Both the position numbers and the translations under genes were made by a program. From Candidula unifasciata (Eukaryota; Mollusca; Gastropoda; Stylommatophora; Geomitridae), in the NCBI GenBank assembly GCA_905116865.2, contig CAJHNH020000691.1:511001-575000 (forward strand): a DNA stretch of 64,000 nt. The letters run 5' to 3'. This document shows, piece after piece, positions 1 to 64,000 of this stretch; position 1 is the stretch's first letter; every line of letters starts with the position of its first letter. The notes under the pieces were generated by a model. The model saw nothing but the letters and a program-made list of their open reading frames with translations. It ran no database searches and was not told the origin of the DNA.

Positions 1-235
1 AGAAAGAGACAAACACTGTTCTTTGGTCACATAATGAAAAGAGAGACATTGTAGAACATTGTGACAACTAGAAAGATCGGTGGAAAAAGGGGTAGAGGCA
101 GACCAAGAGAGATGATGCTGGATGGGCTGAAATGATGGCATGGAGGGAAATCATCAAGAGAGCTGTTCCAGGCAGCCAAGGATCATGATCTTTTAAGATG
201 CATGAGTGTCTACGCCAGTTGGCAGGGCACATGAT
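1..235 (+). mobile_element. LINE ORF2 3'-end fragment
   Basis: Conceptual translation gives the fragments RKRQTLFFGHIMKRETL and RKIGGKRGRGRPREMMLDGL, with stops between. This FGHIMRR / GKR.RGRPR signature is typical of the C-terminal end of non-LTR retrotransposon ORF2. A (GAT)n tail follows at 231-245. Similar fragments occur at 41195-41420 and 48550-48800. Confidence 0.7.
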
Positions 236-1467
236 GATGATGATGAAGAGGTGAGAAAAAGATGCATGTATAAATTAAGACACACATTATGAAAATCTGA
301 CCATGCAGGGTCAAAGGAATAAAGGCAGCCATAAATACAGATAGAGAAAAGATTTTTTTTTTAAATCTGATGGGAAAGACATGGTTGTACACATGACAAA
401 CAAAATGATGCCTTGGTCAAGGGCCTATGCTCGACTGGGGAATAAACAACTTTTGTTTACTGATCTAAATACAAAAGATAAAATTATCTTTCTTTGCTAC
501 TTTTCTTCTACCTTTAGCATGTTGACCCTTATGGTCTTGAAATAATCTTGTGCACCTAGCATATACCAAGGGAGTTGTGGTGTAGTAGTAATTGCTTGTA
601 CCAATATTAGATTGATCCCTTCCAGTTAATCTTGTTTAGTGCTCATAATCTCCCAGTGGAGTATAGACAGCCAACTGACACCAAGCCCTGTTTTATCTGT
701 AGACTTGTTCATGATTGCTTCGATTTTAGTGAAATTATTTTTATATGAACAGTTCAAAATAATAAACACATAACTAAAACAAGTGAACAGAATTAGACAT
801 TCATGAAATGTAATTTTTACACACACAGTCACTTTATTTTTCAACATAATTTCCACCAACATTGATGCATTTGTCGCATCGTTTTATCAGTCCTCCCAAA
901 CCTGCTGCATAGAACTGCGTGCACTGTTTTCTAAACAACATTATCATTTCACATTTAACTTTTGCATCATTCATGAAATTTCTACCGTCAAGGTGGGTTT
1001 TCAGTGGAGGGCTTTACGGAAAAACATTTGTCAGCAAAAACAGGAAGCATTTCCTTATGAATTTAATTTGCAGGCAGCCCTTTTGCCCCCTCCCCTCCCC
1101 AATAAAAACACAACAGCATATTGTTCGTTGAGGGTACACTCCTTGAGTGCAGTCACCATTGTTTTTTTCTGTGTTGCGAATGCGCATGCACCACCTAGCA
1201 CCATCTAACGAACAGAGACAGAAAGTTCAGTGTTGCTATTACCTAATGACATCTTTAGAAACCCCCAACTACATTTTTCTGCCATCCCATAACTGTTTGT
1301 GACTCACTTACTAACTTCCCCTCGTACAATTACAAACAAGAATACACAAATATTACCTATCTGAAAGTAGAGATGTTTCACAGAAATATCCATACACATC
1401 TGCTAATGCTAAATAATGCACCACACAATGATCTGACAAGCTTATAGATCTGTTCGTATGATCTTAG
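236..1467. other. Intron or upstream sequence, no gene seen
   Basis: AT-rich sequence upstream of the first visible TMTC4 exon. Apart from the mariner-like remnant at 834-925 I see no coding exon, RNA gene or array. Confidence 0.6.
834..925 (-). mobile_element. Mariner-like transposase C-terminus remnant
   Basis: On the minus strand a short open stretch reads FYAAGLGGLIKRCDKCINVG then GNYVEK and TAA. The pattern FY..G...L..R.DKC....G.YVEK-stop is the C-terminus of mariner-type (SETMAR-related) DDE transposases. Only this tail is recognisable; no terminal inverted repeats were located. Confidence 0.65.
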
Positions 1468-1555
1468 GTGGCTGGTGTTGTTGGCCGTGCTGAACTGCTT
1501 TGTGCCTTATTTTTCATCACCTCATTCCTGTTGTATGTAAAAGCCTGTACCAGGG
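1468..1555 (+). CDS. TMTC4: TMTC4 exon a (membrane region)
   Basis: Encodes [20 protein letters not shown] and continues to KACTR, a hydrophobic span close to the vertebrate TMTC4 stretch. It is preceded by acceptor CTTAG and followed by donor GTAAGT at 1556. It starts in phase 0 and ends in phase 1, so the split codon completes with AT of the next exon to give Asp. This is the first coding exon visible in the window. Confidence 0.9.
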
Positions 1556-4500
1556 GTAAGTGTAGTCATGAGGGCTGTGTCCAAACAGTTATCTTTACAA
1601 ACTATTTCTAGTACAAGCTATACCTAAGGTGTGTGGTTATACCATTTCTAATACTGTTTCTTCATAGTGTCACCATGTTATTAGTTAACAGCTGGAAAAA
1701 CCTTCACAAGAAAGAAGTAAAAGAAATAGAAATAAAAAAAACCCTTATTCAACAGACAAAGCGGAAAGTATGTTGTAGCTATGATGCTGATCTGCTGGCT
1801 CGAAAGTCTTGGGTTTGGAACTGCAGTGGGTGGATTTGAAAAACAGAAACAGTTGACCTTGGCTCTCAGATCCACCCATCTAAAATGGGGGACAGGAAGT
1901 AAAAATGAAAAAAGAGGCAGCCATGTGATGTTGACCCTATCACCCGCAGAGTGCCAGCTGGCCTGTCAAACAATATGATTCTAGCACCATATGCCCAGTA
2001 AATCACTGGCACTGAGTGAAGAGTGCGGAGGCTCAGATAGATCATTACGGTCTGAGGAGAATGACACTCCGAGGAGTGACCAGGGGATGTGGCCGACCCT
2101 TAACACTCAGGGGAAGGATGAGACGGATATACAATCAGACGGTTACTGGTACCATCAGAATAATAACTCTTTGCTTGCTGCTGAAGATGGGGACGGAGTA
2201 CTTTTGGGAGGGTCCCGAGTGCTGTGATGTCGATTCCTAATTCAACATTCAACATCACTGGCACTGAAAGAGTCTTTTACTAAATATTTATAAATACAGG
2301 GTTTCCTTGACTTGTTATGACCCAGTCCAGTTAACAGGTTTAAGGTGAACTGGTTGTTAAGTCAAATTGTATTTGTTAGCACTGTTTTCATGCAAAAGGG
2401 TTCTAAAAATTGTACATAAAATACAAACATTCTGTCTGTTTACCTATAATTAGACCCTGCTGCACTGTGATCATCATTTCATATAATTCTGTTAACCCGA
2501 CAGTTTAATGTATACTTCTTTACTATTTTTATTTTCATATTTGTTGTTGTAACTTTTCCTGTTGAAGTTGTCAAGCTGTTTTCTTCTCACTGTGAAGGTC
2601 ATGGGTTCGTTTCACAGCTGTATTATTCTATTCACGAGTGCAATTTTTATGGAGACCCCTGGGGATCGTCGCCAGAGCTATGGAGTTTGCGCTTTGTGCG
2701 ATGCTCTTGGCAGGCGGCTAGTCGCTGTGCGGAAAAAGACCAAGCTGTAACCCTTTCGTTTCTAAGCAATATATGATGTTTATATTATCACTTTTAGGTG
2801 AATCCTACCCATTACATAATATGTTCTCATACTTGTCCCCGTGGCAAAGTGCTTGAGTGGTTTGCTTCATGCTCATTTTGTTGTGGAATTGATTGTTTAT
2901 TAACCACATCCTTCATTTTTAGGGAGCTGATGTTTCAAGAGTTTATAAGGGTTGTTGTTGGAGCTGCAGAATCTATGGTTTTTAGGGTGCTTTCCTGAGA
3001 GAGACTGAGCCATATGGGATAAACACCTTGCTCCTTGAAGTTATTTCTTTTGCCTGTAAATTTGTTACATTTGGTTAGAGCACACTTGAGAAATCAGGCT
3101 TCTCAGCTGACAGCTGCTTCCACTGTGCAACTATCATCTTTGAAAGATGACAGACCATGGCAACAGCCAGGCTTAAACAAAAAAGAACCCTGCAAAAGTG
3201 GTAAATAGAGACAGTTAAGGCAGTTTGGTAGATAATGTTATAGTGGTTGTTGTTGATGTTGAAGTTGTGTTCCTCTCGTTGCAGCCACTTTTGTTACTGT
3301 CAGGGTTAATCAGAAAGTCATAATTTACAAAATATCAGAAAAACATTATAATGTGACCACAACACTTGACTATAGGAATATTGAAAATGTCAAATATGAC
3401 TACCAACTTATAGTTTTACCTGTTGTTAGATGTAGTCGGACAGAGCTGAAGTTGAAACTTTAGCTATAGGGCTGTTGTAAATGGCTAGAGAAGTTGGTTA
3501 AACCAGCAAAACTTGTGCATGAATGAAAACAACACAATTATGCCCCCTTTGCTTCATACTTTTAGGTGGGGTCCCTTTGTTCAACAGAAACCAGGATTTT
3601 TCAGATGGTATGCAACAGTGTGCATTACCAGCACCTTTAATTTGGGCATAATTTTTTTTCTGCACTACTGTAATAGACACTTTGTAGTGAGTACTAGCAT
3701 GTTATAGACATCTTGTTATGATTACCAGCACCTTTTCCTAGAAAAAGCTCTGCCAGTAACCATTATTTTTAGAACCAGTCTTCCCCTGTGGATTTTGGGG
3801 TCCCACTGTGGGGAAAACAAGAATAGACCCACTGCCTTCCCAACAAGCATGTTGTACGAGTCAAATTATTGGGGGCTTCCTTCAGAGTCAGAGTGCATCT
3901 GCCTAAGAAACAACAAACCAACCATCTGCTTACAAATAAGCAAGATCTGTAAAATGGATGCACACGCAAAACTCAGGTTCTGGAACAAAGCCGAAGTCCA
4001 GAAATGGACAAACAACCAGGTCTATCCGCCGTGGTTTACATCCGGTGAACACAAAAAACAAGGAACAACAGAACCAGACTGCCAGTATCCTCACTTGAAG
4101 TTTTTCATGTTCTAATCATAATGAATATTTAGCTACATTTATGATGATAATCTAAACGCAGATTCAGAGTTCCGTCCTAAGGGTTTCTCTTTCATCTGGT
4201 TGTGCGCCAGTTTGATATTTTGTGGCCTGGCAACATTCAGCAAGGAACAAGGAATTACAGTTCTTGTGAGTAGCAGTTTTTAACCAAGTGATTTGCGTAG
4301 CTTGGAAATTAGTTTGTTAATAAAGCAAAAGGCCAATCTTACGTCAGTGGCATATCTGGAATGTGATGCTTCTTACGTCAGTTTCATATCTAGAATGTGA
4401 TGCTTCTTACGTCAGTGTCATATCTAGAATGTGATGCGTCTTACGTCAGTGTCATATCTAGAATGTGATGCGTCTTACGTCAGTGTCATATCTAGAATGT

Positions 4501-7500
4501 GATGCGTCTTACGTCAGTGTCATATCTAGAATGTGATGCTTCTTACGTCAGTGTCATATCTAGAATGTGATGCGTCTTACGTCAGTGTCATATCTAGAAT
4601 GTGATGCTTCTTACGTCAGTGTCATATCTAGAATGTGATGCGTCTTACGTCAGTGTCATATCTAGAATGTGATGCGTCTTACGTCAGTGTCATATCTAGA
4701 ATGTGATGCGTCTTACGTCAGTGTCATATCTAGAATGTGATGCGTCTTACGTCAGTGTCATATCTAGAATGTGATGCATCTTACGTCAGTGTCATATCTA
4801 GAATGTGATGCTTCTTACGTCAGTGTCATATCTAGAATGTGATGCGTCTTACGTCAGTGTCATATCTAGAATGTGATGCTTCTTACGTCAGTGTCATATC
4901 TAGAATGTGATGCGTCTTACGTCAGTGTCATATCTAGAATGTGATGATTGACTCACAGTCGGCACACAGTGGATGATGTCAACATCATGCCAGCCCCCAT
5001 TACTTCCCAGGACATTGCCTGCTGCCACTGTTTTGCTGGGTTGAGCTGGGAGCCAAGGTCCCTTTGTAACAAACAAAAATCCACCTTTTGCGAATTTGAA
5101 CCCAAGACCTTGAGGCAGGCGGGTAAGCATCTAACCCAGTGGTTCTCAACCTTCCTAATGCTGCAACCCTTTAATACAGTTCCAAGTGTTGTGGTGACCC
5201 CCAGCCGAAAAATTAATGTTGTTGTTACTTCATAACTTCAGTGTATATGTGTTTTCCTATGGTCTTAGGCAACCCCTGTAAAAGGCTTGTTCGACCCACA
5301 AAAGGGTCATGACCCATAGGTTGAGAACCACTGATCTAACCCCTGCACTGCCAATTAGGTTAATAATGTGATGAAATCTTATGTATATAAGACATTTTCA
5401 TCCATGTCAACATGATACACAATTAATCCAACAATTATGTCCTTACTGATGAGGACACATCACCATTTTTTCGCCTCAGGACATTTGCCTGGATAAGCAT
5501 CTTCATTGCATCTTTCCTAACCGTGCACAAGTGTGCTAGGCCAACAAAACTGCACACCATTGTCCTCTTATACATCAAACTATACTGACCCAATGAAGCA
5601 CCAGGAGACTTACCATTGTCTATAATGTTGTATTCATCTGTGTTTTTGTTACTGGTTGTGTGCATTGTTTTTGATGATGTTTCCATTTGTGTTTTTGTTA
5701 CTGGTTGCATGCATTGATTTTAATGATGTATCCTTCTGTGCTTTTGTAACTGGTTGTATGCATTGTTTTTGATGATGTATCCTTCTGTGCTTTTGTAACT
5801 GGTTGTATGCATTGTTTTTGATGATGTATCCATCTGTTTTTGTTACTGGTTGTATGCATTGGTTTTGATGATGTATCCAACTGTGTTTTTGTTTCTGATA
5901 GTATGCATTGTAGGAACAGATCAAATGGTTTTTGGACCTGAGTCAAGCCTACCACCAGATACAGCACCACAGAGAGCCTTGTCATTCAGACATAATGTAA
6001 GCAGAAATAGAGGTCGACCACACAAGCGATGGATAGATGGAATATCTGAGGCTGTAAATACCAGGGTCTACATAGCACATATCAAGGCTTACACCTGATG
6101 CCTCTTCAAAACCTGATGCTGAAAGGCAGAACAAGACTGAAGAAGAAAAAGAATGCATTGTGTGAGATGTTGTATCTATCATATCAGTGTTTTTCTTACA
6201 GGGACTTTGCAGTGTTTATGATATTGTATCTGTTTGCGGTGTGGACCTCGGAGTCTTGCTTGGATTCACAAAATCAGCAGGCACAAAGTTGTCCGTGTCT
6301 GTGCAGAAGCCTGTGCCTTCAGCATCTTCATCTCTGTCCAATGGAGCTTCATTAAAAAAGGTTTGTGGGGAGAATGGAAGTTTGCTGTGTATTGTTATAT
6401 ATGTGTGTTTGTCCTTTGTGACTAAGTAATGTAGTCATGTGTGTTTATAACAAGTTGTTTTGAACATTCAGATTGTTGCTTTGGCATAGTAGTCGAGCTG
6501 TTTGCCTTGCGCTCTAGAGGTTGTGAGTTCGTTTCACATTGGCAGCTTTCGGTTCATGGGAGCAGTTTTTATGGAGACTCTAGGTGATCATGGCCAGAGC
6601 TATTTAGTTTGTGCTTTGTATGACACTCTTGGCAAGAACTAGCCATTCTGCAGAAAGAGATTGTCATGTGAGATTAAAATCTACTTCAGTGAAGTCGATC
6701 CTCACACCTTTAACCTTTGTTTTGCACTTTCTTCACTACATTAACAACAAAAAAAACAATTCTTACACTTCCTCTTCCTCATCATCTTCTTCTTTTTATC
6801 ATCTTCTTCTTCTTTTTATTCTCTTCATTCTTATTTTCTTTCCTACTGTTTCCTTACCCTTTTACTCTTCTTCATATTCTTTGTCTACTGTCACCCTCTA
6901 TTTTGTCTTTGAGCCCCATTTTTGACTACAGGCCAAGCTTCTTCCCTACCTTTATTTTCATCTTTTTTCTCAGCTTCTCTACCTACATCTCCTGTTTCTT
7001 CTTCATTTGTCTTCATCTTCTTCTTTTTTTTCTCTGGTTCTTTGTTTTCTTCTTTTATGTCTACCTCTTCTTGTTAATTGTTTTCTCTTATTCTCCTTTG
7101 TTTTTCATCTACTACCCTTTCATCATCTGCTGTTTCTTAACATTCATCCTATATTCCCAAATAGCTTATATACAGAGCATTTATTAATAGCAATACTGTT
7201 GACATCTTTTATGTGAATTCCCCAGGAATGTGGATCAGTGGCACCGTGGCAGGTATCACTTGTGAAGCGGCACATTCTGCTTACTGCTACCGGTGTAATA
7301 CTGTTGGTAGTTCGGTGGAAAGTTATGGGGTCATCACCGCCGACATTTCAGATACATGACAACCCTCATTCATTTGTTAATGGATCTCTCTTCAGGGTAG
7401 GAATCCTTATTTGTTTCATCATTAATAATAGACATATTCTATTATTTGTGATAAAGCTCGTTTACACTTGTAATGATGTTACGTGTTCTAATGTTGTTAC

Positions 7501-10500
7501 TGTCTACAATTGACAACACTGAATCGGCACTTGAATTCCAATATGCATTCTATCAGCTTATTGTAGTTTATCATCATTTCTCCACCAACCCAGTTATTCA
7601 ACATCAATCCTTTCCTGGTGATCACAGTTAAACTATGTAATACTCATTTATCCTATATTCTATGTCTTCAAATGCAACAACCGTCTTTGTCGAACTCTGG
7701 TATGCAACTGACCATGAGCCAACCTCAGGTTTTTCCTCCTTCATAACTCTAGCCCGGAGTATTCCCCTGCTTTTGTCTCTTGCACAGGTTTTCTGCTCGG
7801 CCTTCTTTGAGCATGGTCCACTATACAAAACAGAGTCATCACACAATTCAAATTTTGAACTGTGTCCATTTTCATAATAATACTCTTCATATGTAAGACA
7901 TACCTATTCAATATATACGCAGAAAATATAATGAGAAATGTCAAAAATGACCAGACTTGTGACAGTTATGATCCGCTCAGTATTGGTGGCAACCCTATTC
8001 CGGAACTCTGCTACACAGATGACACAGTCCTCCTTTCGAACAGCGTAAAGGGAATAGAAAATTTAATATTGTCCGTCCAAAAGCACAGTGAAGATAAAAA
8101 TCTGTTCTTGAATTTAAAGAAAACGAAAATAATGTCCACAGATAAAACTGGCTGTCACCCAAAAATAACAATAAATAATGAAGAAATTGAAAATGTCACA
8201 CACTTTGAAAATCTAGGCTCTGTAATAAACAACAATGGAGACTGTTCGACAGAAATTAAAAGGAGGATGGCCATAGCAATGCAAAGATTGAACAGCCTTA
8301 AAAGTCTGGTTAAGCACCAGCAAGGAGATAAAAATTAGAATTTCGAGAGCATGCATCTTCCCTGTGGCTACATACGGATGTGAGTCGTGGACTCTCAGTC
8401 CTTAAGAAAGAGAATAGGGGCTTTTGAGCTGAAATGCTATAGAAAGATTCTCAGAATATCTTGGACAAAGAAGATGAGAAATATTGACATCTCAAAAGAT
8501 CTTAACATCAAGGAAGATTGGCTAATAAACAGCATCCTTTCTCAAAAGCTGAAATATTTTGGTCATATCAAGCGCCACGACGGATTGGGAAAAAATTATA
8601 GCAGAAGGCATGGTACCAGGAAGGAGAAGCAGGGGCCGACCGACACCAAGATGGGTACAGGATATAAGTGACTCCTTGAGTGTGAAAGTTCATGAGGCGG
8701 GAGAACTGGCAAGAGACAGAGTTTCTTACAGGCAGACTGTGATGAGAGCGACTTTCTGCAAAGGACCTGCTACATGATGGATGGATGTTGGACTCATTGT
8801 TTCTGTTGTCTTAAGGAAACTTCTCAGATCCTGCACTTTTTTTTTCTTACTTTTATTTTAATAATCAAAACACTCATGCCTGAATTTGTTTTTCTTATGT
8901 GGGTTTTGGGGGGGGGGGGGGGGGGGGGGGGAGAGAGAATAGTAGACCCCCTAAACAAGCATGTCATACAAGGCGACTAATTATGGAAGTTTCCTTTGAA
9001 GTCAGCGTTCATCTGCCTGAGAGACGAGGAACCAACAGTCTGCATGTAAGTAAGCCATATATGTAAAAAAAAATGTGCACGCAAAACTCATGATCGAAGT
9101 CCAGAAATGGATGAACAACCAGAGGTTTTAAAGAGAGTTGACAGCCAGTGAACTTTAAGAAGAGGAAGAAGAATTTGTTTTATGTTTACAAAATGTTTAA
9201 GTCAGTGACACTGTCGAGCTCTTGTTATTGACACTTAGTATCAGTTATTATCCTCAGGTCTTGAACTACAACTACCTGTATGCCATCAATGCCTGGATAC
9301 TGTTGTGCCCACAGTGGTTGTGCTTCGACTGGTCGATGGGTTGTGTGCCTACAATTGCCTCCCTTGATGACCCTCGCCTGATTGCAGTGATGCTATTTTG
9401 GGTCATGTTGCTGCTACTGTTGTGGACTTGCTTGTGCAATGAAAGTATAGCCACCAGAAGGTACTGACATGAATCATGTGTTCCTCATTTTAAGGAGAAG
9501 AAGAATCGACCCACTGCCTCTATAAAAGCATGCCATAAAAGTCGACTAATTAGGAGTGTTTCATTTGAAGTCGCAGTGCATGTGCCTGTGAGTTGAGGGA
9601 CCGGCAATCTGCCTACAAATAAATAAGATCTGTAAAACAGATGTGCATGCAAAACTCAAGTTCTGTGACAAAAGTCCAGAAGTGGATGAAGTACCAGAAC
9701 TTTCCGTTGCTGTTACAGCTGATGCACGTAAATAAGAAGAAAAATCATTTATCACATGAGGCAAACACTATGAATTATTCATAACTCTGCACTGTACACA
9801 AATAAAAAGACACCTTTCTTTACCAGAAGGGTAGACCTTCTGACTTGGGTGGGCATATGAGCTGAGAATGCCTTCAATATAAACCCTGACACTTGGAAGG
9901 CTGCTGCAAAGGACTGAATCATATAGCGAACATCTATCCAGAAAAGTGCAGCAACTTGCAAGGCATCCATAAAAAAGGGCAGCTGAACAACACAGGTAGG
10001 CTAGAAAACCCCTATAACAGACCTTTTATCTACAGACATTGTTCTGTGCCCTCATTGTCCTAGATCCTTCCGGGCACGTATTGGGCTTATATGTCCTAGA
10101 TCCTTCCGGGCACGTATTGGGCTTATAAGTCACTTCTGGACTCACTGACCGTCGACTGTAGTTTCATAACTGATGAAAGAAAGAGTGATCCTCATCACTT
10201 GTGGTGACAAACAACAAGCTGAGCATTGCTTTGTTATGTTATGTTATCACAATCCACTTCACTGCACATTGGGCATTTCCGTGCATGCTGAGTGCTCTAA
10301 TGCAGCAGTCACTCCAAAGTACTTTTACTAATTGTTTCCATAAGAAGCTGGTTATATTGTTTCCTATCTCGGCCTCGAAGACGGCATAGACGTGCTTCAC
10401 TGTGCTTTTCATCCCATGTCACGCAATCGTGTTAGTGTCAGGGATTCCTCATCATCCACTAGCCCAGTCCGTACAGCGTTGACGATATCTGCTCTGTCCA

Positions 10501-13500
10501 TGCTTCTTCCCGCAATCATTAGTGCGGTGCTTGCCAGTTGGTCTGCTCGCTCATTTCCCTTTACCCCCGCATGACCAGGTGTGAAGATCCAGGTGAGGCA
10601 GGTTAAGTGTGATTTTTGAATGGAGCATTGCTATATAGCACCATATGCCTCTTATGCCTCAAGATGTGGAAAAGAGTTCTTTCTTTTATCATACTTTACC
10701 ATTTGTACCTAATAACTCGTCATCATCTGAACAGTTGGCTGCATGGTTCATGGTGTGTGTCTGAGTGGGCATACACTTTGCAGGGGAAGGGGAAGACAAT
10801 AGAAGAAGTCAGGCATTCAGTTCAGCTACTTCTAGTATGACAGTGAAAATAGTAGCTGTCACAAGGGCACTTGCATGGCTGATGGAACAGAAAAGAACTC
10901 ATGCATCAATAGTGACAGACTCAATAAGCATGCTTAACTCTTTAAGGCCCAAACAACGGTGTGAGCGTAGTTTGAGAAGTTCTGTTCTGCCCAAACAACA
11001 GTGTCATCGTTAATCGTGTATCTCTTACATTTTTCTTTGCATGCGCGTTCGTACTAGTTTCTAATGTTTGGAGGTACGAATAACCTATTCAGGGAAAGTC
11101 ACTCTGCCGAAATCCTTTTAGTTTCACTTCTTGAACTAAAACACACGTGGATAATTTGAGAGAAAAAAACATAAATTTTTTTTTTAACAGTTTATTTTCT
11201 AAGTTCGTTTTTGAGTGCACTGAATACCAATGTTCTAACCACAAGAACAGGTCGCAGAATGCGTCTTTCTGCGGCCGAAGCTCTGAAATTGTTTCAGTCA
11301 GATGTTTTTAATTGTGAAAATGATAATAACAATTTAGATTTTTTGGAAAGTGATTCAGACAGTGAATTTTCACCAGTGAAGCTGAGCGATCAGCTGTTCG
11401 GAATCTAGCGATTCTGACGAGTTTATTACACAGACAATGTCCCATACTACCGTATTTATGGTGTAAGAGAAGGAAAGTGCTCTAAACAAAGAGATAGTAC
11501 TATACTATGGCTAAGCCACATTGAAATCATCGCAGCTACAGTCTGTAAATAACTGTACAAAGTGAATAGTAAATAGTGTGTGTGTTATGGCTCATTTTTC
11601 TGCCATTTTTTCTCTGACATTTTGCTTAGCACTCGGTGGAAACTAAGAGCCCCTGAGTGATAAACTAACCCAGAAAGTTATCATAACTTTAGAATATGTT
11701 AGGACATTGAACAAACTTTGAAGTTTTGTTCTGAAATTTGGATATTTACTATTCTTGTGGCTGCAAAACCATGGTAAGTGAAGAATTTTTGTGTGAAAAG
11801 TTGTCCTTGTGAAATTAACACCTGCTGAATTCTGCTTTTCCACTAACTATAACAAAAATAAACAAACACTTATCATCAGATTCAGAATGTACACTCATTT
11901 CTCGTTTAAAAAATATAAACTGTTATAGGGATTAGAAGTATATTACAGTCTCTACAGCCTTTCTTGTACACCCACCCCTCTGCCAGTTTTGTAAAGGGAA
12001 ATTAATGTGGGCCAAGTCTGTCAAAATTCATGGGCCTGAAAGAGTTAAGAAGATCCAGACTAGCAGACTCCAACAAGAATCGGTTGACAGCATCGAGAAT
12101 TTATCAATTTATCAAGAAACTATCTTGGCTGTTACACCAGGATACAAAGGAAAGAAAACAGCCGACAGTGTCTGCAGTAATTAGTTGGGAAAGAAGTATG
12201 GACAGGGCAGATATACTGAATAGGCTGTGTTCCAAAGAGGTTGAGACAGATTAATCAGAGGCTGCACTGCATGTTGAAAATGGATTTTAAACAGCATCAA
12301 GCATGTAAAGCATGTAGAAACTGGTTGTAGGCAAAGAAAGAAGATGTGCCACTCAACTCTTACTGGGTGCATTAAACATGGAGATACTGAGAGGGCTGCT
12401 GCATCAGAGGACGGAACACGAATGAGTCAGACCTATGTACTAGGATGTTGTAAACAAATAACATAACCGTACATTGAGGAAAAACAAGTCTTGTTAACTT
12501 GTACCCCTGTTGTAGCTTGCAGTATTTGGTATTAATTTCTGTAAGGTTGTTCTTGATTCAATCATTCCATCCTTTGTATGATCAAGTTGTTCTTGATGCC
12601 ATCATTCCATCCTTTGTATGATCAAGTTGTTCTTGATGCCATCATTCTGTTTTATACATGGTCATGTTTTTCTTGATGCCATCATTCCATATTTTGCATG
12701 GTCAGTTTGTTCTTTATTCCATCTTGCTCGTTCCATAATTTACCCAGTCAGGTTGCTGTTGATGCCATCATTCCATCTTTCACAAGCTTAAGTTGTACTT
12801 GATGCCATTGTTCCAACCCTTAAATGCTCAGGTTGTCTTGATGCCATCGTTCCATGGTTTTGCCCTTGTACTGTGCTTATTATGTTTCTTCCACATAACT
12901 GGTAACTAATACTAAGGCGTTCTGTAATGAATTGTTTAACTGGTTTAATTCCTCGCTTCCTTCTACTTCAGACATCTCAATATTTAATTGTTTGAGTATC
13001 TTTGTGTTTTCAAATCAAATACTACTTGTAGACCAACTATTAGTTTTATGTAACACAATTTAAAAAAATAAACTAAGTGCTTAAACAATATTTAATAACT
13101 AGTTTGGCAAATCAGATACTAATTTTCTTGATGGCTAACTTGGGCAGCAAATGTCTGCAGAAGTCAGATGCATCGGCCAAAAGACGCAAATATTGCAGCC
13201 ATGTTGTAAACAGACACGACACATTTTACACCTTCAGATGAATGCAGAACTATCAGAAGAAGAAGATACTAATTTCACTTATTCTAGAGCCACAATTACA
13301 GTTTTTAAATAACACCATGCAAATCAAATAACATTTTTAAATCAAACATTAATTTTTATGATTCTAGAATTACAATTAGTTTTTGAATATGACTGTTTTA
13401 AAATTAATCACTGCGTTTGATTATCCTACTAGAGCTGTGAGTTTAGCTATGGCTGTCATTGTGGTGCCCTTCTTGCCTGCCACCAATATTCTCTTCCGTG

Positions 13501-13727
13501 TGGGGTTTGTGGTTGCAGAAAGGGTGTTGTACCTTCCATCAGCGGGGTTCTGTTTGTTGGTTGTTCTTGGGCTCCGGAGAATCTGCAGCTACCCCAGGCT
13601 AACAGAGGTAAGTCTTACTATCAGGTTTGCTAGCTGTTGTTTTTTTGGAGTCATCTTTGGACCTTATGAGGTCTTTAATTTTCTGTTCACACAAGTTAAC
13701 TGTGGGGTTTTACTACAGCAAATTAAG

Positions 13728-13769
<42 letters not shown>

Positions 13770-14071
13770 GCGCGCGCGCACACACACACACACACACAAC
13801 ACTCGGGTGCTGTCACCTGCGAATTCGAAGGTCGTAGCTCCCAGGTTGACCCTGATTTAAACGGCTGTCAGAAAAGTCCAGAGAAATAGAGGGGGCTGAC
13901 GCGATGTTAACCACATCACTCACCAAATGACAATTGGTCTATAAAAGATAGGTTAACACTGTACATCTGAAAGTGTAGAAAGGGTTCCTTCACATACACC
14001 ACACACACACACACACCTGCCCATGCACACACATGTATATATATAAATATACACCCACGCACGCATGCACG

Positions 14072-14140
<69 letters not shown>

Positions 14141-17100
14141 TTATCTTTGGCAATATGCCAGATTCATGTAAGTGCAATTGTGGCAGTTCTCACCTAATGA
14201 ATTTACAGAGCTGTTTTTGTGTGTGTCACTTGATTAATGCTAAAAGCACACCTGTGACTTTCTATTCTGGAAAACCTGTTTCTAGGATTACTGAACCTGT
14301 TTCTAGGATTACTTAACCTGTTTCTAGGATTACTGTACCTGTTTCTAGGGTTACTGTACCTGTTTCTAGGATTACTGAACCTGTTTCTAAGATTACTGAA
14401 CCTGTTTCTAGGATTACTGAACCTGTTTCTAGGATTACTGAACCTGTTTCTAGGATTACTGAACCTGTTTCTAGGATTACTGTACCTGTTTCTAGGATTA
14501 CTAGACCTGTTTCTAGGATTACTGAACCTGTTTCTAGGATTACTGTACCTGTTTCTAGGATTACTGAACCTGTTTCTAGGATTACTGAACCTGTTTCTAG
14601 GATTACTGAACCTGTTTCTAGGATTACTGAACCTGTTTAATAGGTCTTGACTAGGATGAGCCCTGGTCTTGGTGAACTACCTCTACATCCCGATGTGTAT
14701 TCAGTTGTATGTTAAAGCATAAAATAGGATACTTCCATACTCATGTGTAAAGGAGGAATGACAGATAAAAGTGCTTTTGTTTGTGTTTATGCAATTATAC
14801 TGTCATCCCCATGTGGGTTGCAGTTTTATGTTATTTTGATGCCCCACCCTGGCTTTTGCCGAGGGCCTTAAATATAGCCGGGCCTGAAATAGGGTCTAAC
14901 GGCTGAACAGGGTTTCCGGGACCTCTCCTCGGGTGATCCTCATCCGCATGGTGGCACTTTGTGTGACCGGGCGTTTATCGCTTGTGTGATGTCCTGGTGG
15001 GGGTACAATACATACCTACCTGTTTATGCAACATATTAGCAAAAACAACAACAACAACAATCTGCCATGTGTGTACCAGTCCATAAGATGTTCAAGAAAA
15101 ATTAAAAAGTCGACCACATTCAACCTACTGCGAACAGTTTTAGTTATAATTATAGTCTGACGTCTCTGTGCCCAATGTATTGACTAAGATATATTATTTG
15201 TGCCAAATTTAATGGCTTCAGTAGTTTTGTCAGGTATTATAAATAGCTAAGTGACTCTACCAGTGAGTCTTGTCCATCTTTGCATGTTTGGGACTGGTAT
15301 TTTAGTCTTTTTGTTTGAGTGGTTGTCCTTTTTGTCTGTCTGTCTGTCATCCTAATTTAGGCTGTGATTGTGATATGTATAAAGGGGTAATTCTCTTGTG
15401 GTCTAGTTTAACATATTTGATATCAAGATGGTGAGTCCTGTCCTCCTCCATTGGGTCCAGTTATTATTATTATTATTATAATACTGTATTAATGTCCTAA
15501 TGATATTCCATCTTGGCTTGTTCATCTCCTCCTATGTTGGAGTAACCAAGCTGGTATGGTTCTGTGCTGCCTGCAGAGTACCCAGGGCCAGTACCAGTAT
15601 ATGTGACACATAGTAAGGACTTTATGTAGCTGGGTCAGGAAGACCATCAATCACTAGTATACATTGTCTTCTGCAGGTTGCTTTGGCTGGGTTTGTTCTA
15701 CTGATTCTTCTGTTTGCTGCCAGATCAGCACAGGTATGATCATTATATTTTGTTTTGTTTCTTGCTGCCATGTTACAGAGCTGCTGAACCACACATTGTG
15801 GTATACCAGGGCTGATACCAGTGAAGGTGTCCACAACTCTTTGTGGCATCCTAGAAATGGATTCCCAAACAGGGACTGGCCATTGTAGATAGGATCAATA
15901 TGTCTTTCAAAGTCGGAGTGCATCTATCTGAGAGGCAGGCGTCTAGGAAGGTGTCCACAACTTTTTGTGGCATCCTAGAAATAGGTTCCCAATCGGGGAC
16001 TGGCCATTGTAGATAGGATCAACATGTCCTTCAAAGTCGGAGTGCATCTATTTGAGAGACAAGCAACCAACAGTCTGGACATAGTGGACAGTAAAGAACA
16101 GAAAGCTATGCTACAAGTATAGAAAGCTATGCTACAATGAAAGTAGGAAATGCTATGGCCATGCTGCAAGAAGAGACATCCATGCTACAGTGAAAGAAAT
16201 CCATGCTACAAGGAAAGAAATCCATGCTACAAGGAAAGAAATCCATGCTACAGTGAAAGAAATCCATGCTACAAGGAAAGAAATCCATGCTACAAGGAAA
16301 GAAATCCATGCTACAAGGAAAGAAATCCATGCTACAAGGAAATAAATCCATGCAACAAGGAAAGAAATCCATGCTATGAGGAAAAAAATCCATGTTACAC
16401 AGAAACAAAGCCATGTTAACAGAAACAAAACATTGCTACAATAAAAGAAAGCCATGCTACAATGAAAGAAATCCATGCTACAATGAAAGAAATCCATGCT
16501 ACAAGGAAATAAATCCATGCTACAGTGACATAAATCCATGCTACAGTGAAATAAATTCATGCTACAAGGAAAGAAATCCATGCAACAAGGAAAGAAATCC
16601 ATGCAACAAGGAAAGAAATCCATGCTACAAGGAAAGAAATCCATGCTGCAAGGAAAGAAATCCATGCTACAAGGAAAGAAATCCATGCTACAAGGAAAGA
16701 AATCCATGCTACAAGGAAAGAAACCCACACTACAAGGAAAGAAACCCATGCTACAAGGAAAGAAATCTATGCAACAAGAAAGGAAATCCATGCTACAAGG
16801 AAAGAAACCCACACTACAAGGAAAGAAATCCATGCTACAAGGAAAGAAATCCATGCAACATGGAAAGAAATCCATGCTACAAGGAAAGAAACCCACACTA
16901 CAAGGAAAGAAACCCATGCAACAAGGAAAGAAATCCATGCTACAAGGAAATAAATCCATGGTACAAGGAAAGAAATCCATGCTACAAGGAAAGAAATCCA
17001 TGCTACAAGGAAAGAAATCCATGCTACAAGAAAAGACACCCATGTTACAAGGAAAGACACCCATGTTACAAGGAAAGAAATCCATGCTACAAGGAAAGAA

Positions 17101-20100
17101 ATCCATGCTACAAGGAAAGAAATCCATGCTACAAGGAAAAAAATCCATGCTACAAGGAAAGACACCCATGTTACAAGGAAAGAAATCCATGCTACAAGGA
17201 AAGAAATCCATGCTACAAGGAAAGAAATCCATGCTACAAGGAAAGAAACCCACACTACAAGGAAAGAAACCTGTGCTACAAGGAAAGAAATCCATGCAAC
17301 AAGGAAATAAATCCATGCTACAAGGAAAGAAATCTATGCAACAAGAAAGGAAATCCACGCTACAAGGAAAGAAACCCACACTACAAGGAAAGAAATCCAT
17401 GCTACAAGGAAAGAAATCCATGCAACAAGGAAAGAAATCCAGGCTACAAGGAAAGAAACCCACACTACAAGGAAAGAAACCAATGCAACAAGGAAAGAAA
17501 TCCATGATACAAGGAAATAAATCCATGCTACAAGGAAAGAAATCCATGCTACAAGGAAAGAAATTCATGCTACAAGGAAAGAAATCCATGCTACAAGGAA
17601 AGAAATCCATGCTACAAGGAAAGAAACCCATGCTACAAGGAAATAAATCCATGCAACAAGGAAAGAAATCCATGCTACAGGGAAAGAAATCCATGCTACA
17701 AGGAAAGAAATCCATGCTACAAGGAAAGAAATCCATGCTAACAAGAAAGAAATCCATGCAACAAGGAAAGAAATCCATGCCACAAGGAAAGAAATCCATG
17801 CCACAAGGAAAGAAATCCATGCTACAAGGAAAGACATCCATGCTACAAGGAAAGAAACCCATGCTACAATGAAAGAAATCCTTGCTACAAGGAAAGAAAT
17901 CCGTGCAACAAGGAAAGAAATCCATGCTACAAGGAAAGAAATCCATGCAACAAGGAAAGACATCCATGCAACAAGGAAAGAAACCCATGCTACAAGGAAA
18001 GAAATCCTTGCTACAAGGAAAGAAATCCATGCAACAAGGAAAGAAATCCATGCTACAATGAAAGAAATCCATGCAACAAGGAAAGAAATCCATGCTACAA
18101 GGAAAGAAATCTATGCTACAAGGAAAGAAATACATGCTACAAGGAAAGAAACCCACACTACAAGGAAAGAAACCCATGCTACAAGGAAAGAAATCTATGC
18201 AACAAGGAAAGAAATCCATGCTACAAGGAAAGAAATCCATGCTACAAGGAAAGAAATCCATGCAACAAGGAAAGAAATCCATGCTACAAGGAAAGTTATC
18301 CATGCTACAAGGAAAGAAATCCATGCTACAAGGAAAGAAATCCATGCTACAAGGAAAGAAATACATGCTACAAGGAAAGAAACCCACACTACAAGGAAAG
18401 AAATCTATGCAACAAGGAAAGAAATCCATGCTACAAGAAAGGAAATCCATGCTACAAGGAAAGAAATCCATGCTACAAGGAAAGAAATCTATGCAACAAG
18501 GAAAGAAATCCATGCTACAAGGAAAGAAATCCATGCAACAAGGAAAGAAATCCATGCTACAAGGAAAGAAATCCATGCTACAAGGAAAGAAATCCATGTT
18601 ACAAGGAAAGAAATCCATGCTACAAGGAAAGAAATCCATGCTACAAGGAAAGAAATCCATGCTACAAGGAAAGAAATCCATGCTACAAGGAAAGAAATCC
18701 ATGCTACAAGGAAAGAAATCCATGCAACAAGGAAAGAAATCCATGCTACAAGGAAAGTTATCCATGCTACAAGGAAAGAAATCCATGCTACAAGGAAAGA
18801 AATCCATGCTACAAAGAAAGAAATACATGCTACAAGGAAAGAAACCCACACTACAAGGAAAGAAACCCATGCTACAAGGAAAGAAATCTATGCAACAAGG
18901 AAAGAAATCCATGCAACAAGGAAAGAAATTCATGCTACAAGGAAAGAAATCCATGCTACAAGGAAAGAAATCCATGCTACAAGGAAAGAAATCTATGCAA
19001 CAAGGAAAGAAATCCATGCTACAAGAAAGGAAATCCATGCTACAAGGAAAGAAATCCATGCTACAAGGAAAGAAATCTATGCTACAAGGAAAGAAATCCA
19101 TGCAACAAGGAAAGAAATCCATGCTACAAGGAAAGTTATCCGACAATGGAAGAAAGCCATTTATTTTCAAAAATGACCTTGACCCTTATGTCGATCCAGC
19201 CTTACTGTGTACTGGGTGAAGTCCTGGGAAGTAAAGGCGGCAGATGTGATGCTGACCACATCACTCATCAAGTGCTCATTGATCTATAAAGTATAGGTCT
19301 AGCGAATGTACCCAGTGTGCCTAATGGTGTAGAAAAGGGCTCTTTTTGTAATATAATTAAGGGTAGAAATATTTTTTTTGCTAAGAACTATTTTGTTAGT
19401 TTCAGTCGCAGTTGTTTTATGTATTTTGCAGAGAAGTAATGAATGGAGGAAAGGCATATGGTTGTTCAGAGCGGGAGAGAAGGTCTGTCCTGACAATGCT
19501 AAGGTGAGACTTCTTCTTGACACCCACAATCTGTTGAAGCCCACATGAGTGAAGTCACTTTGTCTAGCGTGACTTATGCTGCCACATGAGTGAAGTCACT
19601 TTGTCTAGCGTGACTTATGCTGCCACATGAGTGAAGTCACTTTGTCTAGCGTGACTTATGCTGCCACATGAGTGAAGTCACTTTGTCTAGCGTGACTTAT
19701 GCTGCCACATGAGTGAAGTCACTTTGTCTAGCGTGACTTATGCTGCCACATGAGTGAAGTCACTTTGTCTAGCGTGACTTATCTGCCACATGAGTGAAGT
19801 CACTTTGTCTAGCGTGACTTATGCTGCCACATGAGTGAAGTCACTTTGTCTAGCGTGACTTATGCTGCCACATGAGTGAAGTCACTTTGTCTAGAGTGAC
19901 TTACGCTGCCACATGAGTGAAGTCACTTTGTCTAGCGTGACTTATGCTGCCACATGAGTGAAGTCACTTTGTCTAGCGTGACTTATGCTGCCACATGAGT
20001 GAAGTCACTTTGTCTAGCGTGACTTATGCTGCCACATGAGTGAAGTCACTTTGTCTAGCGTGACTTATGCTGCGACATGAGTGAAGTCACTTTGTCTAGC

Positions 20101-22717
20101 GTGACTTATGCTGCCACATGAGTGAAGTCACTTTGTCTAGCGTGACTTATGCTGCCACATGAGTGAAGTCACTTTGTCTAGCGTGACTTATGCTGCCACA
20201 TGAGTGAAGTCACTTTGTCTAGCGTGACTTATCTGCCACATGAGTGAAGTCACTTTGTCTAGCGTGACTTATGCTGCCACATGAGTGAAGTCACTTTGTC
20301 TAGCGTGACTTATGCTGCCACATGAGTGAAGTCACTTTGTCTAGCGTGACTTACGCTGCCACATGAGTGAAGTCACTTTGTCTAGCGTGACTTATGCTGC
20401 CACATGAGGAAGTCACTTTGTCTAGCGTGACTTATGCTGCCACATGAGTGAAGTCACTTTGTCTAGCATGACTTATGCTGCCACATGAGTGAAGTCACTT
20501 TGTCTAGCGTGACTTATGCTGCCACATGAGTGAAGTCACTTTGTCTAGCGTGACTTATGCTGCCACATGAGTGAAGTCACTTTGTCTAGCGTGACTTATG
20601 CTGCCACATGAGTGAAGTCACTTTGTCTAGCGTGACTTATGCTGCCACATGAGTGAAGTCACTTTGTCTAGCGTGACTTATGCTGCCACATAAGTGAAGT
20701 CACTTTGTCTAGCGTGACTTATGCTGCCACATGAGTGAAGTCACTTTGTCTAGCGTGACTTATGCTGCCACATGAGTGAAGTCACTTTGTCTAGCGTGAC
20801 TTACGCTGCCACATGTCTCTGTATTCCAATGTATCTGTTAATGTTGACTGTTGTTTGTTATGTGAGTTCCAAAGATTATCATAAAGATTTATCATAGGAT
20901 GGTAGAGTTATGACACATTTCTGACATGAGGGTTAGTGAGAACAAGTCTCATCATCATCATGTAGCAGGTCCTTTGCAGAATGTTGCTCTCATTACGGTC
21001 TGCCTGAAAGAAACTCAGTCTCTCCCGCCTCATATACTTTCATACTCAAGGAGTCACTTATAACTTGTGCCCATCTTTGTTTCGGTGCCCCTCCTTCCTG
21101 GTACCATGCCTTCTGCTATAATTTTTTTTTCCGTTGTACTTGATATGACCAAAATATTTCAGCTTCTGAGACAAGATGCTGTTTATTAGCCAATCTTCCT
21201 TGATGTTCAGATCTTTCAAGATGTCAGTATTTCTCCTCTTCTTTGTCCAAGATATTCTGAGAATCTTTCTATACTATTTCAGCTCAAAAGCCCCTATTCT
21301 CTTTCTTAAGGACTGGGAGATAGTCCATAATTCACATCTGTATGTTGCTACAGGAAAGATGCATGCTCTCAAAATTCTTTTTTTTTGGAGACAAGTCTAG
21401 TTGTTGAAAATTGTGTTTGGAAAATAAGGAATTTAAGGCTATCTTCCAAATAACGGTCCCAAATTATCGAGGCAGAAAATATACCCTAACATGGCCTCAG
21501 TCACGTGTCAATTGCGCACTTCCGCCACCGCCGAGAGTATCCCCCACACCGCTCACGCGGCATGGATTTGGGCTAAACTAGATGGCTGGGACTCACGAGC
21601 ACCAGCAACCGCATTTCCTGCAGCTGCCCTGATTTTATTTGCTCATTAGTCCTAGCCATCTAGTTTAGCCCCAATCCACGCCGCGAGAGCGGTGTGGGGG
21701 ATACTCTCGGTATAGTCCCCGAAAGTTCGCAATTTGGCGGTGGGGGTATAGTCCCCGGAAGTGCGCAATTGACACGTGACTGATGCCCTGTTAGGGTATA
21801 TTTTCTGCCTCGATAATTTAGGACCGTTATTCGGAAGATAGCTGAATTTAAAATAACATACTTCAATGCTCTCCTCTCCGTCTCCCCAGTCTAAGAGTAG
21901 TGGATTGGATTTCTCACCTTTTTTCAGACAGATAGTATCAAATAGGATGTCTCTCATTAGACAGTAGTCTTCTGCAAAGCATCTATTAAAATGGATGGTC
22001 CAGAAGTGTGTTTGTCAGCCTGTTAATGCTTGCAGGATGGAAAAATGTTTCATAGTGATGGTTAGGACAGAACAAAAAATGTTGACAGTATTTTATTTAT
22101 TAGATCAGATAAAATTCAGATTTTTAGCTTATGCGAAATAAAAATCATCATATAATAATTTATTTATTAGGTCTAATATTATAAAATTCAAATTTTTAGG
22201 CAACGCCAAATGAAATAAAAACAAAAAATTGTAAGAATTACATCCCGTGTTAAACAATTTAAATTTTTAGCTCATGCAAATAAATAAATGTTGATAGCAC
22301 TTTTTTTTTTTAGATTGAGTGTTATAAAATTCTGATTTCTGGCTAACAAAAGAGGTTCGAAACTTGATATACCTAGCTGGACCATTGTTTCTGAGACAAT
22401 AAAGATCTGATTTTTGATTTGTCTGATAAGAGATGTGTGAGTGTGTTAAGATTGGCATCTTTTTCTTTCAACTGGTCTGATATTTAGCATTAAACAGGTC
22501 CATAACAATATTGGCTAACTGTGTAGATAATGATCTAGAGTACCAGTATATGGTATATAATGTTGCTGATAGAAGGGTAATATGTTGGTATTTGTATCTG
22601 GTAATTTTTGTCTAAAAATTAAACAGGTCCATTATAATATCAAACAGCTGTGTGGAGACGATGGTCTAGGGTTGAAGTTGAAAGGATCGACTTCATTGCA
22701 CCAGTTTTAATCCACAT

Positions 22718-22801
<84 letters not shown>

Positions 22802-25800
22802 ATCTATCTCTCTATGCAGAATAGCTAGCTGCCTGCAGAAAGCGCTGCACAAAGCATGAACTACATAGCTTTAGTAACAATCCCCATAGATCTTCATAAA
22901 AATTACACTCACGAATCAAACAACACCGCCCAAAACAAACAAAGGCTTTCAGGGCAAATGGCAAATGACTTGACTCCCGAAATCTAGATCTAGATCTGGA
23001 GTACCAATGTATAATATATAAGGTGGTTGATATTATAAAATGTGTGAAAATGTTGGTATTTGTATTTGGTAACACTTTGTCGGATATATCAAACAGGTCC
23101 ATTACAATATCGGAAAGCTGTGTGCAGATGTTGGGAAAACGGAGGAGGCTATCGAACGTTACAGACGGGCCATAGAGTGAGTTTTGTCCATAGTCTCTCC
23201 AGGTGATTGTCTTTATTCTGGTAGCTAAGTCTGAATTTCATTATTAAAGGTGAAGTGATAACAAGATAATGTTGTAGATTCAGTCAGCAGTGGTGAAAAA
23301 ATGTGTTTCTGCTCAGCATGACTGTGGCGTCGATAAGAGTTTTGGTAAAATAAGTATGAGATAATTTTGGCATTTGTCCAGGAAGAAAAGCGGTAAGAAT
23401 GAGAACTGATCATCTCACTTCATTTTGATGTAACCTAATATGTGTTGGTAGCTTTGGTTGTGGTAATACTGGTTGGTTGTTTGGCACCTTTCTGTGCGTC
23501 TTTCCAGATGGCAGTGGTTGTGTCTGATGTAAGGAAACATGGGAAGCACTCCCATGGCAGTGACAGTTGTGACTGCATCAAGACCTGCTCATGTTAAGTC
23601 TTCCATAATTAGAGTATGGGATTTCTGGACCATTGTTGCCCAAGCATTTAAGCATGTATTTAATTTGCTTCTTCTGAGGCTCAGCCCTTTACCTGCCTAC
23701 AGTCATTTTTCTCTCTTTTCATATTCTCCTCCTGATTGTCTTCTCTATGCAACACATGGTTTGTAGGAATTTATGAAAACTCGCCCGCACAACGAGAGTT
23801 CCCTCCCTTCTCTTTCATGTCGCGGCCAGTTGCATGGCCTATTCTATGTTGTGGGGGTGTTATGAGATGAGTTTGTTCGGCGTTCGCTCACCTTATATAA
23901 TTGTTATGTGAGGTCGTGAGTCTCTTTGAGGCGCCGCAGGCACCTGTGTACAAGTTAAAAGTACTGTAGGGGGAAGGGCAAATGTTTGTGAGTATTGAAA
24001 CTAGGATGTTTTTTGTATTTCTGTGTTCCTTGGTGGTGACACCCCCCCCCCAGAAAAAGAAGCAAATGTAAAAAACACTTAGGAATAGAATAATATGCCA
24101 GTTTCCATGCTCACAAAATGTCGGGCAACTAGCACAAAGTAGAAGTAATCACGCAAGTGAGTGGTGACAACACAGGAAAAAAAAGAATGGTTAAACTTTT
24201 AAAAATAATGAATACATGACACCTCTACAACACAGGACAGGCTGTGCGACAGGCTGCAGCATGAATGGGAGGGGAAAGAACTCTTGTGGTGCTGGCGAGA
24301 GTTATGTATAATGAAAAACACCGGTTTATACTAGTGGCAGCAATATTTTGAAGTAGAAATAATGGCGCTGTTAGTAGTCTGTGACCGAGATGATATTTTG
24401 TTCACAGACTGTATGATGTTGTAACTGATTGTTGTTCTCAGACTGAACCCTGTGTATGATCAGGCTATGAACAACCTGGCCAACATGCTCAAGGACCAAG
24501 GCAAGGAGCTGGAAGCTGAGCTGTTGCTGGACAAGGCTGTATCAATATCGTAATGTTCTTTATTGCACAGATGATTTTAGTTATAATAGTTTATATCCTA
24601 TTTCTTCTTCTTCTTTTTAGCGTTCACCAGCTGTAAACTCTGGTGGAAAGTCTGGTTGTTCATCCACTTCTGGACTGTAGTCCTGTTCCAGAACCTGAGT
24701 GTTGCATGTGCATCCGTTTTACAGATCTGACTTATTTGTATGCAGACTGCTGGTTCCTTGCCTCTCAGGCAGATGCACTCCGACTTTGAAGGAAGCTCCC
24801 AATTAGTTGACTCCTACAACATGCTTTTGGGCTGGCGGTGGATCTATTCTTGTTTTCTCTATAACAGGGCCCCGTGACCCACACAGCGAATACCCTGTTT
24901 AACTTTCCGGGGTTACTTTTCTTACAGTCCATGCCTCAGACATTTGTAATTATGCCTGTCTTCAGCTTTCTGTCTCATAAACTGTCTGTCATTTCTCATA
25001 CGTGTGTTCTTCCATGATGCTAACATCTTTTCTCTTGTTCCCTTCCCCCTCCTATTTTTTTCCAACTACAGGTTAGACAGTTTTTTTTTTTATATATTCC
25101 TCATATGTATTTGTCACTGCATGCTCACTCAGCATGCACCATCATTACACTGCCCCCCCACCCCCATTCCCAACCCTCACTGAGGTAACTGACGGAAGAG
25201 AAGGAGAAGAAAAAGCATGCGTGCATTTCATTGCAGGATTCTATTGTCATCGTTCATCATCATCATCATTGTCCCATAGCACTGCATGCCATTGGGTCAC
25301 CAGTTGCTGTTGACTGTCTGATCAGCTCCCTCTCCCTTTGTCAGATGCAGTGGATTTCATGGTTGCATGCCTCAGGCCTGTCCAGTCAGTCAAGTTCTGT
25401 ATCCAGATCTTTCTTGGTCTGCCTCTTCTCCTCTACTGAGCCCTGTAGTATTGTTTTTAAGAGGCTATCAGATCTTGTGATGTATTGTACCATTGGCTTT
25501 TCTGTATTTTCAGTGTAGTTAAAAGAGGTTCATAGCTGCCAGTTGTCTATCCTTACCCTGTCCTTTTTTTGCATCATCCAGCCCAGATTTTGCTGCTGCG
25601 TGGATGAATCGAGGCATCGTGAAAGCTGCACTGAAGAAATACCAGGATGCTGAATACAGTTATAAACAAGGCATAAGATGTCGCAGGAACTATCCCGATT
25701 GCTACTACAATCTTGGGAATTTGGTAAGTGGACAGCAGTTATGTAAGAACACAATTTATTCAGTGTGGCTTTAGGACAAAGAATAACAACTATGTCAACT

Positions 25801-28800
25801 AATTAGGGGTGTTTCCTTGAAAGTCATAGTGCATCTGCCTGAGAGGCAACAAAGAGTCTGTTTACAAATAAGTCAGATCTGTAAAATAGGAGCATGCAGA
25901 TCAAGACCAAAGTCTAGGAGTGGACGAACAACCAGAAGTTTCCCCTGGAGTTTCCCTCTGGTTAATGCTAAGAAGAAGAAGAGGTATTTGCAGTTGACCA
26001 GTATTAGTAGCAGCAGCAGATGGGAGTCTCCAGAACCATCTCAATCCAGTCAAAACCAAGTGTTTAATGTTGAATGAAGAATCAACATCACAGCACTCGG
26101 GACACCCACATAAGCCCTCCATCCCTATCTTCAGCAGCAAACAAAGAGTTGCAGTTCCGATGGCACCGGTAACTGCCCTTCCCCTGAGTGTTGAGCGTCT
26201 GCCAATACCAAGTGTGAGAAATATAATATGAAGACAAAAAGCATTCAACAGACAGAGAAAGATATTAAAAATGAATAAATTAGATAAAAGAGTGTCATGT
26301 TACCAGCTGCCACAGACAGCCACACTGAAGAAATGTAGCGACACAGAGCAAGGGTAATGCTGCTCAAGTGTGTTTGTCTCTCTCTCTCTCTCTCTATCTC
26401 TCTCTTTCTTTATTTCTTTCTCACAGCACATTAGTTACTGAATACTGTTGGAGACACCTAGTCAGTAAGCACTTGATATTGATGATTAATAGCCGCTGAG
26501 TTGGAAAGAATCTCTTTAGGAAATCTGGTAACTAATATCTAGTTTAAAACCCCCCCCCCCCCCCAAAAAAAAAGAACATGTTAATATGAAAATCCCCAGA
26601 TGCTTCCTCTCTTAACTCGTTCACTACTGACAGCCCCTCATCAGATGAGCAGCTTAATCTCATTTTTTGTACTTCATTCAGCTAATGCTTTGAGCAGAGT
26701 GGCAAGCTTCTGTGGGAAGATCACGGGTTGTGGACATACTTTGGATCTTTTCTCTAGGTCATAGATCTGCACCACTGGGTGGTGAATTGATACATGACAA
26801 GGCAATTAGTAGAGAAACAAGATTAATATGATCTGGAGAGAATGAAGCACCTGGGTGTAACCAGAGGGTCTGGCCGGCTCACTACACTCAGAGGAAAGGC
26901 AAGATGGATATATAACCAGACTGTGACCGTTACCATCAGTATTGAAACTCTGTGCTGGCTGCTGAAGATGAGGATGGAGCACGCATGGGAATGCCCTGAG
27001 TGCTGTGATGTCAATTCTTGACTCGACTCAACTCATTCAGCTGTTACACTAGCCATTGAATCCTAATTGTTACTTTACTCTCTAGCCCCGAGAAAGCCAT
27101 TTTTGTGGCTTTAACAGGCTTATGTTGGCATGTTGTCTTTAGACAGTGCCTGTACGTCTGTATGACAGCTTTGGTACTGCCACAACTGCATAGTGTGTAG
27201 ACATGGTGGGTATGATTTACCAACCCAACAAATTGCAATTATTATTTGGGTGACATTTTTTTGTTTCATTGTGATAGTAAAGTAAAGGTCCCTTTTCCAC
27301 ACCTTTGGGCATATAGGGCTAGACCTATATTTTTGTAGACCAATCGGCACAAGATGGGTGATGTGGTCAGCATCACGCCGGCCGTCTTTACTCCTGGGGA
27401 CTGCACCCGGTACCCACTCAAGGCTGGGTTGACCTGGGAGTCAAGGTCATTTTTTTTTTTAAAGTCTGGCTCCGCCAGGGAGCGAACCCGTGACCTTCTG
27501 ATCCCCATGCAAGTATCTAGCCGCTATGCCACAGCGACTCCTGTTTCATAGTGATGTCGTAATAAATTTATCATGACCTCACTTTGCTCTCTGTGGCTGT
27601 GTCAACAAAATCCTTGTTTTCTTAATCAAAGGGAAAGAAAGCAGTTATTTCTTTGCTCCATCTGTATTTAGTGATTACTTCCCTTCGTTTAAAAAAAAAA
27701 AATCCTTTTGCTCAAAATAATTAAATAGGAGAAATCTATACTTTTAGGGACCTGTGGGCTGCTATATCTCAATAGTTAGCAAGCTTGACTGTCTTCTCAA
27801 TGGTCTTGGGTTCCAACTTCCCTAAATAAAAAAATAAAAAACTGACCATGACTCAAAATTTCTTCTGCTTCTTCTTCAATGTCAGACGGGCCTGCGTGCC
27901 CAAATTGTAACCCTTTGAAAATAAAGTTTGTTCGTTTGTTCATTCGTTCTTTTTCTCTAGTTTCTTAGGACAGAGTTTCAGAAAATTATAATGATACATT
28001 TATTGTTAAAAAATTTAAAAAAGGTAAATTTTAAAGATATTTAAGGGGCAAATTTGTTCTTTCTGCCCAATACAGTTAATATAGGAACTCTACTAGACTC
28101 TACAACTATGTGTTTAAAATAATAACTGCTTTGATAAAATGAGTAGAAAGTAACAGGTGTTTAGTACTGAAAGAGTTAACAATGCATATTTAAAAGCAGT
28201 GATCTTTAGTAAGGATGTATTTTAATTGTTTTTCTGCAGTACATTGACATGGGGCGATCCCAAGATGCATTGGATGCTTACCGCAATGCCACAAGTCTCA
28301 AACCAACTCATTGGAATGCTTGGAATAATGCCGTTGTACTTCTGGATAACCTGGGTAGGAATATAACTTTTTTCCACTGTTGTTCCCACTGAGTAGTGGA
28401 GTGCCTAGGAGGTAAAAGGTGCTGAGGTTAAATCAGATTGGGAACATTTGTATAAAATGTGAGGATGGGAGGTTCCTCTCTGACTTCTGGGTTGTAGAAA
28501 ATAAAGGACCCTTATCACACCAAGGGTGCTTTATGTAGGTATAGAACACTCAGTGTATATTGTCTATGTTGTTGATTTGGCATCTAAACATCTAAGATAG
28601 AAGACAGTAAAGGACCCTTTTCTATACCTTGATAGATACTCCCCACATGGATTCTGGGGACCCATTGGGGGAGGGAGGGGGATGTGGACTAGACCCACTG
28701 GCTGCCAACGAGCATGTCATAGAAGGTGACTAGTTAAGGGCGTTTCCTTTGAAGTCGGAGCATATCTGCCTGAGAAGTAAGAGGGACAAACAATCTGCAT

Positions 28801-31800
28801 ACAGATAAAGCAGATCTGTAAAAAGGATGTGCATCCAAAACATGGGTTTTGGAACAAGACAAGTCCAGAAGTGGATACACAACCGAAGCCTGTTGCCGGA
28901 GTTCACAGCCGGTCAACACAAAGAAGAAGTGATACTTTGATATATTCCAAGGATATAGTACTATCACTATATTTTTGTAGACCACACATCAGTTGGTGGT
29001 TGTCGTGATAGCTGCTTTTACTTCCAAGAGCATTTCCTGGTGCTCATGTATGGGCTGGGTTGACTTGAGAGCCCAGGTGAGTTTAACAGTTCTGCCTTGA
29101 AGGAGATTTGAAACCACAAACACAGGGCCAGCATACAAGCCACAGCGCTACTATGGCTCCCAGTCTTCTTACATAAAAAAGTAAAGTAAAAGACTCTTCA
29201 TGTCTTTGAGGTATCAGGTATATGGTGCTAGACTTATATTTTTGTAAACCAGTTGGAATCCATTGGGTGGGGGGGCGAGAGGTAAAAATAAGAGGATCAA
29301 CTTCAATGGAACCAGCAGTCTGCATACAAATGAGTCAGGTCTGTAAAACGGATGCACATGCAACACTCAGGTTCTGGAACAGGAATGCAGTCCAAAAGTG
29401 GATGAACAACTGAACTTTCAACCAGAGTTTACAGCTGGTGAATGTGAAGACGAAGAAGATTGCACTGGGTTTTATCATATTTAGCTCAGTCTATCTCTGC
29501 AGAATGGCTAGTAGCCGCCTGTCGAAAGCGTTACACTAAGGTCATGCTCTATGGCCTCCAGCAACAATCCCGAGAGATCTCCGTAAAAATTATGCTTGTG
29601 AACTGAGCGCTGCCACTGTGAAATAAATCCATGACCTTTAGAGCACAAGGCAAACAACCACTTCTCCATACATTACCTGGTGTCCATTTTAGGCTAGACC
29701 AATCTGGAAGCCAAGATACATTTTTGTTTTCAAATCCACCATGTTGTGGATATGGACCCTAGCATCTAGCCACTAAGTTATAACAGCTCTTACTTTTCTC
29801 AGATAAGGGTGACACAATATAATTTATTACTTGATGGCCTCAGAAGTGTTCTCAAGGTTATTTGCTCCTTCTTCAGGGTTATATGACCAGGCGGTAAACC
29901 TGGCATTTTCCGCACTCAAATTTCTGCCAGATAATTCTGCGTTAATGTTCACCTTGGCAAGTTGTTATGGCAAGCAGGGCAAGTTTGAGGAGAGTGAGAA
30001 GTGGTTCCTGGCAGCCCTGCAGAGAAATCCACAGAACGCAAACATTCACCTTAACCTAGGTACGTCAGATGTTTTTTTTTAAAGAAGTGGATAAGTTGTA
30101 TATTTCATATCCACTGATAAGTAAATTATAACCCCTGTGTGGGTTCCGGGGCCCCATTGTGGGGAAAACAAGAATAGACCCACTGCCTCCCCAAAAGCAT
30201 GTCGTAAGAGTCGACTAATTGGGGAGCTTTCTTTGAAGTCAGAGTGCATCTGCCGGAGAGGCAAGGAACCAACAGTCTGTATTCAAGAGAATGAGATCTG
30301 TAAACTGATGCACACGCAACACTCAGGTTCTGGAGCAGGACTGCAGTTCAGTAGTGGACGAGCAACCAGAACTTTCCGCCAGAGTGTACAGCTGGTGAAC
30401 GTGAAGAATAAGAAGAAAAGTAAATTATGGGTATTTTAATTAGAGTGGAAACTCTTGTGCATCTTATTTTGTTTGATCTTAAAATTGTGCTTTGTGTTAT
30501 GGTTTAAAGCTTGGCTGCATTATCCGCATCTTTTGGCACAACATACTCGATTTGAGCAAACTCTTGATAAGCACATTTTACGACGAGCCTACTAAGGGGC
30601 AGTTCTTCCTCTTCTTTCCATTCACTGGCTGTAAACACCTACAGGAAAGTTCCGGTTTGTCCTCCACTGCTGGACTTTAGTCTTGTTCCACATCTTGAAT
30701 TTTTCCTGTTGGGGGGCGGTGAGTGTTCCTTTTTCCACCCACAAAAAATGTGGATCTTGAACTCGCACAGGGAGGATAATAATGACTGGATCCTGTAATT
30801 ATCTTATGGTTCTGGATCCATGCCTGAATGTTGGCAAGAAACAGATTCTATGACCACTAGTAATTGAACCCATACCACTGTCTTGTTAAACTAGTGATAT
30901 GTTTAGGAAGGGGGAGAGGATGTGGAAATTAATAACAAATAAAAAAAGGTCAAGGAGCATTTTCCACACCTTCAGGCATTTTGGGCATATAGGGCTAGAC
31001 CTGTATTTTATAGACCACTGGACACTAGGTGGGTGATATGGTCAACATTATGCCGGCCGCATTTACTTCCCATTGTCACAGTGCTTGCACCTGGTGTCCG
31101 TTCAATCTTGGGTCGACCATGGAGTCTTGCTGATCCACCAACAATTTCATGTAAGAGGTAGATTGGATCATCTTTCTCGTCCAGGATTGGGGTCTGTAGG
31201 GTTAACACTCAGGCACGAAAACCAAACTGGTTGAAATCCTAGAAACCTTGTTCAACCACATAATGTGTTTGGTTAGATGTCAGGCAGGCAGCGAAATAAC
31301 ATTTCTTTTTTTCTTTTTGGTGGGCCGCAAGTGTAAAAAGTTTGAGAAATACTGTAAAAGATATACAACTAACAATTGTTTTCTAAAGCATATTTATTCA
31401 CTTGTGAATTTTGCTGTCCCCGTATGGGTTCCGGGGCCTCATTGTGGGGAAAACATGAATCGACCCACTACCTCCCCAACAAGCATGTTGAAAGAGTTGT
31501 TTAATCCAGGGCTTCCTTCAAAGTCAGAGTGCATCTGTCCAAGAGGCAAGGAACAACCAACTGCACACAAGTAAGCCAATAAAAACAGATGTACAGGGCA
31601 AAACTCTGGCCCTGTTAAAAGGCAGAGTTCAAATGGACATTCAGCCAGGACTTTCCTCCGGTGAATGAAGAAAAAGAATTCCACTGCACACACTTGCCCT
31701 CCTTGTTGATGCTGACAGTTTTTGCACTGAACTGAAAGGGTTCTGATGTAATCTAAAGGCAGTTGTAGTGCTAATGAATAACTTCTCACTGTGATATGAG

Positions 31801-32301
31801 GATCTGTGACAGCTAAGTCAGTTGATCTCTTTTGAGCTGTAGTACTGTAGTGGCTAAATGTTTGCCTGTCATCTGAAAATCTTAGATTTGAATACACGCC
31901 AGGCAGATTTGAGAGGACAAAATTTACCTTGGCTTCCAAATTGACCCAGTCTGCTAAAGTGGGTAGCAGGAAATGTCCTAGGAAGTAAAGACGACCATCA
32001 TAGTGACCATGTCAGATTGGTCTATACAAAATTGAGTATCATCACTTGCTAAATGTCCCACTGGCATGAAAAAAGCCCTTTGCTGTTACTTGTTACAATT
32101 GATCAGTTACAGTGTTCCTGATTGCTGTCTTATCATCTTCCTGTAGGTGTGCTGTATCACAGGTGGGGTAAGTACAAAGAGGCAGACATCTCATACCAGA
32201 AAGCCCTACAGCTTGATCCAAATAATACATTTGCTGCAGACAATATGAGGCTTCTGAAAGCAAAGATGAAAGAGTCCTTGACAGCGACGATTAACCAGTG
32301 A
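1468..32301 (+). CDS. TMTC4: TMTC4 orthologue, 14 C-terminal exons (5' part outside window)
   Basis: TMTC proteins are ER multi-span proteins with lumenal TPR repeats that O-mannosylate cadherin-type substrates; TMTC4 is also linked to ER calcium and the unfolded protein response (family knowledge). Here 14 exons join in phase to 603 residues plus TGA. Recognisable TMTC4 landmarks, in order, are [16 protein letters not shown] (residues 1-16), [15 protein letters not shown] (57-71), [22 protein letters not shown] with CFDWSMG (DUF1736 core, from residue 175), PFLPATN and [16 protein letters not shown]. Seven TPR units follow from residue 344 (VHYNIGK) to about 590, ending in [18 protein letters not shown]. 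Human TMTC4 is about 741 residues, so roughly 140-200 N-terminal residues are upstream; I found no HPVHTE-type exon before position 1468. Conservation of NYNY and CFDWSMG points to TMTC4 rather than TMTC1-3. Exon borders come from AG/GT sites plus phase and similarity, without RNA evidence. Confidence 0.95.
1785..1985 (+). mobile_element. tRNA-derived SINE, family S2, sense copy
   Basis: Starts in a tRNA-like part (GGCTCGAAAGTCTTGGGTTT, B-box-like) and continues through the body shared with the copies at 13805-13990, 19155-19345 and 31815-32075: GACCTTGGCTC, then GGAAGTAAA, then GATGTTGACC. Confidence 0.65.
2005..2240 (+). mobile_element. 3' end of an RNase H-bearing LINE
   Basis: One frame reads [20 protein letters not shown] and ends GPECCDVDS. 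The Y/VNQ..TGTI...L.....G.E..W.CPEC.D pattern is shared with copies at 26075-26215 (minus strand), 26825-27025 (plus strand), 58860-58995 (minus strand) and the better preserved 62033-62460 copy, where it follows an RNase H domain. Confidence 0.65.
2241..2544. other. Intron, nothing recognised
   Basis: AT-rich intronic sequence between LINE and SINE copies; no array or coding potential seen. Confidence 0.5.
2545..2760 (+). mobile_element. tRNA-derived SINE, family S3
   Basis: The head GGTCATGGGTTCGTTTCAC is B-box-like. The body with GGAGAC, CCAGAGCTATGGAGTT, CGATGCTCTTGGCA and GCTAGTCGCTGTGCGGAAA is shared with copies at 6470-6712 and 38660-38870 (plus) and 22677-22985, 29490-29680 and 56150-56262 (minus). 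Confidence 0.7.
2761..3777. other. Intron, nothing recognised
   Basis: AT-rich sequence without exon, array or clear repeat similarity. Several short open frames here lack any conservation signal I can recognise. Confidence 0.5.
3778..4062 (+). mobile_element. Dispersed SINE, family S1
   Basis: Near-complete copy: GGGGTCCCACTGTGGGGAAA at the 5' side, AATAGACCCACTGCCT, then CAGAGTGCATCTGCCT, AACTCAGGTTCTGGAAC and a 3' end CCGGTGAACACAAA. The family recurs at least sixteen times here and usually ends in (GAA)n. Confidence 0.75.
4162..4265 (+). CDS. TMTC4: TMTC4 exon b (membrane span and KEQG motif)
   Basis: Encodes [20 protein letters not shown] followed by [15 protein letters not shown]. The KEQGITVL motif is diagnostic for TMTC proteins. 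The acceptor CGCAG ends at 4161 and has a weak pyrimidine tract; the donor GTGAGT starts at 4266. The 3' end is phase 0. Only 73 bases separate the donor from an 18-copy 34-bp array. Confidence 0.9.
4339..4950. repeat. 34-bp minisatellite, 18 copies
   Basis: Eighteen head-to-tail units without any length change; TTACGTCAG starts at 4339 and every 34 bases to 4917. Each unit also carries TCATATCTAGAATGTGATGC. Variation is mostly CGTC versus CTTC at the unit end. It lies in the TMTC4 intron after exon 4162-4265. Confidence 0.97.
4960..5360 (-). mobile_element. tRNA-derived SINE, family S2, antisense, split by SPIN-like element
   Basis: The body (GATGTCAACATCATGCCAGC, GGGAGCCAAGGTC) and a tRNA-like end (TTGAACCCAAGACCTTGAGG, then CATCTAACCCCTGCACTGCC) are collinear with the copies at 27280-27543 and 30945-31210 once the insertion at 5137-5333 is removed. 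Confidence 0.75.
5137..5333. mobile_element. SPIN-type hAT MITE with 8-bp target duplication
   Basis: 197 bp bounded by perfect 15-bp terminal inverted repeats CAGTGGTTCTCAACC / GGTTGAGAACCACTG and flanked by ATCTAACC at 5129-5136 and 5334-5341. Inside it keeps the landmarks of the non-autonomous SPIN (Space Invaders) hAT family: CCTAATGC, CCCTTTAATACAGTTCC, TGTTGTGGTGACCCCCA, TACTTCATAACT, GTGTTTTCC, ATGGTCTTAGGC, CCCCTGTAAAAGG, and TTCGACCC before GGGTCATGACCCA. Confidence 0.9.
5640..5905. repeat. About 51-bp minisatellite, about 5 copies
   Basis: Units contain TTTTTGTTACTGGTTGTATG then CATTG TTTTTGATGATGT with CC[AT]TCTGTG. Spacing is 51 bp for the first copies and about 45 for one shortened unit. 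Confidence 0.85.
5905..6090 (+). mobile_element. Retroelement C-terminal fragment
   Basis: One frame contains [18 protein letters not shown], the RGRP..RW.D.I motif found near the 3' end of non-LTR retrotransposon ORF2. The fragment directly adjoins the 51-bp array. No other part of the element is preserved. Confidence 0.5.
6202..6360 (+). CDS. TMTC4: TMTC4 exon c (cytosolic or loop segment)
   Basis: Begins [20 protein letters not shown] and continues into a Ser/Lys-rich low-conservation segment ending SLKK. The vertebrate counterpart at this place is also variable. The acceptor is strong (TTTTTCTTACAG) and the donor GTTTGT is at 6361. It contains 53 whole codons, phase 0 at both ends. Confidence 0.85.
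6470..6712 (+). mobile_element. tRNA-derived SINE, family S3, well-preserved head
   Basis: The head reads TTGGCATAGTAGTCGAGCTG and then GAGGTTGTGAGTTCGTTTCA, a plausible A-box and B-box pair, followed by the family body ending TCAGTGAAGTCGATCCT. Confidence 0.75.
6760..7150 (+). repeat. Long polypyrimidine-rich tract
   Basis: About 390 bases dominated by T and C (TTCTTCTTT and CATCTTC blocks) on the sense strand of the TMTC4 intron, ending some 75 bases before exon 7226. It is the sole cause of a 156-codon hydrophobic open frame. Confidence 0.8.
7226..7396 (+). CDS. TMTC4: TMTC4 exon d (RWKVMG span)
   Basis: Encodes [19 protein letters not shown] then a hydrophobic span ending [12 protein letters not shown] and [13 protein letters not shown]. 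It matches the TMTC4 RWRIMG..PP.F..DNP segment. The donor GTAGGA starts at 7397. The start at 7226 has the better acceptor (CCCCAG); a second AG would start the exon at 7253, also in frame, so the first nine residues are less certain. Confidence 0.87.
7880..8775 (+). mobile_element. Truncated LINE, reverse transcriptase C-terminal half
   Basis: An open stretch reads ...[19 protein letters not shown], the Y.DD active-site region of reverse transcriptase, then [15 protein letters not shown] and [20 protein letters not shown]. After a stop near 8336 the frame continues with [17 protein letters not shown], and in shifted frames with [16 protein letters not shown]. It ends at GCAAAGGACCTGCTACATGA followed by a (TGGA)n tail. 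The 5' part is missing and several frame breaks show it is dead. Confidence 0.9.
8897..9175 (+). mobile_element. Dispersed SINE, family S1
   Basis: Carries the S1 body (GTCATACAAGGCGACTAATT, AACCAACAGTCTGCAT, GTCCAGAAATGGATGAACAA) and a (GAAGAG)n tail. A run of about 25 G at 8908-8931 lies where other copies have GGTTCCGGGGCCC. Confidence 0.7.
9258..9460 (+). CDS. TMTC4: TMTC4 exon e (DUF1736 core)
   Basis: Encodes [20 protein letters not shown], then [20 protein letters not shown] and a membrane span of Leu/Val/Trp. This is the DUF1736 core and the most conserved part of the family. Acceptor CCTCAG, donor GTACTG at 9461. It ends in phase 2; AG plus A of the next exon makes the second Arg of an RR pair that is also present in vertebrate TMTC4. 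Confidence 0.95.
9493..9748 (+). mobile_element. Dispersed SINE, family S1
   Basis: Shares AATCGACCCACTGCCTC, GTCGACTAATTAGGAGTG, CTACAAATAAATAAGATCTG and the 3' end ACAGCTGATGCACGTAAAT before AAGAAGAAAAA. Confidence 0.7.
10058..10129. repeat. 36-bp tandem duplication
   Basis: Two near-identical units TCCTAGATCCTTCCGGGCAC... ending GGGCTTATA[TA][GA] stand head to tail within an otherwise unremarkable intron. Confidence 0.85.
10400..10620 (-). mobile_element. LINE RNase H fragment (antisense to TMTC4)
   Basis: Minus-strand translation gives [20 protein letters not shown] then [20 protein letters not shown] and AVRTGL, continuing to [25 protein letters not shown] is the C-terminal RNase H signature of I-group non-LTR retrotransposons. 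The frame is clean, so the copy is relatively young. Confidence 0.85.
10765..12290 (+). mobile_element. LINE RNase H fragment split by a piggyBac-like element
   Basis: Left part: [19 protein letters not shown] and [11 protein letters not shown]. Right part in the same frame after removal of the insert and one [14 protein letters not shown], then [21 protein letters not shown] and PG..G.K..AD are RNase H motifs; a stop follows soon after. The insert occupies 10938-12044. Confidence 0.85.
10938..12044. mobile_element. piggyBac-like element, internally deleted, TTAA target duplication
   Basis: Flanked by TTAA at 10934-10937 and 12045-12048. Termini are CTCTTTAAGGCCC on the left and GGGCCTGAAAGAG on the right, inverted with one mismatch over 13 bp. 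At 11211-11408 a 65-codon frame reads [17 protein letters not shown] and [15 protein letters not shown], an acidic DSDSE stretch like the N-terminus of piggyBac transposases. No catalytic Asp region is left, so the 1107-bp element is non-autonomous. Confidence 0.85.
12546..12858. repeat. About 40-bp degenerate minisatellite, 8 copies
   Basis: Units contain TTGTTCTTGATGCCATCATT then CCAT and a TGTATGATCAA-like end. The copies are clearly diverged from one another, so this array is older than the other arrays in the window. Confidence 0.85.
12860..13432. other. Intron, nothing recognised
   Basis: AT-rich intron before exon f; the internal duplication of an AATCAAATA-type stretch is weak. No exon or RNA seen. 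Confidence 0.5.
13433..13607 (+). CDS. TMTC4: TMTC4 exon f ([16 protein letters not shown])
   Basis: Encodes [18 protein letters not shown], then [20 protein letters not shown], a hydrophobic span, and [11 protein letters not shown]. The start at 13433 (acceptor CCTACTAG) restores an 18-residue ungapped match to vertebrate TMTC4 before PFLPA[ST]N. Donor GTAAGT at 13608. The frame stays open into a downstream (CA)n repeat, which is intron. Confidence 0.94.
13735..13798. repeat. (CA)n microsatellite with CG core
   Basis: (CA)n, a short (CG)n core at about 13765-13779, then (CA)n again, in the intron after exon f. Confidence 0.95.
13805..13990 (+). mobile_element. tRNA-derived SINE, family S2, sense copy
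   Basis: Shows GCGAATTCGAAGGTCGTAGC, AGGTTGACCCTGATTTAAAC, GATGTTAACCACATCACTCA, TTGGTCTATAAAAGATAGGT and GTGTAGAAAGGGTTCCTT, collinear with the copy at 19155-19345. Confidence 0.75.
13998..14140. repeat. (CA)n/(TA)n/(TG)n compound microsatellite
   Basis: CA runs, then ATATATAT, then TGTGTGTG and TATATATA. The CA and TG arms form an inverted repeat around the TA core. Confidence 0.95.
14274..14639. repeat. 22-bp minisatellite, about 16.6 copies
   Basis: Unit ACCTGTTTCTAGGATTACTG plus AA, TA or GA, very homogeneous, in the intron between exons f and g. Confidence 0.96.
14806..15008 (-). mobile_element. Dispersed repeat, family S5, antisense
   Basis: Shares TTTTGATGCCCCACCCTGGC, TTTTGCCGAGGGCC, GGGTGATCCTCATCCGCATG, GTGGCACTTTGTGT and GATGTCCTGGTGGGGGTACA (as inverse complement) with the copies at 53989-54165, 55093-55268 and 60466-60672. 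Confidence 0.8.
15009..15676. other. Intron, nothing recognised
   Basis: No array or coding exon apart from short (ATT)n at 15463-15483 and (TGTC)n near 15334-15348. Confidence 0.5.
15677..15733 (+). CDS. TMTC4: TMTC4 exon g (57-bp micro-exon, last membrane span)
   Basis: Only 19 codons, [19 protein letters not shown], a hydrophobic span corresponding to the final TMTC4 transmembrane helix. Flanked by TTCTGCAG and donor GTATGA; phase 0 at both ends. The tiny exon sits between introns of 2.1 and 3.7 kb. Confidence 0.88.
15820..16080. repeat. Direct duplication of about 115 bp carrying an S1 fragment
   Basis: GTGTCCACAACT, TTGTGGCATCCTAGAAAT, GGACTGGCCATTGTAGATAG and CAAAGTCGGAGTGCATCTAT occur twice, near 15828-15935 and 15950-16055. 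The GTCGGAGTGCATCT part is SINE S1-derived. Confidence 0.8.
16105..19140. repeat. 21-bp minisatellite, about 140 copies, 3 kb
   Basis: Consensus unit ATCCATGCTACAAGGAAAGA plus A, with variants ATGCAACAAGG, ACCCACACTAC and ATCTATGC. The 21-bp length and base content leave five of six frames open, so open frames up to 1005 codons on the minus strand and 371-437 codons on the plus strand are by-products. It lies in the TMTC4 intron 15734-19431. Confidence 0.97.
19155..19345 (+). mobile_element. tRNA-derived SINE, family S2, sense 3' part
   Basis: AATGACCTTGACCC, GGGAAGTAAAGGCGGCAGAT, GATGCTGACCACATCACTCA, GATCTATAAAGTATAGGTCT and GTGTAGAAAAGGGCTCTTTT. The tRNA-like head is missing; the body adjoins the 21-bp array. 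Confidence 0.75.
19432..19503 (+). CDS. TMTC4: TMTC4 exon h (RS.EW linker)
   Basis: Encodes [20 protein letters not shown] then DNAK, matching the TMTC RS.EW....LF..A..VCP.NAK linker between the membrane domain and the TPRs. Acceptor TTTTGCAG, donor GTGAGA at 19504. Phase 0 at both ends. A 41-bp hairpin satellite starts about 40 bases after the donor. Confidence 0.93.
19540..20815. repeat. 41-bp hairpin satellite, about 31 copies, with 450-bp higher-order repeat
   Basis: Units read GCTGCCACATGAGTG, then AAGTCAC TTTGTCTAGC GTGACTT, then AT. AAGTCAC and GTGACTT are perfect inverted arms with a 10-base loop. Copies are nearly identical. A one-base deletion (TTATCTGCC) at 19779 and 20229 and the variant TTACGCTGCC at 19901 and 20351 are each exactly 450 bp apart. 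Confidence 0.96.
20958..21370 (-). mobile_element. LINE 3' fragment, antisense
   Basis: Begins with a (CAT)n tail and GTAGCAGGTCCTTTGCAGAA, the inverse complement of the 3' end of the 7880-8775 LINE, and is collinear with it back to GAGCATGCATCTTTCCTGTA (read on the minus strand). Confidence 0.88.
21437..21843. mobile_element. Foldback MITE with long inverted repeats and 8-bp target duplication
   Basis: The ends GGCTATCTTCCAAATAACGG and the inverse of ...CCGTTATTCGGAAGATAGCT pair over about 60 bp. A further inner arm (TAGTTTAGCCC near 21659, its inverse near 21573) extends the foldback to nearly the whole 407 bp. GAATTTAA flanks both sides at 21429-21436 and 21844-21851. It has no coding capacity. 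Confidence 0.85.
22492..22676 (+). pseudogene. Two decoy copies of the TMTC4 exon i 5' border
   Basis: AAACAGGTCCATAACAATAT starts at 22492 and AAACAGGTCCATTATAATAT at 22621, both resembling the genuine AAACAGGTCCATTACAATAT at 23091. The first copy has a stop codon after six codons (VHNNIG). The second reads [13 protein letters not shown] before losing similarity. Intronic sequence between copies (GAGTACCAGTATATGGTATA, TGTTGGTATTTGTATCTGGT) recurs at about 22998-23075. Confidence 0.85.
22677..22985 (-). mobile_element. tRNA-derived SINE, family S3, antisense, with (CT)n expansion
   Basis: AAGGATCGACTTCATTGCAC, GCAGAATAGCTAGCTGCCTG, CAAAGCATGAACTACATAGC, AATCCCCATAGATCTTCATA match the inverse of the S3 body. 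About 39 CT repeats at 22720-22797 are embedded. The SINE interrupts the second decoy copy of exon i. Confidence 0.8.
23097..23176 (+). CDS. TMTC4: TMTC4 exon i (TPR 1)
   Basis: Encodes [20 protein letters not shown] then RYRRAI, a canonical TPR helix pair. Acceptor AAACAG (poor pyrimidine tract), donor GTGAGT at 23177, ending in phase 2. Two degraded copies of its 5' border lie upstream near 22498 and 22627. Confidence 0.93.
23177..24441. other. Intron, mostly unrecognised
   Basis: Contains a short dispersed segment near 23600-23770 (GGACCATTGTTGCC, GCATGTATTTAA, CTGCCTACAGTCA) similar to 37105-37290, and a poly-C run at 24042. No exon seen. Confidence 0.5.
24442..24549 (+). CDS. TMTC4: TMTC4 exon j (TPR 1-2)
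   Basis: Encodes (E)[17 protein letters not shown] then [18 protein letters not shown]. It matches the TMTC4 LNP.Y..AMNNL.N.LK segment. Acceptor TTCTCAG, donor GTAATG at 24550 with a non-consensus C at the last exon base. Starts phase 2, ends phase 2. Confidence 0.93.
24604..24890 (-). mobile_element. Dispersed SINE, family S1, antisense
   Basis: Starts CTTCTTCTTCTT, then GCGTTCACCAGCTGTAAACT, CCAGAACCTGAGTGTTGCAT, CTCTCAGGCAGATGCACTCC and ends near AACAGGGCCCCGTGACCCAC. Confidence 0.8.
25582..25723 (+). CDS. TMTC4: TMTC4 exon k (TPR 3-4)
   Basis: Encodes (S)[19 protein letters not shown], then [20 protein letters not shown] and CYYNLGNL. The FAAAWMN.GIV and YPDCYYNLG strings are near-identical to vertebrate TMTC4. 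Acceptor CATCCAG, donor GTAAGT at 25724; ends in phase 0. Confidence 0.95.
25797..25984 (+). mobile_element. Dispersed SINE, family S1, 5' truncated
   Basis: GGGGTGTTTCCTTGAAAGTC, GCATCTGCCTGAGAGGCAAC, GTCAGATCTGTAAAATAGG and a (AAG)n tail lie in the intron just after exon k. Confidence 0.75.
26075..26215 (-). mobile_element. RNase H LINE 3' end, antisense
   Basis: The minus strand encodes [20 protein letters not shown] then [19 protein letters not shown], the CPEC-containing C-terminus seen at 2005-2240 and 62033-62460. Confidence 0.7.
26360..26405. repeat. (CT)n microsatellite
   Basis: A CT run followed by a short TTTCTTTATTTC tract inside the intron between exons k and l. Confidence 0.8.
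26825..27025 (+). mobile_element. RNase H LINE 3' end
   Basis: GGTCTGGCCGGCTCACTACA, GATATATAACCAGACTGTGA and the end GCCCTGAGTGCTGTGATGTC are collinear with 2005-2240. Confidence 0.65.
27280..27543 (-). mobile_element. tRNA-derived SINE, family S2, full-length antisense
   Basis: AAAGGTCCCTTTTCCACACC, GGGCATATAGGGCTAGACCT, CAGCATCACGCCGGCCG and a tRNA-like end. On the minus strand that end reads GGAGTCGCTGTGGCATAGCG, then CTAGATACTTGCATGGGG, then AAGGTCACGGGTTCGCTCCC: an A-box-like and a clear B-box-like segment. Confidence 0.85.
27545..28239. other. Intron, mostly unrecognised
   Basis: AT-rich. A short dispersed segment at 27890-27960 (GGGCCTGCGTGCCCAAATTG, CCCTTTGAAAATAAAGTTT) resembles 37215-37275. 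Confidence 0.5.
28240..28354 (+). CDS. TMTC4: TMTC4 exon l (TPR 4-5)
   Basis: Encodes [20 protein letters not shown] then [19 protein letters not shown]. It corresponds to the RNAT.LKP.H..AWNN...LLDN.G segment of TMTC4. Acceptor TTCTGCAG, donor GTAGGA at 28355; ends in phase 1 inside a Gly codon. Confidence 0.94.
28632..28929 (+). mobile_element. Dispersed SINE, family S1
   Basis: Full-length copy from CCCCACATGGATTCTGGGG to GGTCAACACAAAGAAGAAG, including GTCGGAGCATATCTGCCTGA and GTCCAGAAGTGGATACACAA. Confidence 0.8.
28960..29162 (-). mobile_element. tRNA-derived SINE, family S2, antisense
   Basis: TTTTTGTAGACCACACATCA, GGGTTGACTTGAGAGCCCAG, GATTTGAAACCACAAACACA and CAGCGCTACTATGGCTCCCA. 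Another S2 fragment (29190-29290) follows directly. Confidence 0.7.
29302..29460 (+). mobile_element. Dispersed SINE, family S1, 5' truncated
   Basis: AACCAGCAGTCTGCATACAA, GTCTGTAAAACGGATGCACA, CAACACTCAGGTTCTGGAAC and a GAAGACGAAGAAG tail. Confidence 0.75.
29490..29680 (-). mobile_element. tRNA-derived SINE, family S3, antisense
   Basis: GCAGAATGGCTAGTAGCCGC, GCTCTATGGCCTCCAGCAAC, CCCGAGAGATCTCCGTAAAA and the tRNA-like end AATAAATCCATGACCTTTAG. Confidence 0.75.
29877..30059 (+). CDS. TMTC4: TMTC4 exon m (TPR 5-6)
   Basis: Encodes [60 protein letters not shown]. Acceptor CTTCTTCAG, donor GTACGT at 30060. It enters and leaves in phase 1, both times within Gly codons. A SINE copy begins about 70 bases into the next intron. 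Confidence 0.94.
30131..30420 (+). mobile_element. Dispersed SINE, family S1, reference copy
   Basis: Best-preserved copy in the window: CCCCTGTGTGGGTTCCGGGG, CCACTGCCTCCCCAAAAGCA, GTCGTAAGAGTCGACTAATT, CAGAGTGCATCTGCCGGAGA, GGTTCTGGAGCAGGACTGCA, and the end GGTGAACGTGAAGAATAAGA. Confidence 0.85.
30605..30705 (-). mobile_element. Dispersed SINE, family S1, antisense 3' fragment
   Basis: TTCCATTCACTGGCTGTAAA, GTCCTCCACTGCTGGACTTT and GTCTTGTTCCACATCTTGAA match the inverse of the S1 3' part. Confidence 0.7.
30945..31210 (-). mobile_element. tRNA-derived SINE, family S2, antisense
   Basis: GCATTTTCCACACCTTCAGG, CATATAGGGCTAGACCTGTA, TCAACATTATGCCGGCCGCA and GGGTCGACCATGGAGTC. Confidence 0.78.
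31300..31365. mobile_element. hAT-type terminal fragment
   Basis: GGTGGGCCGCAAGTGTAAAA followed by AGTTTGAGAAATACTG looks like the right end of a hAT MITE (inverse complement CAGTATTTCTCAAACTTTTT). The opposite end was not found. Confidence 0.4.
31418..31680 (+). mobile_element. Dispersed SINE, family S1
   Basis: CCCCGTATGGGTTCCGGGGC, AATCGACCCACTACCTCCCC, GTCAGAGTGCATCTGTCCAA and a GAAGAAAAAGAA tail. Confidence 0.8.
31815..32075 (+). mobile_element. tRNA-derived SINE, family S2, sense
   Basis: GTAGTGGCTAAATGTTTGCC (A-box-like), AATCTTAGATTTGAATAC (B-box-like), CTTGGCTTCCAAATTGACCC, CCTAGGAAGTAAAGACGACC and GATTGGTCTATACAAAATT. Confidence 0.75.
32147..32301 (+). CDS. TMTC4: TMTC4 terminal exon (TPR 7, stop codon)
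   Basis: Encodes (G)[50 protein letters not shown] and TGA (32299-32301). It matches the TMTC4 tail (LYHRWG....A...Y..SLQLDP....N..LL). Acceptor CTTCCTGTAG. Confidence 0.95.
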
Positions 32302-32445
32302 GAATGTTGAGTTTGTTGATGATAAAGCTGGAATTGAATGAAGAGTTGCATGTTACAGTATGCATTGTCTATTTAAAAGGGAGTCTTTGCCAGTTGTCTC
32401 TGACCAAACATACCTGATGTAGCCCTAAATATTTTTAACATTGTG

Positions 32446-32668
32446 CGTTTTCTTCTTCATGTTCACCGGCTGTAAAGTCCGGCAGAAACTTATGGTTGTT
32501 CATCCACCTTTGCACTTTAGACGTGTTCCAGAACCTGAGTGTTGTGTGCACGTCCAGTTTACAGACCTGAATTAATTGTATACCTCTCAACCTGCTTGTT
32601 GGGAAGACAGTGGGTCTATTCTTGTTTTCCCCCACAATGGGGCTCCGGGAACCCACACGGGGAGTTAT
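32446..32668 (-). mobile_element. Dispersed SINE, family S1, antisense
   Basis: TTCTTCTTCATGTTCACCGG, GTTCATCCACCTTTGCACTT, GTTGTGTGCACGTCCAGTTT and CACAATGGGGCTCCGGGAAC. It lies 145 bases after the TMTC4 stop, so it may be part of the 3' UTR. Confidence 0.8.
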
Positions 32669-32689
32669 GTATTGTGGCTGGGGATTTTA

Positions 32690-32830
32690 CCTCGTTAAAT
32701 ATTCTAGGTTAGAAGTTTGAAGTTTAAACAATGGATCAACATCATGGCACACGGGTAGTAGTAACCCATAAGTGCTCCGTTCTTCTTCTAACTCAAGTCT
32801 AAGTCCGAAGAAACTCAGCACAGTGCACAG
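32690..32830. repeat. Dispersed repeat shared with 46490-46620
   Basis: AACAATGGATCAACATCATG with GGCACACGGG and AACCCATAAGTGCTCCGTTC match (in inverted order) the hairpin-bearing repeat at 46490-46620. Confidence 0.65.
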
Positions 32831-33206
32831 GCTCTGTAGCACCGGCGATTTTTAACTCAAAATGTTGCCCGGGCAGCACCATTATGTTACTGTTTTCGGT
32901 TTCCAACTGCCATGGGATTTTTAATCTGCTCAACAATACACACGGGCATCCGATCTCACTACCGAGAGACCAGGGGGACACAAAATCTTGTACCTGACAA
33001 GATTGGCGGACAGTGGTGACTTGTACCATGCGATCTTTACAATGGATAAAAATTGCTTATTCATCTTTATTTATGTGGTCATATATACGATCTTTAATAT
33101 TTATGTATGAGGACATACAAACTTCATGTATGATAGATGTTATGTTTTTATCTACTTATGCACCTTTTACAAGGGACCACTCTGCATATAGTTATATACA
33201 AATAAA

Positions 33207-33524
33207 CAAATAAGACACAAAAGCTAGATTACACACTTTATTGCCTGGAATATTTTACTGTATGTCATCTAGTGACTGAATGTCATGAAACAGTAAAATT
33301 AATCTTTTTTCACTGAAATACAAAATTAATTATGCTCTGATTGAGGAGACCAGTCAAACACATCACTCTTCGTCCACCATGCGCCAGCTTTTGAAACTTT
33401 GGCTACATTGTAAACATGGATAGCACATTTTGAATTATGTTTTCATCCGCCAGTGATAAAATGCTATACTTCATGTAAGCCACAGTATTAATTAACTTTT
33501 ATGTACTTTATTAATATCCTACCC
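33207..33524. other. Intergenic, nothing recognised
   Basis: AT-rich sequence downstream of the putative poly(A) signal; no coding or repeat feature seen. Confidence 0.5.
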
Positions 33525-33890
33525 AAAATGACATCACAGGACAGTCCAACATTTCAGAGGGTGGTAAGACTGGGTTTCCTGGGTTTCTGGTGCTTTAACG
33601 ACCCCAACAAACCTAGAACTGGCACTAACCCCAACCCACCCACATCCCACAAGAGAGTGCAGCCTAGGTCCCACGATTGCATGCAGCCCAGGTCCCACGA
33701 CTGCATGCAGCCTAGGTCCCACGACTGCATGCAGCCTAGGTCCCACGACTGCATGCAGCCTAGGTCCCACGACTGCATGCAACCTAGGTCCCACGACTGC
33801 ATGCAGCCTAGGTCCCACAACTGCATTCAGCCTATCTACCACCCCCTAAATATTAGACTGTCCCGTTACCTGCCGATTTCCCCTGTTTGG
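33525..33890. repeat. Dispersed element D1 with internal 24-bp array, 7 copies
   Basis: Shares ACAGGACAGTCCAACATTTC, GAGGGTGGTAAGACTGGGTT, CTAACCCCAACCCACC, CCCACAAGAGAGTGCAGCCT and CTATCTACCACCCCCTAAAT with 45845-46090. Between these flanks CAGCCTAGGTCCCACGACTG plus CATG is repeated seven times (33660-33827); the sister copy has only two units. Confidence 0.9.
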
Positions 33891-34590
33891 GTATTTTATT
33901 AATAAAGCACCAACTTTTATTCAGATTTATGCAGACAAACAGGCATGGTCTTAGCTCTGCGTTTGTCCTGTTAAAACAGGCATTTACTTTTAAATAGCAG
34001 ATTTTGTATTTCACTTAGAAGGATTGATTTATGTGTTTCATTATGTTCAATTGTTACTGTACTGTGCACCTGCTAGAATACAGCAAAATATATCAGGCGA
34101 TAAATTGTGCAATTTATTGTTTGTGTCCTCATTGTTTAGATTTACAGGGCAACATTGCTTTGATATGCAAATGAATAATTTTTATATTTTTAGTTGCATT
34201 AATGTACTTTTTTTTTTTGGTGTGCATTGCATACAGACATATGGATGGCTATATTTTTGCAATAGAAACTAATGTAAATTACTAAGTGTTATTGCAGTGG
34301 TGCAGATATATGTGATTTATAATGTTTGCTGCGTTGTTTATCCTGTTGATGATACACTCACATTGTGTATGTTTTTTTTTTTAAATATTTTTAAATATTT
34401 GTTTATGGTAAAAAAAAAGCAAAAATATATAACTTACACATATGTTTGCATGTCAGCACATCTTTTTTGTGAGTGCTTCAAAAGTTAGTTGTGTATCCTT
34501 TACAGGATGTTGCAGAACCAACCCAAGCATTTTTTGGCTATTGTGGTTTTTTAAGGCAAATTTATTGTTTAGTAGTTTGCTGTTGTTTCT
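33891..34590. other. Intergenic, nothing recognised
   Basis: AT-rich spacer up to the 25-bp array. Confidence 0.5.
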
Positions 34591-37065
34591 GACAGCCCAT
34601 GGATATTGTGAGTGTGACAGCCCATGGATATTGTAAGTGTGACAGCCCATGGATATTTGAGTGTGACAGCCCATGGATATTGTGAGTGTGACAGCCCATG
34701 GATATTGTGAGTGTGACAGCCCATGGATATTGTGAGTGTGACAGCCCATGGATATTGTAAGTGTGATAGCCCATCAATATTGTGAGTGTGACAGCCCATG
34801 GATATTGTGAGTGTGACAGTCCATGGATATTCTGAGCGTGACAGCTCATGGATATTGTGAGTGTGACAGCTCATGGATATTGTGAGTGTGACAGTCCATG
34901 GATATTGTGAGTGTGACAGTCCATGGGTATTGTGAGTGTGACAGCCCATGGGTATTGTGAGTGTGACAGTCCATGGATATTGTGAGTGTGACAGTCCATG
35001 GTTATTGTGAGTGTGACAGCCTGTGGATATTGTGAGTGTGACAGCCCATGGATATTGTGAGTGTGACAGTCCATGGATATTGTGAGTGTGACAGCCCATG
35101 GATATTGCGAGTGTGACAGCCCATGGATATTGTGAGTGTGACAGCCTATGGATATTGTGAGTGTGACAGCCCATGGATATTGTGAGTGTGACAGTCCATA
35201 GATATTGTGAGTGTGACAGCTGATGGATATTGTGAGTGTGACAGCCCATGGATATTGTGAGTGTGACACCCTCTGGATATTGTGAGTATGACAGCCCCTG
35301 GATATTACAAGTATGACAGCCCATGGATATTGTGAGTGTGACCACCCATGGATATTGTGAGTGTGACCGCCCATGGATATTGTGAGTATGACCGCCCATG
35401 GATATTGTGAGTATGACCGCCCATGGATATTTTTAGTGTGACAGCTCCTGGATCTTGTGAGTGTGACCGCCTATGGATGTGAGTGTGACAGCCCATGGAT
35501 ATTGTGAGTGTGACAGCCCATGGATATTTTTAGTGTGACAGCTCCTGGATCTTGTGAGTGTGACCGCCCATGGATATTGTGAGTGTGACAGCCCATGGAT
35601 ATTGTGAGTGTGACAGCCCATGGGTATTGTGAGTGTGACAGTCCATGGATATTGTGAGTGTGACAGCCCATGGTTATTGTGAGTGTGACAGCCCATGGAT
35701 ATTGTAAGTGTGACAATCCATGGATATTGTGAGTGTGACAGTCCATGGATATTGTGAGTGTGACAGTCCATGGTTATTGTGAGTGTGACAGCCCATGGAT
35801 ATTGTGAGTGTGACAGCCCATGGATATTGTGAGTGTGACAGTCCATGGATATTGTGAGTGTGACAGCCCATTGTTATTGTGAGTGTGACAGCCCATGGAT
35901 ATTGTAAGTGTGACAGCCCATGGATATTGTGAGTGTGACAGCCCATGGATATTATGAGTGTGACAGCACATGGATATTGTGAGTGTGACAGCGCATGGAT
36001 GTTGTGAGTGTGACAGCCCATGGATATTGTGAGCGTGACAGCCCATGGATATTGTGAGTGTGACAGTCCATGGATATTCTGAGCGTGACAGCTCATGGAT
36101 ATTCTGAGCGTGACAGCTCATGGATATTGTGAGTGTGACAACCCATGGATATTGTGAGTGTGACAGCTCATGGATATTGTGAGTGTGACAGTCCATGGAT
36201 ATTGTGAGTGTGAAAGCCCATCAATATTGTGAGTGTGACAGCTCATGGATATTGTGAGTGTGACAGTCCATGGATATTCTGAGCGTGACAGCTCATGGAT
36301 ATTGTGAGTGTGACAGCTCATGGATATTGTGAGTGTGACAGCTCATGGATATTGTGAGTGTGACAGCTCATGGATATTGTGAGTGTGACAGTCCATGGAT
36401 ATTGTGAGTGTGATAGCCCATCAATATTGTGAGTGTGACAGCCCATGGATATTGTGAGTGTGACAGTCCATGGATATTCTGAGCGTGACAGCTCATGGAT
36501 ATTGTGAGTGTGACAGCTCATGGATATTGTGAGTGTGACAGCCTGTGGATATTGTGAGTGTGACAGCCCAGAGATATTGTGAGTGTGACAGCCCAGAGAT
36601 ATTGTGAGTGTGACAGCCCATAGATATTGTGAGTGTGACAGCCCAGAGATATTGTAAGTGTGACAGCCCATACATATTGTGAGTGTGACAGCCCATATAT
36701 ATTGTGAGTGTGACAGCCCATGGGTATTGTGAGTGTGACAGTCCATGGGTATTGTGAGTGTGACAGTCCATGGATATTGTGAGTGTGACAGTCCATGGAT
36801 ATTGTGAGTGTGACAGCCCATAGTTATTGTGAGTGTGACAGCCCATGGATATTGTGAGTGTGACAGCCCCGTGGATATTAATAGTATGACTGTCCGTGGA
36901 TATTGTGAGTGTGACAGCCCCGTGGATATTGCGAGTGTGACAGCCCATGGATATTGCGAGTGTGACAGCCCGTGGATATTGTGAGTGTGACAGTCCGTGG
37001 ATATTGCTAGTGTGACGGCCGTGGATTCTGTGATTATGACAGCCCATGGATGTCGTGAGTGTGAC
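34591..37065. repeat. 25-bp minisatellite, about 99 copies, 2.5 kb
   Basis: Unit ACAGCCCATGGATATTGTGA plus GTGTG. The 25-bp length rotates the reading frame so that the minus strand gives a 25-residue peptide period (MGCHTHNIHGLSHSQYPWAV...). Variants such as GAGCGTGACAGCTCATGG and CATAGATATTG cluster, indicating local block duplications. Confidence 0.97.
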
Positions 37066-37500
37066 TAACAAGACCCAGTTGTTTTAGGAAAGGTATTCTA
37101 CAATCAAATCATGGTATATCTAGACCATCGTTGTCATTGCATGTATTTAACATGCCTCTTCTCAGATGCATATCTTTTGGCCTGTCTGCAGTCACTTTCT
37201 ACCGGAAGGACAGAATTTCGATGGGCTTGCATGCCCAGTTTCTTAACCCTTTGAAAATCAAGTTTCTTTATTCTCCTTTAGTTATTCCCTTCTTGATTTC
37301 CCCCTCCATGCAACCTGTGTTCGACTGAATCATCCACAACATGTAAACTTCTAGAGAATGAATGATACAATAACTTCTTTCTTTGTCTTCTGTCCATCAT
37401 CACCCACAGAGGCATATGCAGGTTCTCATTTGCTAACTCCTGCCAAGCATCGTCATCATCATCATCATCATCAAGTGTCTTGCCAGCTGGCATAGGGGAT
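37066..37500. other. Intergenic with a dispersed segment and a short (CAT)n
   Basis: 37105-37290 resembles 23600-23770 and 27890-27960 (GGGCTTGCATGCCCAGTTTC, CCCTTTGAAAATCAAGTTT). (CAT)n lies at 37450-37474 beside a segment (GCCAAGCATCG, CAAGTGTCTTGCCAGCTGGC) also seen inverted near 190-245. Confidence 0.55.
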
Positions 37501-37506
37501 AATGCA

Positions 37507-37527
37507 CCCCCCCCCCCCCCCCCCCCA
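37507..37527. repeat. Poly-C tract
   Basis: About 20 consecutive C; G-rich on the minus strand. Similar runs lie at 43891, 43946, 48842 (G) and 57752. Confidence 0.9.
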
Positions 37528-38659
37528 CAACTTGGGATCTCCAACAACATATATCAGTTTGTGTGCTGACTACCTTCCATGCCATGACAGAAGGCTTTTC
37601 TAGAGGTGTTTATTATTGGTATGATTTGGTGCTACAGTTTTTTCTGTGATGAGTGGTTTTTTTTTTTAAACTTCTGATACGTGTGCACTTCTCTTCATGA
37701 GTTTTGCTTTTTCAGAATGTCCTTGTTATTATTTTATCTTTCTGATGTTTTCAGAATTTTTCTATAGAGCCACATCTGTGATAAACCAAAGCTGTCATCA
37801 TTTCCCATACCATGTTTTTGTAACAAAAAAAAACAAAACAAAAAGGTTGTGCCATCTCAGCAGCATACGTTGACTACAATATATTTACTCTGGAAACCAC
37901 AGCTTTTTTTATTGCAGAAAAAAAGGCACTGATACTCACTACATATACTCAATATTCACCACAAAGTGCATATTACTTTCTTCTTCTTCTATCTTTTTAA
38001 CCCCCCAGCAGGGCGTAGGCCCTCAATCAGCTCAAGCCAAGCCAAGTCATTCTATCCTTCGCTGACTCCTGCAACTCTCCCCATGTCCTTCCCAAATTGT
38101 ATATTACATTGGTTGTGAAAAACAAATGATGCCTAAAAAAAGAAAAGAAAACAAAGAGTGGCACACCACCTGAAGAAAAGCCCTGTTGCAAACTATGGGA
38201 TTATTACCCGGTGAGGCCCCAATCGTTTCCACTGTGTGACTCTCGCACCACTATCTGAAATCCATGACAATTGTCCTTTTTCTAAAGCACCCACTGTGGG
38301 AATCGAACCCTGGTAAATGCCTTGATTACATTGTGAAACTATTTCACTAACCTCTTGGCATTTGGTATTGATCCTGATACTTTTGAAGTCGCAGCAAATG
38401 ATTGTTTGTCCTCTGTTGATGAGCAGCAAGTATTTTGGGAAGCGGCCAGCAGCTCAACAAAGACACACAAAAACCATGAACTGAACCCACAAACTGATGC
38501 AACTCAGAACATACAGTGTCATGATTGGCTTTATCAGCCATTTACACAGCCATAAATCCCAGTTGATGGCTAGCAGATGAAAGGACTGGTTATTATCATT
38601 TGTGGTAGACAGACAAGATACATACTCATTGGTGAAGAGGTCAGGCTATTCACGCCTGC
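37528..38659. other. Intergenic, nothing recognised
   Basis: No coding signal or array. Near 38160-38340 a segment CACTGTGGGAATCGAACCCT with GGTGAGGCCCCAATCG looks like an antisense tRNA-like SINE remnant. Confidence 0.45.
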
Positions 38660-38870
38660 TGTGAAGTTTGTTAGTTTGTTTCACAGGCTGCTTTATTCGG
38701 TTCACACTTATTTTTTAACGGGGATCCCTAGGGGTCATTACTGGAGCTATGAAGTTCATGCCTTGTGCGAAGCTGTAGGCAAGTGGCTAGCCATTCTGTA
38801 GAGAAAGTCCAAGTGATGTGCGATAAAACCCAGTGCAGTGAAATTCATTTTCTCGATTTTATCGTGAAAG
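38660..38870 (+). mobile_element. tRNA-derived SINE, family S3
   Basis: CGGTTCACACTTATTTTTTA, GGGGATCCCTAGGGGTCATT, CTATGAAGTTCATGCCTTGT, GCTAGCCATTCTGTAGAGAA and CCCAGTGCAGTGAAATTC. Confidence 0.75.
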
Positions 38871-38934
38871 TTTTTGAAGATGTTACTAAGGAGTGGCAGC
38901 ATGTCAGGTAGCCAGAGCTGCGGGAGCAGTTCAC

Positions 38935-39190
38935 CCAAGTAAAGGACCCTTTTCCACGCCTTCATGTCTTTTGGGCATAAAGGGCTAGACCTATATTTTA
39001 TACACCAGTTGGCACTCGGTGAGTAATGTAGTCAACATCACGTTGGCCACCTTTACTTCCCAGAACTTTTAAGGCTGGATCGACCTGGGAGCCAAGGTAA
39101 ATTTGGAAAAGTCCAGCTCCATTTAGATTTGAACCCACGACCATCGGATCTGCAGGCGAGTGTCTAGCCACTAGGACATGATGGCTCCTA
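38935..39190 (-). mobile_element. tRNA-derived SINE, family S2, antisense
   Basis: AAAGGACCCTTTTCCACGCC, GGGCATAAAGGGCTAGACCT, GTCAACATCACGTTGGCCAC, GATCGACCTGGGAGCCAAGG, GATTTGAACCCACGACCATC and GTGTCTAGCCACTAGGACAT. Confidence 0.85.
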
Positions 39191-40248
39191 CAGTTTAACA
39201 AAGACAAAAACCAGAAAAGACTGTTAACTGAATTTCCCAACTGAAGCTTCCCAAATTTCTCACTCATACTGCCCAAAAACATTCTTCACTAACATTGGTC
39301 TTATCAATTTATGCTCATATAAACCCCACTTGACCACTAGCAGATGAAAGGACCGGACATAAAAAGTTTCTAGCCTTTTCAATTTCTTAATTATTGATTG
39401 CAGCTGTACATATTATTATTATACACTTTTCAAGTCTAAACACACGACCATAAGACTGGCTTGTAAGTGGCTGGCCACTACACCACCACATCTACTATGA
39501 GTTTTTCAAAACAGAATCACTGTTATAAAATATAGCATTCTATGTTTTTTGTTGTTGTATGACACAGTTAAAATGAAATGTACTTTTTGCTTGAACATTT
39601 AAGTTTTTTAATGAAATTTATGCACTCTATGACTGCAGTATTTTGAAGCATATTTATATATTATTTAAATCCGCACTGAATTGGGTATACAAAATATATT
39701 TTATATATTGTATACAATTTGACTAAAGTTTTTTATAGTTAAAAGTGAGTCATTGCTTGAAAGCAAAGTCCAGAGAATAAGGTAGGTAGATGCTTTTCTG
39801 GAAAAAAATTAATTTTAAAAAATGTAATGTTTGACGAGCATTTCCGAAGGGGGAGATTTAGGTTATAATTGTGACTAGGTTATGTGCACCATATGAAATG
39901 GCTTAGCACTGCACGCCACCAAGAGCCATAACTAGGACTCCTACAGTGTTGGTGCGATCAAAGGAGACAGACTCAAATACTGTCCAGACCGCTTCAAAGT
40001 TGTCTATCTGTGAATCAGTGGGCAACCCGGTCACAGATGCAGGGGGGAAAAAAAAGAGGTAGATGGGTACAGAAAAAAGAAACGGTATGTGAGGTGCAAG
40101 GGGAATATACAACAGCCAACACAGCTATCAAAATACAAGTTTTATTGACAGCTTCAATGCTTACAGAGAACTGCCATTTTCATGCCTGTTGCAGCCCTTC
40201 CGTCTTTCCAGATGTTAGTGTTATATTGTGCTATAGAAAGGCATAGGC
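39191..40248. other. Intergenic, nothing recognised
   Basis: AT-rich, no array or exon. A further tRNA-like SINE fragment is possible near 39430-39500 (AAACACACGACCATAAGACT). Confidence 0.5.
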
Positions 40249-40909
40249 CAGGGGTTCTCAAACTTTTTTTTTGCTGTATCACCCTTCTCGAGCTAAAAAA
40301 AACATTTGCGGCACACCACCTATCCTTACCCTTAAAGCGGGTTGAATACTTAAGGAAAAAAAGAAAAGAAAAAAGTGTAAATTTACTGTTTAGTTGTCTT
40401 AGATGCAATGACACGAACAAATGCAACCAAATTCCCCTTTCATTCATTCAGCCTTTACGCACCTTTATATTCTTACTAGCAATATCTTCAAATCTGATTT
40501 GGAATGAAAAAAATTGCACGCACGCATTCACACACACACACACACACAAATAGCACCAAAAGAACACTTTACCTATAAATTAGTTTTACTTTATCAGGCT
40601 AGCAGTTACCAATATACAGACCAAATTTTCCACTATAAAATTTCACTCAAACTTTAACCACAACTTTACTTATCGACTGCACCTTAACAAATTCAAGAAG
40701 AAGATTGGTCGCACCTCGAGATAAATACAAGGACAAATGTTAGCACGCTGCAATTGAGACTATGCAATACGAAACATGCCTGAGTGTAAAACAAATATTA
40801 AACTCTTTACAACAGTGACGAGAGAAGAACTTAACTTTTAACTTTTAAGTATCAGCATGCTTTCTTTAAAAATTTCTTGATTATTGCCGTGGCACCCTGA
40901 GAACCTCTG
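40249..40909. mobile_element. hAT-type non-autonomous element, about 660 bp
   Basis: The left end CAGGGGTTCTCAAACTTTTT and right end CCTGAGAACCTCTG (inverse CAGAGGTTCTCAGG) are hAT-like inverted termini. GCATAGGC (40241-40248) and GCATAAGC (40910-40917) flank it, an 8-bp duplication with one difference. GGCACACCACC near the left end and GTGGCACCC near the right end pair further. No transposase frame is present; (CA)n lies at 40528-40549. Confidence 0.8.
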
Positions 40910-41194
40910 GCATAAGCAATAGCTCTTAGCTGTTGTGAGTGACCAGCAAATCCTGATAGCTTTAAGACAAGTATTAAAAAATTAAAACATGAAATTTCAG
41001 CACAATTGTTGTCATTGTGTTTATTTGGTATTTTCCTGCTCAAGCATTTACTTCCTACCTAACATATCTACAATCATTTTCTCCTTTGTGCTTTTTTCCT
41101 TCTAGCTTTGCATCTTTCACACAACAAGAACCCTGGCACCCTGTTCCCGCAAAACCACCTTAATACCTGTATCATTTATATTGTGCACTGTACA

Positions 41195-41420
41195 GTTCTG
41201 AGAACTGATTGCTCACACCAGAAAGAGACAATCTACATTCTTTGGTCATGTAATGGGAAGGAGAAAACCCTAGAACATCTTGACGGTAGGAAAGTTGGAG
41301 AGGTGGATGGAGAAAAGATGTTGGACATCATTGAGTTAATTGAATGTACACGAGACAGAAGGCTGTGGAAAGACATGACTGCCAACGCCACACGTCATGG
41401 ACTTTAACAAGAAAAAGAGG
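41195..41420 (+). mobile_element. LINE ORF2 3' fragment
   Basis: AGAAAGAGACAATCTACATT, CTTTGGTCATGTAATGGGAA and the frame ending RRLWKDMTANATRHGL. R.LWKDM.A.A.RHG is a common non-LTR ORF2 terminus. Related to 1-235 and 48550-48800. Confidence 0.75.
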
Positions 41421-41564
41421 GCTGGCATAAGGCAGGGGAGTTTGAAGCCTCTAGAGTCAAGGCTACATGGATATTGCACCAACTTTGCAAGATACGATTT
41501 TTGTTTTCGTCTCCAATGAAACAGAAATGCCCATAATCTCATCAGGGATTTCATCTGCTTCCTC

Positions 41565-41875
41565 CTGGTGTTCCTCCACTCCTGGACTTTGGTCTTGTTC
41601 CTAGGACTTGAGTTTTGCATGGACATCCATTTTTAGATCTGGCTTATTATTATGCAGACTGTTGATTCCTTGCCTCTCAGACAGATGCACTCCAAATTCA
41701 AAGGAAACACCCATAATTAGTCACTTTTTATCACATGATTGTAAGAGGGGCAGTGGGTCTATCTCACCCCTACGCCCCCTCCCCTCCCTCTTTCACCCCC
41801 TCCCCTCCCCTTTTGCCCCTTTCCCTTCCCCTTTTCCCCCCTTCCCTTACGCCCCCTGGGATCCCAGAACCAACA
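41565..41875 (-). mobile_element. Dispersed SINE, family S1, antisense
   Basis: GTTCCTCCACTCCTGGACTT, GCATGGACATCCATTTTTAG, CTCTCAGACAGATGCACTCC and GATCCCAGAACCAACACAGG. A (CCCCT)n-like expansion at 41760-41850 replaces the usual GGGGCCCC part. Confidence 0.72.
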
Positions 41876-41929
41876 CAGGGAACCAAGGATTTGAACCACG
41901 GTCACCTGCGTGAAAGGTTAATATTTCAA

Positions 41930-43077
41930 CCCCTGGCCAGGTGGTCAGTTTTTGTGTGTGTTAATAATTGAAGATGTATTCCAGTGAATAGAAGAAATTA
42001 ATTTGCATACTTTGTAGCATTCTGAATCAAATGTGGCCAGTTGATTGATGATTGCTAGATGATCTGTGATGTCATTATGCTGCAATGATAGTTATAGCTT
42101 TGACCAGTGTACCACCATCATCCTCAGCGTTACAAAAAATGAACATTCCTTATCTGCAGAAGACTGCAGGTTACATTCGACATGATAGAGTGATATAAAT
42201 AGAAAGAAGTAGAAAGACAGGACACAATAGACAACATAAACATCTAAAGTTGTAGTTGCTGTGCCTGAATCGAACCTGTCACTTGCAGATGGCGACTGCA
42301 CCTACCGACAGGAACATGAAAAAAATTAATTCTATGGAGAATTGAACCAGCTTAAAAGAATTGTATGCTTAGTGTGGCTATCTGTCGTTGCGTGTTTACT
42401 AGTCAACTGTATGTTCAGTAGTTTGCTGTAGCCCCCTGAATGTTTGACTCCGCTGCCATTGCTGAAATGAATGTAAAGTGGTGTGCTGACAAACCACTAG
42501 AATGATACCATGTATCCTGAAATTACAAACAGCCTTCGTCACTCCTAGGCCACAGACACTGAAATGAAAATATTAGGTCAGTAAAAATATTTCATCAGAA
42601 AGACCAGCTCATTATTGACATCACCAAGAAATAAATAATGAAAGATTGTAAGAAGAAAGGAACCATTTCAGATAGAAAAAAACCTCTAATCAATAAAGAA
42701 GAAGAACAATTTTGTCCTTAATCATTTTCAAAAGGACAGAAAACACCAGCTTGTCAAGGAGAAAACGTGTCAGCAAAGTCTGCATCAGCCCAAACTGCTA
42801 GCTCTGTCAGATGGTGCATCAGAAACACGTCATACAAAGGTAAGTTGATAAACTGTAGTGTTGTTAAATCTTCCATTCTTACAATGTTTTGTCTTTGATC
42901 ATTGCTTTTATACTATGTTAGCATTTGTTCACACCAACAGAAGTTTACATTTTGTTTGTACTCATATTAGATTTGCTGCAGTTATCGACTAAATGTTTTT
43001 GCAAGACAAGACTACAGCAAGTTGAATTAGGTTAGCTACCTGCTCCTGAATAAATATATACACATATAATACCATCA
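41930..43077. other. Intergenic, nothing recognised
   Basis: No exon, RNA or array seen; a tRNA-like SINE remnant is possible at 42240-42310 (GCCTGAATCGAACCTGTCAC). Confidence 0.45.
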
Positions 43078-43385
43078 TCATGTAGCAGGTCCTTTGCAGA
43101 ACGTCGCTATCATCAGTCTGCCGGAAAAAATCTCGGTATATCGCCAGCTTTCCCACCTCATGCACTTTCCTACTCAAGGAGTCACTTATATCCTGTGCCC
43201 ATCTTTGTGTTGGTCGGCCCCTGCCCCTCCCTCCTGGTACCATGCCTTCTGCTATAATTTTTTCCAGTCCATCGAGGCGCTTGATATGACCAAAATATTT
43301 CAGCTTCCGAGACAGGATGCTGTTTATTAGCCAATCTTCCTTGATGTTCAGATCTTTCAAGATGTCAATATTTCTCCTCCTATAT
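43078..43385 (-). mobile_element. LINE 3' fragment, antisense
   Basis: GTAGCAGGTCCTTTGCAGAA, GTCTGCC, CTCAAGGAGTCACTTATATC and CTTGATGTTCAGATCTTTCA. The minus strand reads [20 protein letters not shown] then AEGMVPGGRGRGRPTQRWAQ, so this copy is intact over about 95 codons. Confidence 0.9.
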
Positions 43386-43406
43386 ATATATATTTGTGTG
43401 TGTGTA

Positions 43407-43830
43407 GCAGGTCCTTTACAGAGCATGGCTCACGTCGTGGCCTGCCTGAAAGGAACACGGTTTCTCGCCAGCTGTCCTGCCTTGTGCATTTTCCTTCCCA
43501 AGGTGTCATTTTTCCGGTGCCCATCTTTGTACTGGTCGACCCCTGCCACTCTTTCATTGTACCATGCGCTTTCCTGTTAATTTTTTTCCCATCCACAGTG
43601 GTGCTTGATATGGCTAACCTATTGTGTTTTTTTTTAGATAAGAAGTTGCTTACTACATACAGCAGTCTTCCTTGATATCCGGATCTTTTAGAATGTCAGA
43701 TTTCTTGTCTTCTTTGTTAATGGTATTTTGAGAATCTGTCTATAGCATTTCAATTCAAAGGTCACTATTTGTTTTCCTTAAGGAATTCATGATAGTTCAC
43801 GGCTCACTTTCATATATTGATACAAGGATG
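43407..43830 (-). mobile_element. Second LINE 3' fragment, antisense
   Basis: GTAGCAGGTCCTTTACAGAG, then a diverged version of the same LINE 3' region back to AATTCATGATAGTTCACGGC. It directly abuts the preceding copy through (TA)n/(TG)n. Confidence 0.8.
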
Positions 43831-44909
43831 ATGCTTGCCTCGAAATTGGGACTTTGATTTTCTTGCTTGTTCCTAACCATACATTTTACACCCCCCCCCC
43901 CTTTTTTTTGTGTGTCTTGCTTGTACTTGATCATATACTTATAACCCCCCCCCCCCCCCCCCGTCTTCTTGCGCGCACATATACACTCGTCCGTTTTCAA
44001 CTTTATAATTGAATTTGTGTTGTTGTTGCTATTCCGCGCACACGCACATACACTCGTTTCAACTTAATAATTGAATTGTTGTTGTTGTTGCTATTCTAAT
44101 ATTTGTAAATTGTAAGTTTTTAGCCATGACTGCTTAAAAAGTAGCAGGTCCAAGGCTAGACCTTCAGAAGATAAGAGGAGTCAGAAGCTAATACTAATGG
44201 GGAACCAGGGCTAACATAAAAACATGGCTGAAACGGCTTGGCGTAGGTTAGTTTGTAGCTTTCGATCTATCGCGAGGGGAGAGGAATAATAAAGACTGTA
44301 TATATCTGGATTCCTCCTCACCTGACTACTTCGCGACATGGGAATATCCCCAGATCGTTAGCAGACCGGCGCGTATTTCGGTAACAGACGCGCCCCATCA
44401 GACCCGCCCCTACATACCATATCGATTTGTGACGTGTCCGCCCGTTATCTGTTGACTAGGTCATGGTGCCAGAGACGAGTGAGACAAAGAAGCCACCGTG
44501 AGCCAAGCTGCCTGGTTGGGCTAATGCAGGCCTACATTGTATTCCCAGACTTAACGGATCAAGCGATAGCATCGATGTTCTGCATGGATGCCTATTGAAC
44601 AACAACAAAAGCAAGCCTTTATCTTCACAGATCAAATAAAAGTGGTTTAATTGTCAGTATGGGCGCTGAAGAAAAAAAGAAAGAAAAAACTACATGTTAT
44701 GTTAATAGTTTGTGAGATGTCAGTTTATCATTCTGGTGCCATCTTCACAGTGAATGTTGGCTGAGTGGGTCTGCAACACCCTGTGTCTCTTGTCTTGGTA
44801 GTACACTCTCTCAAACTGCTGTTCGTCCATCTCTTGATGTTGTCATCCTACCTGTATCTTTGTCTACAGCTTGCTGTCTTACCTTCGACTTTTCCTTCTA
44901 GTATGGTTT
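43831..44909. other. Intergenic; poly-C tracts and GC-richer unique DNA
   Basis: C runs at about 43891-43900 and 43946-43963. The interval 44230-44560 is GC-richer and apparently single-copy (CGCGAGGGGAG, GACCGGCGCGTATTTCGG, GACGCGCCCC). No exon can be supported. Confidence 0.45.
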
Positions 44910-45400
44910 TTAAAAGAGTGCAATGTCTTTTAATGTTGCCGAAATAATTTGAATAGTGTTTTTTTTTTTTTCTTTCAGTGACTCTCTTTTCGTTAGCAGT
45001 CCCTCCACTTTCTTCTTCTTCTCCGCTTCCTTCTTTTCCGCTGTGGGTCTTGAAAGAGGTATAAGGTTTTGCTTCCTTGCCGCCTCGATCATAGACATAT
45101 CGGGCTGTTGTAGAGTTTCTCTGATGTTATCTTTCTGTGCTAGCGGGAAGAAAGAAGAGGGAAAATACGGAAGTAGGAGAGAGATAAAGAAAATTGTGAT
45201 TATGACAAAAAGTAATAGTTCTCGCTGAACAGCAAAAACAGGCAAGGTTAAAAAGAAATTGATTTGCGGTCTTTGAATGTAATTTAGGATTCGCTCTGTG
45301 TCGAGTTTTTCTCTTATGACCTCCTTCCAGATTTTATCCTTTCTGGTCACCCCTGCAGCCTGTCTCAGATATTTCGTTTCCATTGAATTTATGTATTTTG
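44910..45400 (-). mobile_element. LINE C-terminal fragment with adjoining repeat
   Basis: The minus strand begins METKYLRQAAGVTRKDKIWK then EVIREKL, a non-LTR ORF2 C-terminal motif (ETKYLR...GVTR.D.I..E.IRE.L). It is interrupted by a segment (45139-45245, TAGCGGGAAGAA..., CGCTGAACAGCAAAAACAGG) that recurs at 57058-57180. Confidence 0.6.
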
Positions 45401-45631
45401 GCTTCTAATTGTATAATTTTCCGTGTTTTTTTTTTTTCGTATGCTGATGAAGTCTTTCTAGCCGCAAAGCTCATTAGGTCTTGAGTGATTATGGTAATCT
45501 GAACTGACTAGTCCTACTTTTAGCTTGGGCTGACATTTTCATGATAGTGTAGCTCGCCGATCAGACCTGTGACCACAGTTAATTGATCCAGCTTACGCTT
45601 TTCTCGTGTAGTTTCCATGGCCAATTTTAAG

Positions 45632-45720
45632 AAGGTGGGGGGGGGGGGAGGCGCTAGACCCACAGCCCATTAACAAGTGTGTCGTAAAAGGGGACCAATT
45701 AGGAATTTGCTGAAATCGGA
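45632..45720 (+). mobile_element. Dispersed SINE, family S1 fragment
   Basis: GCGCTAGACCCACAGCCCAT, GTCGTAAAAGGGGACCAATT; follows a poly-G run. Confidence 0.55.
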
Positions 45721-45844
45721 TGTGTTGGGCAGAATTTCGCGAATGTGGCAACCTAGCTGTACAGTATAACGCTTTACGAAAGCCTCCAAGTGTTACCGAC
45801 GAGGAGTCAAAGTTAAATCACGTTGTAGGTGAACGGGTGCTTTC

Positions 45845-46090
45845 CTAATATCGCCCTTCTCCCAGGATGACGTCACAGGACAGTCCAATATTTTCGAGGG
45901 TGGTAAGATCGGGTTTTCCGGCTTTTTGATGCCTTTAACCACACCAAAACATCTATAACTGGGCCTAACCCCAATCCACCTACGTCCCACTAGAGAGTGC
46001 AGTCTCGTTCCCACGACTGCATGCAGCCTCGGTCCTACGACTGTATGCAGCCTATCTACCACCCTCTAAAATATTCGACTGTCTGTTTGC
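45845..46090. repeat. Dispersed element D1, sister copy with two 24-bp units
   Basis: Collinear with 33525-33890: CACAGGACAGTCCAATATTT, GAGGGTGGTAAGATCGGG, CCTAACCCCAATCCACC, CCCACTAGAGAGTGCAG and CTATCTACCACCCTC. It carries a palindromic TGACGTCA at 45868-45875. Confidence 0.88.
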
Positions 46091-46490
46091 GGGGAGATAT
46101 TGGGATAGAACCGATTAACGACCTTTGGTGGCCTGGAGATGGAGGGAGTAGTTTCCGAAAGAAGGAAGCAGAGGCCAACCTCCGCGAATCTGGATACAAG
46201 ACATTGCAGATGCACTGGTTTTTAAAGCACATAGGGTCGGAAAAGTGGCTAGACTTTCATCCATTTGTGGGTGTGTGCGTGCGCGCGCGCTTGCATTTTA
46301 CCACTCATGCTTTTGTTTTTGACTTGATATTCATAATATGCATATTATTACATGAACATAACATGCTTTATTGATAAGATACAACAGCAGTGTGAAAGAT
46401 GGATGTTTGGAAGGGCCGAAAAAAATTTGCAGTTAAAAATCTACTCAAAGTATTTTAGGATCTTCGCCGGGCTACGGAGTTAGTGCACTG
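46091..46490. other. Intergenic, nothing recognised
   Basis: Unique-looking sequence with a short (GTGTGCGC)n tract at 46270-46292. Confidence 0.45.
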
Positions 46491-46495
46491 CGCTT

Positions 46496-46555
46496 ATAAG
46501 TGTTCCGTTCTACTTCTAACTTAAACCTGAGTCTGAAGTAGAACGGAACACTTAT
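46496..46555. repeat. Perfect 21-bp inverted repeat with 18-base loop
   Basis: Arms ATAAGTGTTCCGTTCTACTT plus C (46496-46516) and the exact inverse (46535-46555). It belongs to a dispersed repeat continuing to about 46620 (GCCATGATGTTGATCGGTTG) that recurs at 32690-32830. Confidence 0.92.
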
Positions 46556-46620
46556 GGGTTACACCTTGTGCCATGATGTTGATCGGTTGTTTAAATCTAG
46601 ACCTAAACCAGACCTCGCTA

Positions 46621-47647
46621 GGCCACTGCTCAAAATTACATTTTTCATTTCCAGTTTTCACATGAGGTCAGGTATAAAAGCGCCTGTCTGCGACAGACAA
46701 CATTTAAACAGGCCATCAGGCAGTTAAAAAAGGACCAAGTTTGGAATTTTTGTTTGATTTTATACGATACGATACGATACAGACAACATCGTCTGCTGTG
46801 ATGTATGGCTCCCGCCTGATTCGTTTCCACGGTAACGAGGACTTTGATATTGCACTGCGCTAAATTTTGGCTTGAATCAGAATGGTCGCTGGGTAATTCT
46901 CGTGGGTTGCGAAATAGCAGAGCTAATACAATACGACTGGTGTGGTGTGTTTTTGTAGTGTTGTTTTTTTTTACACTGGAACCAACAGGAGCGAAGAAAT
47001 AAAGAAAGATCCAAAACACACACGCACATGGAGAAGGGAGCCAGAAGTTACAAAGATGGGGAGGACATGTGGAGAGCTGCATGCGATTGGTAAAAAACCT
47101 TTGCTCCTTTGATGGTTTTAGAGGCAGCAGAAGAAGAAGAAGACAACTGGTTTCTGCGCAGTGCTCACTGTCAGCAACATGGATCATTACCATGACCGAA
47201 ACATCTTAGAACCACATAACAGGAGATACGAACAATCAACAACACGGACAACCAACCGGACAGATATAGAAAATGATCACCTATGGCAACCAGAACAAAG
47301 GAGGCAAAAGCAGTCAAGAGGAGCAGGCAAAACAGGACCAAAATTGGAGCCAGGCATGAAGGAATGGACCGTACACTTGAATAGGAACAGTAAGGCAACA
47401 GTCCTGGCACACATACACAAATCTCAGACAATAAACTTCTAATAAAACTATATTTTTAAAGTTGTGAAACTGCCTCTGCTACCCCGTGAATAGAAGTTAG
47501 TTTTTATTTTGTTTGTGCATATTATATTAAATCGCTTATTCTATTTTATTTATTAGTCATTCAGCACATTGTTATTATTAATTACTAAAACAAGGTTTAG
47601 GCCCATTTGAGCGGCCTCTCCTCTACCTGAATATTTCTTACATACAA
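46621..47647. other. Intergenic, no gene supported
   Basis: A 93-codon frame at 47161-47442 is followed by AATAAA but has no recognised domain and its composition is unremarkable. (GATAC)n lies near 46763-46781. Confidence 0.45.
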
Positions 47648-48355
47648 TGATCACTGCAGTAGATCTTTATCTTTGCTCATAATTTTCTCACACAGCCTCC
47701 TACACTGCGATAGATCTTTATCTGATTGTTCTCTGAATGTTCTTACATACAACCTTTTATACTGCAGAAGATCTTTATCTGAGTGTGCTCATAATGCTCT
47801 TACAGGCAGCCTCCTACACTGCTGCGATAGATCTTTATCTAAGTGTGTTCTGAAGTTCTTGCATACTGCCTCCTAAACAGTAATAGATCTTTATCTGAGT
47901 ATATTCGGAATGTTCTTGCATCATGCCTCCTACACTGCAATATATCTTTATCTAAGTGTATTCGGAATGTTATTATACAAAGCCTCCTACACTGCAATAT
48001 ATCTTTATCTGAGTGTATTCGGAATGTTATTATACAAAGCCTCGTACACTGCAATATATCTTTATCTGAGTGTATTCGGAATGTTATTATACAAAGCCTC
48101 GTACACTGCAATATATCTTTATCTGAGTGTATTCGGAATGTTGTGTTATACAAAGCCTCCTACACTGCAATAGATCTTTATCTGAGTGTATTCGGAATGT
48201 TGTGTTATACAAAGCCTCCTACACTGCAATAGATCTTAATCTGAGTGTATTCGGAATGTTGTGTTATACAAAGCCTCCTACACTGCAATAGATCTTAATC
48301 TGAGTGTATTCGGAGTGTTATTATACAAAGCCTCCTACACATCAATAGATCTGTA
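47648..48355. repeat. 57-bp minisatellite, about 12 copies
   Basis: Unit CCTCCTACACTGCAATAGAT then CTTTATCTGAGTGTATTCGG then AATGTT..TATACAAAG. Because 57 is divisible by three, open frames repeat a 19-residue peptide (ASYTAIYLYLSVFGMLLYK). Early units are diverged, later units nearly identical. Confidence 0.95.
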
Positions 48356-48549
48356 TCTATGGAAGCCTGTCCCTGGGAGCGGTTGTATTGTTAGCGTAGC
48401 CTATTTACAACTCCAGTTATCGTCCAGTGGCCGGGCATGTTTGTAACGGCTGTAAATGCCGCTAAGACTTTCCGCTGTCAAGAACAATTTGTTTTACTAT
48501 TTATTGTTATCGTATTACTGTTTGCTCAAAGACATCTTATCATAAACAT

Positions 48550-48800
48550 CAGAAAGAAACAGTTAGCAATGTTTTGATCATGTTATGAGAAGAGGGAAAA
48601 TGGAACATGTTGTGACCACTGGAAAGATCTGTGGGAAAAGAGACAGAGGACCACAGCAGGAGAATAATCTTGACAGTCTTTTGTCATGACATGGAGGTGT
48701 GTCAACACACGAACTGATAAACGCAGCTGCAGATCGCAGATTGTGGAGAGGCATGATCGTCCACGTCAGTCGACAAGGCACTTGATGATGAGGATTATTG
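48550..48800 (+). mobile_element. LINE ORF2 3' fragment
   Basis: TTTTGATCATGTTATGAGAA, CATGTTGTGACCACTGGAAA, GGAAAAGAGACAGAGG and a GATGATGAGG tail parallel the fragment at 1-235. Confidence 0.7.
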
Positions 48801-48841
48801 CTTATGGCAAATACGCTACTAGGTTTATGTCTCGAACACAG

Positions 48842-48861
48842 CGGGGGGGGGGGGGGGGGGG
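48842..48861. repeat. Poly-G tract
   Basis: About 19 consecutive G, a potential G-quadruplex and an assembly risk point. Confidence 0.9.
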
Positions 48862-49800
48862 AGTTTGCTGCGTACTTACGGCACTCTTGTAGAAACTGCA
48901 AACGTGTGAAAGCTAACAGTTACGGGCGTACTACAGTGCTAACTGCGCACGCATATTATCAACAACGAATGACAAGGGGGAAAATATCAGGATATCCCCC
49001 TCTGTGTATTCGTTACATGCTATTGCTTACACGTACGAACTGATCACTCCTTGCCACTGTTATTTTCAGTCTGTATGCCTGTGCATTTATGGCTCCCATT
49101 CTGGTTGTTTATTGAATTTGTTTCTTCCATCCGTAGACCTGTCTGCCAGTCGCATGAGAACCCTATCGATCGTCGTCTAAATGTCGCCCCAAATTCCCCA
49201 CCCCTATAATATCATACATCCATTTCAGCGTTGAACGTCCCTATTAATGCGAAAGGTAAGAGCACAAACACATCTCGCCCAGATTCTTTGTAATCCCCGC
49301 TTAATGCGGTCATGATAACCTGCGATCCTTAAAGCCGAGTTTGGATCCTTCCTGGTTTCGTCTGAGGGAGGTAGGAAAGGGGGGAGGGGCCATAACTTGT
49401 CTCGCTGCGTCCGTTCTCACACCAGGTTCGTGTGTCAAATTGTTTACAACATAATGACGTCATGCTTGTTGTTTTCTGAATACAATCTGGCTCAATATAG
49501 AAGCAAGTGGTCTAAATAGGACGCTGTCATTTGTGTGGCTTTGTCTCCATTGCTATTTCTTTAAACAGAAGAATGGCAAATACGATACCGGTGACTGTTT
49601 TTTATTTTGTAGATACAGGTAGTAACTATACATTTATTTGTTTATCTCTTTCTTTCCTACCACCGTTTATCCTCCTCTTCTTCTTCGTCTGTCTTTCTGT
49701 CTGTCTGTCTTGTCTGCCCTCTTATTCGCCTGTTTGCCTGTCTATATTTTTGCAAGTCTGTCTAGCTGTCTGACAGAGAGAAAGAGAGAGCGAGTAAGAG
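48862..49800. other. Intergenic; unique DNA with a CRE palindrome
   Basis: TGACGTCA at 49455-49462. No exon or start of a known gene can be supported. A (CTGT)n stretch lies at 49693-49712. Confidence 0.45.
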
Positions 49801-49804
49801 AGAC

Positions 49805-49809
<5 letters not shown>

Positions 49810-49852
<43 letters not shown>
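49810..49852. repeat. (GA)n microsatellite
   Basis: About 20 GA repeats, just before the 30-bp satellite. Confidence 0.95.
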
Positions 49853-49854
<2 letters not shown>

Positions 49855-49965
49855 GATATGTACTAGTGTATGTGTCTCGCTGTAGTTACCTCATTTGTTA
49901 TTCACAAAGAATAAAAACTGTTACCATTTAAGTCATGCCGCAGCCATAAATATAACATACGGGCT

Positions 49966-52900
49966 ACCTTTATTACACAGTGTAGACATGAGCAAACCTT
50001 TATCACACAGTGTAGACATGAGCAAACCTTTATCACACAGTGTAGACATGAGCAAACCTTTATCACACAGTGTAGACATGAGCAAACCTTTATCTCACAG
50101 TGTAGACATGAGCAAACCTTTATCACACAGTGTAGGCATGAGCAAACATTTATCACACAGTGTAGACATGAGCAAACCTTTATCACACAGTGTAGACATG
50201 AACAAACCTTTATCACACAGTGTAGACATGAGCAAACCTTTATCACACAGTGTAGGCATGAGCAAACCTTTATCACACAGTGTAGACATGAGCAAACCTT
50301 TATCACACAGTGTAGACATGAACAAAACCTTTATCACACAGTGTAGACATGAACAAATATTTGTGGCAGAGTGTAGACATGACCAAACATTTGTGGCAGA
50401 GTGTAGACATGACCAAACATTTGTGGCAGAGTGTAGACATGACCAAACATTTGTGGCAGAGTGTAGACATGACCAAACATTTGTGGCAGAGTGTAGACAT
50501 GACCAAACATGTGTGGCAGAGTGTAGACATGACCAAACATGTGTGGCAGAGTGTAGACATGACCAAACATTTGTGGCAGAGTGTAGACATAACCAAACAT
50601 TTGTGGCAGAGTGTAGACATGACCAAACATTTGTGGCAGAGTGTAGACATGACCAAACATATGTGGCAGAGTGTAGACATGACCAAACATTTGTGGCAGA
50701 GTGTAGACATGACCAAACATTTGTGGCAGAGTGTAGACATGACCAAACATTTGTGGCAGAGTGTAGACATGAGCAAACATTTGTGGCAGAGTGTAGACAT
50801 GACCAAACATTTGTGGCACAGTGTAGACATGACCAAACATTTGTGGCAGAGTGTAGACATGACCAAACATGTGTAGCAGAGTGTAGACATGACCAAACAT
50901 GTGTAGCAGAGTGTAGACATCAACAAACATGTGTGGCAGAGTGTAGACATGACCAAACATGTGTAGCAGAGTGTAGACATGAACAAACATTTGTGGCAGA
51001 GTGTAGACATGACCAAACATTTGTGACAGAGTGTAGACATGAACAAACATTTGTAGCAGAGTGTAGACATGACCAAACATGTGTAGCAGAGTGTAGACAT
51101 GACCAAACATGTGTGGCAGAGTGTAGACATGACCAAACATTTGTGGCAGAGTGTAGACGTGACCAAACATTTGTGGCAGAGTGTAGACATGACCAAACAT
51201 TTGTGGCAGAGTGTAGACATGACCAAACATTTGTGACAGAGTGTAGACATGAACAAATATTTGTGGCAGAGTGTAGATATGAACAAACATTTGTGGCAGA
51301 GTGTAGACATGAATAAACATTTGTGGCAGAGTGTAGACATGAACAAACATTTGTGGCAAACATGACCAAACATTTGTCGCAGAGTGTAGATATGACCAAA
51401 CATTTGTGGCAGAGTGTAGACATGAACAAACATTTGTGGCAGACATGACCAAACATTTGTCGCAGAGTGTAGACATGACCAAACATTTGTGGCAGTGTGT
51501 AGACATGAACAAACGTTTGTGGCAGAGTGTAGACATGAACAAACATTTGTGGCAGACATGACCAAACATTTGTGGCAGAGTGTAGACATGACCAAACAGT
51601 TGTGGCAGACATGACCAAACATTTGTCGCAGAGTTTAGACATGACCAAACATGTGTGACAGAGTGTAGACATGACCAAACATTTGTGACAGAGTGTAGAC
51701 ATGACCAAACATTTGTGGCAGAGTGTAGACATGACCAAACATTTGTGACAGAGTGTAGACATGACCAAACATTTGTGACAAGAGTGTAGACATGAACAAA
51801 CATCTGTGGCAGAGTGTAGACATGACCAAACATTTGTGGCAGAGTGTAGACATGACCAAACATTTGTGGCAGAGTGTAGACATGACCAAACACTTGTGGC
51901 AGAGTGTAGACATGAACAAACATTTGTGACAGAGTGTAGACATGACCAAACATTTGTGGCAGAGTGTAGACATGAACAAACATTTGTGGCAGAGTGTAGA
52001 CATGAACAAACATTTGTGGCAGAGTGTAGACATGACCAAACATTTGTGGCAGAGTGTAGACATGACCAAACATTTGTGGCAGAGTGTAGACATGACCAAA
52101 CATTTGTGGCAGAGTGTAGACATGACCAAACACTTGTGGCAGAGTGTAGACATGACCAAACATTTGTCGCAGAGTGTAGACATGACCAAACATTTGTGGC
52201 AGAGTGTAGACATGACCAAACATTTGTGGCAGTGTGTAGACATGAACAAACATTTGTGGCAGAGTGTAGACATGAACAAACATTTGTGGCAGACATGACC
52301 AAACATTTGTGGCAGAGTGTAGACATGACCAAACATTTGTGGCAGACATGACCAAACATTTGTCGCAGAGTTTAGACATTACCAAACATGTGTGACAGAG
52401 TGTAGACATGACCAAACATTTGTGGCAGAGTGTAGACATGACCAAACATTTGTGGCAGAGTGTAGACATGACCAAACATTTGTGACAGAGTGTAGACATG
52501 ACCAAACATTTGTGACAGAGTGTAGACATGAACAAACATCTGTGGCAGAGTGTAGACATGACCAAACATTTGTGGCAGAGTGTAGACATGACCAAACATT
52601 TGTGGCAGAGTGTAGACATGACCAAACACTTGTGGCAGAGTGTAGACATGAACAAACATTTGTGACAGAGTGTAGACATGACCAAACATTTGTGGCAGAG
52701 TGTAGACATGACCAAACATTTGTGGCAGAGTGTAGACATGAACAAACATTTGTGGCAGAGTGTAGACATGACCAAACATTTGTAACAGAGTGTAGACATG
52801 AACAAACATTTGTGACAGAGTGTAGACATGAACAAACATCTGTAGCAGAGTGTAGACATGACCAAACATTTGTGGCAGAGTGTAGACATGACCAAACATT

Positions 52901-53091
52901 TGTGGCAGAGTGTAGACATGACCAAACACTTGTGGCAGAGTGTAGACATAAACAAACATTTGTGACAGAGTGTAGACATGACCAAACATTTGTGGCAGAG
53001 TGTAGACATGACCAAACATTTGTGGCAGAGTGTAGACATGAACAAACATTTGTGGCAGAGTGTAGACATGACCAAACATTTGTGGCACAGT
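49966..53091. repeat. 30-bp minisatellite, about 104 copies, 3.1 kb, two subtypes
   Basis: The first block (49966-50345) uses CCTTTATCACACAGTGTAGA then CATGAGCAAA, 12-13 copies. From about 50350 the unit becomes CATTTGTGGCAGAGTGTAGA then CATGACCAAA. Shortened units (GGCAGACATGACC) occur at 51350-51630 and 52290-52350. Minus-strand frames of up to 923 codons with the period HVYTLPQMFG are artefacts of the 30-bp unit. Confidence 0.97.
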
Positions 53092-53988
53092 TCACGTGTG
53101 TGCACCCCTTAACATCCCTAAATGTTCTGATTGGTGGGGAATTCTTTGAGCCTGAGGATTAAATGTCACGTGGCTAAAGCAGTCGCCCGAGACTGTGTCT
53201 GTTAGAACCATATTATTTTTGCCGACAAAAAAAAAATTCTGTAACCTTACTCAGGATTCGAACAGGTCTTCTGAGAGCCCAGGATTTTTAACTGTTCGGC
53301 CAGTCGCTTCCCCAAGAAGAGGCTACTGACGGTTAATTTGCATTAGCTTTCCATTTCCTTCCCTGAACCCTAACTGTCACTGAAACAAATTATTATCACC
53401 ACTGACTGAATCTATCACTTTTTACGGCGATGTAGACAGGGGGTTGTGAACCTGAGGATAAACTTCAACGCTGCACGGAAATCAGCGGATACAATTACAG
53501 ATTCCACAGACATATTCTCACATCTGAAATTTACAAATATCCATCTGTCCCAAAATGAATTCCGAAATTGGAAATTTCAATTTTCCGCTTTGTCGGGAAT
53601 GTTGACTTTATTGGTTTTGCAACTGGCGACTTATTATCGCCCCTGTCGGCAAGACAACGATGAGCACGAGACTGGAAGAGAGATTGCGCCATCCCACCAG
53701 ACACTCTCTATAATACTGGCTTTTAAATTGAAGAGCTTTTACTGGTCTTGTTGGGGCGTCGAAATATACACTTTAACAGACTGCCAGTTAATCATTGGTT
53801 CAAATATACTTATCAGTCCATTGCTGGTGGCATTATATGGAAAGTCGGCGTCTGTGACTTGGCGTTACGAAGTACCCAGTTCGATTCCAGCAGCGAGTTA
53901 TCTGACAGACGACCTCCTTGCGTTTATAACGACAGTGATATCAAGAGCCTACCGTGCAGTGTAATATGAAACTGACTGACTGACTTTC
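53092..53988. other. Intergenic with tRNA-like segments and an unexplained 172-codon frame
   Basis: 53250-53325 is an antisense tRNA-like piece (AGGATTCGAACAGGTCTTCT). 53835-53905 is a sense tRNA-like SINE head (AAGTCGGCGTCTGTGACTTG, CCAGTTCGATTCCAGCAGC) with a (CTGA)n tail at 53969-53985. The open frame 53446-53964 runs through this SINE head, has no ATG near its start and no recognisable domain. Confidence 0.5.
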
Positions 53989-54165
53989 TACCCCACCAGG
54001 ACATCACACAAGCGATAAACACCCGATGACACAAAGTGCCACCATGCGGATGAGGATCGCCGTGGAGAGGTCCCAGAAACCGCGTTCAGACATCTGGCCA
54101 TATTTATGGCCTGCCTATATTGCGGCCCCTGGCAAAAGCCAGAGTAGGGCTTCAAATGACAAAAA
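53989..54165 (+). mobile_element. Dispersed repeat, family S5
   Basis: ACCCCACCAGGACATCACAC, AAGCGATAAACACCCGATGA, CACAAAGTGCCACCATGCGG, GAGAGGTCCCAGAAACCGCG and GGCAAAAGCCAGAGTAGGGC. Confidence 0.82.
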
Positions 54166-54486
54166 ATTTCGTCCTGAAAAGGACGAAACTGGATAACAAT
54201 ATGAAACTAATGAACGTAAAATTGTCTTGTATAGCCAACAAATGCTTGGGTTGGTTCTGCGACTTTACATTGTAAAGGATTTGCAACTAACTTGAAAATT
54301 ATGTTGAAATGCGGAAGTTATTATACGTAGTGGTTTTTATAGTTGTAGAATATTTCAACCATATTAAAAGACTACATACTTGGTGTCACCAACTGGAAAG
54401 AGAAGGCCAGCCAGAGAGATGAATGGGGGCGGGTGATATCCGCAGCAATGAACCCCAAGGGCTTGGAATGCTGAAGAAAAAAAAAT

Positions 54487-54488
<2 letters not shown>

Positions 54489-54577
<89 letters not shown>
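54489..54577. repeat. (TA)n microsatellite, about 44 repeats
   Basis: A pure run able to form a cruciform, with ATAAACATATATATACGTAT at its right edge. Confidence 0.97.
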
Positions 54578-54580
<3 letters not shown>

Positions 54581-54884
54581 ATATATATACGTATAGTTTT
54601 GTCCTCTCCAACACTGCCGTATGTAGGATTAACGTCGCAAGTATTATAATCAGACATGCATAAAACCCAGAAACTCCGATCGCCCGCATAGCCATCAAGC
54701 ACAGGTATACTGAGGTACCACAAAGCGGCAACGAAACCACCTGTAGTCCAGTGTGGCCAGGTATTTTGAATGATATTTCAGAGATCAAGCTGGTAGTCTT
54801 TTCTTTCACTGGTGTTTCCTGGTTCTCATTTTGAGATGCGTCGATCAGGTGGAATCTAACTGCATTTCCTGTACGGGTTTTTTG

Positions 54885-55080
54885 ACTCCATTTGGGGAGG
54901 GGGGGGGGCAAAGAATGGACGCACTACTTCCATGATAAGCTTATCGTAAATACGAATAGTTTGGGATATTCCCTCTGAAGTTGCCGCGTATCTGATGCGC
55001 TAACCGTCTGCTTACAAGTAAGCCAGCTCTGTAAAGTTAATGTGCACCCAAAATGTAGGCTCTAGAACAAGACAGAAGAA
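54885..55080 (+). mobile_element. Dispersed SINE, family S1
   Basis: AGAATGGACGCACTACTTCC, AGCTTATCGTAAATACGAAT, GTCTGCTTACAAGTAAGCCA, GCTCTAGAACAAGACAGAAG; diverged copy preceded by a G run. Confidence 0.65.
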
Positions 55081-55092
55081 TGAATGAATATA

Positions 55093-55268
55093 GTACAACC
55101 CCAGCAGCACCGCACAACAAACACCCGGTGACACAAAGTACTACTATTCGGATGAGGATCACCCGGACACAAGTCCTAGAAATACCGTTCAACCATTAGG
55201 TTATATTAGAGCCGCGACTGCAGCCGGGGTGGGGCTTTAAAAAAAACGAAAAACTGCGTCCCACATTT
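55093..55268 (+). mobile_element. Dispersed repeat, family S5, diverged
   Basis: CAGCACCGCACAACAAACAC, CCGGTGACACAAAGTACTAC, GGATGAGGATCACCCGGACA and GCCGGGGTGGGGCTT. An S1 3' fragment follows at 55269-55340. Confidence 0.72.
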
Positions 55269-55375
55269 TGGCTGGTTAGGCAAAAGACGGAAGTGACCAA
55301 ACAGCCAGAACTATCCGCTGACGTCTACAGCCGATAAAAAGAACTGCACATCTTACTCTCTACAAGAATGAAACT

Positions 55376-55378
<3 letters not shown>

Positions 55379-55450
<72 letters not shown>
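55379..55450. repeat. (CT)n microsatellite, about 36 repeats
   Basis: Pure CT run. Confidence 0.97.
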
Positions 55451-55453
<3 letters not shown>

Positions 55454-56149
55454 GTTAAGAAGCACTTGTGTGATGAAATTGGAGTTAACTTTTGGAATTC
55501 AGTCCCCTTGCTTCAATCACACCCCCACTTCACTCCCCTGTCCCAACCAGTTATTGCATCAGCCAACTGAGGCCATTACGTTAATTCCTTTTTGTCTAAG
55601 CAATTTTCCCATTAGCGGCGCTGGGCTTCCCATGTTCCCTTTAATGTTGCAGATACAGGCACACTTGAGTAATGAATACAATCTATGGCCAACCCATCAT
55701 TAACTGCCGTCGAGGACTCATTTCTACAGAGTTTCATGACCTGAACTTTAAACTTTACGACGCCGGCCTTTGCTTACGTTTTAGAAATGCAAACAGCTGT
55801 ACGAAAGACTAGACTAATGAAGACGCCTTTTTCCTTGGGACGAGTGGATGGGGAGAGGGTGGGGGTAGGGGGGGGGGGAAGGGGTGTCTAGCTGGTCGGG
55901 CATCTTAGAACACTTGTCCTGCCTGCAGCAACGCACTGTCGTCAGTTGAAGGTGACAGACTGGTTTGATTCCCAGTATACTAACTATTGCCTTTTTCTTT
56001 TATGTTGTCTAGAATTTTCCTCTATGTATCTGCTACTTTCTATGAGTGCCGATCACTACTAGTCTATTTGTTTATTAAAAAGGCCAAGTGCGTCGTTGAT
56101 GTTATTCCATGACCACATTGTACTGCAGGTTACTTCGTAAAAAGAATTG
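55451..56149. other. Intergenic, nothing recognised
   Basis: Contains a G-rich stretch at 55846-55886 only. Confidence 0.5.
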
Positions 56150-56262
56150 TCTTAAGGATCGACTTCATTTTATCTCATATTATAGTCCAGTATCTTTCCG
56201 CAGAACAACTAGCTGCCTGACGACAGCATCGCAAAGAGCACGATCTTCCTATCTCCCGAGAA
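56150..56262 (-). mobile_element. tRNA-derived SINE, family S3, antisense fragment
   Basis: AAGGATCGACTTCATTTTAT, CGCAGAACAACTAGCTGCCT and GCACGATCTTCCTATCTCCC. Confidence 0.65.
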
Positions 56263-56799
56263 TGATAATTAATTCAATAAAATATCTAATAAGTTAATTA
56301 AACTGTAGTTTAATTTGTGTATAAATTTACTCGATTGCAATGGTGAGCACAGACCAGCTGTGGACCGGCCTTTAAAAAAAACGGCAATTTCCGTAGACCT
56401 GTTCGGCCTAGAGTAGCCAACACCAACAGTTGCCACCAGAAATGCAGTATGTCTTTGATGGAAGTAGTCAGGCACAAGTTGGCTATAAACAGGTAGAATT
56501 ATTACATAAGAGTGAAAGGTAAATTAAAGCAAATAATGAGACACGATTGTGAAGTAGGAGGTACTCAGATAATCTAGGCACCCCCCCCCCACACACACAC
56601 ACACACACCCCGCCATTGTTTCTTCCCTGATAATTTCCAGAAATTGTGTAGAGTATGCGGTATCTGGTTTGTGAAGCTAGGTTGACCTCAAAGCATTGTT
56701 GATCGATACACATTTAAAAAAAAAAAAAATATCCAGAAAAGAAACGGAGGGATAAAGGAAACTGGCCCACCCTCTCTAGATGTTGCAGGCTAGCTATAA

Positions 56800-56945
56800 G
56801 AGTTCTGGTTGTTCGTCCAATTCTGGCCTTTCATCTTGTTCCATGACGGGAATTTTACGTACATGTCTGTTTTACAGATTTTGTCTATTTGTGTGCAGAC
56901 TGTTGGTTCCTTACCTCTCAGGGAAATGCACCCAGAGCTACGTGT
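56800..56945 (-). mobile_element. Dispersed SINE, family S1, antisense fragment
   Basis: GTTGTTCGTCCAATTCTGGC, CATGTCTGTTTTACAGATTT, GTGTGCAGACTGTTGGTTCC and CTCTCAGGGAAATGCACCC. Confidence 0.72.
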
Positions 56946-57750
56946 GATTCATCACTTTAGCATCCCAGCCTAGAATGAAAAGATGACACCTCACACCCCA
57001 CGGCAGTGTCTTATGTGGGACTACCGTGTGTCCTCGAAAGTAAGACCAGGTCTTATATGCTAGCGGGAAGAAGGAAAAGGGAAAAACATAGAAGTAGGGA
57101 GAGAGAGAAATAAAATGGAAGAGGACAAATAGGTAATTCCCCGCTAAACAGCAAAAACAGGAAAAGTAGATAAAAGACAAGTGTTCTTTCGTGCAGGGGC
57201 CATGAAATATTTCATCAATGCCATGGCAAAGGATATGTGAATAATAGAATCACACAACTACAGCAACTGACTGCAACTACAAATTACTACATAGGCAAAG
57301 CCTAGGAAAACCATGTGCAAACTATAAGTTTGCTAAGCATTTCAACTAACAAAAATTAATATTCTCTTCTAGCGACCTAAAATCAAATATCTCCGGGCGA
57401 TGATACACACTGATATCTAAGTCTACAGATTTTAACTTCTGGAGAAAATTAAAATCTAAGACCAAAACTAACCATAGAACAGATCAGCACTGTAATCAAC
57501 GAGCCAGACTATCTTGACCTGGTCAATTGCACCACTGGGAAACTGACCACGGCCAGCCGAGAACAGACCAAGCCAAATAATTCGTTTTCCGGGTGTCTCG
57601 GTCTATTTATAGACACCGTTACTCCCTAAGCTACCAGGGTTTTCCGCAAGTGCAATCAGACCGAATTTATTACGGCTGCCATGAGCCTGTTACTCTTATA
57701 TTAATTTTTTTCTCCAAAAGAGGTCCTAATGGATTTTTCAGATGATGTGT
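56946..57750. other. Intergenic; one dispersed segment
   Basis: 57058-57180 (TAGCGGGAAGAAGGAAAAGG, CCGCTAAACAGCAAAAACAG) recurs at 45139-45245. Otherwise nothing recognised. Confidence 0.5.
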
Positions 57751-57784
57751 TACCCCCCCCCCCCCCCTCTCAGGTGAAATAACT

Positions 57785-57842
57785 TGACAGACAGACAGAA
57801 AGACAGACGGACAGACAGACAGACAGACAGACTGACAGACAA

Positions 57843-57924
<82 letters not shown>

Positions 57925-57960
57925 TGACAGACGGATGGACGGACGGACGGACAGACAGAG
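57785..57960. repeat. (GACA)n microsatellite, about 40 repeats
   Basis: (GACA)n with a few GAAA, AACA and GGAC variants; the inverse strand gives (CTGT)n. Confidence 0.96.
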
Positions 57961-58039
57961 ACAGATAGGCGTATATGTGCGTGGCTGAATACATGGATGA
58001 ATAGATAGACAGACAAAAAGATAGATAGAGAGATTATAG

Positions 58040-58044
<5 letters not shown>

Positions 58045-58089
<45 letters not shown>

Positions 58090-58125
58090 AAGAGAGAAAG
58101 AAAGAAAGAGAGAGAGGGGGGGGGG
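58045..58125. repeat. (GA)n microsatellite with G run
   Basis: (GA)n, a short GAAA part, then GGGGGGGGG near 58118-58127. Confidence 0.95.
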
Positions 58126-58127
58126 AA

Positions 58128-58859
58128 TAAAGAGCTCACATCCCACCATTTAGAGAAAAGTGCATTATTCGCTCGCATTAACGGTTGCTTCGTTTCTATA
58201 TTGCTTTTCGTTGTTTTCTCTTTGCTGCATCAGTCCAATAGGATACAACCTAGCAGCGATTTGGCAATCTCGAGACGGTAATTGAAGTAATAAAGATTCT
58301 AGTGCCTTTCTGAGACTTTACAAGTGTTTCCATGCATTTTATTATCTCCTAAATTGAGATGACAGCATCGTCGGTCTCCTTGTGTCTGAACTCTGTCTGG
58401 GAGAGGACGATGTAAGAGATCGCAGACAGACAATATCGTTTAGCAAGTTGAAGCTGTTTTATGTTTTCTTCTAATAAATCCATTGTTAGAACTTGGACTT
58501 CGTGTGTTTAATTCACGATAGAGACCACTGTCTCGATATGCTGTCAGCGGAATCAATTGAACTGAGAAATTTGCCCGGCTAGTTTTCTCACATGACGTTA
58601 ACATGTTTTTTTTTTAGCCGGCACTGACGTGACCGTTTCTTGTTGTTGACGGGGGTTATCACTTGCTGAATGGAAACGTATAGATATGAAAATTCAACTC
58701 TGTATCATTCTGTCACTTGTTGTATTGTCTCTGAATATAAGTTACTAATTTCCAAGCAGTGTGGCTCGCTTTACTGGCAAGAGATTGTCTTGAACAGGTA
58801 AGATATCCAAGACACGAAGATGTCCTGAATGTTGAAGATGATAAAGATGAGTTGAATGA
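58128..58859. other. Intergenic, nothing recognised
   Basis: No array, exon or repeat similarity seen. Confidence 0.45.
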
Positions 58860-58995
58860 AGTTAAGAATTGACATCACAGCACTCTGGACACTCCAATAT
58901 GGGCTCCGTCTCCATCTTCAGCAGCCAGCGCAGAGCTCAATTTCCCAAAATACCAGTAGTAGTCTGATTATGAGTCTTTATTTTCCTCTGAGTGT
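58860..58995 (-). mobile_element. RNase H LINE 3' end, antisense
   Basis: GACATCACAGCACTCTGGAC, CTCCGTCTCCATCTTCAGCA and AATTTCCCAAAATACCAGTA match the inverse of 2005-2240. Confidence 0.65.
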
Positions 58996-60465
58996 GGTGC
59001 CAACCAGATAGCCTTTTCACTCATGGCTTTTCACGCTTCTATGTTGTTCCCTTGCTCCCAGAGGGCTTGACAACATCTAGCTTGTCATATACATCATCAG
59101 CTCACCATCCAGTGATTCGGCCAGTTCCTTTCTCGACACACCTGCATTACCCGAAGCGAAGATCCAAGGACACTAACTACCAGAGACATATAAAGCAATT
59201 CCTGCTCCTCCCCCACTCCCACACACACATACGCACACATACACGCACAAACACACACACACATACACACACACTCTCTCTATTTCAACCCCACCTCCAC
59301 CCAAAGCCTCCACTCATTTCGCTGGTAATAAACTCCGTTACAACGCCTACCGGGTCGGTATGCCACATAATAAAGGAGTATAAATGGCTACACCTCACTT
59401 CGTTTTAAGAAGCACAATTCAGATTACCTATGATATTCAGAAAATCGATGGGAAGACAGAAAGTAAGCAGGGTTAGATGTTATATTCTAATTACATCAGC
59501 CGCCCGTTGTTGCAACAAGCAGAGAGCACGACATAGCCTCAGGTGGTGGCTGCGAGCAGACGTGAACCACAGACTCCTTGTTTGAGGTTGCTTTCAGGGC
59601 TTCCAGATTTCACCCCCTGGCTGCGAAGCCGTGGCCAAACACGCGCTCTGAAGCTGACACCCGCACATAAACACGCGCACACAGCGTCCAGACACTCACG
59701 TTCGACCAAGTCAGGCTTCTGCGCGGGAGATACACATTCCCCAGGCAAGTGCGGACTCGTCAATCGATTTCTCCCCGCGAATGACGTCATCTTGCAGTAG
59801 TGCCAGACTGAAGCTTCTACAACAACGACCAGAAGACAACAAGATCAGCGTCGCTTGTGGACAGACTCTTTGTATTTCATACCCGGTTTTAATTCGCCAT
59901 TTTTTTTTAAATATTTTCTCAGCTCGACACACCCTTGGGCGTTGGATCTGAATCACAAAACTCTCTATAGGTATGTTGAACTTGTTGGTTATTTAATATT
60001 GCTATTTGATCACCGATCTTTTGCCTTGTCACCGCCTTTGTGTTGACGCCGATTCAAGGTTTATGCTAGAAGCGCGTAGCAAAGTGGCTTGTTTTCTTGT
60101 ATACCGATCTGCTAATTATATATCATAGGCGACCGAATCTCCTATTGGCTGACCGGTAGACGACCTCGTCGTAGGTCGGGAGAGTATTTGGGTCTGTTTC
60201 CTTTGATTGTATTAACACTGTATGAGTCATTTTTGGGGCTATTTGGTGGCGAGCAAACTTAAGACATTGTATATGGCGAAAAGAATCCAAGTCACAATTA
60301 TAACCAAAAGCTTTCTCTTCGGGGAGGCTCGTTGAACGAGACGATTTTATTCCGGCAAAACAAGGAAGGAAGAAAGAAGAAAGGGATAGTAACTCCCTTA
60401 CACTAGCTACAGGTTACATTACCGTAATTTGGTACCCCAGTATGTATGTATGTATGTATGTAAGT
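58996..60465. other. Intergenic; longest apparently unique, GC-richer stretch
   Basis: Contains (CA)n at 59219-59274 and a palindromic TGACGTCA at 59782-59789. A (TATG)n tract lies at 60440-60463. I find no ORF with recognisable domains; it could hold a promoter or first exon of a neighbouring gene, but nothing proves it. Confidence 0.4.
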
Positions 60466-60672
60466 TGTACCCCACCAGGACATCACACAAGCGATAAACA
60501 CCCGGTGACACAAAGTGCCATCTTGCGGATGAGAATCACCCGTGGAGAGGTCCCGCCAGCCCCGTTCAGTCACTAGGCCATATTTCAGGCCCGGCTATAT
60601 TTAGGACCCCCGGCAAAAGCCAGGGTGGGGATTCAAAATAACTTAAAAACTGCATCCCACATGGAGGTGACC
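60466..60672 (+). mobile_element. Dispersed repeat, family S5, best-preserved copy
   Basis: TACCCCACCAGGACATCACA, CAAGCGATAAACACCCGGTG, ACACAAAGTGCCATCTTGCG, GGAGAGGTCCCGCCAGCCCC, CAAAAGCCAGGGTGGGGATT and AACTGCATCCCACATGG. Confidence 0.85.
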
Positions 60673-60824
60673 TTACCCAAGTATAACAGTGCTACATGGC
60701 TGTAGGATAGAACGGGGTCTGTAAGGTTGGTACTGGTTTGATTCTTATCCGTCAGATGTTAATATCATTGACTGCAGGCCTGAAAGGAGGAAAAAAAAAC
60801 ACCAATAATACTAATACAAGTACA

Positions 60825-60995
60825 GGACCCTCTTTCCTGCCTTCAGACGTATTAGGTATATAGGGCCGGAACTATATTTTATAGACCAATCGACACTTTG
60901 TGGTGATGTGTTCGGCATCACACCGGCCGCCTATACTTTCCATAAATTTCCATCGCCATTTAAGGCATTGTCGACCCGGGAGCCGAGGTAAGTTT
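60825..60995 (-). mobile_element. tRNA-derived SINE, family S2, antisense 3' part
   Basis: CAGGACCCTCTTTCCTGCCT, TATATAGGGCCGGAACTATA, GGCATCACACCGGCCGCC and TCGACCCGGGAGCCGAGGTA. The S2 body runs into the following microsatellite. Confidence 0.78.
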
Positions 60996-61037
60996 AATAA
61001 ATAGTAATGATAAAATGAAAGAATGAAGGAAGGAAGA

Positions 61038-61495
<458 letters not shown>

Positions 61496-61849
61496 AAAAG
61501 GGAAATGGTTTAGATTTCATCAGGGTTTCGAGTTCTACCAAGCATAATATTCGTACTTGGAAAAGTTCCAGAAAGTAAAGACGGCAAATAGAGTGCTAAA
61601 TTTTCTAGAAAAAAAAAAAACAACTTACGATTGTCACCATGTGCCAGTTACTGCCCATAACTTTTTAGCTTACTGTTAGTTGCATTGCCTTTCAATCTTT
61701 ATGTTGTATTTTGAAACAAAAATGTATACTCTTTACTTGTTTGTTGTGTTTCATCTTCATTACATCATTATGATAATTTGTATCATCGTCCTCACTATTG
61801 TCATCATCCAGCCCGCTGACACAAAGAAAGATTGTGTTTGTGTGTGTGT

Positions 61850-61960
61850 GTGTGTGGGAGGGGGGGGGGAAGAGACTTCCCACACCCCTCCTTAAAAACT
61901 TTCTAGTTATAAATGGGGAGAGTGGGTTGGGGAGGGGGGGGGGGTGGGGGCACTGAGTCC
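61850..61960. repeat. (TG)n and G-rich runs
   Basis: (TG)n at 61834-61856 followed by two G runs (61860-61869 and 61934-61943). Confidence 0.85.
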
Positions 61961-62032
61961 CTCTCCTCGAAGATATTTTTGTAAAATGGCTAAAAAGCTC
62001 CCTTTAACTATCTAAATAAATTATCTTTAAAG

Positions 62033-62460
62033 TTAGTTGGTTGGGTTATCATCAGTGCATTCCGGACATGTCCATAGGTGCTCAGATCCTCCCCTCAGTA
62101 TGAACCCCATCCGATGGCTAATAGTACCAGTTCTATGTTGATTAACAAGTCTTTCGGGGTGTCTGGTGTGCGTCTCATTTTTTGCTATGCCGATCTCAGT
62201 TTCCATGTCTGCCATTCTGGTGAGTGATGTGGATTCACTGCCACCAAAGTCCTCTATCCTTCCCATTTCTCTGAGGGCATTAACAATATCAGCATGATCC
62301 ATAGGCTGACCGTCGGTAGTGATAGCGGATCCAGCCAACCTGTCAGCTCTTTCATTTCCATCGACGCCTACTTTTCCCGGAACAAAAATAAAGTGACTCC
62401 ACGCACAGGAGATTTCTGTAAAGATTCAAGTCATTGTCTTCGCACCAAACCTGCCTGAAC
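62033..62460 (-). mobile_element. RNase H LINE C-terminal part, open frame
   Basis: The minus strand reads WSHFIFVPGKVGVDGNERAD, RLAGSAITTDGQPMDHADIV, then NALREM through to GGSEHLWTCPECTDDNPTN and a stop. It contains the RNase H tail (PG..GV.GNERAD.LA) and a CPEC motif, without stops over about 120 codons. It is the best copy of the LINE family seen at 2005, 10400, 10765, 26075, 26825 and 58860. Confidence 0.88.
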
Positions 62461-62479
62461 CCTCCGGATCATACTCATT

Positions 62480-62600
62480 GAATCACTGAGTATACACCCG
62501 CATATCTTTAAAGTATTTATTTATACCGTTTGGTCTATGAAATATAGGTCTAGCCTTATATACCCATACGCCCGATGGCATGGAAAAGTGCCGTTTAATT
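62480..62600 (+). mobile_element. tRNA-derived SINE, family S2, 3' fragment
   Basis: TTGGTCTATGAAATATAGGT, CTAGCCTTATATACCC and GGCATGGAAAAGTGCCG. Confidence 0.6.
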
Positions 62601-63115
62601 TGGATATATTGTTCAGGCGTCTACCTTAATTTTAATCCAACGAAAACAACGTAAACCCGGTAGTTCACGGGAAAGTCCACTACTCTAGGGGTGTTTTCGT
62701 TTGAAATGAATTAGGCGGGACAATAGGAAGAGAAAGCCTGCATTCCTTGGCACGAAAATGAAACTGGTATTTGTCTGCCCTGACTGCATTGAAGACACTG
62801 ACTGACACCAAACTCAACCAGTAACACCCATAGCATATTAGTGTTCTCGGGAACTACCGGATTTCCTATGTTTGGGGCGAACTAAAATTAAAGTACCTCA
62901 TAATTTTGTTTTCTTTGTGTGTGTATTTCTTGTTTCATTGGTGCTCAGTTTTGCTACCAGTCAACTGATCTGTTGCTTTAATCTTTTTTTTTTCTGTCTC
63001 CTTTGCAACTTCTGTTACTGTTTTTGTTTTTTACATTAAAATCCTCAAACCACTATCTCTTTAGCCACAAAGTATAGTCTGTCAATGTTGCGTTATGATC
63101 GAAGATGTAATCATC
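62601..63115. other. Intergenic, nothing recognised
   Basis: No coding or repeat signal seen before the (TTC)n tract. Confidence 0.45.
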
Positions 63116-63116
63116 A

Positions 63117-63147
<31 letters not shown>

Positions 63148-63368
63148 CTTCTTCTTCTTCTTTCTTCTTCTTCTTCTTCTTCTTCTTCTTCTTCTTCTTC
63201 TTCTTCTTCTTCTTCTTCTTCTTCTTCTTCTTCTTCTTCTTCTTCTTTTTCTTCTTCTTCTTCTTCTTCTTCTTCTTCTTCTTCTTCTTCTTCTTCTTCT
63301 TCTTCTTCTTCTTCTTCTTCTTCTTCTTCTTCTTCTTCTTCTTCTTCTTCTTCTTCTTCTTCTTCTTC
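63116..63368. repeat. (TTC)n microsatellite, about 83 repeats
   Basis: Nearly pure TTC with small interruptions at about 63161 and 63246. The minus strand is (GAA)n. Confidence 0.97.
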
Positions 63369-64000
63369 TGCGTGTATCTGAAGATGTGAATGCGTTGTAC
63401 CCATTTACAGAATGACTGTGTTATTTGTGTCTTTTAGCCGATACATCCGACTTCTTTAGGTTTTAGTTTCCCGAGTTAGCCTTCCCAGGTTTGGGACTAG
63501 TCTAATTTGCATATTTTCACCTGTTGATGATAGTTTTTGGCTTTGTTCTCCCTCGTATCGGTCCTTTGACCCCATTTTCGGGATACGAAGAACAGTCCCA
63601 CCGCCCATTAACATGTATTTTGTAAAAGACTACTAATTAAAAGTGGGTCAAAATCGGACGTTTCTGATCGAAAGGCGAGGGTACAAAAAAGTAGATACTC
63701 GCAACAAGTCATTTGTAGCATACAGCTTAAAAAATTACGAACACCCAAATCGATTCAGCCCCCTTTTGAGTACAGATTGTTTTGACCTGCGCTGTCAGAT
63801 CTCATCAGGGTGTATTCAGAATCGTGAGATACGGGGCTTGTGTTTTGACCTTAGAGTGATGGTGGATAGCGTCCTTGCAGTAGATCAACAGATACGGCAT
63901 GGACAAGCAGAAGAAGGAATTCCAGAAGATAGCTATGATTTTAAAAAAAAATTTGTTTTTCTCATTTTCAGCCTGACTGGTAGCCAGAATTAGTTTGCTG
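63369..64000. other. Intergenic; S1 fragment and unexplained open frame
   Basis: 63545-63660 resembles S1 (AACAGTCCCACCGCCCATTA, AAGACTACTAATTAAAAGTG). A 116-codon plus frame (63643-63993) starts inside this repeat and shows no domain I know. Confidence 0.45.

Follow-up and report, generated by a model that had tools for sequence, protein, structure and literature searches.

A SPIN-type element inserted into a tRNA-type SINE

The window analyzed here is a 64,000-nucleotide stretch of the Candidula unifasciata genome (contig CAJHNH020000691.1, positions 511,001 to 575,000). It contains a 197-bp non-autonomous SPIN-type hAT element (MITE) on the forward strand at window positions 5137–5333. The 16-bp terminal inverted repeats are located at 5137–5152 (left, forward strand) and 5318–5333 (right, reverse strand), and the 8-bp target site duplication ATCTAACC is present on both sides, at 5129–5136 and 5334–5341. 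The two inverted ends match one another perfectly, as do the two copies of the duplication. The original prediction for this locus, a 197-bp element with a perfect 8-bp duplication, is borne out in both respects. The inverted ends had been described as perfect over 15 bp; their perfection holds, and they are one base longer than claimed.

The window copy is 88.8% identical over its 197 bp to a consensus of 42 genomic copies, with a K2P distance to that consensus of 0.077 when CpG columns are left out. It is an ordinary single-unit copy, without sign of host function. A search of Rfam with window positions 4900–5600 gave no match up to an E value of 1. The counterpart of consensus positions 29–64, the source of a 31-bp tandem unit in other copies, lies at 5165–5200 on the forward strand. 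Here the short repeats read AACCC at 5165–5169, where the consensus has GACCC, and GACCC at 5196–5200. With up to two mismatches the SPIN end motif occurs three times in the window, at the two ends of the element and at 40249, and none of 100 dinucleotide shuffles of the window contained three or more occurrences. The occurrence at 40249–40264 is a second hAT-like end, CAGGGGTTCTCAAACT, which differs from the SPIN end by two mismatches. Across the whole window, the SPIN end itself was the one partner found for it at up to two mismatches.

The element is inserted near the 5' end of a degraded tRNA-type SINE that runs on the reverse strand and occupies 4955–5136, with a few further bases at 5342–5348. 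Relatives of this SINE, at 60–77% identity, are present at 18 fetched loci (among which L006 and L013 overlap, as do L007 and L014) and at five other places in the window. When one copy of the duplication is removed, the joined segments 4955–5136 and 5342–5348 align to a SPIN-free relative in locus L070. The alignment extends only 7 bp beyond the insertion point, with five of the seven bases identical, because the SINE ends there. tRNA-like promoter boxes were identified by eye in the same alignment, and ARAGORN found no intact tRNA gene in the SINE. The dispersed relatives and the promoter boxes support the predicted tRNA-derived flank. The predicted order of events is likewise supported: since the L070 relative is uninterrupted by SPIN, the SINE preceded SPIN at this site. 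Judged by its divergence, the SINE also looks older than the SPIN burst as a whole. As read from the sequence, the inverted ends and 8-bp duplication are the footprint of a cut-and-paste insertion into the pre-existing SINE. A related SINE in locus L030 carries another SPIN copy, inserted at almost the same position. Window positions 1783–1884 were considered as a SINE relative spanning the insertion point and rejected, as the alignment begins inside the duplication.

The window contains several further repeats. A 34-bp tandem array of about 18 units that are 97% alike (4337–4946) adjoins the SPIN-bearing SINE. Long tandem arrays are found at 16159–19135 (21-bp unit, about 142 copies), 19541–20815 (41 bp, about 31), 34590–37065 (25 bp, about 99) and 49979–53091 (30 bp, about 105), and part of these carry long open frames. 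A fragment of reverse transcriptase (RVT_1, E = 2.3e-7) and, behind it, a tail reading frame lie at 7859–8671. By eye, the tail frame recurs at 42989–43429, and the two segments are pieces of one LINE family.

Relationship to tetrapod SPIN

SPIN (SPACE INVADERS) elements are non-autonomous elements best known from tetrapods, both mammals and reptiles. The 42-copy consensus is identical to mammalian SPIN at 192 of 197 positions outside 28 bp of gaps, a lead from a non-blind comparison, as the mammalian reference was written down after the snail consensus already existed. The mouse genes Adh5 and Ate1 each provide a matching stretch that we take to be SPIN. The left 96 bp of the consensus match the mouse Adh5 intron, as printed in PMC8376875, at 79 of 96 positions, with a score of 60 where shuffled sequences reached at most 15. 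Two mouse Ate1 primers, as printed in PMC2837401, fit the right half of the consensus over 19 and 20 bases with one and two mismatches, respectively.

The translated SPIN left end was also found in 19 short open reading frames from public metagenomes, which carry no organism names; 17 of them have E values below 1e-3. Eight of the 19 additionally match the translated middle segment of the mammalian reference form, each scoring above 200 shuffles. A second protein search with the translated left end added six metagenomic frames, again without organism names, five of which have E values below 1e-3. The letters of the mouse intron, the mouse primers and the metagenomic frames are all independent of the mammalian reference. 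Exact-pattern scans found no SPIN in viral contigs or in prokaryote genome contigs, and BLAST found none in phage records.

The predicted SPIN-type hAT family is supported both by the mammalian SPIN reference and by the printed mouse DNA. Placement in a different hAT family had been named as the outcome that would tell against it, and in these comparisons the consensus points to no other hAT family. The inverted ends, the 8-bp duplication and nearly the whole interior are shared with the SPIN elements of tetrapods and Rhodnius. The differences are that the snail consensus lacks 28 bp present midway in the mammalian short form used as reference, that the host is a land snail, and that some copies have internal 31-bp arrays.

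Genome-wide copies, target sites and mobilization

We searched the 1.34-Gb assembly, which comprises 7,176 contigs. A DNA similarity search with the window copy, in which 40 of 4,686 candidates were scored, gave at least 41 matches with 83% identity or more among the matches listed, the window itself counted. The 42-copy set consists of 39 fetched stretches, the window, and two further copies found within those stretches, and was selected for similarity to the window copy. A 25-base pattern from the right end, allowing up to two mismatches, matches the genome 4,479 times, and its reversed control does not match at all. This pattern is passed by 34 of the 42 copies and by five of 15 copies chosen via another part of the element. 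Because it misses part of the known copies, the true number is likely above the pattern count and may, by a rough estimate, be about 5,500 to 13,400.

The 8-bp target duplications of the 42 copies are exact in 12, have one mismatch in 17 and two in seven; the other six copies have more mismatches and no clear target duplication. By comparison, when the flanks were shuffled 1000 times, exact duplications averaged 0.38 and never exceeded 3. The hAT superfamily is marked by an 8-bp target site duplication and by short terminal inverted repeats beginning CA(G). Short inverted ends and an 8-bp duplication are both present here, with the duplication exact in the window copy and within one mismatch in 29 of the 42 copies. 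In 33 of the 36 copies with no more than two mismatches, TA occupies target positions 4–5 on each side, and the SPIN target sites conform to nnnTAnnn. Target sites of the form nnnTAnnn belong to the Buster group of hAT.

The element is non-coding, and its copies were likely moved by a transposase of SPIN/Buster type supplied in trans. hAT transposase dimer domains are very common in the genome, with all 150 scored candidates (of 2,154) matching. No convincing SPIN ends were found beside hAT transposase loci at the 30 loci checked, where the sole SPIN-end match is 21 bp long with an E value of 0.81 (L069).

Some copies have unusual arrangements. L044 holds two inverted SPIN copies with 8 bp between them. 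L134 and L137 match the consensus from position 91–92 to the right end only and are unlike it in the left part; each may be what is left of a longer element or the product of a simple deletion. At G000:C576:71260-71334 the right-end pattern occurs twice, 50 bp apart, which is perhaps a second kind of internal duplication.

Tandem arrays of a 31-bp unit inside SPIN copies

A 26-base pattern near the left end matches the genome 14,801 times, three times the right-end count, and the listed matches are frequently spaced 31 bp apart. In the consensus, the short sequence GACCC occurs at positions 29–33 and 60–64, a spacing of exactly 31 bp. We fetched 40 left-end places, nine chosen for neighboring matches and 31 listed as single. 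Arrays of consensus positions 29–59 are present in all nine of the former and in seven of the 31 latter, giving 16 array loci. Of 20 right-end places sampled in the order of the list, one (L140) bears an array, and arrays are therefore a minority of copies. In this minority, the 31 bp between the two GACCC repeats have expanded inside the element.

Seven array copies retain both SPIN ends. Their unit numbers are 2 in L098, 9 in each of L094, L097 and L111, 12 in L108, 18 in L096 and 24 in L113. Exact duplications flank the whole element in L094 and L111 and, after a small shift, in L098, and those of L096, L097, L108 and L113 have two or three mismatches. L091 has a left end and about 86 units; no right end was recognized in the remaining 1.3 kb. 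L090 has a right end and about 79 units, and is truncated where the fetched stretch stops.

Units were compared in the 14 of the 16 array loci that have at least six regular units. The mean distance is 0.095 between units of the same array and 0.140 between units of different arrays, and the within-array value is the smaller one in all 14. Eight of the 14 array consensuses bear a base that is absent from every other array consensus. The smaller within-array distances and the private bases argue that arrays grew or were homogenized locally, at many loci. The likely cause of the expansion is slippage at the GACCC repeats or unequal exchange involving them, locus by locus. A further reading, to which we assign a probability of about 0.65, is that a horizontally acquired transposon of vertebrate type founded new satellite DNA in a land snail, its GACCC pair letting any copy grow an array in place.

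The arrays might instead have spread with a single master copy, or a handful of them, that already contained an array, and not have been born repeatedly in place. Dispersal of this kind would fit the shared number of nine units in L094, L097 and L111, two of which have exact target duplications. It would also fit a C at consensus position 59, which is common to seven of the 14 arrays and is found in 11 of 42 other copies, a difference that is not significant (Fisher p = 0.11). The unit numbers nevertheless span 2 to about 86, more than half of the arrays have a private consensus base, and the consistently smaller within-array distances point to local expansion or homogenization. We regard dispersal from master copies as possible but doubtful, and repeated local growth from the GACCC pair as the better account of the arrays.

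The host genome is molluscan

The molluscan haemocyanin domain PF14830 has 62 matches in the genome and none in any of 14 control genomes. A haemocyanin frame from the genome matches 14 solved sequences, all named haemocyanin. Two large clusters, on contigs C640 and C5207, hold most of the 62 domain matches. The genome also contains six intronless, open frames resembling acetylcholine-binding protein (L052–L057), at least three of them on contig C3142, which are 31–41% identical to the Lymnaea acetylcholine-binding protein. With 41% as the highest identity, Lymnaea stagnalis is rejected as the host. One such frame differs at the first five residues of its alignment with a Candidula unifasciata protein and then agrees with it at 230 residues in a row; its next relatives are another protein at 70% and one from Bradybaena similaris at 52%. 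The haemocyanin domains and the Candidula protein identity establish the mollusc host that had been predicted.

Age and origin of the SPIN copies

K2P distances were calculated with CpG columns left out. In two less biased sets, counting copies aligned over at least 150 bp, the mean distance to the consensus is 0.108 for 18 of the 20 copies picked by the right end and 0.106 for 17 of the 24 picked as single-unit copies. In the 42 copies chosen for likeness to the window copy it is 0.083. The original prediction had proposed a genome-wide count of copies and divergence; the outcome is thousands of copies, at a mean K2P of about 0.11 in the less biased sets. The tree of the 42 copies is star-like, with none of 39 nodes reaching a support of 0.9 and with terminal branches making up 0.91 of its length. 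This scatter around one consensus suggests that the copies amplified in a burst and then decayed neutrally. If substitutions accumulate at 1 to 3 x 10^-9 per site per year, a rate assumed here, the burst would date to roughly 35–110 million years ago.

Horizontal transfer is most likely and is by far the best explanation for these copies, because non-coding DNA this alike could not persist since the split between molluscs and vertebrates. The transfer proposed in the original prediction is thus supported by a mammalian likeness that extends to the non-coding interior and by copies that are about 11% from their consensus. SPIN would have entered the snail lineage horizontally. We consider it highly probable that the land snail holds several thousand non-coding SPIN-like copies that were mobilized in trans after horizontal entry.

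SPIN-like copies are also present in Lymnaea. The note had described SPIN as reported in very few invertebrates, a view that is out of date: a hAT element with significant identity to SPIN is described from Biomphalaria glabrata in about 1,000 copies (PMC5440852). That element shares with ours a snail host and the reported identity to SPIN. Its copies are several times fewer than those of Candidula, and the two are likened here by description. SPIN in snails is accordingly already known, at least as described for Biomphalaria, and the land-snail host is the new part. A literature search found no published report of a land snail with SPIN. The main text of the Candidula unifasciata genome paper (PMC8496239) contains neither the word SPIN nor the word hAT.

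Three other origins need to be weighed against horizontal entry into the land-snail lineage. Vertebrate contamination of the assembly, whether of the contig or of its element, would be suggested by the tetrapod associations of SPIN and by the closeness of the snail consensus to the mammalian form. It is contradicted by the molluscan haemocyanin clusters and the Candidula protein in the genome, and by the element itself, whose copies are spread over many contigs of up to several Mb, are 83–87% identical to the window copy and are inserted in the genome's own SINE. We treat this possibility, which had been named as a test of the prediction, as negligible. Vertical descent of a native molluscan hAT, with SPIN-like ends that reflect old kinship, would agree with the abundance of hAT transposase domains in the genome and with the occurrence of SPIN-like elements in another snail, as described in PMC5440852. 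Such descent is very improbable, since the mammalian likeness is not confined to the ends but spans the non-coding interior, could not outlast the mollusc–vertebrate split, and is accompanied by copies only about 11% from their consensus.

A single entry of SPIN into the ancestor of pond and land snails, followed by inheritance, would account for the copies in Lymnaea as well as those reported in Biomphalaria. We consider it unlikely, as copies with a mean K2P of about 0.11 seem too little diverged for an invasion that predates the split of these snails, an argument that fails if the substitution rate is slow or if amplification came much later than entry. Horizontal entry followed by a burst of trans-mobilized copies remains our explanation for the Candidula elements.

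Discussion

Satellites that originate within short DNA transposons are known, and the kind of array seen in Candidula is therefore not new. The examples described in PMC9659126 include miDNA4 and Xstir from Xenopus, and HindIII and BIV160 from bivalves. The arrays of Candidula share with them a tandem repeat that lies within a short DNA transposon and is locally homogenized. Where PMC9659126 names the family, the parents are Tc1-mariner or pearl elements, whereas the parent in Candidula is a SPIN-type hAT. The Candidula unit is also bounded by the element's own GACCC repeats, unlike the satellites as described there. We found no satellite arrays derived from SPIN in the published literature.

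SPIN is a textbook example of a transposon that crosses between phyla, and its range, which already included freshwater snails, now takes in a land snail that holds it in thousands of copies. Pulmonate snails thereby become a group in which to test how many such transfers occurred, when, and by which carriers. The arrays indicate that an invading element can seed tandem repeats. Because each copy sets out with the same two short repeats, one genome would have hosted thousands of parallel trials of satellite birth. If this is true, a single invasion amounts to thousands of potential satellite birthplaces, some of which have now grown to more than 80 units.
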